From Clostridia bacterium (GTDB lineage: Bacteria > Bacillota > Clostridia > UBA1381 > UBA9506), in contig JAFYXI010000048.1 in the NCBI GenBank assembly GCA_017546245.1, positions 1-55,957 on the forward strand: 55,957 nucleotides of DNA, given 5' to 3'. Shown here one piece after another: positions 1-55,957 of this stretch. The translations under genes and the position numbers were made by a program. The notes under the pieces were generated by a model. The model saw nothing but the letters and a program-made list of their open reading frames with translations, had not been told where the DNA came from and did no database searches. Every line of letters starts with the position of its first letter. Position 1 is the stretch's first letter.

Positions 1-161
1 CAAGTACCTGTGATTCTTCTAGGAAGAATCTTAGCACGTTCAGAAACGAAACGACGCAATTTTGCTACATCTTTGTAATCGATATAGTCAACTTTATCCT
101 GGCAGAATGCGCAAACTTTTTTCTTAGCTTTGCGATTTCTGTTCATTGGTCTTTCAGCCAT
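1..161 (-). CDS. rpsR: 30S ribosomal protein S18 (partial, C-terminus beyond window)
   Basis: The first 53 residues are visible and begin [15 protein letters not shown]. The CxxC pair (CAFC, residues 17-20) and the YKD...[15 protein letters not shown] segment are typical of S18, a small-subunit protein that binds 16S rRNA together with S6. The ATG is preceded by GGAGGT at good spacing. It is the third gene of the classical rpsF-ssb-rpsR operon and lies 47 nt downstream of ssb. The frame stays open to the window edge. Identification is by direct reading and is secure. Confidence 0.96.
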
Positions 162-208
162 GATTTTACCTCCTTTGAAAACAAATTACGTTTTACGCAT
201 GTTGTTGA

Positions 209-640
209 TTAAAAGGGCAAATCTTCTTCTTCAATCGGCATAAAACCATCAATATCTCCGGCAGGAGCCGATGGTGCAGCCGGAGCAATACCGGGTGCTT
301 CAGGCGCAGAATAACCGCCGCCTTCGCTCTTTGACTGCGCAAATTCAGCATGGTCAACAACAACCTCGGTTGCATAACGTTTGTTGCCGTTTGCATCATC
401 CCAGCTACGGGTTTGAATACTGCCGTCTAAAGCAATACGGTCACCCTTTTTGAAATAACGCGCAACAAACTCACCGCTCTGTCTCCATGCGATGCAGCTT
501 ATAAAATCTGCCTGACGCTCACCATTTTGAGCGAATCTTCTGTCGCAAGCGACAGTAAAATTGCACACATTAACACCTGACGGTGTTGTACGAAGTTCAG
601 GATCTCTTGCCAGTCTGCCTACTAATATTACTTTGTTCAT
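209..640 (-). CDS. ssb: Single-stranded DNA-binding protein
   Basis: The 143-aa product matches bacterial SSB. An N-terminal OB fold of about 105 residues (start MNKVILVGRLARDPELR, with the SGEFVARYFKKGD segment) is followed by a short Gly/Ala/Pro-rich linker and the acidic tail EEEDLPF that recruits replication and repair partners. It coats single-stranded DNA as a tetramer during replication, repair and recombination. Its place between rpsF (28 nt upstream) and rpsR is the conserved bacterial arrangement, so it is co-transcribed from the promoter upstream of rpsF. The linker is short for the family but the protein is complete. Confidence 0.97.
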   Translation of the reverse strand: MNKVILVGRLARDPELRTTPSGVNVCNFTVACDRRFAQNGERQADFISCIAWRQSGEFVARYFKKGDRIALDGSIQTRSWDDANGNKRYATEVVVDHAEFAQSKSEGGGYSAPEAPGIAPAAPSAPAGDIDGFMPIEEEDLPF

Positions 641-668
641 GAAGAATTACCCTCCCGGCTAATTTCAG

Positions 669-980
669 TTAGCTTCTTTTCTTTTTCTCTTCTTTTTTGA
701 TGACAATGTTTCTTAAGATGCCATCGGTGATGTTGTAAACACGTTCAAGCTCAAGCGGAAAATCCGGCTTTGCGCTGAAATTAACCAAAACATAGTAACC
801 CTCTGTTTTGTCATTGATAGGATATGCAAGTCTTCTCTTGCCCCACTCGTCAACAGACTCGATTTCGCCTGCCTCAGAAATCAATGATTTGAACTTTTCA
901 ACAAGCGCCGTAATCTTGTCTTCTTCTAAAGAAGCATCTACGATAAAAATTGTCTCGTACTTATTGATTACTTCAACCAT
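669..980 (-). CDS. rpsF: 30S ribosomal protein S6
   Basis: The 103-aa product begins MVEVINKYETIFIVDASL and carries the family's VDEWGKRRLAYPINDKTEGYYVLVNF core (quoted here only in part as a landmark: EWGKRRLAYPI). It pairs with S18 on the 16S platform. An upstream in-frame start at 1049 would add 23 residues, but those fall inside the 5' leader, and the GGAGGTG ribosome site sits just before the ATG at 980, so that start was chosen. The tail is lysine-rich (KKEEKKKRS). First gene of the S6-SSB-S18 operon. Confidence 0.96.
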   Translation of the reverse strand: MVEVINKYETIFIVDASLEEDKITALVEKFKSLISEAGEIESVDEWGKRRLAYPINDKTEGYYVLVNFSAKPDFPLELERVYNITDGILRNIVIKKEEKKKRS

Positions 981-1048
981 TTTTTTCACCTCCCTTTGGA
1001 CTTTGGCCCTGCACTGTCGCACAGAGCAAGGATACGCATAAATATGCA
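981..1048 (-). promoter_or_regulatory. rpsF 5' leader with hairpin, candidate S6:S18 autoregulatory RNA
   Basis: The transcript should start near 1048. The leader can fold as CCUUGC pairing with GCAGGG around an inner CUGU-GCG-ACAG hairpin, followed by a purine-rich segment and the ribosome site. S6:S18-binding leaders that repress this operon are known in many bacteria. The match here is by position and general fold only. Confidence 0.4.
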
Positions 1049-1054
1049 CATAAT

Positions 1055-1083
1055 ATTATACATTAAAAAACAGACGTTGTCAA
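1055..1083 (-). promoter_or_regulatory. Perfect-consensus sigma-A promoter of rpsF-ssb-rpsR
   Basis: On the minus strand TTGACA (1083-1078), a 17-nt spacer and TATAAT (1060-1055) give a textbook housekeeping promoter about 75 nt ahead of the rpsF start codon. The spacer coincides with one arm of the alaS terminator stem. Confidence 0.9.
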
Positions 1084-1129
1084 GAAAAATTTAGATTATT
1101 TTATCGAAATTTTCCTGCGTCTGTTTTTT
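1065..1129 (-). terminator. Long-loop terminator hairpin after alaS
   Basis: Perfect 12-bp arms (AAAAAACAGACG at 1065-1076, CGTCTGTTTTTT at 1118-1129) enclose a 41-nt loop that can itself pair weakly (AAAAATTT with AAATTTT). It lies 11 nt beyond the alaS stop codon. The arm's T-run is the U-tract on the minus strand. Moderate confidence because of the loop length. Confidence 0.5.
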
Positions 1130-1139
1130 AATTATTTAA

Positions 1140-3782
1140 TTAAAGATTTTCGATTAAACCGTATACTGCATTTAATGCTTCATCAGCTTTTGACGGATCT
1201 TTACCGCCTGCCTGAGCTGAATCCGGCTTGCCGCCGCCACCGCCGCCTGCGATTTTAGCAATCTCGCGGATTATGTTGCCGGCGTGCGCGCCCTTGGCAA
1301 CCGCAGCTTTTGTAGCCATTGTAATAAACGAAACCTTGCCGTCTGCTGCAGATGCAAGTGCTATAAATCCGCAATCGAGCTTATCTTTTAAAGAATCGCC
1401 CAAGGTACGGAGTGCATCCATATCTGTGCCGTCAACACGGCCTGTTACAACAGTTATACCATTTATTTCTTTTGCGTTATCTAAAAGCTCGCCCTCTGAA
1501 CCCTTTGCAAGCTTTGCATTTAAGCTTTCAATCTGAGAATGTGCAGCTTTTAAGTCATCCGTAACAGACTGTGCTTTTTTAGCTAAATCTTTAGCTGAAC
1601 ATTTTAATACCTCTGCGGTATCGTTAATAACCTTCTGCAAGCCGTAAATTTCACGGATTACACCTGCGCCTGTTACAGCTTCGATTCTTCTTACACCTGC
1701 TGCAACACCGCTTTCTGATAAAATTTTAATAAGACCGATTTCAGCTGTGTTGCTCATATGGCATCCGCCGCAAAATTCCATTGAATAATCGCCCATAGTT
1801 ACAACACGGACAACATCACCGTATTTATCACCGAACATTGCGGTTGCACCAAGCTTTTTAGCTTCTTCTATCGGCATATTTTCCCACTTGATGGGGAGTG
1901 CGCTTAAAATGTATTTATTAACTTCTCTTTCAACTGCATTTAGGTCTTCTTCGCTCATAGCCTCGTTTAAGGTAAAATCAAAACGCAGACGTTCACCGGT
2001 AACGAGTGAGCCTGCCTGACCTACCTGTGTGCCGAAACGGTTCTGAAGTGCCTTATGAAGAAGGTGTGTAGCACTATGGTTTCTCTGAATTGCACGGCGG
2101 TTTTCAGAATCAACCTCGGCACTAACCTTATCACCTACACTGATGTAACCCTCTTTAACCTCTACAATATGATAATACTTTCCGTCGGGAGTCTTTTTGG
2201 TATCGCTTACGTTAGTCTGCATAATATCGCTGCAAAGCTTACCGTAATCACCTGTCTGACCGCCGCCCTCGCCGTAAAACGGGGTTTTGTCAAGCACAAC
2301 AATACCGCTTTTGCCCTCAGAAAGAGTCTTTACTTTTTCTCCGTCTGATATAAGCTCAATAACCTCTGCCTCGGCTGTTAAAGAATCATAGCCAACGAAC
2401 TCGGTCGGCTTTACACCTGCCAAAATATCAGCAAGCTTGTCATCCCAGCCTACTTCACCTAATTTGGCACGGGCTGCACGGGCACGTTCTCTTTGTGCCT
2501 GCATTTCGCGATGGAAGCCTTCTTCGTCGATTTCGATTCCCTTTTCTGCTAAAATCTCACGGGTTAAGTCAATCGGGAATCCATATGTGTCGTAAAGCTT
2601 AAACACATCTTCGCCTGCAAAAATTGTATTCTTTTCTATATCGTCAACCATACGGTCATCTAAAAAGCTGTTTAAAATTGCAAAGCCTGCATCAATTGTC
2701 TGCATAAAACGTTCTTCTTCTGTGCGGATAATATTTTTAATCATCTCACGCTTTTCTTCCAAAACAGGATATGCACCTTTTGACTCGTTAATAACAGTAT
2801 CAGCAAGCTCAGACAAGAATGCACCGTCGATACCTAGCAATTTGCCGTGACGTGCTGCACGACGGAGCAATCTTCTTAATACATAGCCTCTGCCCTCGTT
2901 TGACGGAAGAACACCGTCAGAAACCATAAAGGTTGTACTTCTTATATGGTCGGTTACCACACGGATTGATACATCTGTTTTTTCGTCAACCTTGTATTTA
3001 ACACCTGCGATTTCGCAAACCTTATTTAATACATTTGCAATGGTGTCAACGTCAAAAATTGAGGTAACACCCTGCATAATGCAGGCAAGTCTTTCAAGAC
3101 CCATACCTGTGTCTATATTAGGATGTGCAAGTCTTTCGTATGTTCCGTCTTCCTGCTTGTCGAACTGAGTGAACACAAGATTCCAGAATTCAACATATCT
3201 GTCGCACTCACAGCCAACCTTACAGTCAGGAGAGCCGCAGCCGTTTTCTTCACCACGGTCAAAATAAAGCTCTGAACACGGACCGCACGGACCTGTTCCG
3301 ATTTCCCAGAAGTTGTCTTCTTTGCCCATACGAACTATTTTATCAGCAGGAATGCCTACATGCTTTGTCCAGATGTCAAATGCCTCGTCGTCATCTTCAT
3401 AGATTGTAACCCAAAGCTTGTCCTCGGGCATTTTCATAACTTCGGTTGCAAACTCCCACGCCCATTTTGTTGCGTCGTGTTTAAAGTAGTCACCGAAAGA
3501 AAAGTTACCGAGCATTTCGAAAAATGTTCCGTGACGTGCAGTTTTACCAACACGCTCGATGTCAGGTGTTCTTATACATTTCTGACAGGTTGTAACACGC
3601 TTTGACGGCGGAGTCTGTCTGCCTGTAAAGTACGGCTTTAAAGGTGCCATACCGGCATTAATTAAAAGAAGACTGGGGTCATTTTCAGGCACAAGCGAAA
3701 AACTCGGCATACGATAATGGCCCTTGCTTTCGAAAAATGACAAATATTTTTCTCTGATTTCATTAAGTCCCAATTTTTCCAA
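1140..3782 (-). CDS. alaS: Alanyl-tRNA synthetase
   Basis: The 880-aa product has the AlaRS layout: class II catalytic core at the N-terminus (NEIREKYLSFFESKGH, TTCQKCIRTPDIE, FFEMLGNFSFGDYFK), anticodon-side helical domain, editing domain with the zinc motif HSATHLLH and the later CGGCH, then the C-Ala/DHHA1 region ending with the glycine-rich GGGGGGKPDSAQAGG. It charges tRNA-Ala and clears mischarged Ser/Gly. A longer frame starts at 3824, but AGAGGAAG lies seven nt before a TTG at 3782, which gives the usual N-terminus (M)EKLGLNEIR, so TTG is preferred. It has its own promoter upstream. Confidence 0.96.
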   Translation of the reverse strand: MEKLGLNEIREKYLSFFESKGHYRMPSFSLVPENDPSLLLINAGMAPLKPYFTGRQTPPSKRVTTCQKCIRTPDIERVGKTARHGTFFEMLGNFSFGDYFKHDATKWAWEFATEVMKMPEDKLWVTIYEDDDEAFDIWTKHVGIPADKIVRMGKEDNFWEIGTGPCGPCSELYFDRGEENGCGSPDCKVGCECDRYVEFWNLVFTQFDKQEDGTYERLAHPNIDTGMGLERLACIMQGVTSIFDVDTIANVLNKVCEIAGVKYKVDEKTDVSIRVVTDHIRSTTFMVSDGVLPSNEGRGYVLRRLLRRAARHGKLLGIDGAFLSELADTVINESKGAYPVLEEKREMIKNIIRTEEERFMQTIDAGFAILNSFLDDRMVDDIEKNTIFAGEDVFKLYDTYGFPIDLTREILAEKGIEIDEEGFHREMQAQRERARAARAKLGEVGWDDKLADILAGVKPTEFVGYDSLTAEAEVIELISDGEKVKTLSEGKSGIVVLDKTPFYGEGGGQTGDYGKLCSDIMQTNVSDTKKTPDGKYYHIVEVKEGYISVGDKVSAEVDSENRRAIQRNHSATHLLHKALQNRFGTQVGQAGSLVTGERLRFDFTLNEAMSEEDLNAVEREVNKYILSALPIKWENMPIEEAKKLGATAMFGDKYGDVVRVVTMGDYSMEFCGGCHMSNTAEIGLIKILSESGVAAGVRRIEAVTGAGVIREIYGLQKVINDTAEVLKCSAKDLAKKAQSVTDDLKAAHSQIESLNAKLAKGSEGELLDNAKEINGITVVTGRVDGTDMDALRTLGDSLKDKLDCGFIALASAADGKVSFITMATKAAVAKGAHAGNIIREIAKIAGGGGGGKPDSAQAGGKDPSKADEALNAVYGLIENL

Positions 3783-3800
3783 TTTAATTCTTCCTCTCAC

Positions 3801-3812
3801 GCCCTGATGGGC
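3801..3812 (-). other. Small GCCC-GGGC hairpin just upstream of the alaS ribosome site
   Basis: GCCC-TGAT-GGGC forms a compact 4-bp stem a few nt upstream of the AGAGGAAG ribosome site. It could affect initiation at the TTG codon. No T-box specifier or T-box sequence was recognised in the roughly 50-nt leader. Confidence 0.3.
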
Positions 3813-3842
3813 ATATAGTCTCAATTTTACATAATTAAATAA

Positions 3843-3871
3843 ATTTTATCATATTTTTACTGTAGATTCAA
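3843..3871 (-). promoter_or_regulatory. alaS promoter
   Basis: On the minus strand TTGAAT (3871-3866), a 17-nt spacer and TAAAAT (3848-3843) form a good sigma-A promoter about 60 nt before the proposed TTG start. Confidence 0.75.
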
Positions 3872-3924
3872 TAGTTTTTTGCACAGAATCTATTATTTTA
3901 GGCGGTGAAGTATTTGTATAGTAT

Positions 3925-3955
3925 AAAAAATCGAGGGTAATCCCCTCGATTTTTT
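3925..3955 (-). terminator. Rho-independent terminator of the trxB/LRR operon
   Basis: A 13-bp perfect stem (AAAAAATCGAGGG with CCCTCGATTTTTT) with a 5-nt loop begins 5 nt after the LRR gene's stop codon. The T-tract is part of the stem. It would also work on the plus strand. Confidence 0.85.
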
Positions 3956-3960
3956 ATATT

Positions 3961-5451
3961 TTACGAAATATTAATTTTCTTAGATTGCGAAATCGGTGAC
4001 GAATTATTTATCCACGCATAGATTACAACATATTTTATTCCGCTTGTTTTATCTACACTTATTGTTGTTGCACCGCTGGTCAGCATCTCGGTTTTTGAGA
4101 GCTTTAACAGCTTTTTATTTGCGTCGTATGCAGCTGCGTAAATAAAGCTGTTTGGCTTTATCATCTTTGGTACAACGCTAAATGTATATTTATTTTCAGA
4201 ATCTGTTTTTGTGACCTCAGGCCATTGTGCAACGATTGAATTGTAATTAATTGTTGCATTTAATAATGGGTCGTTATCTGTGCTTATAGTGATTGCATTC
4301 CACTCTTCCTTATTTCCACCGTACTCAACTGTTGTAAGTGATGAGCAACAAGAAAATGCATACGCTCCAATATTTGCTACACTGTTAGGTAATGCTATAT
4401 CGGTTAATCTATAACAAAAGTCAAATGCGCTTTCACCGATACTGGTTACACTACTTGGGATTGTTATAGTTTTTAACTTTTCACAGCTAGAAAACACACC
4501 ATTTCCGATATTCGTTACTCCGTCAGGAATTGTTATGCTTGTTAAACTGGTGCAATACCAAAACGCCCTATCACCGATACTAGTTATACTGTCAGCTAAC
4601 GCTATATCGGTTAAGCTATGACAATAGTCAAATGCGCTTTCACCGATACTGGTTACACCATCAGATATCGTTACGCTTGTTAAGTTATCACAATACGAAA
4701 ACGCCTTATCACTGATACTGGTTACACTGCCAGGTATCGTTATTTTTGTTAAATTATTACAACCATAAAAAGCATAATTTCTAATACTTGTCACACTATC
4801 AGGTATAATAAGCTCTGTTACAAGTTCGTTATTTAAGTATAAACTATTTGCGTGAAGTAATGGATTTGCATTAAAATCTGCGAAATCAATATTACACCAC
4901 GCTGCTATATCTGTTATATATACACTTTCTATACTACGGCAATGTTGAAACGCAGACTCTCCGATACTCGTTACATTGTCAGGTATCGTTATGCTTGTTA
5001 AGCTTTCACACATATAAAACGTATAACTACCGATGTTTATTACTCTGTCAGGTATCGTTATGCTTGTTAAGCTATAACAATAATTAAACGCTGTGGACCC
5101 AATACTTGCCACGCTATCTGGTAGTGTAATGCTTGTTAATCTATAACAATCCGAGAACGCAGAGTGACCAATGCTCGCTACACCATTAGGTATCGTTACA
5201 CTTGTTAAGTTTCCGCACCTATAAAATGCAGCAGCACCAATACTCGTTACAGGAAAGCCATCAATCTCACTAGGTATTTCAATATTTACGGCAGATGTTT
5301 CACAATCGGTAATCGTTACCTCATCATCCTTTACAGAATAATATAAATAATCGCCATATTTCTCTGCAGCAAATGCTTTATCGCATAAGCCAAACGACAA
5401 AACTAACGATACCGCTATTACTAAAAATGCTAATGAAAATACTTTTTTCAT
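3961..5451 (-). CDS. BspA-type leucine-rich-repeat secreted protein
   Basis: The 496-aa protein starts with a signal peptide (MKKVFSLAFLVIAVSLVLSF, cleavage near AFAAE). About 11-12 treponemal/BspA-type LRRs follow (consensus IGxxAFxxCxxLTxITIPxxVTS, about 23 residues each, roughly residues 65-400), with one irregular insertion (near ESVYITDIAAWCNIDF). A short beta-rich C-terminal domain follows; no SLH, LPXTG or membrane anchor is visible. Such proteins often bind host or neighbour surface ligands; the ligand is unknown. The ATG at 5451 is chosen because GGAGGG lies 7 nt upstream; a start 7 codons earlier has no such site. It follows the GIY-YIG gene by 21 nt and ends at a terminator, so it appears co-transcribed with trxB. 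Confidence 0.85.
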   Translation of the reverse strand: MKKVFSLAFLVIAVSLVLSFGLCDKAFAAEKYGDYLYYSVKDDEVTITDCETSAVNIEIPSEIDGFPVTSIGAAAFYRCGNLTSVTIPNGVASIGHSAFSDCYRLTSITLPDSVASIGSTAFNYCYSLTSITIPDRVINIGSYTFYMCESLTSITIPDNVTSIGESAFQHCRSIESVYITDIAAWCNIDFADFNANPLLHANSLYLNNELVTELIIPDSVTSIRNYAFYGCNNLTKITIPGSVTSISDKAFSYCDNLTSVTISDGVTSIGESAFDYCHSLTDIALADSITSIGDRAFWYCTSLTSITIPDGVTNIGNGVFSSCEKLKTITIPSSVTSIGESAFDFCYRLTDIALPNSVANIGAYAFSCCSSLTTVEYGGNKEEWNAITISTDNDPLLNATINYNSIVAQWPEVTKTDSENKYTFSVVPKMIKPNSFIYAAAYDANKKLLKLSKTEMLTSGATTISVDKTSGIKYVVIYAWINNSSPISQSKKINIS

Positions 5452-5472
5452 TTTAATCCCTCCGCTATGCAT

Positions 5473-5754
5473 TTACTTAACAGTATTTATCAGTTTAATT
5501 TTATTCTCTCTTGTCATTTTTTTAATTTCGCACTCTCTCGACAGCGCTGTGCCCTTGTCGGAAAATTCTTCAAAATATCGCAGAATAACGGGCGCACGAT
5601 ATTTTGTGTATTTTGCACCTTTTCCGCTATTGTGCGCCTTTATGCGTTCTTCTAAGTGCGTTGTCCAGCCTGTGTATAGGCTTTTGTCGCTGCACTCTAC
5701 TATATAAACAAAGTGCTTTTGTGGTTTATCCTCTTTAGGATTTTTTACTGACAT
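5473..5754 (-). CDS. GIY-YIG nuclease superfamily protein (UPF0213/YhbQ-like)
   Basis: A 93-aa single-domain protein. The GIY-YIG core reads FVYIVECSDKSLYTGWT (the YIV...LYTG version), followed by the conserved R of LEERIKAHNSGKGAKYTKYR and the EF...A...E segment. Stand-alone members of this family are small and poorly characterised, with suspected DNA-repair or structure-specific nuclease roles. It starts at an ATG preceded by AAGGACGG and lies 13 nt after trxB, inside the operon. Family assignment is firm; function is not. Confidence 0.85.
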   Translation of the reverse strand: MSVKNPKEDKPQKHFVYIVECSDKSLYTGWTTHLEERIKAHNSGKGAKYTKYRAPVILRYFEEFSDKGTALSRECEIKKMTRENKIKLINTVK

Positions 5755-5767
5755 TTAAATCCGTCCT

Positions 5768-6679
5768 TTAAAATTCGGCATCTAAATATTTTTGTGCCGA
5801 ATATACTGCAACTGCACCGTCTGCCGCCGCAGTTATAACCTGTCTTAGAGGCTTGATTCTTATATCGCCTGCCGCAAAAACTCCGTCAATAGATGTTTTC
5901 GTGTCTTCGCCTGCATCAATATATCCGCCGTTTAGCTTAACCTGATTTTCTACAAGACCGATGTTTGCCTCTATGCCGACAGCAACAAAAACTCCGTCAA
6001 CCGACACAGTTTTGCTTTCGCCTGATTTTACGTTTTTGACTAAGATTGATTCAACAGTATCCGCTCCGTCAATTTTTTCAACAACGCTGTCTAAAACAAG
6101 TTCAACATTTTCAGTTACAGCCACTTTGTCAGAAAGTACCTTTGCACCTCTGAACGAATCACGGCGATGAATTAAATAAACCTTTTGACAGTATCTTGAC
6201 AAAAACAGGGCATCTTCTAAGGCTGTGTCTCCGCCGCCGACAACCGCAACAGTTTTGTTTTTAAAGAATGCACCGTCGCAGGTAGCACAGTATGACACAC
6301 CGTTTCCTCTAAGTCTTTCTTCACCGTCAACACCAAGCATACGCGGCGCTGCACCCATGCAAAGAATAACGGTTTTAGCCTCATATTCTTCATTTGCGGT
6401 TTTAACCTTTTTAATTTTTTCACCAAGGTCAATTTCTACTATTTCATCATACAAGATTTTTGCACCTGCATTTTTTGCCTGCTCTTCCATATTAAGAGCA
6501 AGGTCAACCGCACCTACTCCGTTCGGAAAGCCAATATAGTTTTCAAACGTTGTGGTAGTAACCATCTGACCGCCTGCAAACATTTTTTCAAACAATATTG
6601 CGTCTAAGCCTGCACGGGCTGCATATAATGCGGCATTTAAGCCTGCAGGGCCTCCGCCAACTATAATTAAATCAAGCAT
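5768..6679 (-). CDS. trxB: Thioredoxin reductase (NADPH)
   Basis: The 303-aa product is full length for bacterial TrxB. It has the FAD-binding GGGPAG at residues 8-13, the redox-active CATC at 131-134, the NADPH-binding GGGDTALE from 148, the HRRDSFR segment for the 2'-phosphate, and the C-terminal FAD motif (DGVFAAGDIR). It passes electrons from NADPH to thioredoxin in the cytoplasm. Its ATG overlaps the end of the DUF4364 gene by 8 nt, which shows translational coupling. Ferredoxin-dependent relatives exist in clostridia, but the intact NADPH motif favours the standard enzyme. Confidence 0.93.
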   Translation of the reverse strand: MLDLIIVGGGPAGLNAALYAARAGLDAILFEKMFAGGQMVTTTTFENYIGFPNGVGAVDLALNMEEQAKNAGAKILYDEIVEIDLGEKIKKVKTANEEYEAKTVILCMGAAPRMLGVDGEERLRGNGVSYCATCDGAFFKNKTVAVVGGGDTALEDALFLSRYCQKVYLIHRRDSFRGAKVLSDKVAVTENVELVLDSVVEKIDGADTVESILVKNVKSGESKTVSVDGVFVAVGIEANIGLVENQVKLNGGYIDAGEDTKTSIDGVFAAGDIRIKPLRQVITAAADGAVAVYSAQKYLDAEF

Positions 6680-7253
6680 CTTCTTCTGCCTTCCTTTCCT
6701 CTTCGGTAGGAGTTAAAACCTCTAATATTTTTGAGTACATTCCAAACGGGTCACGCTTAAAATGTCTGCGCATACTGTTAGCTGTTTCGCGGCTGCCTGC
6801 ATAAACAGAAAGATTTAAAAGCTCTGTCTTGCCCTCTTTTAATTCAACATCAAAGGTATATGTATCTCTGTCTGTGGGGGTTATATCGCATCTAAGCTGA
6901 GCTTTTTGCTGTTCTCTTACAAAATATTCGTCAATTGTGTTTCTTAAGCTGCTTCTGACACTAGCCATAATTTTATCTTCAAACATTTCTAAAAGCTCTG
7001 CGCCGCTTTGAGTTAATATGTATTTATCCATATCATCACGCCAAACGGTTTTCATATGATTATCGTCAAGCGTTTTTGATATAATAGAACACAGGTCGAT
7101 AAAATCAACCGATGTCGCCTGAAGCATAAAATGCTTTAATTCTATGTCTGTTATCGGAATATCTGCGTATTTAACCGAATATAAAATCGCCAGTTGAATT
7201 TCGACAGGGTCATTTAAGCGGTAATAAACATTTTCCCATATATTTTTCTTCAT
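6672..7253 (-). CDS. DUF4364 family protein (winged-helix-like)
   Basis: A 193-aa protein beginning MKKNIWENVYYRLNDPVEIQLAILYSVK (first residues quoted as MKKNIWENVYYRLND). It matches the DUF4364 family, common in Clostridia and thought to carry an N-terminal winged-helix DNA-binding fold. No membrane segment or catalytic motif is visible. The ATG at 7253 overlaps the radical-SAM stop codon in an ATGA arrangement and has GAGGAG 8 nt upstream. A TTG two codons earlier is the alternative start. It overlaps trxB by 8 nt. A regulatory role is inference from the fold only. Confidence 0.8.
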   Translation of the reverse strand: MKKNIWENVYYRLNDPVEIQLAILYSVKYADIPITDIELKHFMLQATSVDFIDLCSIISKTLDDNHMKTVWRDDMDKYILTQSGAELLEMFEDKIMASVRSSLRNTIDEYFVREQQKAQLRCDITPTDRDTYTFDVELKEGKTELLNLSVYAGSRETANSMRRHFKRDPFGMYSKILEVLTPTEEERKAEEDA

Positions 7254-8203
7254 AAACAAATCTCCTCTTTTATATCCATTCCCTGATAAAAATCACGGGT
7301 CTGCATTTTTAATACTATTTCGTCGTACACACTTCGCCAGCTGTTGTTAAAATTTTCGACAACACTTATTTCTTCCGGTGCCCGTCCAATTAATCTGTGC
7401 ACCGCTGTGGTCGGCAATGTATTACACAAGAAAATCAATGCACGTTCTACATACTCTTCTCTTTTGGGTTCTTTAACCTCACCTGCTTCATACATTTTGG
7501 CAAGCTCTGTATCTTTAAGTATATTAAGCGAATGGAGCTTTACTCCGTCTACTTCTAACGCAGACATAATTCTTGCTGTCTCTGCCACATCTTCTCTATC
7601 ATCCCAGGGCAGATTTAAAATTGCGTGTGCACACACCGCAAAGCCATATTTCTTGCACAAGATAACCGCGCGTATAAACTCTGCCAGACCGTGACCTCGG
7701 TTTATCTTTTTTAAGGTGTGATAGTTTGCCGTCTGAAGACCCAGTTCTATGCTCATATTTATGCCCGTAGCTTGCGATAGCTCACACATTGCATCAAGAT
7801 ATGGTTCAGCTAAACAGTCAGGTCTTGTAGATACCGAAATTTCGACTACATTATCAAGAGCTGCCTCTTTTATGTTTTTCTTAAAATCAGCGACAGGCAG
7901 ATAGGTTCCAGTGTAGTTCTGAAAATAGGCAATAAACTTTTTAGCCTTATATTTTTTGCCTATGTAGTCCATATTTTGCGTCAGCTGTTCTTTTATCGAA
8001 AGTTCATCCGATAAACAGTCATAGCCGGCACCTGCGCCTGCACAGTATATGCATCCGCCGCTTGATATCCGGCCGTCTCGGTTAGGACATCCTCCGGCAA
8101 CATTTATCGGCAATTTATAAACCTTTTCGCCGTATTTTTCTTTTAAATAATCTGAATAGAAAAAAATACGTCTTTTTTTCTGCAATTCAATATTTTGCTT
8201 CAT
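7250..8203 (-). CDS. TIGR01212 family radical SAM protein (YtqA-like)
   Basis: The 317-aa product begins MKQNIELQKKRRIFFYSDYL. Its cysteines in VAGGCPNRDGRISSGGCIYC (CxxxxxxxxCxxC-type spacing) are the [4Fe-4S]-binding set of this Elp3-like radical SAM subfamily. Further family landmarks are FIAYFQNYTGTY, STRPDCL and ELGLQTA. Members are found across Firmicutes; a role in RNA modification has been proposed but I do not assign a substrate. It is the first gene of the five-gene trxB operon, 21 nt after the promoter's -10 box, with GAGGAA as ribosome site. Confidence 0.88.
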   Translation of the reverse strand: MKQNIELQKKRRIFFYSDYLKEKYGEKVYKLPINVAGGCPNRDGRISSGGCIYCAGAGAGYDCLSDELSIKEQLTQNMDYIGKKYKAKKFIAYFQNYTGTYLPVADFKKNIKEAALDNVVEISVSTRPDCLAEPYLDAMCELSQATGINMSIELGLQTANYHTLKKINRGHGLAEFIRAVILCKKYGFAVCAHAILNLPWDDREDVAETARIMSALEVDGVKLHSLNILKDTELAKMYEAGEVKEPKREEYVERALIFLCNTLPTTAVHRLIGRAPEEISVVENFNNSWRSVYDEIVLKMQTRDFYQGMDIKEEICL

Positions 8204-8223
8204 TACAACACTTCCTCATAATA

Positions 8224-8253
8224 GTTATACCACAAAATACAGGTAAAAATCAA
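8224..8253 (-). promoter_or_regulatory. Promoter of the radical-SAM/DUF4364/trxB/GIY-YIG/LRR operon
   Basis: On the minus strand TTGATT (8253-8248), an 18-nt spacer and TATAAC (8229-8224) sit just before the first gene of the operon. It is divergent from the plus-strand promoter at 8272-8300. Confidence 0.6.
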
Positions 8254-8271
8254 CAAAAGAATGTGAATATA

Positions 8272-8300
8272 TTGAAACTGTAACCGATTTGTGATAAAAT
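8272..8300 (+). promoter_or_regulatory. Promoter of the methyltransferase-tadA pair
   Basis: TTGAAA (8272-8277), 17 nt, TAAAAT (8295-8300) with a TGTG extension just before the -10 box. The gene starts 37 nt downstream. Confidence 0.75.
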
Positions 8301-8337
8301 ACTTTTATATCAGCATTGTTTAAGGAGATGAGCTAAA

Positions 8338-9120
8338 GTGAAACAAATAACAAGCGCAGAAAACTCTGCCGTAAAGCTGTTAAAAAAACTTGCAAAAAAG
8401 AAGTTTCGCCAGGAAGCCGGACTTTTTATAGTAGAAGGCTTGCGCGCCTGCTCTTTGGCGGTTGAATCTCCTTTTGATATTGATTCTTTTTATTTATCAG
8501 AAAGCTTTTTTGCGGCACACAAAAGCGCCAATTCCTTTTGGGAGCAGTTTCCCTGCTCTGTTATGCCCGATAAAATTTTTAACAGCTGTTCTGATACCGA
8601 AACTCCTCAGGGTATTCTTTGTACTGCAAAAATCCCCGAAAAAACTTTCGGATTAAACAAAGATTGTTATGTTTATCTTGATAACGTTCGTGACCCGGGT
8701 AACATAGGAACGATTATAAGAACAGCCGACGCATTGGGTTTTGACGGTGTTTTGCTTTCTGACGGATGCGCCGATTTATATTCACCCAAGGTTGTGCGTT
8801 CTACCATGGGTTCTGTTTTTGCACTTGAGATTGTATGTGATTGCAACGTATCGTTGCTTTCGAATATGAAAAAACAGGGATACAAAATACTTGCAAGTGC
8901 TTTAAGCGACAACTGCACAGATTTGTATCGCGCCGAATGGAATGACAAGCTGGTTTTTGTGTTGGGAAACGAGGCAAACGGAATAAGCGACGAAGTACTT
9001 AATGTTTCTGATATTGCCGTAAAAATTCCTATGTACGGAAGTGCGGAATCATTTAATGTAAGTATTGCAGCTGCACTTTTAATGGGAGAGGCTGCAAGGA
9101 GGACATATGAAAAACAATAA
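8338..9120 (+). CDS. TrmH/SpoU family RNA 2'-O-methyltransferase
   Basis: The 260-aa protein has the N-terminal substrate-binding domain (FIVEGLRAC) and then the SPOUT catalytic domain with the three class motifs: NVRDPGNIGTIIRTADALGF (motif 1, near residue 113), FVLGNEANGIS (motif 2) and IPMYGSAESFNVSIAAALLM (motif 3). Enzymes of this type methylate ribose 2'-OH in rRNA or tRNA with SAM. Length and layout resemble the YsgA/RlmB group; the exact target base cannot be read. The start is GTG at 8338 with AAGGAG 10 nt upstream. It overlaps tadA by 14 nt. Confidence 0.88.
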   Translation: MKQITSAENSAVKLLKKLAKKKFRQEAGLFIVEGLRACSLAVESPFDIDSFYLSESFFAAHKSANSFWEQFPCSVMPDKIFNSCSDTETPQGILCTAKIPEKTFGLNKDCYVYLDNVRDPGNIGTIIRTADALGFDGVLLSDGCADLYSPKVVRSTMGSVFALEIVCDCNVSLLSNMKKQGYKILASALSDNCTDLYRAEWNDKLVFVLGNEANGISDEVLNVSDIAVKIPMYGSAESFNVSIAAALLMGEAARRTYEKQ

Positions 9121-9556
9121 AATGCAGGCAGCACTAAACGAGGCTCGTTTAGCAGCAAAAGCAGGCGAAGTACCTGTCGGCGCAGCAATTTTTTTAAGCG
9201 ATAAATTAATCAGCAGCGCACATAACGAAACCATAAGTCGTTCTATGCCCGATGCGCACGCCGAAATACTCGCCATCAGAAAAGCCTGCGAAGTTTTAGG
9301 CGACTGGCGGCTTTCTGACTGTGAGCTTTATGTTACATTAGAACCGTGTGCAATGTGCACGGGAACAATAATGCTTGCTAAAATCAAGCGGCTTTATTTT
9401 GGTGCATACGATGCTCAAAGCGGTGTTTGCGGAGGAAAGATTGATATAACGCGCGAAAATCTTTTCGGAAGCAATTTAGAGGTATATGGCGGAATATGCG
9501 AAAAAGAATGCTCTGAATTGTTAAGCGATTTTTTCTCAAATGTAAGAAATAAATAA
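9107..9556 (+). CDS. tadA: tRNA adenosine(34) deaminase
   Basis: A 149-aa zinc deaminase of the TadA type. It has H51-A-E53 (DAHAEILAIRKA) as zinc ligand and catalytic glutamate, and the PCxxC pair at C81/C84 (LEPCAMCTGTIM). It converts A34 to inosine in tRNA-Arg(ACG), needed to read CGN codons. Its start overlaps the upstream methyltransferase by 14 nt, with AGGAGG at 9097-9102, so the two are co-translated. The MITE-like palindrome 30 nt downstream probably provides termination. Confidence 0.93.
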   Translation: MKNNKMQAALNEARLAAKAGEVPVGAAIFLSDKLISSAHNETISRSMPDAHAEILAIRKACEVLGDWRLSDCELYVTLEPCAMCTGTIMLAKIKRLYFGAYDAQSGVCGGKIDITRENLFGSNLEVYGGICEKECSELLSDFFSNVRNK

Positions 9557-9585
9557 AGTAAAATATAAGAGTTGCCAAAAAAATC

Positions 9586-9740
9586 AAAGAGGCTGTCTCA
9601 ATAATCATATATAGCGAATAATTATGCCATGTTTGGTTGTAGGGAATGGATTTATCCATTCCGCGGAACGCATTAATGCGTTCCCTACAATATTTCGTGC
9701 ATAAATATTTATAAAAAATGATTATCAAGACAGCCTCTTT
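9586..9740. mobile_element. 155-bp MITE-like palindromic element
   Basis: The ends are inverted copies of AAAGAGGCTGTCT followed by nearly identical ATAATCAT (about 22 of 24 nt match). Inside, 9637-9690 folds as a perfect three-way junction: outer stem TTGTAG/CTACAA, hairpin A with 9-bp arms (GGAATGGAT, 9643-9662) and hairpin B with 9-bp arms (GGAACGCAT, 9665-9684). There is no coding capacity. It sits between convergent operons and can terminate both. No clear target-site duplication was seen. Confidence 0.7.
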
Positions 9741-9841
9741 TACTCTGTAACCGGCTTAATTTCCGTTACTTTTTTCCTGAAATTTAATTTTATTCTTCTC
9801 TTCTATCCCTAAGAGTCTGTTTTTGCCATTATTTATATTAT

Positions 9842-12517
9842 CTATCTCTCAACTAAACCGTATTTAACCTTTATTCTTTCAAGTTTATCTATCATAGGCT
9901 CTGATATAAACCACAAGAAAAAGGCTGTTGAGAGTGCATGTATTAAATCGAATGATATTCCCATAACATAAGCCGCTTCAATCATATCCCACGTAATTTT
10001 ACTTTGCCACATAATAACGGATGCAGGATTCATAATACCGCCGTAAATAATAAATGTTGCCAAAAAACCGAATATACAAAGGGATGCCTTTGTTTTACGC
10101 AGAAATCCCTTTTTGAAAAGTATTCCTGCAATAAAACCTATAATACCAAATGCAAACATCTGCCATGGGGTATTCGGACCTTGTCCAAAGAAAAAGTTTG
10201 AAACAAATCCGGTTATGCCGCCAACCAAAAATCCCGTTTCACCTCCAAAGCATACACCTGCAATTATTACAAGAGCTACAACTGGTTTAAACTGTGGAAG
10301 CATAAAGAATGCCGCTCTGCCTGCAACGGCTATTGCACACAGTACACTTATAACTATAAGCTCTCTTGCTTTCGGTTTTCTTGATTCAAACACCATACAA
10401 AACGGTATCATCGTTTCTAAAATGATAAGCAAGCTTATAAAATAATATTTTCTGTCACCCAAAAAGAAAACACCGACATAAATGGTAAGCGGTATTAAAA
10501 ACAGTATAAGAAAGGTTGCTGCAACAGTTCTTTTTGCAAGCTTTCTGTCTGACTTTGGAGCTTGTATTACTTCGATTCCAACATCCTTTTGCGGAAAGAA
10601 ACAGAAACAGCTAACCGCAATTTCAATTACTGAAATTATTTGTAAAGTTTCAAGACCTAAAAAGCTCACTTTTGCAAAGCCCAATATATCACCATCAGTT
10701 ATAAAGGATAGTGATGTTAATGCAAAAAGCAAAGCAAATATGCTGCCTGCAATAATTCTGACAGGAGTAAGTTTTTTTGTTTTTTCTTTTTGCGGTTCAG
10801 CTTCTTTTTTAACCTTATGTAATTCTGTTGTTCGTGGTTTTTTTTCTCTTTTTTCTATTTTTCCGCCGCACGCAAGGATAATATCTTCTGCCAAAACCGC
10901 ATCAGAAAGCCTTGTTCTTGCCATACGGTTTGCAGATGTCGTATAAAAGCTTTTGCCCTTAAAAAACTCTCTGGGCGTATTAACCGATGTTATGCCTCCG
11001 TCAAATACAAGAGCACATCTGTCGGCAAATTCAGCACAGAACTCTATATCGTGCGATACCATAAGAATTGTAACACCATTTGCTTTTAAGTCCATAAGTA
11101 CGTCTGCAAATTCTTCTTTAAAATGTGCATCCATTCCTTTTGTTGGCTCGTCAAGAAGCAATATTTCAGGCTCCATAAGGAGTATTTTGGCAAGCGCAGC
11201 TCTCTGCTGTTCGCCTCCTGACAAATCGTAGGGGTGGCTATTTAAAAGATTTTCTATTCTGCAAAGTACAGCCACACTTTGTACCCTTTGTTCTTTTTCT
11301 TCTTTTGTTAGTTTATTATCATAAAGTATTTCCATTAAATCAAGATATACCGTTTTCTTTACAAACACACTCTGCGGATTCTGCGGAAGAACACCCAAAA
11401 GTCCATTATATAAATTCTTGATTTTAGAAATGCTTTGTCCTTTAATCAGAACATCGCCTCTGTATGGTGTGTTAAGTCCCGATATAAGCGAAAGCGCTGT
11501 TGTCTTTCCTGTGCCGTTGCCGCCGACAAGACAGAATAATTCTCCCTTATTTACACTTAGGTTAAAGCCTTTAACCACATCGGGTAATTCCTTTTCATAT
11601 CTGAACCAGGCATTCTTAATTTCGATTACTGTGTCATTATTGGTTTGTGCCGAGTCTTTTGGTATAACCTCACTGTTTAATGTATTCTCTTTTGAATATT
11701 CTTCAAGCCACATTCTGCCTTCTCTGACAGTTAACGGGCACGGCAGAGTGTTTTTCACATTATTGTAAACTCTCACAGGAGTCGGAAGTGCTTTATACAT
11801 ATTATGATTCTTAGCTTTAAGAGTTTTGCCGACTTCTGCAGGTACTGCATCTGCAATAATTTTGCCGTCATCCATAACTATAACTCTGTCAGTCATAGAA
11901 AACGCATCTTCTAAACGATGCTCCGCGAGAATAACGGTCACCCCAAGCTCGCGGTTTATCTTTTCAAGTGTTTTTAAAAATTCACCTGCAGCAATCGGAT
12001 CAAGCTGACTTGTAGGTTCATCAAGTATCAACACGGATGGCTGCATTGCCATAACAGACGCAAGATTTAAAAGTTGCTTCTGACCGCCCGAAAGCTCGGT
12101 TACATTTTTATAAAACCAATTTTGTATACCGAAAAACGACGCCATTTCGGATACTCTTGCCCTTATTTCACCTTGCTTATATCCAAGACTTTCTAATCCG
12201 AATGCAAGCTCGTGCCATACCTTATCTGTTACAATCTGATTGTCGGGGTTTTGCATTACAAAGCCAATACCCGATGCTTGTTCTTTGTTATCAAAGTCTG
12301 CAAGAGGTCTGCCGTTAAAAAAAATATTACCGCTTATCTTTCCGAAAGGTGACAATGAAGATTTTAACAGTCTTAAAAGCGTAGTTTTACCACATCCCGA
12401 CCTGCCGCAGAGCAAAACAAATTCACCTTGATTGAGGGTAAAATTTATATCATCAAGCGCCTTATCAATTCCTGAAGGATAAGCAAAGCTTAAATTTTCG
12501 ACCTTAAAGATTTCCAT
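9842..12517 (-). CDS. ECF transporter A-A-S fusion (two ATPase domains plus S-component-like membrane domain)
   Basis: The 891-aa protein contains two ABC ATPases and a membrane domain. NBD1 (residues 1-235) has Walker A GRSGCGKTT (38-46), Q-loop VMQNPDNQIV and signature LSGGQ (142-146) with LDEPTSQLD. NBD2 (about 297-525) has GGNGTGKTT (332-340), LSGGEQQ and LDEPTKGMD. After a charged linker, about residues 610-891 are hydrophobic helices with RAAFFMLPQFKPVVALVIIAG and FGQGPNTPWQMFAFGIIGF, typical of ECF substrate-binding S components. ECF systems usually encode A, A' and S separately. The cobalamin riboswitch upstream points to a corrinoid or precursor as substrate. GGAGGTGAG precedes the ATG, which overlaps the T-component gene by 28 nt. 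Confidence 0.85.
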   Translation of the reverse strand: MEIFKVENLSFAYPSGIDKALDDINFTLNQGEFVLLCGRSGCGKTTLLRLLKSSLSPFGKISGNIFFNGRPLADFDNKEQASGIGFVMQNPDNQIVTDKVWHELAFGLESLGYKQGEIRARVSEMASFFGIQNWFYKNVTELSGGQKQLLNLASVMAMQPSVLILDEPTSQLDPIAAGEFLKTLEKINRELGVTVILAEHRLEDAFSMTDRVIVMDDGKIIADAVPAEVGKTLKAKNHNMYKALPTPVRVYNNVKNTLPCPLTVREGRMWLEEYSKENTLNSEVIPKDSAQTNNDTVIEIKNAWFRYEKELPDVVKGFNLSVNKGELFCLVGGNGTGKTTALSLISGLNTPYRGDVLIKGQSISKIKNLYNGLLGVLPQNPQSVFVKKTVYLDLMEILYDNKLTKEEKEQRVQSVAVLCRIENLLNSHPYDLSGGEQQRAALAKILLMEPEILLLDEPTKGMDAHFKEEFADVLMDLKANGVTILMVSHDIEFCAEFADRCALVFDGGITSVNTPREFFKGKSFYTTSANRMARTRLSDAVLAEDIILACGGKIEKREKKPRTTELHKVKKEAEPQKEKTKKLTPVRIIAGSIFALLFALTSLSFITDGDILGFAKVSFLGLETLQIISVIEIAVSCFCFFPQKDVGIEVIQAPKSDRKLAKRTVAATFLILFLIPLTIYVGVFFLGDRKYYFISLLIILETMIPFCMVFESRKPKARELIVISVLCAIAVAGRAAFFMLPQFKPVVALVIIAGVCFGGETGFLVGGITGFVSNFFFGQGPNTPWQMFAFGIIGFIAGILFKKGFLRKTKASLCIFGFLATFIIYGGIMNPASVIMWQSKITWDMIEAAYVMGISFDLIHALSTAFFLWFISEPMIDKLERIKVKYGLVER

Positions 12518-13377
12518 TTTCTCACCTCCCGCAGTTCAATTATTATGGGGCATATACAAAGCAATAAATATGCTGCAAATACACTTATACCAAATACTGA
12601 AACTTCTGCCATTTTTACAGACGGAAAAAATCTGAAATACATTTTGCCCATTAAATATCCTGCAAATATATATATACCTAAAAGCAAAATACAAATAAGT
12701 GCTTTTTTATCTCTCTTGTCAAATGTAAATATTGAAAATGCAGTTCTTCCCGGTATGCCATAGCCGCGTGATTTCATACTGTCGGCAGTTTCGATGGCAT
12801 TTTCTAAAGACCAGGTTGTCATAATTGATAAAATATTAAGTCCGCATTTTGCACGTTTTACAAGGCTGCCGCTCGATACATCGCGCCCCATACACCTTTG
12901 AGCATTTGTTACCACTTTAAGATGAGAAGCAAACCTCGGCACAAATCGGAGTGTCATAGATATAATAAGCGACATCGCCGGAATAATTTTACCAAACAGA
13001 TAAATAAACTTATCGCTTGTCATAACCTCGTTATAGCAGGAAAAATGACAGATAACACTTACAATCATTACAGCTGCACAAAGTCCGTAAATGATTGATT
13101 CAAGCGTTAACGGATTTCCGCTTGGCAAATACTGTATGACGGTAACCCCCTCGTGATTAAATGCAGGGTTTATAAGTGCCGTAAAAAGAAGCACAGGGAG
13201 CATATATATTAAGTTTGTTTTAATTGCTTTCTTGCCTTTGAGCATCACGGAATATATAAAACCGCACACCAGTGAAACACATAAACATACAGGATGCATA
13301 AAAAAGCAAGAAAAACCGATTACAAATACAAAGTATGTAAAATTTACAATCGGATGATACGTTTTAAATTCATTCAT
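12490..13377 (-). CDS. ECF transporter T component (EcfT/CbiQ-like)
   Basis: A 295-aa integral membrane protein with about six hydrophobic helices, beginning MNEFKTYHPIVNFTYFV. The cytoplasmic coupling motif is present as ADSMKSRGYG, the Ala-Arg-Gly type signature that contacts the ATPase grooves. It is the scaffold that transmits ATP-driven movement to the S component. The start at 13377 immediately follows the DUF4430 gene's stop codon and is preceded by AAGGCG; a start 12 codons earlier would overlap that gene. It overlaps the A-A-S fusion by 28 nt, so the partners are made together. Confidence 0.87.
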   Translation of the reverse strand: MNEFKTYHPIVNFTYFVFVIGFSCFFMHPVCLCVSLVCGFIYSVMLKGKKAIKTNLIYMLPVLLFTALINPAFNHEGVTVIQYLPSGNPLTLESIIYGLCAAVMIVSVICHFSCYNEVMTSDKFIYLFGKIIPAMSLIISMTLRFVPRFASHLKVVTNAQRCMGRDVSSGSLVKRAKCGLNILSIMTTWSLENAIETADSMKSRGYGIPGRTAFSIFTFDKRDKKALICILLLGIYIFAGYLMGKMYFRFFPSVKMAEVSVFGISVFAAYLLLCICPIIIELREVRKWKSLRSKI

Positions 13378-13378
13378 A

Positions 13379-14326
13379 TTATTCGCCTTTCGCAGCGTGA
13401 TATTCTCCGACATCTATACCTAAATCGCAGGTATATACCCATTCGACTCTGTCACCGTCTTTAAGCCGATAACATGAGCTTCCGTAGTTAGGAAACCAAT
13501 CATTGACTTTATACATCCAGCCTGAAAGTTCTCCGCAGTCAAATTCGTAAATATTGGCTATGCCTTCAATATATGCGCTGTTGTATATGGGTATATTTTC
13601 AAATTCTATGTGTATTTTATTCCGTTTCATTTCACGAAGCAACAGATTAAATACACTTTCGCCCTCATAGAAGGTAACGGTTTTTTCTGCAAATATCACA
13701 CCGTCTTTTGGTACAATATTAACCTTTTCTTTATCAAGCCGGGCTATATTCTTTATAATTGTATCACAACTTACAGATAAGGTGCAAGTATATTCTTTAT
13801 CAGAAATAACAGCATCCTGCGGTTCGAGAGGAAGCGGCTTTCCTTCAGAAACAAAACCGGCAATGTATTTATTTTTAACCGTACTTTCGTTTATAACTGC
13901 ACCGTCAGCTTCAGAATATGCCTTGCTGCCGTTTTCTGCCCTTGCAGCATTGCTTTCTTCGGCAATACGTTCTGCCAATGCTTCCTTTTCAGCCGGTGTC
14001 ATAGATGTATTGTCTGTATTCTTAGGCTTATTTTCTTCTGCTGCAGCTTTGTCTGCCTGTTTAATCGGTATCTCGCTGACCTTCTGTCCGGCTTCTTTAA
14101 CATCTTCCTTTGTCGGCTTTGCGGAAGCAGGATACTCTGTCGGTATGTCTGCAGCTGTCGGCATTTCTGTTTTCACCGGAGTATTATCAGTTACAACATT
14201 CACACCGACTTTTGGCTGCACTGTCCATCCGCGAAGTCCCGGGGCATCACCGCCATACCAAAATACAACCCCCAGGACGATTGCAAGAATAACACCAGCT
14301 GTTATTTTATTTTTATGTTTTTTCAT
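13379..14326 (-). CDS. Membrane-anchored DUF4430 (transcobalamin beta-domain-like) protein
   Basis: The 315-aa protein has an N-terminal membrane anchor (residues 7-25, no lipobox cysteine), a long Pro/Lys/Glu/Ala-rich linker to about residue 150, then a C-terminal DUF4430 domain (about 180-302). The domain shows the family pattern VTFYEGESVFNLL, YIEGIANIYEFDCG, SGWMYKVNDWFPNYG, and YRLKDGDRVEWVYT. DUF4430 is the fold of the C-terminal domain of intrinsic factor and transcobalamin, which caps the corrinoid. Lying directly upstream of the T component, it could hand a ligand to the transporter from the outer membrane face. Ligand binding is inference. AAGGAGG precedes the ATG; the gene follows the SLH/barrel gene by 11 nt. 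Confidence 0.82.
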   Translation of the reverse strand: MKKHKNKITAGVILAIVLGVVFWYGGDAPGLRGWTVQPKVGVNVVTDNTPVKTEMPTAADIPTEYPASAKPTKEDVKEAGQKVSEIPIKQADKAAAEENKPKNTDNTSMTPAEKEALAERIAEESNAARAENGSKAYSEADGAVINESTVKNKYIAGFVSEGKPLPLEPQDAVISDKEYTCTLSVSCDTIIKNIARLDKEKVNIVPKDGVIFAEKTVTFYEGESVFNLLLREMKRNKIHIEFENIPIYNSAYIEGIANIYEFDCGELSGWMYKVNDWFPNYGSSCYRLKDGDRVEWVYTCDLGIDVGEYHAAKGE

Positions 14327-14337
14327 ATTAATCCTCC

Positions 14338-15945
14338 TTACAAAAGCTTAGCAAGGGAAAGCATATTAAAAAGCATAGATGCTGTTTCTGCTCTTGTTAT
14401 CGCTTCTTTGGGCTTTATATCCATAACGCTGTCATCAAGAATTTTTTCGCTGCAGCAAAAAGCAAGTGCGTTTTGCGACCAGTAAGATGCTTTGACATAG
14501 TCAAAAAACTGTGCCAAGCTATCCCGAACTGCATTAGTGTCCATTTCTGTATCTATTCCGCAGAGCTTTGCGGCTCTTGTAACCATTACAGCCGCTTCTT
14601 CACGGGTTATCGTTCCTTTTGGATTAAATTCGTTTTCAGATATGCCTTTTATAATTCCGTAACTATATACCGTACCGACATAGTTATAAAACCAATCATT
14701 TGTTGTTACATCTTTGAAAATATTACTGCTTTTCACCGGAAGTCCGAGACCTCTTGCAATAATGGCTGCAAATTCAGCTCTTGTCATCGTGCTGTCCGGT
14801 TCAAAACGCTCATCTGTTTTTCCGTTTATAATCCCTCTTGATGCCAAAGCTTTGATGGCTGTTTTATATTTATGGTCTGAAATATCGTCAAAAGTCCTGC
14901 CGAAATTTATAATACTCATTTTTTTAACATCTGCATTCTTTTCTGCAAGTCCTGCTGTATCTGAACTGCTACTATATTTTTCAACATCACTCATATCATA
15001 AAGCGAGTTTTTGCCTTCGCTTGCACGCTTTAATGCAACAAGAGCATAAAAGCATTGCTCGGTTGCCATTAAGTTTGTTGCACCTTCGTGTATGTGCTTA
15101 AAGCCTTTACCCTTATCCCAGAATAAAAACAGATTATCAAGCACAGACTGTCCGTTTTTTACAAAGCGTGCATCATCAATTGAAATACCTAGTTCACAAA
15201 GTGCAACAAGAACCTGAACACTGCTTTCGCAGTTTTCTTCTTCATAGCTTGAAAATCCGCCGTTTTCTTTCTGCATTCGCGATAAACAGTCAAGCGCTTT
15301 TTCTGTTGCCGACCGAACCTTGTCATTATTCTGATATTTTGAAAGGGTACAAAGTGCCATTGCGGTAACATCAGCATCGGCTGTATCACCCGACAATGCC
15401 CATCCGCCATCAGATGTTTGCTTTTCAAGAATATGATTTACATACATTTCTCTCGTTGCCTTAATCTTTGCATCGGGATTACCTGGCATATCATAGTTTC
15501 CGCTGTCAAGTGCAATGAGCGCCCATATAGCTCCGTTTATTCCCTGCCATATTGTTTTCTCATAATCTGCAAGCGGTGTTAAAAGATTGTAGCCTGCAAC
15601 ATCAGCAGGGTTTTTACCGATAGCTGTGAGCGCAAGAATTACTCTCGAATATTCGGTGTGCTTCTTGTTATGAAGTACACCGCCTGAATCTTTAACATAT
15701 TTTTCTACCGCCTGATAGTAATTTTCAAAATACTCATCAGGAATATCCACATTGCTTCGCACAAGACCTAAAACTGTCCATTCGCCACCTATCGAACTCA
15801 CGCTCGGTTCTTTCACACTTTTATATAAATAATTCCCGAAGCTTTCTAAAGTAACGTTCACTTTATCGGTATTAAAAGCAAATACCGTTGACGAAAGACC
15901 GAAAAGCATTGTCAAAATTAAAAATATTCCTATAAATTTCTTCAT
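14338..15945 (-). CDS. Secreted alpha/alpha-barrel (prenyltransferase-repeat) protein with three SLH domains
   Basis: The 535-aa protein has a signal peptide (MKKFIGIFLILTMLFGLSSTVFA), an alpha/alpha-toroid domain (about 30-335), and three SLH repeats (about 350-530: FDDISDHKYKTAIKALASRGI, FKDVTTNDWFYNYV, and a third ending FNMLSL). The toroid shows repeat landmarks LEKQTSDGGWAL, LSRMQKENGGFSSYEE and a DADVTAMAL helix. This fold is shared by squalene cyclases, protein prenyltransferases and the N-terminal domain of transcobalamin/intrinsic factor. Catalytic prenyltransferase or cyclase Asp motifs (DXDD) are not seen. In the B12 locus a corrinoid-binding role is favoured. AAAGGAG precedes the ATG. 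Confidence 0.82.
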   Translation of the reverse strand: MKKFIGIFLILTMLFGLSSTVFAFNTDKVNVTLESFGNYLYKSVKEPSVSSIGGEWTVLGLVRSNVDIPDEYFENYYQAVEKYVKDSGGVLHNKKHTEYSRVILALTAIGKNPADVAGYNLLTPLADYEKTIWQGINGAIWALIALDSGNYDMPGNPDAKIKATREMYVNHILEKQTSDGGWALSGDTADADVTAMALCTLSKYQNNDKVRSATEKALDCLSRMQKENGGFSSYEEENCESSVQVLVALCELGISIDDARFVKNGQSVLDNLFLFWDKGKGFKHIHEGATNLMATEQCFYALVALKRASEGKNSLYDMSDVEKYSSSSDTAGLAEKNADVKKMSIINFGRTFDDISDHKYKTAIKALASRGIINGKTDERFEPDSTMTRAEFAAIIARGLGLPVKSSNIFKDVTTNDWFYNYVGTVYSYGIIKGISENEFNPKGTITREEAAVMVTRAAKLCGIDTEMDTNAVRDSLAQFFDYVKASYWSQNALAFCCSEKILDDSVMDIKPKEAITRAETASMLFNMLSLAKLL

Positions 15946-15974
15946 TCTTAATGCTCCTTTTAAACAGCGTCAGC

Positions 15975-16002
15975 GAGCAGTCAGCTTTCAGGCTGACTGC
16001 TC
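15975..16002 (-). other. Intercistronic hairpin, 11-bp perfect stem
   Basis: GAGCAGTCAGC and GCTGACTGCTC flank a 6-nt loop in the 75-nt gap between the large barrel protein and the next gene. There is no U-tract on either strand, so it is probably an mRNA processing or stability hairpin that lets the downstream genes be expressed at a different level. Confidence 0.6.
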
Positions 16003-16020
16003 ACGGATTATCGTAAATTA

Positions 16021-19000
16021 TTATTTTGCGAACGTTTCACAAAAACGCATAAAAATTGCCGCAACCTGAGCACGGGTTGCCGTAGCTTTCGGCGAAAGTG
16101 TACTTTCGTTTGTACCTTTTACAAGCTCGGTTTTACTTGCCCAGGAAAGTGCCTCAATTGCCCAATCGCTTACCTCATCTGCATCTGTAAAGCTTGTAAG
16201 GTCCGCCGCATTGCTTACATCATACCCCTGAATTTTTGCAAAACGATAGATAATAAGAGCCATTTGTTCACGTGTTATATCGCTATCAGGTGCAAATTCC
16301 GATTTGCTGATGCCGCTAATAATTCCGTTCGAAGCCGCCCATTTAACTGCATCAGAATACCACAGACCCTCGGGAACATCTGCAAAGCTATGAGTATTTT
16401 CGGCACTTTCAGAATTTGCCATTCTGCAAAGAACCGTAACAAGCATAGCTCTTGACATCTTGCTTTCAGGCTCAAAGCCGTTACCCGTACCGTGCATAAG
16501 ATCGTTTTCATACACATACTTTACAGCTTCATAATGCCAATCATCTTTTTCAACATCGGCAAATGTCGTTTCCGTAAAAGCAGGTTTTTTTACTGCTTCG
16601 GTGTCTTCCATTTTGGTTTCTTCCTCATTATTTATATCTTTTTTAGAAGACGTACCTTTTCCGCCAAAAGAGCTTGTTGTGCCGGGAATAGTTGTCCAGT
16701 CATCGGTGTAGAACCAAACAATTTTATCTCCGTTATAAATACCGCATTCGATCAGCCCTACTTTTGGCAGTTCACCGTTTACTTTATACATCCATCCGGA
16801 GTTTTTACCATTGGCAAACTCAGCCAGCATGCGTCCGTCTTTTGTCATAGATTCAACATAACCGTTTGCAGCACCCACCTGAGTAATGCCGCTGTTTTCA
16901 AGTGCTTTTATCAGAGCATGATATACTGTTGCACCTACTCCTGATACGGTAACAGGTTTGTTATTCAGCCAATAACCGGCATCGGACTTAATTGTTAAGG
17001 TAACGGTAATGCTGTTACCGCTTGGCACAGATGGAGCTGCGACCTCTCCTGCACCTGTAGCGCGCCCCAAAGACAGCGTGTTGCCGCTAAAGTCATAAAC
17101 ATTATATGCTGCACCGTTTTTGATTACCTGATATGCTGCAACAAGAGCAGGAAAGCCCTGCTGTGTGGCATAAGCATTTACTTCGGCATCACCTGCATTA
17201 AGCGCAAATCCGCTATTGTTTTCCAACGCACAATCTAAAAGACGATCCACAATACTGTTGCCATTCTTAATGAAACGTATATCTGTATCCGGGTTAATTC
17301 CTATTGCACACAATCCCATAATAACACAGGCAGCATTGTTGGCATTCTCACCCCATGTGCCGTCAAAACCACCGTTATCCAACTGAACCTCACTCAGATA
17401 AAGAACAGCCTTATCAACAGCGGTCTTAACAGCAGCATTTTCATTATAGTAAGCAGACAACGACAGAATCGCCATACCCGTTGCATCTGCCTCCGCTGCT
17501 TCAGATGATGTCCAGCCTCCATTTCCAAGTTGAGTATCCAAAAGTGCAGCAACTAAATCTGCTTCATGTGTTCCGATATTGTAATCACCTTGCTGATAGG
17601 CAAGAAGTGTGTAAGCAGCAGTCCAGATTGCATTCGAGTGCGAAATACTGTTTAGCTTCGCAACCGCATCTATAGCTGTGTTACTGTTGACGGGATAAAG
17701 CTCTTTGGGATTTATCCCTATACTTTGCATATCTAAAATCGCCTTTGAATAAGAGGTTTCACTCGCATTTTCAGCAGAAATATTACTGAGCGAGGTATTA
17801 ATCATATTCTGTTTTGCCGTATCCGTAAGTTTAACACCCAAAGGACGCGCTTTTTCATAGGCTGCCATAGCCATAAAAGACTCCCAGTTGCTTGTGGAAA
17901 TTGTTTGCGCCGCAATGCCGTCCAGTAAAGCTTCTAAAGATTCGGCGGCATTTGCGTTGCGAGAACCCCGAACCATAATTTTAATTGTTTTCTTGACACT
18001 ATCTACACTTGCAATAGGTGTCTTTAAAGAAATTTCTGCATCAAGGCTAACTTCTGTATTATGCATAGGTGCAGTAATTTTGCCGTTGCCATTACTGAAT
18101 GTTATAATTCCGCTTGGCGTAATTGTCCATGTAATTTGATAAGGATAAGAAGCAGAATTGTATGTACTGAAGGTAACCTTCTCTCCTTCAAGCCTGGCAT
18201 TTTGTCTTAGATTAAGATTTGAAGCAACAGCATCAGCATCAGTATTTTTATTTTTTATTTCATCAAATGTCAAAGCTTCCGCTATTTTTTGCAGCTTGTT
18301 TCGTTCTGCTTCCAGCTCAGATTCTGTCCATGCCAAGACGACAGCATCAAAACTCTTTGATATAATCGTTTCGCCCTTGGCAATCGTCAGCGTTATTGTT
18401 CCTGATATATTTTCTCCTGTAACAGAACGTATCACCGTTGACTTGTCATATCCCTTATCAGGAATCGTAATTGGCAGATTTGTACTCCATTGGGTAGTAT
18501 AGCCCTCATAGGACGGAAAATACAGATTGTCCTTAATGTTTGACAAATCTGCAACTGCACCATTTTTGTCTGTAATTTTAATATCGGATACGGCATTGTC
18601 TAAAACAGCCTGCATTTCTTCATGAGTTACGGCAGGGACTACTACATTAAAGGTAATTTGACGGGTTGCTTCTTCCGGCATAGGACCTGCGCCGCACATA
18701 ACACAGATTGTTTTATAAACAAACGTTGCTGTCAGAGTAACTGTCGCATCCGATTCTCCTACATTCGGACGGTTAATCTTAACCTCATACTTACCGCCCG
18801 TGGGATGAGACGAAGAACTGCTGGGATTTCCGGTAACTTTAATTATATTTTCGTTGTCAGAAGTCCAGATGATATACAGTCCGGAGGTTTTACCGCCGGG
18901 CAGCAAAAGAGAGGTCTTTACTTCGTTTAAGGAAGCATTGCCGTTAAGCACTTTCGGATCGTTCATATATCCTGTCATAGCTGCTTTCATAGCATCTATC

Positions 19001-20295
19001 GCTTCTGCTTTTGTCTGTACATGCTTTGGAATTACGACACTAACATCTACCCTTTCTGTTCGTTCCTTAAAAGTTAATGTTAAAGGTAAATTAATTTCTT
19101 TCGCCTCGTCTTTAGGGTAAGTGATAGTACCGTCGGCTGCAACAATGTCTGTAGCAATAAAATTTTCGGCAAATGCCACAACAATATTGTCATCATTGAT
19201 CCTTTCACAAGCCAGCGTCAGTATATTGGTATCATCCGGCGCAGAGTCATATTTAAAGCCATCGCTTGTGGCATTAGTATATTCTACAGGCTTAAGAGCT
19301 TCTGTCTCTATGACTGCTTTTGCAGTACTCAAGCGCCCAAGAATTTTAATTATAAACGTTTCAGTATCCCATACATCATTACACCTGATTACAGCCGTCA
19401 GAGTGACTGCTGTATCCTCATCGGGCATAGTCACTACACCGGCATCTGTATCTACACATGCACTATCCGAAGTCCATTCAATTTCAGTTTTTCCGCTCTT
19501 GCCGATTTTGGGCAAATTGATACTTTGTCCGTTAGTATATGTGACATTCAACGCTTTTTTGTCTTCTGCCACATACTCTGTATCTGTTTTGCCTTCTTCT
19601 GTTACAGTAACAATACAAACAGGAGGCACAATACAGGAATCAGCAGACTTAGCAGAAACTATATATGTACCGCCCTTTTCAAATGATAAAGAAGCCTTTC
19701 CCTCGGCATCGGTTATAATTTCTGAAATTTCTGTGCCATTTACGGTAATCACCGCACCGGAAAAAGGCGAATTTCCTGAATAGCCCGCCTGCGTAAGAGA
19801 CAAATTCAAAGTTTCTCCACACGTAACCGAAGCAGCAGTCTTATCAAAAAATGTGTAAGCATCAGACCAGCTTACAACATCCTGATAAAACCAGAAAACA
19901 AGATGCGCTCCATTTTCAACGCTGTCTGTCAGACCCATTGCATAACAGTTGTTATTATAGTAACCGACAGCGGCACAATTAACTCCCCAAAATTTTGTAA
20001 CGGCGGTGTACCCATCCATCTTGGTTGTTTCATACCCATTTGTGCCGTCTTTGTAATAGTTTTCGTGCAGAGCGGCAAATGCATCGTCAATCGTCGGAGT
20101 CTGACTATTTACTATAACCGGCATGTGCGCCATTGTCTTGTTATTTTTTCCGCTTGTAAATTCGCCGTTTCGCACCACACTTACATAAACCGTGCTGTCT
20201 TCTGCTGCCATAACCCCTATGGGTAAAATCGACATAAGCATTGTGCATATTAATAAAACAGCTGCAAAACCTTTAAATCTTTTTTTCAAATTCAA
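16021..20295 (-). CDS. Giant intrinsic-factor-like surface protein: DUF4430 - Ig-like repeats - alpha/alpha barrel - DUF4430 - three SLH
   Basis: The 1424-aa protein has a signal peptide (residues 1-31), an N-terminal DUF4430-like domain (about 34-155, VENGAHLVFWFYQD), four or five bacterial Ig-like 'atrophied' domains (about 195-780, recurring ...ITWTSDSxxV... pattern), an alpha/alpha toroid (about 790-1080, DTQLGNGGW and EVQLDNGGFDG repeats), a second DUF4430 (about 1090-1202, NSGWMYKVNGELPKVG and YNGDKIVWFYTDDW), then three SLH repeats (about 1240-1420). The barrel-then-beta order is that of animal transcobalamin and intrinsic factor. The start is TTG at 20295 with AAAGGA upstream. It is the first gene after the cobalamin riboswitch and is probably anchored to the cell-wall polymer. 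Confidence 0.83.
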   Translation of the reverse strand: MNLKKRFKGFAAVLLICTMLMSILPIGVMAAEDSTVYVSVVRNGEFTSGKNNKTMAHMPVIVNSQTPTIDDAFAALHENYYKDGTNGYETTKMDGYTAVTKFWGVNCAAVGYYNNNCYAMGLTDSVENGAHLVFWFYQDVVSWSDAYTFFDKTAASVTCGETLNLSLTQAGYSGNSPFSGAVITVNGTEISEIITDAEGKASLSFEKGGTYIVSAKSADSCIVPPVCIVTVTEEGKTDTEYVAEDKKALNVTYTNGQSINLPKIGKSGKTEIEWTSDSACVDTDAGVVTMPDEDTAVTLTAVIRCNDVWDTETFIIKILGRLSTAKAVIETEALKPVEYTNATSDGFKYDSAPDDTNILTLACERINDDNIVVAFAENFIATDIVAADGTITYPKDEAKEINLPLTLTFKERTERVDVSVVIPKHVQTKAEAIDAMKAAMTGYMNDPKVLNGNASLNEVKTSLLLPGGKTSGLYIIWTSDNENIIKVTGNPSSSSSHPTGGKYEVKINRPNVGESDATVTLTATFVYKTICVMCGAGPMPEEATRQITFNVVVPAVTHEEMQAVLDNAVSDIKITDKNGAVADLSNIKDNLYFPSYEGYTTQWSTNLPITIPDKGYDKSTVIRSVTGENISGTITLTIAKGETIISKSFDAVVLAWTESELEAERNKLQKIAEALTFDEIKNKNTDADAVASNLNLRQNARLEGEKVTFSTYNSASYPYQITWTITPSGIITFSNGNGKITAPMHNTEVSLDAEISLKTPIASVDSVKKTIKIMVRGSRNANAAESLEALLDGIAAQTISTSNWESFMAMAAYEKARPLGVKLTDTAKQNMINTSLSNISAENASETSYSKAILDMQSIGINPKELYPVNSNTAIDAVAKLNSISHSNAIWTAAYTLLAYQQGDYNIGTHEADLVAALLDTQLGNGGWTSSEAAEADATGMAILSLSAYYNENAAVKTAVDKAVLYLSEVQLDNGGFDGTWGENANNAACVIMGLCAIGINPDTDIRFIKNGNSIVDRLLDCALENNSGFALNAGDAEVNAYATQQGFPALVAAYQVIKNGAAYNVYDFSGNTLSLGRATGAGEVAAPSVPSGNSITVTLTIKSDAGYWLNNKPVTVSGVGATVYHALIKALENSGITQVGAANGYVESMTKDGRMLAEFANGKNSGWMYKVNGELPKVGLIECGIYNGDKIVWFYTDDWTTIPGTTSSFGGKGTSSKKDINNEEETKMEDTEAVKKPAFTETTFADVEKDDWHYEAVKYVYENDLMHGTGNGFEPESKMSRAMLVTVLCRMANSESAENTHSFADVPEGLWYSDAVKWAASNGIISGISKSEFAPDSDITREQMALIIYRFAKIQGYDVSNAADLTSFTDADEVSDWAIEALSWASKTELVKGTNESTLSPKATATRAQVAAIFMRFCETFAK

Positions 20296-20369
20296 TTTAA
20301 TTCATTCCTTTCATCTAAAAACTCAATTTCATACAAGTTGTTATTATTGTCTTTTTCACCTCCGGTTTT

Positions 20370-20460
20370 CTTACCGCAGACAATAAAAAACTGCGGCAAT
20401 TTTTCTTTCAAAAAATTACCACAGCTGAGTTTTTCTGTGATTAATCACAATTCAGTTAAA
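20370..20460 (-). promoter_or_regulatory. Probable expression platform of the cobalamin riboswitch
   Basis: Between the aptamer and the first gene several hairpins can form on the minus strand. CACAG...CTGTG is followed by GTAATTTTTT (weak terminator-like), AATTTTTT pairs with its complement, and CCGCAG/CTGCGG (20374-20379 with 20391-20396) makes a third. Which pairing is ligand-dependent cannot be settled by eye. Confidence 0.45.
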
Positions 20461-20504
20461 GCGCAACTGAAAATATCACCTCTATGCAAATGAGCACTTA
20501 CGAG

Positions 20505-20725
20505 ATAACATCAAAGCAGGTCTTGTGACTCGCACCATATAGACTTAAAAGTCCGCATTTTTATATCCTGCCTTCTCAGTTTCCCAATGACTATCTTTCG
20601 ATAACGGATACAAAAACTTCGATGCACACACCGACAGTTTAACCGCAGGGGATTCTCACCCCATTCCCTTTCCACCGATTATGCCTGACAGATATAGCCT
20701 TTGCGACATAACCGACACTCTGTGT
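20505..20725 (-). ncRNA. Cobalamin riboswitch aptamer
   Basis: Read on the minus strand, the 632-nt leader contains the conserved landmarks in order. GGGAATGGGGTGAGAATCCCC leads into CGGTTAAACTGT (20670-20630 region), then ATTGGGAAACTGAGAAGGC, and finally the B12 box GAGTCACAAGACCTGC at 20516-20531. These are the signature segments of AdoCbl-type aptamers. Its only downstream genes are the DUF4430/barrel/SLH proteins and the ECF components, so expression should rise when corrinoid is scarce. Segment order and spacing make this secure; exact P1 ends are approximate. Confidence 0.92.
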
Positions 20726-20832
20726 GAATGTATTAAATTAAGAATATCATATTCTTTGCACTTTCGAATTGCTATGTCTATTTAAAAAGTTTGCATAGAT
20801 TAACATTTTGCAAAGTAATGATATTTTTATTG

Positions 20833-20861
20833 ATTTTATCACATATCCGATAAAAATTCAA
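20833..20861 (-). promoter_or_regulatory. Promoter of the riboswitch-controlled B12 locus
   Basis: On the minus strand TTGAAT (20861-20856), 17-nt spacer with TGTG before the -10, TAAAAT (20838-20833). Transcription would start near 20826 and cover the whole aptamer. A 15-nt palindrome AGAATATCATATTCT lies at 20741-20755 between promoter and aptamer. Confidence 0.75.
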
Positions 20862-20927
20862 TGCTCAAAACAAACATTTTTAAGATAAGCAGCAGGCAAA
20901 TTTGTTGGCAGCATTACCATTTTATCA

Positions 20928-21920
20928 TTAACGTCTGTCGTAAACATTAAACCTGTTCCCAATACGCGAATATATTATACGATAAGGATTTGTTGTCGGA
21001 AAATTTACATCTGATTGATCTATATATATTTCATTTCCTATCTGAAAGTCATCCTCTGAATTCATGTATTCCAAATAGTGTGGATTTATTCTGTAATATA
21101 ACATTTCATTATTTTCAAAATAATAATATCCTATCAAACGATGCGGATAAATTGCATATTTAAGCATAAACTCATGATGTATATCAGGATACCAGGGCAA
21201 TCCTAAGCTTTTAAACGTATTTATTAAGTATTCTGTACGTTCATAGGTATAGTGTTCTTCATAGTTATTTACCCATGTATCAAAAATTACAAACCTTTTA
21301 TTTTTTCCTGCTCTTCTTTTTGAATACGGAATATGCCCCATACCAAAAAAATATGCTGTTTCATAGCGTTTTTCCCCTGATGTAGTCGATACCCAAGGAG
21401 ATATATTTTTAAAATCTGCTGCACCGGCAGTATGTAAAAACGTACACAGCCAATCTTTAATTAATAAAAGCATAGAAACAGAATTGCTGTTGTTATCAAT
21501 AATATCATAAATTTTTTCTATCAAATCGTCAGCTGTGTTTATGCGTTCACGATGGCTATAAAAACCTTTATTGTAGCGATATTTGATATCATCTTTAAAA
21601 ATTCTCACAATCCTTTTCATTTGTGAAACATCAGCAGCTCCAGGTTCTAAAAAATCACGGAATTCAGATTGTTGATGAAATGCATGCTGCCCTTTGAAGC
21701 CCCAATTAAAAATTATATTATCATCCGCTATAATTTCATTTAGAATTCCTATACGCCCTTCTCCTCTTGCAAGGCGAATTATATTCGGATTACGTTCAGC
21801 AGTTAACAGTTTATTTTTTAACATTGTTAATTCATCAGCATCTAATGTTCGCTCGCCTGCTTTAGCAATTTCTATCCCTTGAATCATACGCTCCGGTTCA
21901 AAATTTAAAAACATATTCAT
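20928..21920 (-). CDS. Unrecognised 330-aa cytoplasmic protein, divergent from dGTPase gene
   Basis: I do not recognise this protein with confidence. It begins MNMFLNFEPERMIQGIEIAK, lacks a signal peptide and membrane segments, and is basic and aromatic-rich. The segments FNWGFKGQHAFHQQSEFR and ISPWVSTTSGEKRYETAYFF faintly recall the FRG-domain/ADP-ribosyltransferase fold (WxFRGQ and STS-type strands), but this is weak. The C-terminal half is rich in Tyr/His (YPHRLIGYYYFENNE). A start 11 codons upstream is possible; AGGGAG before the ATG at 21920 favours the shorter form. It is transcribed divergently from a broken dGTPase gene, which may hint at a defence-type pair. Confidence 0.6.
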   Translation of the reverse strand: MNMFLNFEPERMIQGIEIAKAGERTLDADELTMLKNKLLTAERNPNIIRLARGEGRIGILNEIIADDNIIFNWGFKGQHAFHQQSEFRDFLEPGAADVSQMKRIVRIFKDDIKYRYNKGFYSHRERINTADDLIEKIYDIIDNNSNSVSMLLLIKDWLCTFLHTAGAADFKNISPWVSTTSGEKRYETAYFFGMGHIPYSKRRAGKNKRFVIFDTWVNNYEEHYTYERTEYLINTFKSLGLPWYPDIHHEFMLKYAIYPHRLIGYYYFENNEMLYYRINPHYLEYMNSEDDFQIGNEIYIDQSDVNFPTTNPYRIIYSRIGNRFNVYDRR

Positions 21921-21991
21921 ACGTTTTCTCCCTATAACAACTCTTGTATTCACATGACTATCGCGATTAATACTGTCAGTTTACTAATTTA

Positions 21992-22021
21992 ATTATACTA
22001 CAAAAGTCCATAAAAAAACAA
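21992..22021 (-). promoter_or_regulatory. Promoter of the 330-aa unknown gene
   Basis: A perfect TATAAT (21997-21992 on the minus strand) with a weak -35 (TTGTTT, 18-nt spacing) lies about 70 nt before the gene. Confidence 0.5.
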
Positions 22022-22043
22022 TATTAAATTTTATTGACGAATA

Positions 22044-22072
22044 TTGTCATTTGCTCACATCTGTGCTAATAT
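22044..22072 (+). promoter_or_regulatory. Promoter of the dGTPase gene
   Basis: TTGTCA (22044-22049), 17 nt with TGTGC before the -10, TAATAT (22067-22072). AGGAGG and ATG (22106) follow at proper distance. This shows that the real start lies at 22106, not in the longer open frame beginning at 22044. Confidence 0.65.
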
Positions 22073-22105
22073 ATATACACCAATATATTATCAGGAGGGA
22101 TTTAA

Positions 22106-23557
22106 ATGGATTGGAAAAAGCTTATGTCCATACAAACTCAGGTTGTACGCTAAAAAAGAACCTGATTGTTGGAAAAAATATCCTACAAGCGATTTTGAAA
22201 AGGACTATAAAGCAATTATTTCAAGTGCCGCATTCAGACGACTTCAGGATAAAACGCAGGTTTTTCCTTTAGATCAAAGTGATTTTGTACGTACAAGACT
22301 CACTCATTCGCTTGAAGTATCTACAATCGCCAAGCAATTAGGCGTAATGGTTACCAACAGCAAATATGCAAACGATGATTTAAATCAAGATTTAAAAAAT
22401 CCTGAATATCAACAATTAATTCCTTCTGTACTTTCTTGCGCAGGTCTTTTACACGATTTAGGAAATCCGCCTTTCGGGCATTTTGGCGAGGTTGTTATAG
22501 GCGACTGGTTTAAAAAAGAGCTTTTAAAAGATTCATTTTGCTACAAAGGTAAGCCTATACATTCTGTGTTATCACAGCAAATGCAAAATGACCTTTGTAA
22601 TTTTGAAGGTAATGCACAGGCTCTTCGTATTTTATCAAAGGCTCAGAACAATCCTGATGGATATGATTCAAATTTGACCTTTGCCACCTTAGCTACACTT
22701 ATTAAATACCCTACTAATTCATTACAGGCAGATTCGAAAAATCCCGATACCCGAATACATAAAATCGGTTATTTCTTATCCGAAACAGATATGTACAACA
22801 AAATAAGAGAAGCAACGGGACTTGACTCTGTTTCTAATATTCACGCACGCCATCCGCTGACCTACTTAATGGAAGCGGCTGACGATATTGCTTATTCTAC
22901 ATCTGACTTAGAAGATGCCTTAAAAAAAGGAATGTTTTCAATTGATAGCTTTATAAAATTTGTCGAAGACGAACTAAAAAAATTACCCGATAACAGAGAA
23001 AAAGATAAAAGTGTCGAACTGTTTAATGAATTAAATGTTAAGCTTAATGATAAAAACCGTTCAACTGAAAATGATTTAGTTGCTTTTCAAAAATGGACAG
23101 TATACGTAAAGGGCTGGCTTACATTTGTTGTAGCTTACAGTTTTTCTAAAAACTATAAGCGCATAATATCCGGCGAATACAAAGATGATTTATTCAAAGC
23201 CGGCTATCACAAATATTCAATAAAAATATTAAAAGATGCAATGAAAAAATTTGTATTCAACGCCCCATCTATACTTAAATTAGAGCTTTCGGCAAATAAA
23301 ATAATCTCTGCTTTAATGGATGATTTTATATATGCTGTTATACACATGGACGAAAAAGACGACTTTAAGCCATTAAAACCGATAAGAAAATTATTAATAT
23401 AATTTCTGAAAACTATAAAATAGATTACGAACATGCAAAAACAGATAACGAAGAATATAATTTATATTTGCGTTTTCTTATGGTAACCGACTATATAAGC
23501 GGCATGACAGATTCATTTGCAAAAAATCTTTATAAAGAGTTAAACGGAATAAACTGA
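22106..23557 (+). pseudogene. Deoxyguanosine triphosphate triphosphohydrolase (dGTPase), frameshifted
   Basis: HD-domain dGTPase by its motifs FRRLQDKTQVFPL, RTRLTHSLEVSTIAKQLG and LLHDLGNPPFGHFGE; it would hydrolyse dGTP to deoxyguanosine and triphosphate. The frame is broken. The ATG with a strong AGGAGG opens MDWKKLMSIQ in frame 2; SGCTLKK continues in frame 1; KKEPDCWKKYPTSDF to 23380 is frame 0; and the normal C-terminus (DKKIINIISENY...LVTDY-type YISGMTDSFAKNLYKELNGIN) is frame 2 again, ending at TGA 23555-23557. Adding one A at each of three A-runs (about 22134-22136, 22152-22157, 23375-23378) restores one continuous reading frame. Either real decay or homopolymer sequencing error. The first shift is the least certain. 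Confidence 0.8.
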
Positions 23558-23632
23558 TTTTTATATAGTTAAAATTAACCACCTAAAACGAAGCGAACCC
23601 CATTTAGTTCACAAAAAATAAAAAGATACGAC

Positions 23633-23670
23633 AAAGAACAGGAGGAGGAAATACCCTTTTCCTGTTCTTT
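23633..23670. terminator. Terminator hairpin after the dGTPase gene
   Basis: AAAGAACAGG (23633-23642) pairs with CCTGTTCTTT (23661-23670) around an 18-nt purine-rich loop. It lies between convergent genes and may serve both. The rest of 23558-23770 shows no gene. Confidence 0.55.
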
Positions 23671-23770
23671 AATCGAGTAGTATTACACCAACGTTTTTAA
23701 AACAAAGTATGTATTTCTGCAACCATTAAGAATAAATATAATTATTTGATTTTTTCTTTTCCGATTAAAT

Positions 23771-24082
23771 TCAATCTAAATGAAATACCTTTACAAGATC
23801 AACGCTTACAGGACTATTGTCCGGATTGGTTTCCATAATATCTGCCATGTAATCCCACCATTTGCGACAAACCTCGGTATCTGCACTTTCAGACCATTTC
23901 TCTTCGCTTTCGATTTCGATATATCCAAAAAGAGTAAGTGTTTCTTTATCAAGAAAAATAGTATAATTCTTGCCGCCGTATTCATGAATCATATCTTTCA
24001 TTTCTTCCCACAACGCATTGTGTCGCTTTTCATACTCTTCTTCCATACCTTTATAAAGTTTCATTTTAAATCCTTTTATCAC
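23771..24082 (-). CDS. rhaM: L-rhamnose mutarotase
   Basis: The 103-aa product matches the RhaM family: an N-terminal MIKGFKMKLYKGMEEEY strand, then the conserved EKRHNALWEEM with the catalytic-type His, and the terminal WWDYMADIMETNPDNSP and VFHL. It interconverts alpha and beta anomers of L-rhamnose or a related deoxysugar in the cytoplasm. The start is GTG at 24082 with GGGGG 8 nt upstream. This start keeps the first beta strand that all family members have; an ATG six codons later would remove it. Last gene of the glycan locus, 42 nt after the PIG-L gene. Confidence 0.9.
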   Translation of the reverse strand: MIKGFKMKLYKGMEEEYEKRHNALWEEMKDMIHEYGGKNYTIFLDKETLTLFGYIEIESEEKWSESADTEVCRKWWDYMADIMETNPDNSPVSVDLVKVFHLD

Positions 24083-24124
24083 CGATTATTCCCCCAATAT
24101 CATTATAAAGATCTTACTGATTCT

Positions 24125-25003
24125 TTAAAACGGAAACAATATTTTACTGTTTTTTTCCGTTAAGTTTTTCCCGTATTCTGATACTTGAAATGCCTCTGCG
24201 AACAATGTTCCTTTTGCTTTTTCCCCATATCTTTCAATTATTTTTTGGCGATATTTTACAGCAGGTGTTGCTTCTCGGTATTCACTATTATTACTGGGTT
24301 TAAAAATATCTAAATCTTTTTCAGATAACAATGTACCATCTTTTGGAACAGTTGGCTGTCTAAGCCATTTTTTACGTTCGCCTTCATCTTTTGGCACCAT
24401 ATTTAATACACCGTTTGTATACGGCAACCATTCATATACCTGCGAAGTATTACAATGAATCATTTCATACTTTGTATCAATTACATCGTCAATAGGAATA
24501 ACAATATCCGGCTCAAAATACGGATTTTTAAATTTATCATAAAAATACATAATTACCGGCGTTTCTTTTAACGGCTGTATATCAGGACAAAAATTAGGAA
24601 CTATTAAAAGATAAGACGCATCCTGCACCAACAAAGCAACATTTCTGTGATCTGCATGATAATCATTATTTCGGTGTGTAAAAATAATGTCCGGCTGATA
24701 CTCGCGTATATAGCGCACCATCCTTTTGCGGTTTTCTATATCTGCCACAACCTCACAATCCGGTATATCCCAAATGTCATATTCTATACCACTTATCGCT
24801 GCAACTGCATCTGCTTCTTTACGGCGTCTGATACGTATTTCTTCGGGTGACATAATATGATGTCCGCCACTACCGTCACACACTGATAAAAAACGTACCG
24901 AATGTCCTTGTTGTATATATTTTAGCGCTATTCCGCCACAGCGAAAATCATTATCGTCAGGATGAGCTCCAATCATCAAAATTTTCAACTTTTTATTCAC
25001 CAT
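24125..25003 (-). CDS. PIG-L family (LmbE-like) deacetylase
   Basis: The 292-aa protein has the zinc-site motif GAHPDDNDF (His14, Asp16/17) and the later histidine in HADHRNV, as in GlcNAc-PI de-N-acetylase, BshB and MshB. Such enzymes remove N-acetyl groups from amino sugars or their conjugates. There is no signal peptide, so it is cytoplasmic. ATG at 25003 (GGAG five nt upstream) was preferred over a GTG at 25009. It lies downstream of a terminator after the amidohydrolase and pairs with rhaM. A role on an imported N-acetylated sugar is inference. Confidence 0.85.
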   Translation of the reverse strand: MVNKKLKILMIGAHPDDNDFRCGGIALKYIQQGHSVRFLSVCDGSGGHHIMSPEEIRIRRRKEADAVAAISGIEYDIWDIPDCEVVADIENRKRMVRYIREYQPDIIFTHRNNDYHADHRNVALLVQDASYLLIVPNFCPDIQPLKETPVIMYFYDKFKNPYFEPDIVIPIDDVIDTKYEMIHCNTSQVYEWLPYTNGVLNMVPKDEGERKKWLRQPTVPKDGTLLSEKDLDIFKPSNNSEYREATPAVKYRQKIIERYGEKAKGTLFAEAFQVSEYGKNLTEKNSKILFPF

Positions 25004-25037
25004 TACCACTCCATTTGCAAAATTGTAATTATAAAAA

Positions 25038-25064
25038 GTGCGAGCTACTTACGCAGCTCGCTAC
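25038..25064 (-). terminator. Terminator after the long glycan operon
   Basis: On the minus strand AGCGAGCT and AGCTCGC form a 7-bp stem with an 8-nt loop, followed by ACTTTTTATAATT. It lies 11 nt after the amidohydrolase stop codon and is the first convincing terminator after the importer promoter at 49976. Confidence 0.7.
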
Positions 25065-25074
25065 TAATAAAATT

Positions 25075-26046
25075 TCAGGCAAACATTTCTGCTGCATTAT
25101 CATAAAAGATTTTTTCTGTATCTTTTTTGCTGAGTTTTAGCAGTTCAATAGCTTCAAGAAGTGCTAACATACATTCTTGCGCATTGTTTAGGGGTTGATA
25201 TTTATAAACAGGAGGAACTGCATCATTGTTTAAATAACCCTCATGCAAGCCAATAAAATTACTTCCGAAAGAACAAATACGTCCAACAGTTTCACCATGA
25301 TCGTAATCACTGCCATACATCATCTTATCTGCTCCAAAAGCCTTAAGACAATAATAAACAGAAAGCGTTTCCGCAGAACCCGAACAATCAAACCATATAT
25401 TCGGCAAATCATTAATGTGCTCTAAACCAAGCTTAAGTTTGCGCACATGATGTCCCATAGCACAATGAGCCAGTATCAATTTAGCCCTTGGATATTTATT
25501 GCACATTTGGCGTATCTGTTGCCAATTACTTTCTTCACTCAACATATTTTGATAATGCGAAAGATGAATTAAAATGGGAAATTCTCTGTCATGCGCCAAT
25601 TCCCACATCCATTCAGGTGCAAAATCTAATAAATCAGCCTCGTACCTATTTGCAGCCGAGGCATAATTCAAATATGGCTTAAGTACTTTTATCTGCGAAT
25701 ATGTATCCATTTTCTTTTCTGTAATTTCACGTCCGCATTCCGGAGTAATAATCAAACCGGCAGCAAGCCCCTTTTCTTCTGCAACAGACAAATTATATGC
25801 ATTTTCATCATCCAATATTTCTCTTTTAAATGGTTGCGGCATTACCAAACCACCGCTCATAGGACGACAATTATATTTCTCTATAAACTCACTATATTGC
25901 TCAAATGGTGTTCCCTGATATCCGCATCTGTTAGTGTATGCTCGACTAAGATGGAAGTGCGCATCATAAATTTTTTCAGGCAAATTTTCATCAAAGTATT
26001 TTGCTAATTCTCTTTCATATGCTTCATCGTATACTGTTTGACTCAT
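25075..26046 (-). CDS. Amidohydrolase family (PF04909-type) TIM-barrel hydrolase
   Basis: The 323-aa protein has the metal-site landmarks of amidohydrolase 2: YDAHFHLS (H30, H32), PILIHLSHY, ILAHCAMGHH, and YGSDYDHGE with the late Asp. It ends IFYDNAAEMFA, as is usual for the family (NAxxLF). Members include decarboxylases and sugar lactonases (L-fuconolactonase, L-rhamnonolactonase). In this locus a lactonase step is attractive but unproven. Its ATG overlaps the AAC(3)-like gene's stop (ATGA), so the two are translationally coupled. Confidence 0.85.
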   Translation of the reverse strand: MSQTVYDEAYERELAKYFDENLPEKIYDAHFHLSRAYTNRCGYQGTPFEQYSEFIEKYNCRPMSGGLVMPQPFKREILDDENAYNLSVAEEKGLAAGLIITPECGREITEKKMDTYSQIKVLKPYLNYASAANRYEADLLDFAPEWMWELAHDREFPILIHLSHYQNMLSEESNWQQIRQMCNKYPRAKLILAHCAMGHHVRKLKLGLEHINDLPNIWFDCSGSAETLSVYYCLKAFGADKMMYGSDYDHGETVGRICSFGSNFIGLHEGYLNNDAVPPVYKYQPLNNAQECMLALLEAIELLKLSKKDTEKIFYDNAAEMFA

Positions 26047-26870
26047 AACTCTTCAATCTCCTTTAACCACTTCATTGTTTTTTCAACATTCCAGATTTTG
26101 TGATTTTCTGAAAAAACAGAAATATCTTTTTTTTCTAACAAATCAAATACCGTATTCACAAAATCCTTCGAAGAAACCATTAAAAGTTCAGCATTTCCGC
26201 AAACTGATTTATAAATCTTCCCTTGACTTTCCAATACTTTTTGCACATATTCGCTATTCACATGAGGCCATACTCCTGCTTCATCCCAATAATCATAATG
26301 CCAAACCTGTCTTTTAAGCTGCTCATACTTTGCGCTTTTTTCAGCACGTTTTAAATATTTCTCAATAAAGCAATATTCTGCGTAATGCCTAAATGTGCAT
26401 TTTCTTATTCCCACTCCAACAAAAATAACCTTAGTATCAAGGTTGTACATTTTTTCCCATGGCGAATCTGCAGAAAAGGGTGTATCTCCGAAGATTCCGT
26501 ATCGTTGTCCGCTTTGCCCATGTGTTTTGGTTATATATTCTGCCATCTTACCCATTGCTGCAACCGAGTGAGTTGCCTGATTACTTCTGTATACCCCGGG
26601 AAGTGTTCTAAAATAATTAGTTAAATAACCAACATCAGATTTGGAATCTAAAGTCCAGTTTTCATATACATGTTCCCAATCGTCCTGACATAAGGTAGGG
26701 AAGACAACTGTTCCATTTTCTCCTACAGCCTTTTGCATTCCTTTTATTACAGTATCAGCTCCATTTTCGGTTTCACCCAGACTTTTAAAAGATGAATGAA
26801 TTAATATAGCATCTCCATTGTTTATACCCAGTCTTTTCAAAGATTCTGTAACCTCTTGTACAGTAAGCAT
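26043..26870 (-). CDS. AAC(3)-fold N-acyltransferase (PF02522)
   Basis: The 275-aa protein carries the AAC(3) family signature ILIHSSFKSLG (residues 23-33), VVFPTLCQDDW and the SDVGYL...GVYRSNQATHSVAAMG segment with the family's catalytic His. In antibiotic resistance this fold acetylates the 3-amino group of aminoglycosides using acetyl-CoA, but many members are sugar N-acetyltransferases of glycan loci. Its position between an oxidoreductase and an amidohydrolase in a sugar operon argues for a metabolic amino-sugar role. GGGGAG precedes the ATG at proper spacing. Confidence 0.83.
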   Translation of the reverse strand: MLTVQEVTESLKRLGINNGDAILIHSSFKSLGETENGADTVIKGMQKAVGENGTVVFPTLCQDDWEHVYENWTLDSKSDVGYLTNYFRTLPGVYRSNQATHSVAAMGKMAEYITKTHGQSGQRYGIFGDTPFSADSPWEKMYNLDTKVIFVGVGIRKCTFRHYAEYCFIEKYLKRAEKSAKYEQLKRQVWHYDYWDEAGVWPHVNSEYVQKVLESQGKIYKSVCGNAELLMVSSKDFVNTVFDLLEKKDISVFSENHKIWNVEKTMKWLKEIEEL

Positions 26871-26893
26871 ATATAAACTCCCCTTTCCTTTTG

Positions 26894-27910
26894 CTATTTT
26901 ATAAATACCATTTTACCGCATCGCATCGACTCGATTTCAGCTAAAGCAATACTAACCGAATCGCGCACAGATTCTACCGTAGTAATATTGTTACACTCTT
27001 TTGAATCAATAATCATTTCAACAAAAGCTTTTATTTCCATGTAATGATTGTTTTCATCATCTAAAGGAACATCTATTACCTCTTCATCTGTGTATAACAA
27101 AAATTTTTTATCTGCAATAACAGCTGTAGCATTTTCAAAATTTATAATATACTTAGCCGTAAACGGAAATTGCTGAGGCATCGACCAATCAGCACTTCCG
27201 GTTACGAGCATATCATCATAAACATATTGCGTAATTACGCTTTCTAATTCTAACTTGTTTTCTGTTCCCACAGAAAACACAGCCTTTGGTTTTCCAAAAA
27301 GCCAATTTATTAAATCTACATCGTGAATGTGCATATCTACTACGCAGCCACCACTAAGTTTAGGGTCTAATATCCAATTGTTCCATGTCCAAGTAGGAGT
27401 TTGTGAGTAACGACAAAACTCTAAACGTCTAACTTTTCCATATGTTTTGTTAAGCACATATTCCTTTAATTTAGCATACGGTGCAGAAAAACGCATACTT
27501 TGACCAATCATTAATTTTCTTTGTGTTTTTCTTGCGTTTTCAATCATTCGGTCGCATCCATCAACAGTAAGCGCCATAGGCTTTTCTGAAAAAACATGAA
27601 TTCCTTTTGACAAAGCATATATTGCTACTTCTTCATGCAAATATGTAGGCAAGGTAGATAGTATAAAATCAGGCTTTTCTTTTTCGATAAGTTCTTTATA
27701 ATCTTCATAAAAGCCGCATTTTGAAAAATCAACAGATGATATATCCACCGTCCCTAAATTCAGTTTTACATTGCTTAATACAGATTCTTTGTCTGCTCCG
27801 CATATTGCACACAAACTAATATCGCCTTTTCGTTCCTGCTCAAGCCTGAGCAAATTCATAAGATGCAGTTTTCCCAAACCGCCAAATCCGATAATTGCAT
27901 AACGATACAT
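26894..27910 (-). CDS. Gfo/Idh/MocA family NAD(P)-dependent sugar oxidoreductase
   Basis: The 338-aa protein begins MYRYAIIGFGGLGKLH with the Rossmann GxGxxG-like turn, has the family marker SEKPMALTVDGCD (Lys-Pro at the active site), and the C-terminal alpha/beta domain with DMHIHDVDLINWLFG. It oxidises or reduces sugar hydroxyl/keto groups. The start at 27910 was chosen for the AAGGGG site; an earlier TTG/ATG start adds 6 residues. It sits with two isomerase-like TIM barrels, a combination known from 3-keto-glycoside pathways. Substrate unknown. Confidence 0.88.
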   Translation of the reverse strand: MYRYAIIGFGGLGKLHLMNLLRLEQERKGDISLCAICGADKESVLSNVKLNLGTVDISSVDFSKCGFYEDYKELIEKEKPDFILSTLPTYLHEEVAIYALSKGIHVFSEKPMALTVDGCDRMIENARKTQRKLMIGQSMRFSAPYAKLKEYVLNKTYGKVRRLEFCRYSQTPTWTWNNWILDPKLSGGCVVDMHIHDVDLINWLFGKPKAVFSVGTENKLELESVITQYVYDDMLVTGSADWSMPQQFPFTAKYIINFENATAVIADKKFLLYTDEEVIDVPLDDENNHYMEIKAFVEMIIDSKECNNITTVESVRDSVSIALAEIESMRCGKMVFIK

Positions 27911-27936
27911 TAAAATCACCCCTTGCATTTATAAGC

Positions 27937-28773
27937 CTATTCAGACATAAGCTCTTTTATATAGGCAACAGTTTTTTTAATATCAATAATCTGTTGTTCT
28001 CCTGAAATTTCTCTTTCAATATATAAATCACCTTTATATCCGTTTTTCAGCAATTTAGGTAAAAATACAGGATAATTTACACTACCTTCACCAACCAGTC
28101 TTTCTTTGCCATTACGGTAAGGATCTGTAGTATAGTCACCGTCTTTAATATGTACTCCACGAATTTTGTCACCATAAATATCAATTGCATCTATCGGATT
28201 TCCTCTGCCGTACAAAATCAAATTTGCCGGATCTAAATTTATTCCCAGATTATCTGTTCCTACATCCTGAATAGTACGCATAAGGGTAACAGGGGTTTCT
28301 TGTCCGGTTTCAAAATTGAAAAATACATCTCTTTCTTTACAATAAGCTGCCAAATTACTGATTGCACTTACCAAATCCCTGTAACCGGCATATGAAGGCT
28401 GCTCCGGTATAAAGCCAACATGTGTAGCCATATCATGCACACCGAGCATTCGTGTAAAATCAGCACCTTTTTTAAGTTCTTCCAAGCGAATTGCACGATA
28501 AGCATCGGGAACCAAACCCAAAGTGCATGGTCCATCAACAGGATTCCATACTTTCGGACCTGACCATCCGCACCAAAATGACGAAATGCGTACTTTATTT
28601 GCAAGTAAACTGCAAATTTTTTCGGCCGTTTCCTCGGTGTACATAGTTGCATCCCATCCGTTTAACTGGACACACTCAATACCTAAATCTACAAGTTTCT
28701 CAACGCCTGCATTGCCCTCTTCTAAAAGCCTTTTTATATTGTAAATAACACCAATCGAATTTTTATATGCCAC
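27937..28773 (-). CDS. Sugar phosphate isomerase/epimerase-like TIM barrel (AP-endonuclease-2 fold), first copy
   Basis: The 278-aa protein has the xylose-isomerase-like TIM-barrel fold with metal-ligand strands FNFETG, GINLDPANL, GVHIKDGDY and DLYIEREISG. GTG at 28773 is the start, with AAGGGG 8 nt upstream. Members include inosose dehydratase (IolE), hexulose and tagaturonate epimerases, and 3-keto-glycoside lyases. It is the neighbour of a second such barrel and of a Gfo/Idh/MocA enzyme. The two barrels are clearly different sequences, so they probably catalyse different steps. Substrate not assignable. Confidence 0.86.
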   Translation of the reverse strand: MAYKNSIGVIYNIKRLLEEGNAGVEKLVDLGIECVQLNGWDATMYTEETAEKICSLLANKVRISSFWCGWSGPKVWNPVDGPCTLGLVPDAYRAIRLEELKKGADFTRMLGVHDMATHVGFIPEQPSYAGYRDLVSAISNLAAYCKERDVFFNFETGQETPVTLMRTIQDVGTDNLGINLDPANLILYGRGNPIDAIDIYGDKIRGVHIKDGDYTTDPYRNGKERLVGEGSVNYPVFLPKLLKNGYKGDLYIEREISGEQQIIDIKKTVAYIKELMSE

Positions 28774-28809
28774 TTTTATATCCCCTTTCGCTTATATCCG
28801 GCATGAATT

Positions 28810-29643
28810 TTAACAAACTCCCCTGCTTTTTAAGAAATTTACGGAACGAATAATTTTGTTTAGCAAGTCTTCATTGTGATTAATCTCTATAGTTAAAGTT
28901 TTATCGTATCCGTTTTGTGTAAGTTCATTTAAAATTTCATCAAGCGGAATCACGCCTTCGCCCAATGCAACACCATCGTGTTTTTTGCCATCTTTTCTTA
29001 TATCATTTTTTTCTCTGGGTAAAATATCCTTTAAGTGAACATGTTCTGTTATGTTCACAAACTGAGGTACAGCTTTAAGCACATCTGTGCCGCCAAACCA
29101 GAAGTTGCCGGTATCAAGTGCATAAAAAAGAGAGGGAACTTGTTTGAAAATATAATGAAAATCCTCAATAGTAGAAAATGGACAGTCAACATTTGAAAAA
29201 TTTTCTACTATTGTTGTAATACCATATTTTTTTGCACATTGCGAAACTTCACTAAAATACTGTATTACTATCTCTCTGCAATGCATACGCTCTTTGGCAT
29301 CTTTATGGTTTTGCATTATTCTGGGCACCGGCATAAACAGTTTGCATTCAAGCTGTGCACAACGCTCTAATTGCAATTCTATATCTTCTCTGCTCGCTTC
29401 TATAATATTCTCTTTTTTATAGTCAAACGGAAACAAATGAAACATCGAGCCGGCATAAACACCATTCTCTTTTAATATTTTTTGCAGCGATACCGGCTCA
29501 TATTTTTCACCAAAAACACCTGAGGAAACATCCACAAACGAAAGACCCATAGGCACAAGTCTGTCAAATGCTTCTTGTATACATTTTACCTCTCCATTGT
29601 CTGTTGCTAAATCTATTCTGTCAAAAAATGTACCTATTTTCAT
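28810..29643 (-). CDS. Sugar phosphate isomerase/epimerase-like TIM barrel, second copy
   Basis: The 277-aa protein begins MKIGTFFDRIDLATDNG and shows the same fold as its neighbour: TTIVENFSN, FYALDTGNFWFGG, HVHLKDILPRE, and LTIEINHNED as metal-binding strands (Glu, Asp, His, Glu). GGAGG lies 5 nt before the ATG. It lies 36 nt upstream of the other barrel gene. Two barrels with one dehydrogenase fit an oxidation/elimination/hydration route for glycoside bonds, but isomerisation of a released monosaccharide is equally possible. Confidence 0.85.
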   Translation of the reverse strand: MKIGTFFDRIDLATDNGEVKCIQEAFDRLVPMGLSFVDVSSGVFGEKYEPVSLQKILKENGVYAGSMFHLFPFDYKKENIIEASREDIELQLERCAQLECKLFMPVPRIMQNHKDAKERMHCREIVIQYFSEVSQCAKKYGITTIVENFSNVDCPFSTIEDFHYIFKQVPSLFYALDTGNFWFGGTDVLKAVPQFVNITEHVHLKDILPREKNDIRKDGKKHDGVALGEGVIPLDEILNELTQNGYDKTLTIEINHNEDLLNKIIRSVNFLKSRGVC

Positions 29644-29691
29644 TGCAACCTCCGTCTAAGCAATACTAAAATTCATTTTGCAAGTACTATA

Positions 29692-30297
29692 TTATAGATT
29701 TCCGCTCTTTTCCAGAGCTAACAAATTGCCTGCAATAAATGCTGCCTGCAAACAACGAACACCGTCAACATAATGTACATGATCTGCAAACAACGGTTCA
29801 GATAAATTTTTTGTAAATTTGTTTAAGTCTATAATCGGAATTTTATATCTATCCATCACTTTTTTCGCAATATCATTATAAGCAATAACATCCTTGTCAG
29901 AACGCGAAAATGACGGACACATTTTTTTGTGTATTTCATCATCTACTGAGGTAGTGCTAAGCCAAACCATTTTTTTCTTTTTGCTTAACACAAGAGAAAC
30001 AAGCTCATTTAGATTTTTCTCATACTCTGCTTCCTCTATTTGCTTTTTATTATTTTGAGTTTTTATATCATGCAGTCCGCAATTAACCAGCAAAACATCG
30101 CATTCAGGACAATTCTGCTTTATAAATTCTAAAACATGACTGCTGTCCCCACCATTAATACTCGATTCATTATTCAAATCGCCATGTTCAAGATTTTTCC
30201 CTTTTCTGTCATACTCGAAAAAACCTTTTAAATATTGTTCAAGATAAGGACCGTAATGTATTGATATACTGTCTGCTAAGACAAAAAGTTTTTTCAT
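29692..30297 (-). CDS. SGNH/GDSL-type hydrolase (probable carbohydrate esterase)
   Basis: The 201-aa protein begins MKKLFVLADSISIHYGPYL: the LADSIS block I holds the nucleophile Ser10, NCGLHD is block III, and FADHVHYVDG is block V with the Asp-His pair. There is no signal peptide, so it acts in the cytoplasm, probably removing an acyl or acetyl ester from an imported oligosaccharide. The start at 30297 was chosen for the GGAG site; the frame is open 15 codons further upstream. In Bacillus subtilis the rhamnogalacturonan locus regulated by YesMN also holds SGNH esterases. Confidence 0.82.
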   Translation of the reverse strand: MKKLFVLADSISIHYGPYLEQYLKGFFEYDRKGKNLEHGDLNNESSINGGDSSHVLEFIKQNCPECDVLLVNCGLHDIKTQNNKKQIEEAEYEKNLNELVSLVLSKKKKMVWLSTTSVDDEIHKKMCPSFSRSDKDVIAYNDIAKKVMDRYKIPIIDLNKFTKNLSEPLFADHVHYVDGVRCLQAAFIAGNLLALEKSGNL

Positions 30298-30357
30298 TGA
30301 TTTTCTCCGTTCGCTATATTTTAAGTTCGATAATGAATACACAATTTAACAATTATT

Positions 30358-32943
30358 CTACTCATAAATTACAAGCATCGACGGTGTTCCGTTTCTCGTG
30401 CTTAAAATTATTTTTGAGTATTCGTTTCCGGTGAGCTTATAAGCCCTTACATCATCCGCTTTTCCGCTTCTTACAATACCTTTTTGTGTAACAACAACAA
30501 TTCTATACTTTGACAGCGGATGTGCTTCAAAATCTACATATCTAGCTCCTTCCATAGAATCAGATACATTTCTTTGAGTAATAAGTGCAACATCACCGTC
30601 TTTATCATATACATTAGCACTTATTATGCGGTATGATGAAGTAAATGCCGATGAACCAAAGGTATCGTTAACTTTCAAACCATTTACCGATGACCTGTCA
30701 TTAATCATTTTAATATTTAAAATTCTGTCATTATGGTCTGTAACCAGTTTAACAATATCTCCTGCCTCTACCGTGCATTTTTCTGTTTCATCTGCAAATG
30801 ACATACAGGATTTTAACACGCTCTCATCCCTGCATTCCATTGATTGAGTTCCGTTAATTCCTATAACCTGAATGATGTCTGTTATATCACCGTTTTCAGA
30901 AATTCCCTTTGTGATTTTTTTCACCACATACATAGGCGCAGTACTGTCAAGTGTATTTTTTCCCGTACGCTGCAAAATGAAATCTACACCTAATCCTGAT
31001 GAATTATAGCTATATGCTTCAAGGGCATAACTGCTGCCATCTCTGTAGTCTGCAAGAGTGCCAACCGAAAAATCTATATCCTCTGCAGCAGAGGTATCTT
31101 CAGGCACTCTGATAACCTTTACATTATCAGCACATACAAACACGCCAGAAAATCCGTTCATCGCCGCTCTGTAGACATAACGGCCATTTGCCGCTAATAC
31201 AAAATGATTAAGTCCGTCGTCTTCGCCCTCATCGGCAAAATTTCTTTCTGACGGAAAATCAAGTGAACGCAAGCTGCCATCATTGCCGCGTGTATAAGAA
31301 ACCATTCCGCTTAAGCTAATAGCCGATAGTGCTGAATATATTTGCTCTTCACCTTTGTAAAGCACACCGTCAATATATAACTTATCGCCGGTTTCTAACA
31401 CTCTCATCATATCATTTACATCATAAAGCTTAATTTTAAAACATTTAGAAAGTCCTTCTGTGCGATAATCGCTGCCTACAATATAACCTACACCCTGATT
31501 GTAGTCCTCAAAAACCTCGTTGCTTATTGCCGCTAACTTGCCTTTAAAATCTTTTAAGAAGGATCTGTATGAGCCCAGTACGATATTTTCAACATCGTCT
31601 TTTATAGCTTTGTCATATTTATACATTTCTCCATCTATATAAAGGTTATATTCTTCTGTTTCAAGGCTTTCTGTACGTCCGTAAATAATACCTGTTGAAT
31701 GATAAATCTCATTGGCAAAAAGCACGCCATTCTTTTCTATACCAATAACAGAAACAAGGGATTTCTTTTTTATATCTTTTATTTTCGCTTTATCGCCGTT
31801 TATTGAAAAAATCTTCGTATTGCCGTTTTCTTCTCCACTTGCAATATGAACACTTTTTTTGCCGGTCATATAGATATTAAATCCACCTTGAGTCTCTACA
31901 ATATCCTCTACAACATAATTTACATAGTCATAAATCATAACTACGTTTATTTTTCCGCTGTTGTCATTTTCTATAAACTCTATCCATCCGTTTATTGGAA
32001 TAAAACGCATTGATTGTTTACTTTCAGGAACTGTATTGTTATATATGATAGAGACATCTGATGCCAGTTCAAGCTCATCTTCTTTGCCTTTTTCATTTTC
32101 ATATGTATATTTTCCATTTGAATAAGAAATAATTTTTTCTGCATCTAAAACTGTTTTTGAATTTATTTTTTCAGGAGTAACCATCACTGCCGTACGCTCA
32201 CCAAACGACTCCTTGTAGTATACTCGTACATAGTGTCCGAGATACTCGTTGTAACTCTCATCATAAAACTTATATTGTATACCATCTATACAAATTTCAT
32301 TTAAGACCGGTTTAGCCGCGGACAGCAAATTAACATCGCTGTTTGCTGTTACAACTCCTCTTGTCTGTTTGATGTTTAACAGTTTTTCTAATACATATTC
32401 ATTTTTACTAATAGCAAATTCTCCGGTTCCGCCATAAACCGGCTCGATAGCAGGAAGCCACATTGTCTTAAAGACCAAATCGGCGGTTTCATTCCAAGTC
32501 AGGCTTTCATTGCCGTTTTTACCGCAAACCAAATCATTTTTCAATGCAACTTTTTTATATCCTTCAGGATATCCACCGGCCTTTTGAGCTAAGCCATCAT
32601 AATCAGCAATACTTAAAAGACCAAGTATCGCCTCGTTATAAGTAAGCGGATCATCTGCTCTGAAGGACCCTGTTTCATTTTTTCGCATAGCGCCCATTAC
32701 ATAAAGCTTATTTATATTATCTTCATTTTCATTATAAATTCCTAAAAGCTTTGTAAGCAGCATTGCGTATTCTGTTCTGGTAATGATATTTTCTCCGGCA
32801 TATTGGTCATCTGTTAATAACTCCAAAGACTTAAAAAAACTAACACTATCCGATTGAACGTTTGATGCTAAAGCGATCTCTGCCGGCATAAAAGTAACTA
32901 AAATTAACAACGATGCAAGCAAGGTACATATCATTTTTTTCAT
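30358..32943 (-). CDS. Secreted protein with N-terminal SLH-like repeats and large beta-rich region
   Basis: The 861-aa protein has a signal peptide (MKKMICTLLASLLILVTFM, cleavage near ALAS) and divergent SLH-type repeats in the first 190 residues (SFFKSLELLTDDQYAG, ITRTEYAMLLTKLLGIY). A region of about 670 residues follows with many short beta strands and repeated IDGxxYK-like phrases (CIDGIQYKFYD, YIDGEMYKYDK, YIDGVLYKGEE). No catalytic motif recognised. The repeats suggest several copies of a beta module. Its start overlaps the stop of the upstream SLH gene (ATGA), so both are made together, and both are probably S-layer-type surface proteins of the glycan system. Confidence 0.68.
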   Translation of the reverse strand: MKKMICTLLASLLILVTFMPAEIALASNVQSDSVSFFKSLELLTDDQYAGENIITRTEYAMLLTKLLGIYNENEDNINKLYVMGAMRKNETGSFRADDPLTYNEAILGLLSIADYDGLAQKAGGYPEGYKKVALKNDLVCGKNGNESLTWNETADLVFKTMWLPAIEPVYGGTGEFAISKNEYVLEKLLNIKQTRGVVTANSDVNLLSAAKPVLNEICIDGIQYKFYDESYNEYLGHYVRVYYKESFGERTAVMVTPEKINSKTVLDAEKIISYSNGKYTYENEKGKEDELELASDVSIIYNNTVPESKQSMRFIPINGWIEFIENDNSGKINVVMIYDYVNYVVEDIVETQGGFNIYMTGKKSVHIASGEENGNTKIFSINGDKAKIKDIKKKSLVSVIGIEKNGVLFANEIYHSTGIIYGRTESLETEEYNLYIDGEMYKYDKAIKDDVENIVLGSYRSFLKDFKGKLAAISNEVFEDYNQGVGYIVGSDYRTEGLSKCFKIKLYDVNDMMRVLETGDKLYIDGVLYKGEEQIYSALSAISLSGMVSYTRGNDGSLRSLDFPSERNFADEGEDDGLNHFVLAANGRYVYRAAMNGFSGVFVCADNVKVIRVPEDTSAAEDIDFSVGTLADYRDGSSYALEAYSYNSSGLGVDFILQRTGKNTLDSTAPMYVVKKITKGISENGDITDIIQVIGINGTQSMECRDESVLKSCMSFADETEKCTVEAGDIVKLVTDHNDRILNIKMINDRSSVNGLKVNDTFGSSAFTSSYRIISANVYDKDGDVALITQRNVSDSMEGARYVDFEAHPLSKYRIVVVTQKGIVRSGKADDVRAYKLTGNEYSKIILSTRNGTPSMLVIYE

Positions 32944-34607
32944 TTTTCTATGCCACCTCCGTTCTTTAGCACTTCGAATATAATTTTTGCCATTTCGGCA
33001 CGAGTTGCACCTGCCAACGGGTCAAAGCAATTATTTTCTCTGCCTGAAACAATCCCTTTTGCTGCAAGAAGCTGAACCGCCGGTTTTGCATAAGGCGCAA
33101 TATTTTCTTCATCTGCAAATTCTATATTTTTATTTAAATCATCAGATTCTAAAATACGACTGACCATTACTGCCAAATCCTGTCTTGTGATAAAACTGTC
33201 AGGCGCAAACACAGTATCAGAAAATCCATTTATCAGATTGTGAGCATATGCCGCAGAAACATACGGATAATACCATGCTCCTTCGTTTACATCTTCAAAC
33301 GGAACTTTACTGTTTTCAATGACTATATCACTTGCAAGCACAAGTATTTTTGCCATCTCTGCTCTTGTAACTTTTTTATCAGGAGCAAACAGGTTATCAC
33401 CTATACCATTTAAAATTCCTCGTTCTGCTAAATAATAAACCGCTTCTTGTGCCCAGGTTGCCTGCTCCATATCTATAAATTTTTCAGAAACGGCATTGAC
33501 CTTTTCCTCGGTTTTTTCTTCATCTGTAACGGTTGAGATTTTAGGAGCAGATACTTTTCCGCCACCGCCGCCGCTTCCGCCGCCACCGAAATGCGGTGTA
33601 TATTCTGCATCTTCACAACAGTCTTCGAATGATTGTTTAACATCTGATAATGTTACAAACTCCTCGGTTTCTTCTATCATTTCATAAATAATTTCTGCCT
33701 GATTATTAATCTCATCATATTCTGCAAAATCTATGCCTATTTCTGCACGATACTTGGATAATACCGAGGCATACGCTTTCCATAGTTCCTTATTTGAATT
33801 TAACAATTGCAAAATAACAGTTGTTTCAAATGCATTTTTTATTGAATCGGCAGCAAATTCTTGTTTTTGCATTTTTTCGCATACATTTTTTTGCAAATCT
33901 GTATCAGCATTATAATCTTCATATGCTGCCGTGCTCTTTATTCCGTTTTTGTCTAACATCTCGTCTAACATTACTACGGCATTTTCATAAGATGCTTTAC
34001 TAAAATCTATCAAATTTAAAGTATTGTTAAAATTATCAACAAAATCCTCTAAACTTTCTGTTTTTGCCGCATACAATCTTTTGTAAAACTTTTTCAACTC
34101 ATTTTCCTGCGATATTAATAAATTAAATTTATCAACGTTTAGCTGTAAATAGTCTCCTCTATTTTCTGCAATCCACAAAATATCGCTGTCTGTTTTATTT
34201 GTAACAGCTGCTTTTACTTTCTCCCACAAAACTTGTTTTTCTTCTTTATTATAGAAAATAAGTTCGCACTCTGTTGAATATTCTACGCCGTAAATAGTTG
34301 CTAAAAAGTGATACGTTTCACTTTCAAAGCCTTGCATATTAATAAAAAAGCTGCACTTGCCCTCGCTATCAACACGCCCCTCTTCAGCCCAAACTAAATT
34401 GTTCAGAGTTGTGTCTTGACCTTTTATAAAAACACGAATTAACACCGTATTACCCGACATTGCACTATCTGTCGCAAGTAAAATCTCTGTTTTTTCCTCA
34501 CTTGCCGAGATAACCTCTAAAACGGCATCTGCCGTTGATGCCGAAATAATTGGCAGCGTTGAAAAAACAAGAGCCACACTAATAATAATAGATATTATTC
34601 TCCCCAT
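32940..34607 (-). CDS. Secreted protein with helical middle, Gly-rich linker and three C-terminal SLH domains
   Basis: The 555-aa protein has a signal peptide (MGRIISIIISVALVFSTLPI), a beta domain (about 25-130), a helical segment of about 200 residues, a GGGGSGGGGGK linker, and three SLH repeats (WAQEAVYYLAERGILNGIGD, VPFEDVNEGAWYYPYV, IAPYAKPAVQLLAAKGIVSG). It would be non-covalently anchored to secondary cell-wall polymer. No enzymatic motif is visible; an organising or scaffold role is inference. The start at 34607 was chosen for GGAGG; the frame runs 10 codons further upstream. It is translationally coupled to the next SLH gene. Confidence 0.72.
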   Translation of the reverse strand: MGRIISIIISVALVFSTLPIISASTADAVLEVISASEEKTEILLATDSAMSGNTVLIRVFIKGQDTTLNNLVWAEEGRVDSEGKCSFFINMQGFESETYHFLATIYGVEYSTECELIFYNKEEKQVLWEKVKAAVTNKTDSDILWIAENRGDYLQLNVDKFNLLISQENELKKFYKRLYAAKTESLEDFVDNFNNTLNLIDFSKASYENAVVMLDEMLDKNGIKSTAAYEDYNADTDLQKNVCEKMQKQEFAADSIKNAFETTVILQLLNSNKELWKAYASVLSKYRAEIGIDFAEYDEINNQAEIIYEMIEETEEFVTLSDVKQSFEDCCEDAEYTPHFGGGGSGGGGGKVSAPKISTVTDEEKTEEKVNAVSEKFIDMEQATWAQEAVYYLAERGILNGIGDNLFAPDKKVTRAEMAKILVLASDIVIENSKVPFEDVNEGAWYYPYVSAAYAHNLINGFSDTVFAPDSFITRQDLAVMVSRILESDDLNKNIEFADEENIAPYAKPAVQLLAAKGIVSGRENNCFDPLAGATRAEMAKIIFEVLKNGGGIEK

Positions 34608-34629
34608 AAAAACCTCCGTTCCGCAATGC

Positions 34630-34659
34630 GGCGGCATATATTTAATTTATTATGCCGCC
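34630..34659 (-). other. 9-bp hairpin before the SLH gene
   Basis: GGCGGCATA and TATGCCGCC enclose a 12-nt AT-rich loop in the 89-nt gap. There is no U-tract on the minus strand, so a processing or stability element is more likely than a terminator. Confidence 0.45.
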
Positions 34660-34696
34660 ATTTTAATACAACATCCCGTTATGTTATTTGCGTACA

Positions 34697-37600
34697 TTAT
34701 TCATTTGTCAGTATAATATAGTCAAGTTCAACATCTCCAACGCCGTGTACCGGGTCAAATCTTAACCATTTAAGATTACCCTTCCAGTTTGGATTTTCAG
34801 TCAAATCTATTTCATATTCACTGAAATTATCTTGCTGACTCTCAACAACAACCGAATATTTTTTTGCTTCATTTGCAGTTGTATCTAAGTCAGTAGTAAA
34901 ATAAACCGTAGTCTGTCCGTTTTTAGTTCCATTTTTCAGTCTGAATTTTAATGTGGTATACTTTGCAGTATCTAAGCTTAATCCTGACATACTCAATGTA
35001 GGACTGCTGTTAGATGCGGTTATATACATAATACCGTCCGATACCGAAACAGAAGAAATCTGATTGTTCGGCGACCATTTTTGCAAATCCCCATCCTCAT
35101 TGAAGTTCCAGCTTCCTATTGGATCTGCATTTAAAGATACCGGCATTGGTGGCGATTTAAGAACGACTTTGTTTTCTTCCGGTTTCCACATTACCTCATA
35201 TCCCATAAATTCAGCGGCATTGCGAACTCCTATAATCCATCTGCCGTTATATTTCTGTATTAATGCTTTACCGACCGCTTTACCATTGCGATATGCGTTA
35301 CCCGTTTGTGTATCTATAGTAAGGAGTGTTGAATTTTTGAGTAACTTTATGCATTTTTCATCAGGAACATATATTGCACTCATATCGGCATATTTTTTAA
35401 TACAAGTAAGAGACAGATATACCGTTCCATCCAATTTAATAGGAACTTCAGGAATTACAATACTTGATGAGCTTACTGCGCTGACTGCAGCTATCTCCTG
35501 ACCATCCAACTCAAATCGAACCAGTCCTCCGCTTTCATCTTTTAACAGTTCGACACTTTCTATTTCAAACTCTCCCGTAGTGTTAAATGGGTCTATTCGC
35601 AGTTGTACAAGCTTGCCTTTCCATGGTTCACGAATCCAAACAGGAAAATAAACATCATAAAATTCCTCATTTGTCGCCTCGGGTGTTAAGGTAATGCCCT
35701 TTGCCTCGTTCCATTTTTGATCAGTATCGGTTATGAAGAATATAGACATTGCTCTGGCAGTTACACTCTGTTTAAGCCTTATTCTGATGTAGCTTATTCC
35801 CGTAAGATCAATATCTAAGTTTTCTTCCGACACTATACTTGGGTCCATTCCTATGGCAGTACCTTTGATTTTGCCGTCTTCGTATCTGTAATTTTCAATT
35901 TGTTTTTGTGCAGTCCACAAGGCGAGGGAATCTCCCTCCCATTTTTTCACTACCTTTTCGGGTATAGGCAATGTCGCATCTTCACCGTGCATCAAGGGTT
36001 CTCTTCCTTCTGCCTGAAAAAGAATACCGAAGTCTTGTTTTTCTGCATCTTCAGGTACAACATCTGTGTGCGCGCCCCTGTTGGTGAACACATCACTTAT
36101 TGCATCTAAATATCCAAATCCCTCTAAACCACAGGGTGCGATATAATGACCCTCACAGTACTCATTCCAGGTAAGCAAGAAACATAACTTTTCGCTTAAC
36201 GGATATTGTTCATAATTCTGATAATGTTCATCACGCACATATTCCAAAGTCTTTTTAAAACCATCTACAGGCTCATATGCGCCCTTGTTGCGCAACCAAG
36301 CAGATTCTTCACGTCCTTGCGATACTGCACCTGCCACAAAAATGTTATCATGCTTTGTTTTTGTCTTTCTCAGATTCTCGATTTGTCCGCCGTTACCAAA
36401 TTCAGAAATAGCAAAAGAATAGTTATGAATACCGTCTGCACCTATTTTATCTGCATACATTTCACTTTCACCCGAACGGCTGGTAAGAATTATAGCATCA
36501 TCGTATCCCAGCTCCTTGCAGGCGTCTCTGATACATTGAATATTTATTTTTGCTTCCTCTTCACTGCTGTTACACTGATATTTAAAGAAATAGTCAGACA
36601 CATAAATAGAAATCACCGGTTTATTATCAACAACTAAATATCGCGGATCTTTTAAATAATGCTCAACCCAATACGGAACTACATATTTTCTAAAGCTTTC
36701 TCCCGTTACCTTTGTAGCCGATGTGTTTTCCCACATAATCATAAAATCCAAACGGTCTGAATAGGCTGAACGAAGGTATCCCTCTCTTAATTCGAATCCG
36801 TTTCTTCCAAATAATATTGGTCCTTCCTGCCAGTTTGTAGGCAAAAACCAACAATTAAGACGAAAGTCTACTCCGTGCTCTATCATCCATTTATTCTGCC
36901 AGTCTGCTGCCTCTCTGCTTCCTTCGTCATAAAATCCGAGATACGGATGTCTGTCCGGGTCAGCATACGCAAAATCCCAACCTAAATGTTGTCCCTCTCG
37001 CCACATATCACAAGTCTGCATTCCTAACAAAAAGTCATCCGACTCAACCTTTTCCGGCTCAGGAACATATTCTTCCGGCTCATTTACCAAAAAAGCTCTT
37101 ATATCATCAATCCAGAATTCACTTCTTGATAATATTTCGGTTGTTACAAAAAATCCGTCAACACCATCGCCGCTAAAACTAATATTTTCTGCAATTAAAC
37201 GGCTGTTTATATAAATGTCTGCTTTATGTTCAAAAAAATCAACATCAATTATATAATCATACCAAACATCTTTAGTGCATTCATATACTTCCATTCCGTT
37301 AACGGTAAAACAATTATTAATTAATCCCACGTTAAATATCGGCTTGCTTCCATCCGTCCATGCCATATTAAAATTCTGTTTGTTTTCTATAACCGTAAAC
37401 TTTCCTTCCAAACTCACTCTGCCCGTAATACGGTTGAAATTACGTTTTAATTCAACACCTTCTACATTACTCACATCATTTATATGTAAAGAATAGCAAT
37501 CAGGCCATGATTTACCTGAGGTGCGCTGCGGCTGCACCACCGAATTTGCTAATTTATTCTGTCTCCATTCATCAGAAAGAGTGTTATCAGCATACGAGAA

Positions 37601-38272
37601 AAATTGTTCATTAAGAGCAAATCCCGTATACATTATTAATCCATTCATATAAAATTCAGCAATATTTTCTTCCGTACTTTTAAACTCTATAAAATCAAGA
37701 TTATTAACATCATCTTTAAAATCGAAACTTCCTATTCTTTTACCGCCCAAATGAACAACAACCGTGCGATTATCTAAATTGACATCCAGTTTTACACTAA
37801 AAAACTGATTCAACTTAAATTTCATAAGTTGCTTCATATCGTTTTTCTGTATTAAATATAATGCGCCCTTTTGAACTTGGATTAAAGCAATATCCTTTTC
37901 TCCGCCATCACCTGCAAGACGAAAATACAGTCCATTAGAACCGGTAGAAAATTTTATAGAGGTTTCTAATGTTAGTACTCCCTTATCGTGATATGCAATT
38001 TTCTTACTCATGCTTACAGGAGCAGCTTTACTCTCATCACGAAATCTAAACCACTCGTCCTGCTGATAACCAATAATGCTTCCTCCGCTAACATCTACAT
38101 CCCAACCACTTATAACAGGAGAGTTATTCATTGTCATAATTTGTCCGAAACGCTCATCCATAAGATAATGTGGTCCATCCATTGTTTGTAAATCCGGTGC
38201 CATAGCAGAAACCGTTACACTCACAGTAAGGCACATTATACATATAATTGCACACAAAATAATTTTTTTCAT
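34697..38272 (-). CDS. Large secreted GH99/WbsX-like protein with carbohydrate-binding modules (1191 aa)
   Basis: The protein has a signal peptide (MKKIILCAIICIMCLTVSVT), LamG/concanavalin-like beta domains (to about 390), and a GH99/WbsX-like TIM barrel (about 395-750). Barrel landmarks are MWENTSATKVTGESFRKYVV, WVEHYLKDPRY and TWNEYCEGHYIAPCGLEG, with LGMQTCDMWREGQHLGWDF at its start. A CBM-like domain follows, then a copper-amine-oxidase-N-type domain (SVPLKxx-like VPIKLDGTVYL, WKPEENKVVL) and a C-terminal CBM-like domain. Typical GH99 acts as endo-alpha-mannanase, but the WbsX-like branch has uncertain activity. The start at 38272 (AAGGGG) excludes a 22-residue non-signal extension. It is a paralogue of the upstream gene. 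Confidence 0.75.
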   Translation of the reverse strand: MKKIILCAIICIMCLTVSVTVSAMAPDLQTMDGPHYLMDERFGQIMTMNNSPVISGWDVDVSGGSIIGYQQDEWFRFRDESKAAPVSMSKKIAYHDKGVLTLETSIKFSTGSNGLYFRLAGDGGEKDIALIQVQKGALYLIQKNDMKQLMKFKLNQFFSVKLDVNLDNRTVVVHLGGKRIGSFDFKDDVNNLDFIEFKSTEENIAEFYMNGLIMYTGFALNEQFFSYADNTLSDEWRQNKLANSVVQPQRTSGKSWPDCYSLHINDVSNVEGVELKRNFNRITGRVSLEGKFTVIENKQNFNMAWTDGSKPIFNVGLINNCFTVNGMEVYECTKDVWYDYIIDVDFFEHKADIYINSRLIAENISFSGDGVDGFFVTTEILSRSEFWIDDIRAFLVNEPEEYVPEPEKVESDDFLLGMQTCDMWREGQHLGWDFAYADPDRHPYLGFYDEGSREAADWQNKWMIEHGVDFRLNCWFLPTNWQEGPILFGRNGFELREGYLRSAYSDRLDFMIMWENTSATKVTGESFRKYVVPYWVEHYLKDPRYLVVDNKPVISIYVSDYFFKYQCNSSEEEAKINIQCIRDACKELGYDDAIILTSRSGESEMYADKIGADGIHNYSFAISEFGNGGQIENLRKTKTKHDNIFVAGAVSQGREESAWLRNKGAYEPVDGFKKTLEYVRDEHYQNYEQYPLSEKLCFLLTWNEYCEGHYIAPCGLEGFGYLDAISDVFTNRGAHTDVVPEDAEKQDFGILFQAEGREPLMHGEDATLPIPEKVVKKWEGDSLALWTAQKQIENYRYEDGKIKGTAIGMDPSIVSEENLDIDLTGISYIRIRLKQSVTARAMSIFFITDTDQKWNEAKGITLTPEATNEEFYDVYFPVWIREPWKGKLVQLRIDPFNTTGEFEIESVELLKDESGGLVRFELDGQEIAAVSAVSSSSIVIPEVPIKLDGTVYLSLTCIKKYADMSAIYVPDEKCIKLLKNSTLLTIDTQTGNAYRNGKAVGKALIQKYNGRWIIGVRNAAEFMGYEVMWKPEENKVVLKSPPMPVSLNADPIGSWNFNEDGDLQKWSPNNQISSVSVSDGIMYITASNSSPTLSMSGLSLDTAKYTTLKFRLKNGTKNGQTTVYFTTDLDTTANEAKKYSVVVESQQDNFSEYEIDLTENPNWKGNLKWLRFDPVHGVGDVELDYIILTNE

Positions 38273-38346
38273 AGTTATACCCCTTTTCTGACAATATCGA
38301 CAAATCTTTTGCACAGCTTGTTTTAATTTACAGAACAAGTACCCTG

Positions 38347-41300
38347 CTAATTAAAAGAATAAAAACCGTTTTGGTTAAATACATGCATTTCGCAAAGCGG
38401 TTTAAGCTCTGCAGACCATATATAAAACTCAATTTTATCAGCATCGTTTTCAATATTTTCATCAAATTCAAAGCTGGTTTTATTCGATGACAGAATATTT
38501 GATTTTACCTTAATTAGCTTATTGCCGGCATCTTTGATTGCAACAAAACCATATGCTGTTTCATATTGTTCTAAAAGTCTCTCATCAATTTCAACAACAC
38601 CTTTTATGCGACCTTTTTTGATTACATTTACAGGCTCGTCACTTTCATCTGTAATAATTGCTGATACATCTGGTTTTTCAGCTGTAACAGTAACCGAAGT
38701 ACTGCCAACAATCTTTCTGCCCCACGCATCCTTTATTTGCGGCAACGAAATTGTGTAGCTTTCGCCTATAACAGTTTGAGATAAACTTACACTAACTGTA
38801 GTTTCTCTGCTTATTTCATCAGTATGTATTACAACATCCACACCATTTTCTGACACAGCACCATTTAATAATACCTTGTCAGGTGTTACACTCCACTTGT
38901 CTACATCATGTGAAAAGCAGAATACAATCGGTTCACCTGTTGTAAATTTTCCGTTTATACCTCCAGTAATACTTTTTGTAAAAACGTTAAACGGCGGTAT
39001 TTTTCGCAAACTAACATCATCCATATATACCCTTTTTTCTGTAGCAGCTGTCTGCGTTATATAAAAATAAACATCATTAAGATAATCCGATTCGCCTAAA
39101 TAATACGAGCTCCCGTCAATATCATTATATTTGTTAGCTGCTATGTTACTTTCTATATAATTCCAATCAGAAGTTAATGCAAAAGATGCGTTTGACTGTT
39201 GAAATAAGAATTCGCATCCGCTGTTATGCGTTTTCAAATTGTTGTTATTATCCCACACTTGATATTTGGCTGCAAAACTCATAGACTTATTGTTATCATC
39301 AACATTTTCATTTTTAAGCCATCCTGAAAAATGATAATCTGAATATGGCTCTAACTGAGCTTTAAAACCTAATCTTTGATACCTTTTGGTATAATACTTA
39401 TATACACTTGTATCGCCGCTGTGAGATACAGATTGGCTTATGCCAATACCGCCTTCTGTACCGCCCCAAAAGCTATCTATATATTCGCAGTCAGAATCAG
39501 TAACCATATTACGATATATCCATTTGCCGTCTGCGTCTATATCTTTATTGGTATTATAGCTTATTTCAGGAAAAAACTTTCTTGCATTCATGCTTATCGT
39601 TGCAGTTTGCTGATTATATTCATATTCATTATAAAAGGCCTCGGCAACCGAACGGAGAGGAATTAAATAAGACTCCGCCGCTCCTTTTAGCTCCCCATAA
39701 TTACATATCTGTTCGCCGTTTCTGTATACATCACCATTTTCATCAAAACGAATAACATCAACATCAGTCACAAAAACAACTTCGTTTGTATCGGATAAAT
39801 ACGAAACGTTTACACCAAAACAATCAGCAATATCATTCATTTCTGCGTATAATTCACTGTCATACTTCTGTATCGGAGTATTGGTGTTTATTAAGTTTCC
39901 TTGTACATACCAATAAGGTCTGTCCGAAGCCTGCCCACGCAACAGTTCAATTTTTTCAATTTCAAACTCACCCTTTGAATTAATGCAATCAAGCCTTAAC
40001 TGATAAAGCGTGCCGCAAAAGTTTTCATCCTGCCACACAGGAATATAAATTTCTTCCCATTGTCCACTTTTGCCTGCATTTGAATAAATCATTCTGCTTT
40101 CTTCGTAATTGGCATCTTGCGTACGTCTGTAGTATACATTAACCTTAGAATCAGTTGCCGTTCTTTTCATCCTGATTTTTATATAATTAATATTTTTTAA
40201 ATCAATATTCAGTCCTTTAGGTGAAAGAATCGCCGGGTCTTCTCCACCCGAGACTGCCTTATAGATGCCATTATTACACTCTGTTTGTATAACTTGTTTG
40301 TTTATAATCCATGTATCATATATTTCCTGTCCGCTCCAGCTCGCGGCAACTTCTGTGCCTACAGGAACGTTAATTTTTTCTATGGGTTTTGGTTTTCTTT
40401 CTCTCGGATAAAGTGTTCCAAGATGTGCTTTTTCTTTTTCGTCAGGAATTACGTCCTGATGAACCTCTTCTGTCGAAAAAACCTCTCGGATTGCATCCAG
40501 ATAATCAAAACCGCATTTTCCGGAAGGCATAATATAATGTCCCTCTCCGAATTCATTCCAGTTATCCAAAAGAACAACTGTTTTTTCTCCGTTCGAATAA
40601 TAGTTTTCAGTATCAGAATCTATATATTCAAGCACCTGCTTAAAGTTTTCAGCAGACAGCATTTGTCCCGATGCACGCCCCCACGGAGTTTCATCTAAGC
40701 CTACGCTGGCTACCGGTATTAATCCCATTTCAGCAGTTTTTGTATTTGAAACAGCTCTTTGTAAATATCCCTTCTGTGTTTCAGGATTATTGGAAATATC
40801 TCTCCAAGTATAAGTATGAACTGCATCAAATCCAATAGATTTTTCCAATACAATCTCATCTAAAGCAGTATTGCATCCTAAAATACAAGCGCCCTGATAA
40901 CCTAAAGCTATACATTGCTGACGCAGGTAGTCAATACACTCTTGCGCAAGAAGCAAAGCTTCTTCATCACTTTGACAATCGCTTCTTATTGCCTCTAAAA
41001 AAACCTTAGGACTATATATGCTTATTACCGCATTGCCATTTATCTGATAATAACGCGCATCTTTTAAGTAATGTTCAACCCAGTATGGAACAATATCATT
41101 TTTAAATATATCGGCAGTAATATTATTATTGGTTGAATTTTCCCACATAATTGCAAAGTCGATTGCCTCAGAATTATCCGCATAAAAATATCCGTTCTCT
41201 AAGGCTTGAGCTCTTGGTGTTTTTATTGCTCCGCCATCATAGGGCGACGGTAAAAACCAGCAATGCATCTGCCAGTTTATTCCATGCTCCGCTAACCATT

Positions 41301-42693
41301 TAATTTCCCAGTTGGCTACTGCTTCATTTCCATCATCATAAAATCCTAAATACGGATGATTATCAGCATAAGGCAAAATATAGTCCCAACCTACATGAGA
41401 GCCTTCGCGCCATATATCACATCTCATAATACCTGCATCATATTCTTCAGAGACTGCTTTGTTGGTATCCGGAACATTTTGGGCAGCAGGTGTGTAGACT
41501 AAAATATCATCTATCACCAACGAGGCGGAATTGCCGTTTATTATCTTAAATTTATTAATTTCTGCACTTTTGCAATAAATATTTTTTATAAGCTTGCCAT
41601 TTAGCCAAATTTCTGCTAACTCGCCGTATTCTCTTACTGAAACGTTATACCATATACCCGCAGATAAAGACGATATGCTTTCTTCATTCAGGTAAAATAT
41701 CCCATTACTGCAGCTAAAATTATAAATTTGCTCTTCATCATCTAAAAACAACATATTTGCCGTTCCCTCTGATGCCAGAAAAGAAAATTCGTAGCTTTTG
41801 CTATATGTGTCAAGCTTTGCAAAAGTTGTACTTACCGTTGTGCTATTACCTATGCTAAGGCTATAAATATCAGGATTAGATGAATTGTCAGAACTAACTA
41901 TTTCAGCCTGCCCTGTACAATCCCAGTTTTTAGGAAGACTTCCCACAGCTCCGGCTGATAAAAAACGTTGATTTATACTGTAGTCAGCATACACTTTTAC
42001 AAAATTAACATCTGTTTGTATAACTGCTGAAGATGTTGTGCCAAAGCAAACTCCGTCAACACCGGATACATCAGCATTTGCTATAACAGAGGTTTTACCG
42101 TTTATGCTGACCGTAACCGCATTATTGTCTATATCAACTTCCATCAATATACCAATACGTTCATTGGCTGATGCGGTTGTATTGTAAACTCCCAGCTCTG
42201 TTATTGCACCCGAATTGGTGTATAAATATATACTTTTAATTCCGCTTCTTATTTCCGCTACGGTCTCACCTCCATAGGTCAGACCTATGTTAAATCCTTC
42301 TTTTCGATAGCTCAAAATAAACGCAGTTTCCATCGTAACTTTTCCTTTTGTTCTGCGATTTAATTTTTTGCTTGCTTTAACAGGAGCCAATTTACTTTTA
42401 TCATTTAAACGCACTCCGTTAAGATTGCTGTAAACAACCTCGCCGCCGCTTTTGTCAAAATCCCAACTGCTGATTGGTGCTATCTGTTCTGTTTCTTCAT
42501 GCCTGAAATTGTCATCTGTTAAATAAATTGATTCTTCGCTTTCATAAAGCTCTATTTCTGAAATATTATACATTTCATCAGGACAAAGCTCTGAATCCTC
42601 TGCATACACCTGCGGCAAAACAGAAGTCAACACAGCAACCAACATAAGTAAGGTTACAATTTTAAATTGCCACATAGATTGCATAGTTTTCAT
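38347..42693 (-). CDS. Large secreted GH99/WbsX-like multidomain protein (1448 aa)
   Basis: The protein has a signal peptide (MKTMQSMWQFKIVTLLMLVA), beta-sandwich domains, and a GH99/WbsX-like barrel (about 420-760: MRCDIWREGSHVGWDY, IMWENSTNNNITADIF, WVEHYLKDARYY, DNWNEFGEGHYIMPSG). A CBM-like domain and a copper-amine-oxidase-N-type module (about 950-1070) follow, then a CBM module like those of the next two genes (TDSDCEYIDSFWGGTEGG) and an Ig-like domain (IKDAWGRKIVG). AGGAGG lies 9 nt before the ATG. It shares the whole barrel layout with the downstream paralogue but has extra C-terminal glycan-binding modules. Secreted endo-acting glycan cleavage is the likely role; the bond is unknown. 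Confidence 0.76.
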   Translation of the reverse strand: MKTMQSMWQFKIVTLLMLVAVLTSVLPQVYAEDSELCPDEMYNISEIELYESEESIYLTDDNFRHEETEQIAPISSWDFDKSGGEVVYSNLNGVRLNDKSKLAPVKASKKLNRRTKGKVTMETAFILSYRKEGFNIGLTYGGETVAEIRSGIKSIYLYTNSGAITELGVYNTTASANERIGILMEVDIDNNAVTVSINGKTSVIANADVSGVDGVCFGTTSSAVIQTDVNFVKVYADYSINQRFLSAGAVGSLPKNWDCTGQAEIVSSDNSSNPDIYSLSIGNSTTVSTTFAKLDTYSKSYEFSFLASEGTANMLFLDDEEQIYNFSCSNGIFYLNEESISSLSAGIWYNVSVREYGELAEIWLNGKLIKNIYCKSAEINKFKIINGNSASLVIDDILVYTPAAQNVPDTNKAVSEEYDAGIMRCDIWREGSHVGWDYILPYADNHPYLGFYDDGNEAVANWEIKWLAEHGINWQMHCWFLPSPYDGGAIKTPRAQALENGYFYADNSEAIDFAIMWENSTNNNITADIFKNDIVPYWVEHYLKDARYYQINGNAVISIYSPKVFLEAIRSDCQSDEEALLLAQECIDYLRQQCIALGYQGACILGCNTALDEIVLEKSIGFDAVHTYTWRDISNNPETQKGYLQRAVSNTKTAEMGLIPVASVGLDETPWGRASGQMLSAENFKQVLEYIDSDTENYYSNGEKTVVLLDNWNEFGEGHYIMPSGKCGFDYLDAIREVFSTEEVHQDVIPDEKEKAHLGTLYPRERKPKPIEKINVPVGTEVAASWSGQEIYDTWIINKQVIQTECNNGIYKAVSGGEDPAILSPKGLNIDLKNINYIKIRMKRTATDSKVNVYYRRTQDANYEESRMIYSNAGKSGQWEEIYIPVWQDENFCGTLYQLRLDCINSKGEFEIEKIELLRGQASDRPYWYVQGNLINTNTPIQKYDSELYAEMNDIADCFGVNVSYLSDTNEVVFVTDVDVIRFDENGDVYRNGEQICNYGELKGAAESYLIPLRSVAEAFYNEYEYNQQTATISMNARKFFPEISYNTNKDIDADGKWIYRNMVTDSDCEYIDSFWGGTEGGIGISQSVSHSGDTSVYKYYTKRYQRLGFKAQLEPYSDYHFSGWLKNENVDDNNKSMSFAAKYQVWDNNNNLKTHNSGCEFLFQQSNASFALTSDWNYIESNIAANKYNDIDGSSYYLGESDYLNDVYFYITQTAATEKRVYMDDVSLRKIPPFNVFTKSITGGINGKFTTGEPIVFCFSHDVDKWSVTPDKVLLNGAVSENGVDVVIHTDEISRETTVSVSLSQTVIGESYTISLPQIKDAWGRKIVGSTSVTVTAEKPDVSAIITDESDEPVNVIKKGRIKGVVEIDERLLEQYETAYGFVAIKDAGNKLIKVKSNILSSNKTSFEFDENIENDADKIEFYIWSAELKPLCEMHVFNQNGFYSFN

Positions 42694-42739
42694 TTAACTT
42701 TTCCTCCTGTAAACAGTTCTTATTATTTCAACATTTATA

Positions 42740-44110
42740 TTAATATTCGCTTTTTATAAGTCCATCTTTGCCAAAAGTTGTATAAGGAACTATCGGCGTT
42801 GGAAAGTCTGAATTTGTCCATATAAATACACGCATATACTCTGCGTTTTCTGAATTTATCGGAATTAAAACAGCATTTTCGCCAGACTTTTCTTCACCGT
42901 CAGCCAGACTTAATGAGGTGTGACTTATCTTTGCTATCGTTCCGTTTGCAATTGCTGCCACTACTACTGTTACTTGTTGTTCCTCGTTGCTTTTCAGTTC
43001 TATTTTTGCGGTTAAATCACCTTGTTCAAAGCTTGCAATGTCTGTTCCATTCTTTTCAAAAGAAATTTTTTCTTCTAATATCGGCTTTGTGATAAAAGAT
43101 ATTGTAGTTTTACCTTCTACCTCACGTCCCCATGCATCCTTAAGCTCCGGCATGGATATGGTATACTTATTTCCGTTTTTTAAGTTATTCAGATTTAACG
43201 AAAGCACGGTCTTACGATTGCTGCCGTTCGGCATCTCAACTGTTGCTGAACTAATTACGTTACTGTCAGGTATTCCATTTACCGTAATTTTTTCTTTACG
43301 AACCGAACGCGGATCTATATCCAATGAAAATGCAAATTTAACTACATCTCCGTCCTGCAGAATAACTGAAACGTTTTCATCCGTCATATCGTTTTCTTCT
43401 GTTCCGGCAACAACTGACATAACTTTACTGCTTGGCAAATCTTCGCCCGGAATTTTGCGCATGCTCCAATCGTCAATATAAAGATCCTGAATGTAGGTTG
43501 TTGACCCATTTGTAGCAGTTGCCGTCATACCGTAGTCTGCACTTTCTGCCAAATTTGCAATTCCTATCTGAACAGAGCCGTCAGCTTTTACTCCGCCGAT
43601 TCTTACTTTTGTATCGTAAAGTGTCCACACATTATCTTCAGTAATTTCAATAAGTGTTGACAGATTTTTTTTAGATTCTACATATCCTTCACCGGTTCCC
43701 CAGTTTTCAAAAACACCTATTCTTGCCTTGCTGCTTTCTCCCAAAAAATCTGTCTTTATCATCGCGCTCATGCGATAAGCCTGTTCAGAAGTTACTTCCA
43801 TATTCATTGCATTAAATGCAATTCCACGATAATGTGAAGATTTGCGATACAAACCACTGCCATAATATCCATCCGGTACTACAGAAAAATTACCTTCTGT
43901 ACCGGTTCTGTCACTTCCTCTATTGATAAATCCTGCAGAAGTTTCACATTCTGAATCCGGCACCAATTCTCTGTATTCCCATGTTTCTGCCGTAACACCC
44001 TCCGGCAGAATATATGCCTCAGGAGTTGTTGCCAAAGCCGTTGCTGGCATTATAGCTACAAGCATAATTATTGTTAAAAATGCTGCACTCACTCTTTTAT
44101 ATAAATACAT
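42740..44110 (-). CDS. Secreted glycan-binding-type protein, one CBM plus Ig-like module (456 aa)
   Basis: The protein has a signal peptide (MYLYKRVSAAFLTIIMLVAI, cleavage near ALAT), a jelly-roll CBM4/9-like domain (about 45-225, with ELVPDSECETSAGFINRGS at its start and YIDDWSMRKIPG at its end), an Ig-like domain (SLDIDPRSVRKEKITVNG, ELKDAWGREVEG), and a beta-rich C-terminal domain (MRVFIWTNSDFPTPI). It is a paralogue of the 748-aa protein, which carries this module twice. No anchor is visible. A soluble or loosely bound glycan-binding protein that feeds the importer is likely. AGGAGG precedes the ATG. Confidence 0.7.
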   Translation of the reverse strand: MYLYKRVSAAFLTIIMLVAIMPATALATTPEAYILPEGVTAETWEYRELVPDSECETSAGFINRGSDRTGTEGNFSVVPDGYYGSGLYRKSSHYRGIAFNAMNMEVTSEQAYRMSAMIKTDFLGESSKARIGVFENWGTGEGYVESKKNLSTLIEITEDNVWTLYDTKVRIGGVKADGSVQIGIANLAESADYGMTATATNGSTTYIQDLYIDDWSMRKIPGEDLPSSKVMSVVAGTEENDMTDENVSVILQDGDVVKFAFSLDIDPRSVRKEKITVNGIPDSNVISSATVEMPNGSNRKTVLSLNLNNLKNGNKYTISMPELKDAWGREVEGKTTISFITKPILEEKISFEKNGTDIASFEQGDLTAKIELKSNEEQQVTVVVAAIANGTIAKISHTSLSLADGEEKSGENAVLIPINSENAEYMRVFIWTNSDFPTPIVPYTTFGKDGLIKSEY

Positions 44111-44137
44111 AACAAGTAATCCTCCTATAAAATAGCA

Positions 44138-44190
44138 TCATTCTTTGACCACTCCCACGGTCATACTGATAACATCCTTTGAAAAAAATG
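44138..44190 (-). pseudogene. Vestigial C-terminal tail of a sugar ABC permease
   Basis: Just upstream of the 456-aa gene the minus strand reads FFSKDVISMTVGVVKE followed by a stop. This matches the intact permease's end (FFQKYFVKGMTVGAVKG); about 18 of 22 nt agree around ATGACCGT. No start or upstream body is present. It looks like the scar of a duplicated [permease - surface protein] unit whose permease was deleted. Confidence 0.55.
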
Positions 44191-44204
44191 AATATAAATT
44201 TATC

Positions 44205-44238
44205 TTAGTGTCGCTGCCAAGTATGGCAGCGACACTAA
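44205..44238 (-). other. Strong intercistronic hairpin, 15-bp perfect stem
   Basis: TTAGTGTCGCTGCCA and its exact complement flank a 4-nt loop, 7 nt after the 748-aa gene's stop codon. The minus-strand sequence that follows (GATAAATTTATATTC) is only mildly U-rich, so it may be a partial terminator or a 3'-end-protecting hairpin that boosts the importer genes over those downstream. Confidence 0.65.
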
Positions 44239-44245
44239 ATACATA

Positions 44246-46492
44246 TTAATTCTCTATTTCTTCTATAATCGGTTTAAAGTCGCTGGTCCAAAGATAGAAT
44301 ATTATTTTATCTCCGTCCTCATAGTCTGCAAACGATCCCGAAAGTGCTGCATCTGCAGCTGTTGCATCAGGAATCCACACAACCTGTTCAAGACCTCTGC
44401 CGGAATTCTTTAAAGCGATTGCTGCTACCCAGTTTTCACCGGCCGGTTTAATTTTGTTAATTACATAACTATATGTATTGCCGTTTACAGTTGCCGAAAT
44501 TTCAGGAACTGTAAAGGTTGCTGCCTCTACGTTTGATAGTTCTCTGCCCCAGGCATCTTTAATGCCCGACGGCAAGGTAACAGTATATTCTTCACCAACA
44601 GCTGTACCGCTAAGAGTAACTGAGAGAGTTGTTTTTCTTGTTATTTCGTCTGTAGAAACCTCAACATTGCTGACAGTTGCACCACCGGTTACAGTTATAT
44701 CTTTAGCCTGTGCTGTCCATTTATCAATATCTTTATCAAAATAGAATTCAACTGTGCTGCCCTTTGCAGAATAGCCCTTTGCATTAACAGTCCAATCAGG
44801 AATTAAACGAATGCTCCAATCGTCAACATACATTCTGTCAACTATTCTGTTGTTTATATCGTTAGCTGTAGCACCCGTAACAGAATCCAGGTTATTTGAA
44901 AGTCCTATCTGCATAGGCTTAGGATTAGATATACCTGCATCTGCTGCCTTAACGGCATTAGCAGGTATTGTAAATGTTCCTTCAAAACGTTGCCAAGTAT
45001 CATTTACATAGAACTGCGGACTTCCGGAAATCCAGCCTTCAGTTACATTGTATTTTGAACTGCTTGTGCTATACACATAGTAGTTGCCAAGAAACGGTCT
45101 GATTGGCATTGTGTCGGTTTCTCTGATAAGGTCTGAGCGAAGATATGCAGAAATATGGAATGTTTTGCCTGCTTCAAATATATCATCTTTAAATCCTACG
45201 CCGGCATACTGTCTTGCTGTACGCGCAATACTATAGTTACCGCTATGTGCATTTTCTGAAAGCTCAATGCTTGTCTGTAATGTAGAAGTAGAATCAGAAG
45301 ATGCTCTGTTTTCAAAACCGGTCAAAGTTTCACATTCTGAATCCGGCACTAATTCTCTGTACTTCCAAAGTCCCGAACTATCTAAATCATCATTGATTGA
45401 ATACGGTTTTTCTGCAGCAGTCATAACATAAGCAGCTGCATTTCCGACAACCTCTCTTCCCCATGCATCCTTTAAGCCGTCGAAAGAAATATTATATATA
45501 GCACCTTCAGCCATATTTCCTAACATTAAAGTCAAAACTGTACGACGAGTTGTTCCGGTCGGTTCTGTAAGTACAGCAGAGGTAATAATATTGCTGTTTG
45601 CCGTGCCGTTTACTAATATTTTTTCTTTGCGTACCGTGCGCGGATCAATGTCAAGCGTAAACTCAAACTCTACCAAATTACCATTCTTGACTGTAACGGG
45701 AGCTTCGCTGTTATTGGCTGCACTTGCTTCTGTTCCGGCTTTAACAGATATAATTTCACTTGCAACATTTGCAAAATCGCCTGTCGGCACTTTACGTATG
45801 CTCCAGTCGTCTACATACATTGTATCAACAATACGGTTATTAACCAGGTCATTAGCTGTGCCGCTAGACTGATTGTATGCTAAGCCAATTTGGGTTAAAG
45901 CGCCGCTGGATGCAGAAGCGTTAGATGAATTTAAAAACGCAGTCGGAATTGTAAATGTTCCTTTATACTCTTTCCAGCTGTTGTCAACGCTCCATTCAGT
46001 ACTTCCCGATATGAAACCTTCTGTTCGGGTATATGCAGTTACAACGCCCTCTTCCTCTTTGGCTACACTACTTATGTAGTTTAAAAACGGTCTTATTTTC
46101 ATAACAGCGTCGCCTCTTATAAGGTCTGAACGCATAGCTGCAGAAACATTATAAGTTGCCCCAGCTTCAAATCCTGCGGTTCTGAAGCCTATACCCGTAC
46201 TGTATCTGGCAGTACGCTTAAGACTGCTTTCTCCATAGTTTTTATTTACAGAATCTAACACAACATTTGTTTGTAAAGTCGGTGCTGCATCAGAGCTACC
46301 TCTGTTTTCAAAACCAGTTAAAGTCTCGCACTCTAAATCAGGCACTAATTCTCTGTATTCCCAAGTATCTGCCGTAACACCGTCAGGCAAAGCATACGCC
46401 TCCGGTACAGCTGCAAATGTTGACATTGGCAACACAGCAACAAGCATAAGGATTGCTATAAATGCTGCTCCGAATTTTTTTACATAATTCAT
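44246..46492 (-). CDS. Secreted glycan-binding-type protein with two CBM/Ig-like modules (748 aa)
   Basis: The protein has a signal peptide (MNYVKKFGAAFIAILMLVAV, cleavage near TFAAV). Two tandem copies of a CBM4/9-like plus Ig-like unit follow: copy 1 at about 41-360 (RELVPDLECETLTGFENRGS ... LKDAWGREVVG) and copy 2 at about 385-660 (RELVPDSECETLTGFENRAS ... IKDAWGRELS). A short C-terminal beta domain resembles that of the 456-aa and 1448-aa proteins (IIFYLWTSDFKPI). The copies are alike even at DNA level near 45310-45370 and 46308-46362, which points to recent internal duplication. It lies 31 nt after the second permease gene and probably captures glycan for it. Confidence 0.72.
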   Translation of the reverse strand: MNYVKKFGAAFIAILMLVAVLPMSTFAAVPEAYALPDGVTADTWEYRELVPDLECETLTGFENRGSSDAAPTLQTNVVLDSVNKNYGESSLKRTARYSTGIGFRTAGFEAGATYNVSAAMRSDLIRGDAVMKIRPFLNYISSVAKEEEGVVTAYTRTEGFISGSTEWSVDNSWKEYKGTFTIPTAFLNSSNASASSGALTQIGLAYNQSSGTANDLVNNRIVDTMYVDDWSIRKVPTGDFANVASEIISVKAGTEASAANNSEAPVTVKNGNLVEFEFTLDIDPRTVRKEKILVNGTANSNIITSAVLTEPTGTTRRTVLTLMLGNMAEGAIYNISFDGLKDAWGREVVGNAAAYVMTAAEKPYSINDDLDSSGLWKYRELVPDSECETLTGFENRASSDSTSTLQTSIELSENAHSGNYSIARTARQYAGVGFKDDIFEAGKTFHISAYLRSDLIRETDTMPIRPFLGNYYVYSTSSSKYNVTEGWISGSPQFYVNDTWQRFEGTFTIPANAVKAADAGISNPKPMQIGLSNNLDSVTGATANDINNRIVDRMYVDDWSIRLIPDWTVNAKGYSAKGSTVEFYFDKDIDKWTAQAKDITVTGGATVSNVEVSTDEITRKTTLSVTLSGTAVGEEYTVTLPSGIKDAWGRELSNVEAATFTVPEISATVNGNTYSYVINKIKPAGENWVAAIALKNSGRGLEQVVWIPDATAADAALSGSFADYEDGDKIIFYLWTSDFKPIIEEIEN

Positions 46493-46523
46493 AAATATGA
46501 AACCTCCCTAAATTTATAATAAA

Positions 46524-47441
46524 TTAACCCTTGACCGCCCCTACGGTCATTCCCTTTACAAAGTACTTTTGGAAAAACGGGAACACAACTAATATAGGTC
46601 CCGCAACCGCTATACACATAGCCATCCGTGCCGAAAGTGTTGGCATCGACTGCCCGTTGCTGACGATTCCTGCTTCAAGCGCCTCGGGTGAGTTTAAATA
46701 TTCAATATTCTTCATAATCGACATTAAAAGGTATTGCAGCTTTACTTTTTCAGGCGATTCAATATAAAGCATTGAAAAATACCACTCATTCCAGTAATTT
46801 AAAAGCAGCAACAATCCAACGGTAGCAAATGCCGGCTTTGATATAGGCATTACAATTCTGACAAATGCCGAAAACTCACCTAATCCATCTAATTTTGCCG
46901 ATTCTATCAGTTCTGTAGGTACTCCCATAAAAAAGCCCTTCATCAACAGAATATTCCACGCGCTGCACACGCCCGGCAAAATTAAGGCAAATATATTATC
47001 CTTAAGCTCGAGCCATCTTGAAATTAATATGTAGGTAGGAACTAAGCCGCCGTTAAACAGCATTGTAAAAAATACATAAAACGATAATATTTTTCGATAT
47101 GCATAATCCTTACGACTCATTACATATCCACAGCTGGAAACAAATGCAAGACCGCATATTGTTCCTATTAAGGTTGTTATGATAGTTACTTTATATGCAT
47201 CTATCAGTCTTACCGGATCAGCAAAAAGCATTCTATATGCATTTAATGTAAACTCTGCCGGTAACATACGATAACCGCTACGCATAATTTCTTCCTGCGA
47301 CTGGAACGAAGAACCAAGAATAACCAGGAACGGATACAAACAGCATACGGACAATATAATAAGCAGAACATGCATAAAAACATGTATTACTTTTTCTCCG
47401 GTAGATAAAATATCTCCATCTCTTAATCTTTTTTTCGCCAT
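46524..47441 (-). CDS. Carbohydrate ABC transporter permease (LplC/YesQ type)
   Basis: The 305-aa protein has six predicted membrane helices and the ATPase-contact EAA loop IESAKLDGLGEFSAFVRIVMPISKP. It ends with the standard KGMTVGAVKG of LplC-like CUT1 permeases. It is the second half of the importer channel. ATG at 47441 was chosen; a GTG three codons earlier is the alternative. It lies 14 nt after the first permease gene. No ATP-binding gene accompanies it, as is usual for Gram-positive CUT1 systems that share one MsmX-type ATPase. Confidence 0.92.
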   Translation of the reverse strand: MAKKRLRDGDILSTGEKVIHVFMHVLLIILSVCCLYPFLVILGSSFQSQEEIMRSGYRMLPAEFTLNAYRMLFADPVRLIDAYKVTIITTLIGTICGLAFVSSCGYVMSRKDYAYRKILSFYVFFTMLFNGGLVPTYILISRWLELKDNIFALILPGVCSAWNILLMKGFFMGVPTELIESAKLDGLGEFSAFVRIVMPISKPAFATVGLLLLLNYWNEWYFSMLYIESPEKVKLQYLLMSIMKNIEYLNSPEALEAGIVSNGQSMPTLSARMAMCIAVAGPILVVFPFFQKYFVKGMTVGAVKG

Positions 47442-47455
47442 AATATCCACCCTTC

Positions 47456-48427
47456 TTAAAACAACGCATTGTCAGGACTGATTTTTCTTACAATTAAATT
47501 AGTCACTACAACCAGAATAAAGCCCAACACTGCCTGATAAAATCCTGCTGCCGAGGACATACCTATATCTCCCAGGGTAATTAACGCTCTGTAAACATAT
47601 GTATCAATAATATCTGTTGTAGAATATAAAAGCGATGAATTAAGTGTAAAATTATAAAACAATCCAAAATCACCGTAGAAAATTTTACCTACTTTTAAAA
47701 TAGTCATAATGATAATCATAGGCATTATACTCGGAATGGATATATACCAAATCTGCTTAAATTTTCCTGCTCCGTCAATTTTGGCCGCCTCGAACAATGA
47801 CTTATCGGTGCCCATAAGCGCAGCATAATAAATAACACCGTTATAACCCATACCCTTCCATATTTCTGCAATTATTAAAATTGCAGGCCAATAACGCGGA
47901 GCGTTATACCATGCTATGGGTTCTTTACCGAATGCAGAAAGAAGTTTATTTAACAATCCGTAATCTATATCTAAAAATACTCTTGCCGCATAAGCTGCTA
48001 CAACCCATGATATAAAATACGGTAAAAACAATAATGTTTGATAGCCTTTAACAAATCTGCTGCTCATTTCAAACAACATCAATGCGATTACAACAGCCAC
48101 TATCGTACCCAATACAATAAACACAAGATTATATAGAATTGTATTACGCGTAGCTATTGTTACTGCTTCATTGTCAAATAAAAACCTGAAATTTTCTAAC
48201 CCTGCCCATGGACTTTTAAAAAAACCAAGCTCGTAGCTATAGTTTTTAAACGGAAGTATTAGTCCATACAGCGGAATATAACTAAAAATAAACAGAAAGA
48301 TAACAGAAGGTAATGCCATGGCTGTAAGCGGAAAATTCTTTTTAAAAGTTTTCCACTTGATTTTTTTGCTGCCAATTAGTCTGTTTTCTTCTATATATGA
48401 CACATTTTTTTTACTGATTTGCGCCAT
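47456..48427 (-). CDS. Carbohydrate ABC transporter permease (LplB/YesP type)
   Basis: The 323-aa protein has six membrane helices, the LplB-type start (LTAMALPSVIFLFIFSYIPLYG), and the EAA loop FEAAKIDGAGKFKQIWYISIPSI. It partners the second permease. ATG at 48427 was chosen because AGGAG lies 8 nt upstream; the frame runs 10 codons further (MAKLSKGASA), which lacks a ribosome site. In B. subtilis the similar YesOPQ importer takes up rhamnogalacturonan fragments. Confidence 0.92.
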   Translation of the reverse strand: MAQISKKNVSYIEENRLIGSKKIKWKTFKKNFPLTAMALPSVIFLFIFSYIPLYGLILPFKNYSYELGFFKSPWAGLENFRFLFDNEAVTIATRNTILYNLVFIVLGTIVAVVIALMLFEMSSRFVKGYQTLLFLPYFISWVVAAYAARVFLDIDYGLLNKLLSAFGKEPIAWYNAPRYWPAILIIAEIWKGMGYNGVIYYAALMGTDKSLFEAAKIDGAGKFKQIWYISIPSIMPMIIIMTILKVGKIFYGDFGLFYNFTLNSSLLYSTTDIIDTYVYRALITLGDIGMSSAAGFYQAVLGFILVVVTNLIVRKISPDNALF

Positions 48428-48482
48428 TGCGCTCGCTCCTTTACTTAGTTTTGCCACAATTGTTTTTTAACGAGCTTTATGC

Positions 48483-49952
48483 TTATTTACCATTAGCTAC
48501 TTTCCACTCAGCGTATTGTTTATTTGCCTCAGCCATAACAACATCAATACCTGCATCCTTAAGCTTGCGCTTAGCATCTGCTAAATAGCTGTCAAAGTCT
48601 TCCATGCTGCCGGTAGCAAAGATACGCTCATACTCACCTTTAACAGATGTAACCTTTGCATATTCACTCTTAACCGGTTCTGCATTAAAACGGAAACCAA
48701 GACCTTTTGATACAGGCGCTACCAAGTTTGCCTGTTCCATCTCGTCAAGTGCTTCTCTGCGATTCCAACCGGAATCCCATTGCTTCCAGAGCGGACCGAA
48801 CCAGTTATGCCAAATTCCCCATGTTTGTGCAGCTCCGCTGTTTGGAATAACGGATTTTTCTCCGATTTCAGCAGAACGTTCTTCGTCAATTTTATAGTCA
48901 ATTCCTTCAACACCATATGCTAAAGTGTTTAAAAGGTAATCGTCTTCCCAGACAATGTTTAATACTTCTAAGGCTTTTTCAGGCATCTCTGATGTATCAC
49001 TTATACAGTTTATAGATGCACCGCCTGTAGTTATTATCTGTGAACCCATTGGAGCTTCTACACACGGGAAGCCATAAGCGGCTGTTGTCTTAGAGCCATC
49101 CTCTGAATAATAACCGGTATCACTCATAACTGCATATTTGCCGGATTTACATTCAGTTAAATATTCTGTTCTTGTGCTGGCATCCTTTGGAATATAACCT
49201 GCCTTGTAGTATTTATGCTTTAAGCGATAAAGTTCTTCATATTCATCAGTTTCTAAAAGCGGTACATATGTTTCGGTTGTTTCATCAAAAACCAAACCGC
49301 TGATTGTTACATCGCTGTATCGTTCGCTAACCTTATTAGGTGTTTGATATAAAAGCGGATACATATCAGGTTCATTTTCTTTTATAGTTTGTAAATATGG
49401 TTCCAAATCAGCTAAACAAGTAACACTCTTATAGTCAAAATTATATTTTTCTACAAGTTCCTTGTTAAATACGATGGCAGGCTTTCTTGAAAATACGCCA
49501 TAGCCTTTTATTCCCCAAATTTTTCCGTTTACTCTTGCCATGTCCCACATAAATTCTGTTGCCATAGCTTTTATTGTAGGTGCATGTTTATCCAAAAGTT
49601 CATCTGTAATTTCTACAAATGCCCCATTTTGAGCACCTCTTGTGTACTGGTCTGCCTGACTCATGAACGCAATATCCATTTTATCTCTTGAGGATAATAA
49701 TACATTCATTTTTTCTGCATAACTTCCTAAGTCAATTAAATGCAAATCCAGTTTTACACCCAGTTTCTCTTGAATAATTTTGTTTGCCTCTGCCATAACG
49801 GATTCTTTACTGGTTGCCTTTTCCGTCGGGTTTTGCATATACCAGTGAACCGTACTGCTGCCACCGTTAGCAGCTTCATCCTTTGAGCATGCAATCAGCG
49901 GCAATGACATAGCGATTGCCAAAAGTAAAGCTAATATTTTTTTGCTTTTCAT
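48483..49952 (-). CDS. Extracellular sugar-binding lipoprotein of the ABC importer
   Basis: The 489-aa protein has a lipoprotein signal peptide with lipobox LIAC and acylation at Cys22, then a two-lobe solute-binding fold (HWYMQNPTEKATSKESVM..., GSYAEKMNVLLSSRDKMDIAF). The C-terminal region resembles LplA/YesO and the DUF3502-containing group. It delivers an oligosaccharide to the two permeases. It is the first gene of the long operon, with GGAGG upstream and the shared 42-bp box and TATAAT in front, and is probably the most strongly expressed product. Confidence 0.92.
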   Translation of the reverse strand: MKSKKILALLLAIAMSLPLIACSKDEAANGGSSTVHWYMQNPTEKATSKESVMAEANKIIQEKLGVKLDLHLIDLGSYAEKMNVLLSSRDKMDIAFMSQADQYTRGAQNGAFVEITDELLDKHAPTIKAMATEFMWDMARVNGKIWGIKGYGVFSRKPAIVFNKELVEKYNFDYKSVTCLADLEPYLQTIKENEPDMYPLLYQTPNKVSERYSDVTISGLVFDETTETYVPLLETDEYEELYRLKHKYYKAGYIPKDASTRTEYLTECKSGKYAVMSDTGYYSEDGSKTTAAYGFPCVEAPMGSQIITTGGASINCISDTSEMPEKALEVLNIVWEDDYLLNTLAYGVEGIDYKIDEERSAEIGEKSVIPNSGAAQTWGIWHNWFGPLWKQWDSGWNRREALDEMEQANLVAPVSKGLGFRFNAEPVKSEYAKVTSVKGEYERIFATGSMEDFDSYLADAKRKLKDAGIDVVMAEANKQYAEWKVANGK

Positions 49953-49975
49953 AAAAAAACCTCCTTTTTTATTTG

Positions 49976-50042
49976 ATTATAGCATTTACCCACAACAAAA
50001 AAAATGTACGCATTTCGTTTTTTTGTCATAATTTCATAAAAA
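49976..50042 (-). promoter_or_regulatory. Promoter plus 42-bp shared box of the importer operon
   Basis: TATAAT (49981-49976 on the minus strand) has no recognisable -35 hexamer at 17 nt. Starting 20 nt upstream, 50001-50042 is identical in 38 of 42 positions to 55471-55512 ahead of the glycosidase gene, at the same spacing. Within it, ATGAAAT...GACA and ACGAAAT...TACA form an imperfect direct repeat about 19 nt apart, as AraC-family activators use. Confidence 0.75.
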
Positions 50043-50088
50043 CACAAATTTTTTTCTGAATTATTTACTAAAATAAATAAAGCGCCTG

Positions 50089-50118
50089 TTTAGAAAAACA
50101 GGCGCTTTAACGCACGGA
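50089..50118 (-). terminator. Strong terminator of the two-component operon
   Basis: AAAGCGCCTGTTT and AAACAGGCGCTTT form a 13-bp perfect stem with loop AGAA, followed on the minus strand by ATTTATTTT. It lies 13 nt after the sensor kinase's stop codon and insulates the importer promoter. Confidence 0.9.
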
Positions 50119-50131
50119 TGTAATAAATATG

Positions 50132-51829
50132 TCATTCTAACGGCAATTCCAGCCGAATTTCAGTAAATTCATTTTGCTTACTCATAATAGCAATGCCGTA
50201 TCCATTGCCATATTGCAAACGTATTCTTCGATTTATATTGGCAAGTCCTACAGCACGATTTGTATAGGGACTTTGGCTGCTGCTGTTAATTTCAGATAAC
50301 AGCTTTATAAGCTTTTCTTCAGACATACCGCCTCCGTTATCAAAAAATTCCACAACCAGCTTGTCGCCATCGGCATATCCTTTTATTTTTAATAAACCTC
50401 TTCTGCCACAGTCAACAAATCCATGCTTTACAGAATTTTCTGCAATAGGCTGAAACAGCATTCTGAGAGTGCGTTTATTCCATACATCATCATCAAAATC
50501 GAGTTCTGTATCAAAGCTATCAGGAAACCTGTTACGCATAATTGACAGATAATCCTCTAAAATACCTATTTCCTCACCTACTGTCGATTCTCTGTTGCCA
50601 TCCATTGAATAACGAAACATACGAGATAATGATTCAACCATATCAACAACTCGGGTTGCGCCGTACAGCATAGCCACCGCACTCATACATTCTAAAGTAT
50701 TATATAAAAAATGAGGATTTATCTGGCTTTGCAAAGCATAAATCGCCGCTTCTTTATTGCTCAGTTCTAATTCATATAACTCCTGTTGCGTATGAACAAC
50801 CTTGTGGAAAAGTTCTTCAGATTTGTCTAACATAGTATTTATATGTTGTGACAAAGTTTCAAACTCCGACAACGAATTAGATACCTTTAGTCTGTTGCGT
50901 GTATTATGTAAAATAGAATTATCTACAAAATGTATAATAGTTGACAATGGTTTTCTGATTAATTTGTTTAATAAAATAAACTGTACAACAACCAGCAACA
51001 GAACAAGCACAATCAACTCGGTCATAACAATCATAATCATATGATACACGCTTGAAGTTTGATTATCAAACACCATTGCACCGGATACTGTCCATGATGT
51101 TCCGGCAATATCGTGTTTGGATTTTAAAGAAATTATTTCACCTTGTAATTCTTTCATAAAATTAGCTTCTTTGCCACCAATAAAGTCTGTCAGCATGATA
51201 CCTACTTTATTTGTATAATCCATATCTTTCAGCAGCCTGAAGACATTAACACGATTAATAACAATTGCTGTACCGGCATTTACAATACCAACTTCCTGCG
51301 TGTTATGAAACTCAATAGGGCTAAAATTACATATTCCCAATTCATAATAAAGTCCCCCGGGTTTTGTAAAGAAAAAAGATTTTTGTTTTTCTCCTTCTTC
51401 TTTGTACTGCTGATAAAAAGTTGTTATTTCACCAAATTCATCATTATCAACAGTATTTAAAAACGTGTGAAACTTTTCTTCTTTTTTATCTACCAGCACT
51501 ACACTTACCGAATCAGAAAACAAATAATCAACAGATGATAATTCATCGGTAACCCTTATTTCGTCACCGGACGAAATCTCGTTGTTTGAATTAACCAAAT
51601 ATTGCCACACACAATCATTGTTTTGCAGATACTTGGAGATGTTATAAAGAGTTTGCATTCTCTCTTCAATCGTAAGCGCCACACTTGTAACAATACCGTC
51701 TATCGTTTCTTGTTTTTGCTCGTCAAACATACGAAACATTACAAAAATGCCTACCAGCTGAAAAATAACAATAATAACAGAAACACCTATAACCATACCG
51801 AAAATCATTTTATTAAGGCTTAGTTTCAT
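50132..51829 (-). CDS. YesM-type sensor histidine kinase
   Basis: The 565-aa protein has a membrane helix (about 8-33), a Cache-like extracellular sensor region (to about 270), a second membrane helix (about 270-295) and a HAMP-like linker. The His_kinase domain follows with INPHFLYNTLECM (phospho-acceptor His) and a HATPase with FQPIAENSVKHGF and FFDNGGGMSEE. It phosphorylates the partner regulator in response to an external sugar or to the binding protein. The start is ATG 51829 or an ATG three codons earlier; neither has a strong ribosome site. It follows the regulator gene by 38 nt. Confidence 0.92.
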   Translation of the reverse strand: MKLSLNKMIFGMVIGVSVIIVIFQLVGIFVMFRMFDEQKQETIDGIVTSVALTIEERMQTLYNISKYLQNNDCVWQYLVNSNNEISSGDEIRVTDELSSVDYLFSDSVSVVLVDKKEEKFHTFLNTVDNDEFGEITTFYQQYKEEGEKQKSFFFTKPGGLYYELGICNFSPIEFHNTQEVGIVNAGTAIVINRVNVFRLLKDMDYTNKVGIMLTDFIGGKEANFMKELQGEIISLKSKHDIAGTSWTVSGAMVFDNQTSSVYHMIMIVMTELIVLVLLLVVVQFILLNKLIRKPLSTIIHFVDNSILHNTRNRLKVSNSLSEFETLSQHINTMLDKSEELFHKVVHTQQELYELELSNKEAAIYALQSQINPHFLYNTLECMSAVAMLYGATRVVDMVESLSRMFRYSMDGNRESTVGEEIGILEDYLSIMRNRFPDSFDTELDFDDDVWNKRTLRMLFQPIAENSVKHGFVDCGRRGLLKIKGYADGDKLVVEFFDNGGGMSEEKLIKLLSEINSSSQSPYTNRAVGLANINRRIRLQYGNGYGIAIMSKQNEFTEIRLELPLE

Positions 51830-51867
51830 ATTAATCATCTCACTTTCAGTGCAGCAAATACGACTAA

Positions 51868-52602
51868 CTATACATTTTTTGAATTTCTATATTGTTTTGG
51901 CGTCATACCAAAATACTTTTTAAACAGCTTATTAAAATGATAATAATCATATCCGCAAAGTTCGGCTATTTTGTTTGTTGAAAATTTATTTTCCAAAATC
52001 AGCTCAGCTGCCATATCCATACGACATTTTAATATGTATTTGGTAAAACCGCATCCAAAATTTTTATTAAAAAGATAACAACAATATGTCATATTTATTC
52101 CAAATTTTTCTGTTAATTCATTAAGGTAAAGCTTCTCGCAAAAATGTTCATCAACAAAAGAAATCAACTTATTAAACGCAATATTATCGCTGCTTGTAAT
52201 TTTATACATTTTTGTTATTCCGTTTTCTTCATCCAATGTTTCTTTAAGATTTTCTAAAAGACAATCTGCATTTTCGCGGGTAACAGGTTTTAACAAATAC
52301 TCAAAACAACCATAGCTTATAGCCTTTTGTGCATATTGAAAATCAGCATATCCGCTAATGATTACAAACTTACATTTTGCACCGGATTTTCTGGCCTTTT
52401 TCATCACTTCAAGACCTGACATTCCCGGCATATTTATATCTAACAAAACAACATGCGGAGACTCTTTTTCAATCAGTTCAAGCAGATTTTCAGGAGAAGA
52501 TGTATCTGCAACCAACGAAAAACCATATGCTTCCCATTGAAAAATATTTTTAAGTTTATACAAAATCAACGGCTCGTCATCTGCTATAATTACTTTATAC
52601 AT
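51868..52602 (-). CDS. YesN-type response regulator (REC + AraC HTH)
   Basis: The 244-aa protein has an N-terminal receiver domain (MYKVIIADDEPLI, phospho-acceptor Asp55 in LLDINMPG, Lys in LLKPV) and a C-terminal AraC-type two-helix-turn-helix (FGINMTYCCYLFNKNFG, KIAELCGYDYYHFNKLFKKYFGMTPKQYR as landmarks). YesN proteins are usually longer, since they carry a middle region between the domains; this one is nearly minimal. It should activate the importer operon and the glycosidase gene through the shared 42-bp box. The ATG at 52602 has GGGCGG 8 nt upstream. Confidence 0.92.
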   Translation of the reverse strand: MYKVIIADDEPLILYKLKNIFQWEAYGFSLVADTSSPENLLELIEKESPHVVLLDINMPGMSGLEVMKKARKSGAKCKFVIISGYADFQYAQKAISYGCFEYLLKPVTRENADCLLENLKETLDEENGITKMYKITSSDNIAFNKLISFVDEHFCEKLYLNELTEKFGINMTYCCYLFNKNFGCGFTKYILKCRMDMAAELILENKFSTNKIAELCGYDYYHFNKLFKKYFGMTPKQYRNSKNV

Positions 52603-52628
52603 TAAATTCACCGCCCGAAATTCGTTAT

Positions 52629-52656
52629 TTTATATTAATAAGCTTTACTAAATCAA
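52629..52656 (-). promoter_or_regulatory. Probable promoter of the two-component operon
   Basis: TTGATT (52656-52651) with a 16-nt spacer and TATAAA (52634-52629) on the minus strand. It is the best candidate in the region but not strong. Confidence 0.4.
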
Positions 52657-52743
52657 GTATTGGTAATATAATCACATTCTCTTATGTTGCAATTATAAAA
52701 TTGATGAACATTTTAGATGCCGCAAAATTATTTTACCAGGAGT

Positions 52744-52771
52744 AAAAATGCTTGCTTGCAAGGGCATTTTT
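52744..52771. terminator. Hairpin with A/T-flanked stem, possible bidirectional terminator
   Basis: AAAAATGC and GCATTTTT pair around a loop containing CTTGCAAG. T-runs lie at the 3' side on both strands. It could end transcription from the glycosidase gene before the two-component promoter. Confidence 0.5.
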
Positions 52772-52782
52772 GCGACGCCGTC

Positions 52783-52863
52783 AATTGACACAGTGCTCGA
52801 AAGAGCACAAAAGAGCGTTAGCTCTTAAGAATTTTATGAAATAAAATTCTGTATGTGTCAATT
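52783..52863. repeat. 81-nt four-way-junction palindromic element
   Basis: An outer 10-bp stem (AATTGACACA 52783-52792 with TGTGTCAATT 52854-52863) encloses three hairpins: GTGCTC-GAAA-GAGCAC (52793-52808), AAGAGC-GTTA-GCTCTT (52811-52826) and a 10-bp AT stem (52828-52837/52841-52850). All arms are perfect. It is not a tRNA: there is no anticodon loop, TPsiC or CCA-type pattern. Likely a non-coding interspersed repeat; the rest of the 316-nt gap holds only the promoter and hairpin listed. Confidence 0.75.
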
Positions 52864-52927
52864 ATAACATAAATGTTTTTTTAATGCAATGCATATAATT
52901 TCCTGTAAAAATCACTATTCTATATCT

Positions 52928-55411
52928 TTAAGCATCATAAAATCTTAACAGCGATTCACAATTAATAATTTTTTCTAAAACCATATCTGCACTGTAATAA
53001 TAATGATTTGCTGCTTCAAAACCTACCTCTGGGCGCCGACACATAATTTTATATACTTTTTCTGCGATATCTTTTTCGTCGTTAACTAAAGTAAGAATTT
53101 CTTTCTTTATATCCGAATTTTTACTTTTTAAATATTTATCCCTTAAACGAACAAATCTGATTTGATGATAAGAAGAACGGAACAACGAATATGCCACATA
53201 TGCTATATCAGGCAATTCGTCTTTCATATCTCCTAAAATTTCTATTCCCTTAAACCATTTTTCGCTAAGAAGCTTAAATTGTTTTTCAAAAATCTCAGCA
53301 GGATAAATAGAGCGCCAACTTTCTAAATCATCATAACTAAAACAAGTCATAGTTGCTTCATAACCTGTTGGCTTGCTGTAAAATATATTCGATACGCCAC
53401 CGTTTTGCGGTCCTAAGTACAAAACCTGAATATCAAACGGAAATTCACTAAAGGCTTCGCTAAATACATCTGTTGCTTTTTTTACTTTAGGAGCATCTTT
53501 ACCATACATAATTTTAAAACTGTTTGTATAATCAGTATTATTTTCTCCGTTTTCTATAAAAAACGCTTCTGCAATCAGCTTAATATTAGGCGAGGGATAG
53601 CCTCCCAAAGTCCAGCTCAGCATCAAATGATCTATTTGTAATTCTTTTAAATTCTCTATTTGTCGTATCAAACTTGCAAATACAGGTAAATATGGCACAG
53701 TTGAGCATTCCCAGCTATTATTAATTTGCAGTTTAACAGCTGTTTCACGTCCTGCTTTTTTTGCCATTTGCCAATTAGCTAAACTTACAGAGCTTATGCC
53801 ATCTACAGATATGGAATAATCTTTTACGCGACCTTCTATGCCGCCTCTGACAAATGGTATACCGGTCTCTCTTTTACATAAAACTGCTGTATTTTCAGGC
53901 AGCGCATTAATACATTTTGATATTTCATTCTGAGTAAATCCGAAGTTTTCTGTCCACGCCCAATCCCATGCCAAAACCCGTATACCCTGATCAATTCTGT
54001 GTGCCCCTTCTTCGATCAGACGATTAACCATCGAGGCAAGCTCCCACGGTTCTTTGTCTGCACAATCAGGACATATGCTTTCTGATTTAACAGATTTACA
54101 GTGAGTCAAATTTTCAGACATCGTAATTGTAAAAAATCCTCCCAATCCCGGAACAGCTCTGCATAATGATTCTACAGCATTTTTCAGATAATTTTGTGTT
54201 TTTTCTAAGCTTAAACACATGCAAGCATTATTACCCAAAACCGTGCCTTTCATATCAGGATATTTTTCGAAAAACGAAAGAGGCATACTTCTTGGCTCAT
54301 TAAGATAAAGGTAAATTTTTATTCCATAACTTTTAGCGCGTTTAACCAATTCTTTCAAGTTTTTCTGTCTTATTTCCCATCCTTGCGAGAACGAGGGGGC
54401 GAACAGAAATTCAGTCAATCTGTACAATACTGCATGGAGCCATATCCCATTAACGCCTGCACGCGCATATTTTTCTAAAAGTACATCAGGACAGTAGCTT
54501 CGACTGTCCACATCAAAAGCACCTTCATACAAAGCAGAAAACGGGTATATATATCGCACAGCAAAACGTGGCGAACGTTTAATCACACCTAAATCAAAAT
54601 ATGCTCCCCCGCTTTTTTTAGCCAAATCTTCAAGTCTGTATAATCCACGCACTATCCCGGCACCAGAGCCTGCTTTAATTGTAATTTTATTTTCCAAAAC
54701 TGTAATTTCGTGATATTCTTCTACCTGGTTTTCAATATAGGATAAAACAATATTTTTATTTCCTTCAGACTGCAAATCTATATTCCAGCAGTTCTTCACA
54801 TCATTTATAAAACGTTTAACCATTTCTGCAACTGTAGTATCGTTAGTCATATCTGCGATACACCAATCGTCGTCTAATACCACTTTATCTTTCGGCTGTA
54901 CATTTATATGCGTTACTGTATCTTGTTCTTTCCAAAAGTCAAATGGTTGTTTTTCTTCATTTACAGTCGTTCTGACATTTGTTACAATGTTTTTTATTCT
55001 TTGTGTTAATTCAAGCTCTTTCTGAGTTAGTTCGCGATATATAACCGGCTCACATTCAGGCTTGAATCTTCCGAGCTTTATATCTAAAAAATCTTCTTCT
55101 TTTAAAATTAATGCAAGCTTTTCCTCTGTCCAATCAAGAAGCTTTAAAAGCTGCTCATATGGCAGCAAGTGCCAATTAGCTCTGATTATTGTAATATATC
55201 CTTTTTCGTTCCATAATTTTGCATTTCCTTGTTCTTTTAGTCCCATTCGTTCAGCTTGAAGCACTACATTGTCAACATTGGTATTAAGCACTTCTGCTAT
55301 TTTATATTTAGACACCATATTCCAGTTACGAAAAATAAATGCTTGCATAACGGTGGGAAAATACTCGGGTAATAATGGCAAATTCTTTATTTCAGGCAAT
55401 GATATTTGCAT
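52928..55411 (-). CDS. Glycoside hydrolase, GH20/DUF4838-like TIM barrel (827 aa)
   Basis: There is no signal peptide, so it is cytoplasmic. An N-terminal helical region of about 150 residues looks HTH-like (FRNWNMVSKYKIAEVLNTNV). A zincin-like beta/alpha domain follows (about 205-280, GAGIVRGLYRLEDLAKKSGG), as in GH20, GH67 and GH84. Then comes a TIM barrel (about 285-640) with RYIYPFSALYEGAFDV, SYGIKIYLYLNEPR, FFTITMSENLTHCK and ICPDCA. The Asp-Glu pair typical of GH20 is not obvious, so a beta-hexosaminidase is only one option; DUF4838/alpha-glucuronidase-like is another. AAGGAG precedes the ATG. It has its own promoter with the shared 42-bp box, tying it to the importer regulon. Confidence 0.68.
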   Translation of the reverse strand: MQISLPEIKNLPLLPEYFPTVMQAFIFRNWNMVSKYKIAEVLNTNVDNVVLQAERMGLKEQGNAKLWNEKGYITIIRANWHLLPYEQLLKLLDWTEEKLALILKEEDFLDIKLGRFKPECEPVIYRELTQKELELTQRIKNIVTNVRTTVNEEKQPFDFWKEQDTVTHINVQPKDKVVLDDDWCIADMTNDTTVAEMVKRFINDVKNCWNIDLQSEGNKNIVLSYIENQVEEYHEITVLENKITIKAGSGAGIVRGLYRLEDLAKKSGGAYFDLGVIKRSPRFAVRYIYPFSALYEGAFDVDSRSYCPDVLLEKYARAGVNGIWLHAVLYRLTEFLFAPSFSQGWEIRQKNLKELVKRAKSYGIKIYLYLNEPRSMPLSFFEKYPDMKGTVLGNNACMCLSLEKTQNYLKNAVESLCRAVPGLGGFFTITMSENLTHCKSVKSESICPDCADKEPWELASMVNRLIEEGAHRIDQGIRVLAWDWAWTENFGFTQNEISKCINALPENTAVLCKRETGIPFVRGGIEGRVKDYSISVDGISSVSLANWQMAKKAGRETAVKLQINNSWECSTVPYLPVFASLIRQIENLKELQIDHLMLSWTLGGYPSPNIKLIAEAFFIENGENNTDYTNSFKIMYGKDAPKVKKATDVFSEAFSEFPFDIQVLYLGPQNGGVSNIFYSKPTGYEATMTCFSYDDLESWRSIYPAEIFEKQFKLLSEKWFKGIEILGDMKDELPDIAYVAYSLFRSSYHQIRFVRLRDKYLKSKNSDIKKEILTLVNDEKDIAEKVYKIMCRRPEVGFEAANHYYYSADMVLEKIINCESLLRFYDA

Positions 55412-55445
55412 ACAAATCTCCTTTTATACATATAAATCTTTTAAA

Positions 55446-55512
55446 ATTATAGCATATAATTTTTTATTAAAAAATGTATACAATTCGTTTTTTTGTCATA
55501 TTTTCATAAAAA
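55446..55512 (-). promoter_or_regulatory. Promoter plus 42-bp shared box of the glycosidase gene
   Basis: TATAAT (55451-55446 on the minus strand) followed upstream after 20 nt by 55471-55512, 38 of 42 positions identical to 50001-50042. Both promoters also share GCAT just before the -10 box and lack a -35 hexamer. Confidence 0.75.
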
Positions 55513-55676
55513 GTTCGCCTTTAACAAAAAGAGGCTGTAGCAAAATGCGCACACCACACAAGGCAAACAAATCGCATAACTAAGCCTCTTAATGCAATTG
55601 ATTAAGTTAAGATAACTCAAAACTTAATGTAGGAATTTGTTATTTAACGAATTCCTTTTTTATAATGCCTTGTGTT

Positions 55677-55747
55677 TTGGACAAACTTCACCTCTCGACG
55701 TACCCATGTACGCCTTCGGGTAACCCCTACGGGTTCAGTTTGTCCAA
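55677..55747. repeat. Three-way-junction repeat inside the palindrome cluster
   Basis: An outer 11-bp stem (TTGGACAAACT with AGTTTGTCCAA) encloses CGTAC-CCAT-GTACG (55699-55712) and AACCC-CTAC-GGGTT (55722-55735). It is GC-richer than its surroundings. Confidence 0.6.
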
Positions 55748-55771
55748 TCTGCGCTATTTTCCGTCCAGCCC

Positions 55772-55816
55772 AAAGGAGCTGTAGCAAAATGAATTTCATT
55801 TTGCTACAGCTCCTTT
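55772..55816. terminator. 22-bp perfect inverted repeat, terminator-like
   Basis: The arm AAAGGAGCTGTAGCAAAATG (55772-55791) continues two more nt and is exactly mirrored to 55816 with a 1-nt centre. It lies 14 nt after the stop codon of the NagB-like gene and probably terminates it on the minus strand. Confidence 0.65.
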
Positions 55817-55830
55817 TAAAATATATTTTG

Positions 55831-55957
55831 TTATTTTAAAATTCCTGATGCGCTGTCTTCATCTATGTATAAAATAAAATCAGGATGTGTTTTTAAAAGT
55901 GTTGCAGGAACAAGGTTGGTAACCTCTTTAGCCTTCAAAGTATTTTCAACAGCCTCG
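55831..55957 (-). CDS. NagB-like glucosamine-6-phosphate deaminase/isomerase family, C-terminal fragment
   Basis: Only the last 41 residues lie in the window. TNLVPATLLKTHPDFILYID followed by EDSASGILK matches the terminal segment of NagB-family enzymes (usual form: MVPASxLQxHPNxxxxxDExAAxxL). NagB converts glucosamine-6-phosphate to fructose-6-phosphate and ammonia. The gene continues beyond the right edge. If it belongs with the glycan locus, it would support an amino-sugar substrate, but the palindrome cluster separates the two. Confidence 0.75.
   Translation of the reverse strand, partial: EAVENTLKAKEVTNLVPATLLKTHPDFILYIDEDSASGILK

Follow-up and report, generated by a model that had tools for sequence, protein, structure and literature searches.

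Many YesMN-type pairs are present in glycan-using Clostridia, and to our knowledge the operators of these clostridial pairs are rarely known. The locus studied here raises the question of whether two nearly identical boxes, placed at the same distance from two promoters on either side of the genes of such a pair, mark a hidden regulon, and which regulator would bind them. The window, i.e. the whole stretch of DNA that was analysed, is a contig (C22) of 55,957 nucleotides from a Clostridia bacterium, whose genome (2.03 Mb in 73 contigs, 96.7% complete) was searched along with it.

Two promoters of the window share a box and lack a -35 element

All genes of the cluster lie on the minus strand, in the order box 2, hydrolase, response regulator, histidine kinase, terminator, box 1 and an operon that starts with the gene of a substrate-binding protein (SBP). 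Both boxes are upstream elements on this minus strand, which corrects the original prediction. Box 1 (50001..50042, minus strand, with the core ATGAAATTATGACAAAAAAACGAAATGCGTACATTTT) is a predicted activator operator of the SBP operon, and box 2 (55471..55512, minus strand, core ATGAAAATATGACAAAAAAACGAATTGTATACATTTT) is its predicted counterpart at the hydrolase gene; the two match at 38 of 42 positions, as originally counted. The size of the box is quoted here as 37–42 bases, and its footprint in the mechanism proposed below would be roughly 33 bp. Boxes 1 and 2 form the best non-coding 42-nt gapless pair in the window, equal or higher scores being reached only by repeats inside coding regions.

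Each box is followed by an extended -10 element, TGCTATAAT, located at 49976..49984 in the SBP-operon promoter (TATAAT at 49976-49981) and at 55446..55454 in the hydrolase promoter (TATAAT at 55446-55451), both on the minus strand. After alignment on TATAAT the spacing proved identical in the two promoters, as had been claimed, the gap to TATAAT being 19 nt when counted from the box end and 23 nt when counted from the last base of the TACA core. The reported absence of a -35 hexamer was also borne out, since the hexamer found at the standard spacing, 17 nt 5' of the -10, is TTTTTT in both window promoters and in the third box promoter described below. With the proximal box end 23 nt before TATAAT and no good -35 in any of the three promoters, the box would terminate at the position of a class II activator. 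The GCAT said to precede TATAAT is indeed common to the two window promoters (ATGC on the transcribed strand), but the third site has ATGG, so that the conserved part is the TGn of the extended -10.

A site for an AraC-type dimer is expected to hold two half-sites in direct repeat, spaced by about two turns of the helix. The imperfect direct repeat that had been noticed in the box does not rise above chance, as the likeness at period 19 amounts to 8, 6 and 7 of 13 positions in the three boxes (column-shuffle p = 0.28). Inverted-repeat symmetry was not found in the box either (best 40% of pairs), which speaks against a LacI/GntR-type operator. An exploratory scan for direct repeats at the class II position of 103 upstream regions gave 12 matches, a modest excess over the 4.3 ± 2.0 found in shuffles, and the window's own boxes did not pass it. 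Direct repeats were seen at two SBP promoters of other genomes: upstream of 8971 (minus strand) at locus L152 of G001, a member of the same genus (ACTTGAAAATCGG / ACTTGAAAACGGG, period 21, 25 nt before TACAAT), and upstream of 9387 (minus strand) at locus L195 of G218 (CAAATAGTATAG / CAAAAAGTACAG, period 20, before TATAAT). Judging from their sequence, these repeats are candidate operators of other such regulators.

The box occurs once more in the genome

The genome-wide search suggested with the original prediction was carried out and yielded one more box. Allowing up to three mismatches, the core was found at three sites in the whole genome, i.e. boxes 1 and 2 and positions 19783-19807 of contig C65, and the backwards pattern used as a control at none; looser versions of the core gave, genome-wide, extra matches only at or below the control level. 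When the core was combined with TATAAT at the fixed distance, the three sites were the only ones without mismatches, and the backwards control gave one weak match. Box 3 (C65:19783) reads ATGAAAATATGACAAAAAAGCGAAATGCGTACATTTT and is followed by TGGTATAAT at the same distance, 23 nt separating core and TATAAT. It precedes the gene for a 418-aa sugar-type oxidoreductase of the Gfo/Idh/MocA family (PF01408), and the contig stops just past this gene. The box was also looked for as a random or repeat-borne sequence across the genome and is neither, which together with the third site at the same TATAAT distance supports the reading as a hidden regulon. That the box promoters share a regulon is well supported.

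Orthologues of the oxidoreductase in other genomes lie in operons in which homologues of the window's regulator-kinase pair or transporter were not found, so gene context gives no independent tie of box 3 to the pathway. One of these loci has a divergent, weak AraC-domain homologue.

Genes downstream of the window boxes

Box 1 heads a glycan operon of 17 genes and 26 kb, on a single strand and with gene gaps of at most 135 nt, which consists of the SBP, two permeases and 14 further genes down to 23771. The first target gene (48483..49952, minus strand) encodes a sugar ABC transporter substrate-binding protein with a DUF3502 C-terminus (PF12010) and is followed by the two ABC permease genes (46524..48457, minus strand; PF00528 twice). 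The rest of the operon (23771..46492, minus strand), as annotated with Pfam and NCBIfam, encodes CBM/Big_5 proteins, two WbsX-family giants, an SLH protein, GDSL, sugar isomerase-like and Gfo/Idh/MocA proteins, an AAC(3)-like acetyltransferase and a PIG-L deacetylase, and its last gene encodes an L-rhamnose mutarotase (NCBIfam equivalog, above cut-off). Given the mutarotase, the WbsX giants, the SLH protein, the deacetylase and the acetyltransferase, a glycan with rhamnose and an amino sugar is a reasonable guess for the substrate. Box 1 is set apart from the kinase gene by a strong intrinsic terminator with a 14-bp perfect stem (50078..50109, minus strand), which probably makes the SBP operon a separate transcription unit.

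Within the operon, between the genes for proteins of 748 and 456 aa, the minus strand of 44111-44245 forms a 15-bp perfect RNA hairpin (fold z-score -5.1). It may mark a transcript end or a processing site and thereby reduce expression of the genes that follow. Elsewhere in the window, a cobalamin riboswitch (Rfam RF00174, 35.8 bits; 20498-20736, minus strand) lies just 5' of a large surface-protein gene (16021-20295) and the same-strand genes after it.

Box 2 precedes a gene (52928..55411, minus strand) for an 827-aa protein that matches no Pfam or NCBIfam family and that its predicted structure identifies as a glycoside hydrolase with a GH20/GH84/GH67-like fold and a conserved extra N-terminal helical domain. 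In the AlphaFold model (pLDDT 84, 8 sequences), residues 172-827 match the GH84, GH20, GH67 and GH138 folds, with a VIA Z of 22 to GH84 and a Foldseek E of 2e-16 to GH20. The N-terminal 170 aa form the conserved helical domain, again with no Pfam match, in which KIAEVLNTNVDNVVLQAERMGL looks by eye like a helix-turn-helix. At least seven homologues are found within the taxonomic order, and two paralogues are encoded in this genome, on contigs C16 and C3, with no box found upstream of either.

Several further elements surround the hydrolase gene. About 185 bp between it and the regulator gene (52692-52874) have a 93% identical counterpart close upstream of the hydrolase paralogue of contig C3 (L190:4626-4810) and form a small repeated intergenic element; a plasmid search with the intergenic region 52612-52927 gave no match. 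Upstream of box 2, the segment 55528-55817 holds a 22-nt perfect inverted repeat (AAAGGAGCTGTAGCAAAATGAA) with an extra copy at 55528-55547, and resembles the end of a small mobile element or a terminator-like repeat. Beyond it, a gene 3' end cut by the contig end (55838-55956, minus strand) encodes some 40 C-terminal residues that by eye are like glucosamine-6-phosphate deaminase; this very short piece has no Pfam match.

The likely binder of the box

The regulator gene (51868..52611, minus strand) encodes a YesN-type response regulator with a receiver and an AraC-type HTH (PF00072, PF12833 and PF00165, all above cut-off), whose phospho-acceptor Asp58 and Lys108 are invariant among homologues. 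Its length is 244 aa, as originally given, when counted from an ATG, and 247 aa from an alternative GTG. The adjoining gene (50132..51838, minus strand) encodes a 568-aa YesM-type sensor histidine kinase with PF06580 and HATPase_c (PF02518) at 82.8 and 35.4 bits, above both cut-offs, so that by domain content the pair is a YesM/YesN-type system. We regard this regulator as the best candidate, and a likely one, for the binding of the box, because two of the three boxes lie in its own gene cluster with the PF06580 kinase, and because the loci of orthologues from three other genera carry boxes of their own at that position of the promoter.

The closest homologues of the regulator belong to another family of the order (43-51% identity) and not to the same genus or family. 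Regulator orthologues adjoin orthologous transporters in several genomes, with permeases 58-73% identical; regulator, kinase and orthologous permeases/SBP occur together in G072 and G076, and permeases with regulator/kinase genes in G084. The foreign family of the closest homologues, several of them beside orthologous transporters, suggests that the locus has moved horizontally. The window box itself was not found in the loci of these homologues, nor in about 465 other genomes (100 relatives, a 95-genome order set and 391 class genomes), where the search returned two matches with two mismatches, no more than the backwards controls. A weight matrix of the box, run on the loci around homologues of the regulator, the SBP and the hydrolase, gave a best foreign score of 16.6 versus 52-55 for the true sites, so the homologous genes elsewhere lack the window box.

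Three genomes of three genera (G072, G045 and G041) instead have a conserved block of their own at the equivalent promoter position, in register (33/45 and 29/45) and at constant distance from the -10. The TTGA of this block is followed by 19 nt to the -10; a pattern built from the block after inspection mainly picks up ordinary TTGA-17-TATAAT promoters once two to three mismatches are allowed. The boxes of the relatives have this -35-like TTGA at their end, and those of the window do not. Among these boxes only that of G041 shows an evident direct repeat, of period 20, and it stands before two promoters of the cluster, one of which precedes a WbsX-family gene, a type also present in the window operon. 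The two G041 promoters have the spacer in common as well and may have arisen by promoter duplication. A pair of promoters around a YesN-type regulator, with a common box at a fixed distance, thus occurs again with another box sequence. Among the regulators the second HTH helix is near-constant, and the first differs between the window regulator and the group of G041, G045 and G072, which would fit partly diverged operators. As the orthologues' boxes differ in sequence and the window box is in none of the other genomes searched, box and regulator cannot be tracked together by sequence.

A different assignment would accept a real common operator but give it to another YesN/AraC-type or to a LacI/GntR-type regulator, its position at the regulator-kinase pair being incidental. 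The genome does encode many regulators of the same family (27 scored homologues), so that the assignment to 51868-52611 rests on position and on the comparison with orthologues. A protein scan of genome contigs returned homologues with best-segment identities of only 29-43%. Box 3, moreover, is on a different contig, where no YesN gene was found in the ~20 kb upstream of it, the direct repeat in the box is not significant, and its half-site period of 19, versus 20 in an orthologue's box, counts against the window regulator. We nevertheless consider this assignment unlikely, given that two of the three sites are inside the gene cluster of the regulator, that the orthologous regulator loci carry analogous boxes, that the box lacks the symmetry of a LacI/GntR-type site, and that a position at about -36 in promoters with no -35 fits an activator. 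An AraC-type activator probably uses the box as its operator and would thereby switch on three units; the most likely such activator is the YesN-type regulator encoded at 51868-52611 in its phosphorylated form.

Conservation versus copying or chance

The original prediction had allowed for functional conservation or a recent copy, and only the former agrees with the distribution of identity around the three boxes. Pairwise identity between the three promoters is 86-88% in the box and 73-80% in the extended -10 (TGnTATAAT), falls to 27-55% in the spacer between them and is 20-37% in the outer flanks on either side, where the identity beyond the functional elements expected of a duplicated or mobile promoter segment is absent. 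Because identity is confined to the box and the -10 while the flanks are random, we interpret the box as a conserved operator and not as a copied segment; read from the alignment, such islands of conservation at a fixed distance are what selection leaves behind when it acts on a protein-binding site with its promoter. That a promoter segment was recently duplicated, or that the box is part of a mobile repeat, with no common regulator behind it, might be suspected in a genome that holds other intergenic repeats, such as the 185-bp element described above, but it is highly improbable, since identity drops sharply at the edges of box and -10, the spacer is poorly conserved and there are only three copies, each at the same distance before a promoter. 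A duplicated promoter segment, for which a longer common segment would be needed, is refuted by this island pattern. Chance likeness of A/T-rich upstream regions, which the A/T-rich box with its poly-A run might bring to mind, is practically negligible, as 43 of the 62 columns upstream of the -10 are identical in all three TATAAT-aligned promoters, against a mean of 7.6 and a maximum of 21 in 20,000 simulated sets of the same composition, the backwards controls yield no match or one weak match, and the genome has no equally good further sites.

Proposed activation and comparison with known systems

Under the preferred reading of the box as an activator operator, the YesM-type kinase may sense an extracellular glycan signal and phosphorylate the regulator, which would bind the box of roughly 33 bp with its promoter-proximal end at about -36. 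The bound regulator would substitute for the absent -35 contact and recruit RNA polymerase to the extended -10 (class II activation); activation is presumed here rather than repression. The units co-activated in this way would be the 26-kb SBP-transporter-WbsX-rhamnose mutarotase operon behind box 1, the GH20/GH84-fold hydrolase gene behind box 2, with possible read-through into the regulator and kinase genes, and the unlinked oxidoreductase gene on C65 behind box 3. It is conceivable, although we propose it only tentatively, that the regulator uses an unusual, compact operator with a half-site period of 19, an extended -10 and no -35. The sequence of this operator would have fully diverged from the orthologues' boxes at an unchanged promoter geometry, and the regulator would have recruited the unlinked oxidoreductase gene. 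If so, the locus would let one trace how regulator and operator diverged together once it had been transferred between families.

A short, unambiguous operator would link the 17-gene operon, the hydrolase and the unlinked oxidoreductase as one testable regulon, and the fact that orthologous loci keep this promoter geometry points to an easy route to the operators of other such pairs.

Similar systems have been described in related bacteria. The AviRS, MosSQ, BxgRS and AxeRS systems of Caldicellulosiruptor bescii resemble the window in having a kinase and an AraC-type response regulator beside a CUT1 transporter, and their predicted sites lie upstream of promoter elements, which was interpreted as activation; these sites are described as tandem repeats with large spacers (PMC8579813), whereas the repeat in the window box is not significant and the box sequence was found only in this species. 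In Ruminiclostridium cellulolyticum, CuaR recognises the region upstream of the transporter gene cuaA (PMC5663094), and XydR binds adjacent as well as unlinked targets, including Ccel_1656, on which it acts as the window regulator would on the gene behind box 3 (PMC3572039). XydS/XydR and CuaDSR are cases in which an AraC-type response regulator activates adjacent glycan genes, as proposed here (PMC3572039, PMC5663094), although the work on XydR, which has 532 aa versus 247 aa for the window regulator, did not establish a clear consensus box, and the regulated genes differ (PMC3572039). XuaDSR of the same species governs, as a single two-component system, the transporter operon next to it as well as a gene far away, much as proposed for the window, but its authors found no conserved sites in the co-regulated promoters, whereas the box is clearly shared here (PMC12175519). 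When compared by protein sequence, PDB entries 6swf, 6swb, 6swi and 3lsg ('yesN'), which are structures of domains from AraC-type response regulators, are among the best receiver/HTH matches of the window regulator. The regulon therefore belongs to a known kind, that of AraC-type response regulators, with a box sequence that is new and species-specific; the case is ordinary in kind and useful as a clear operator.
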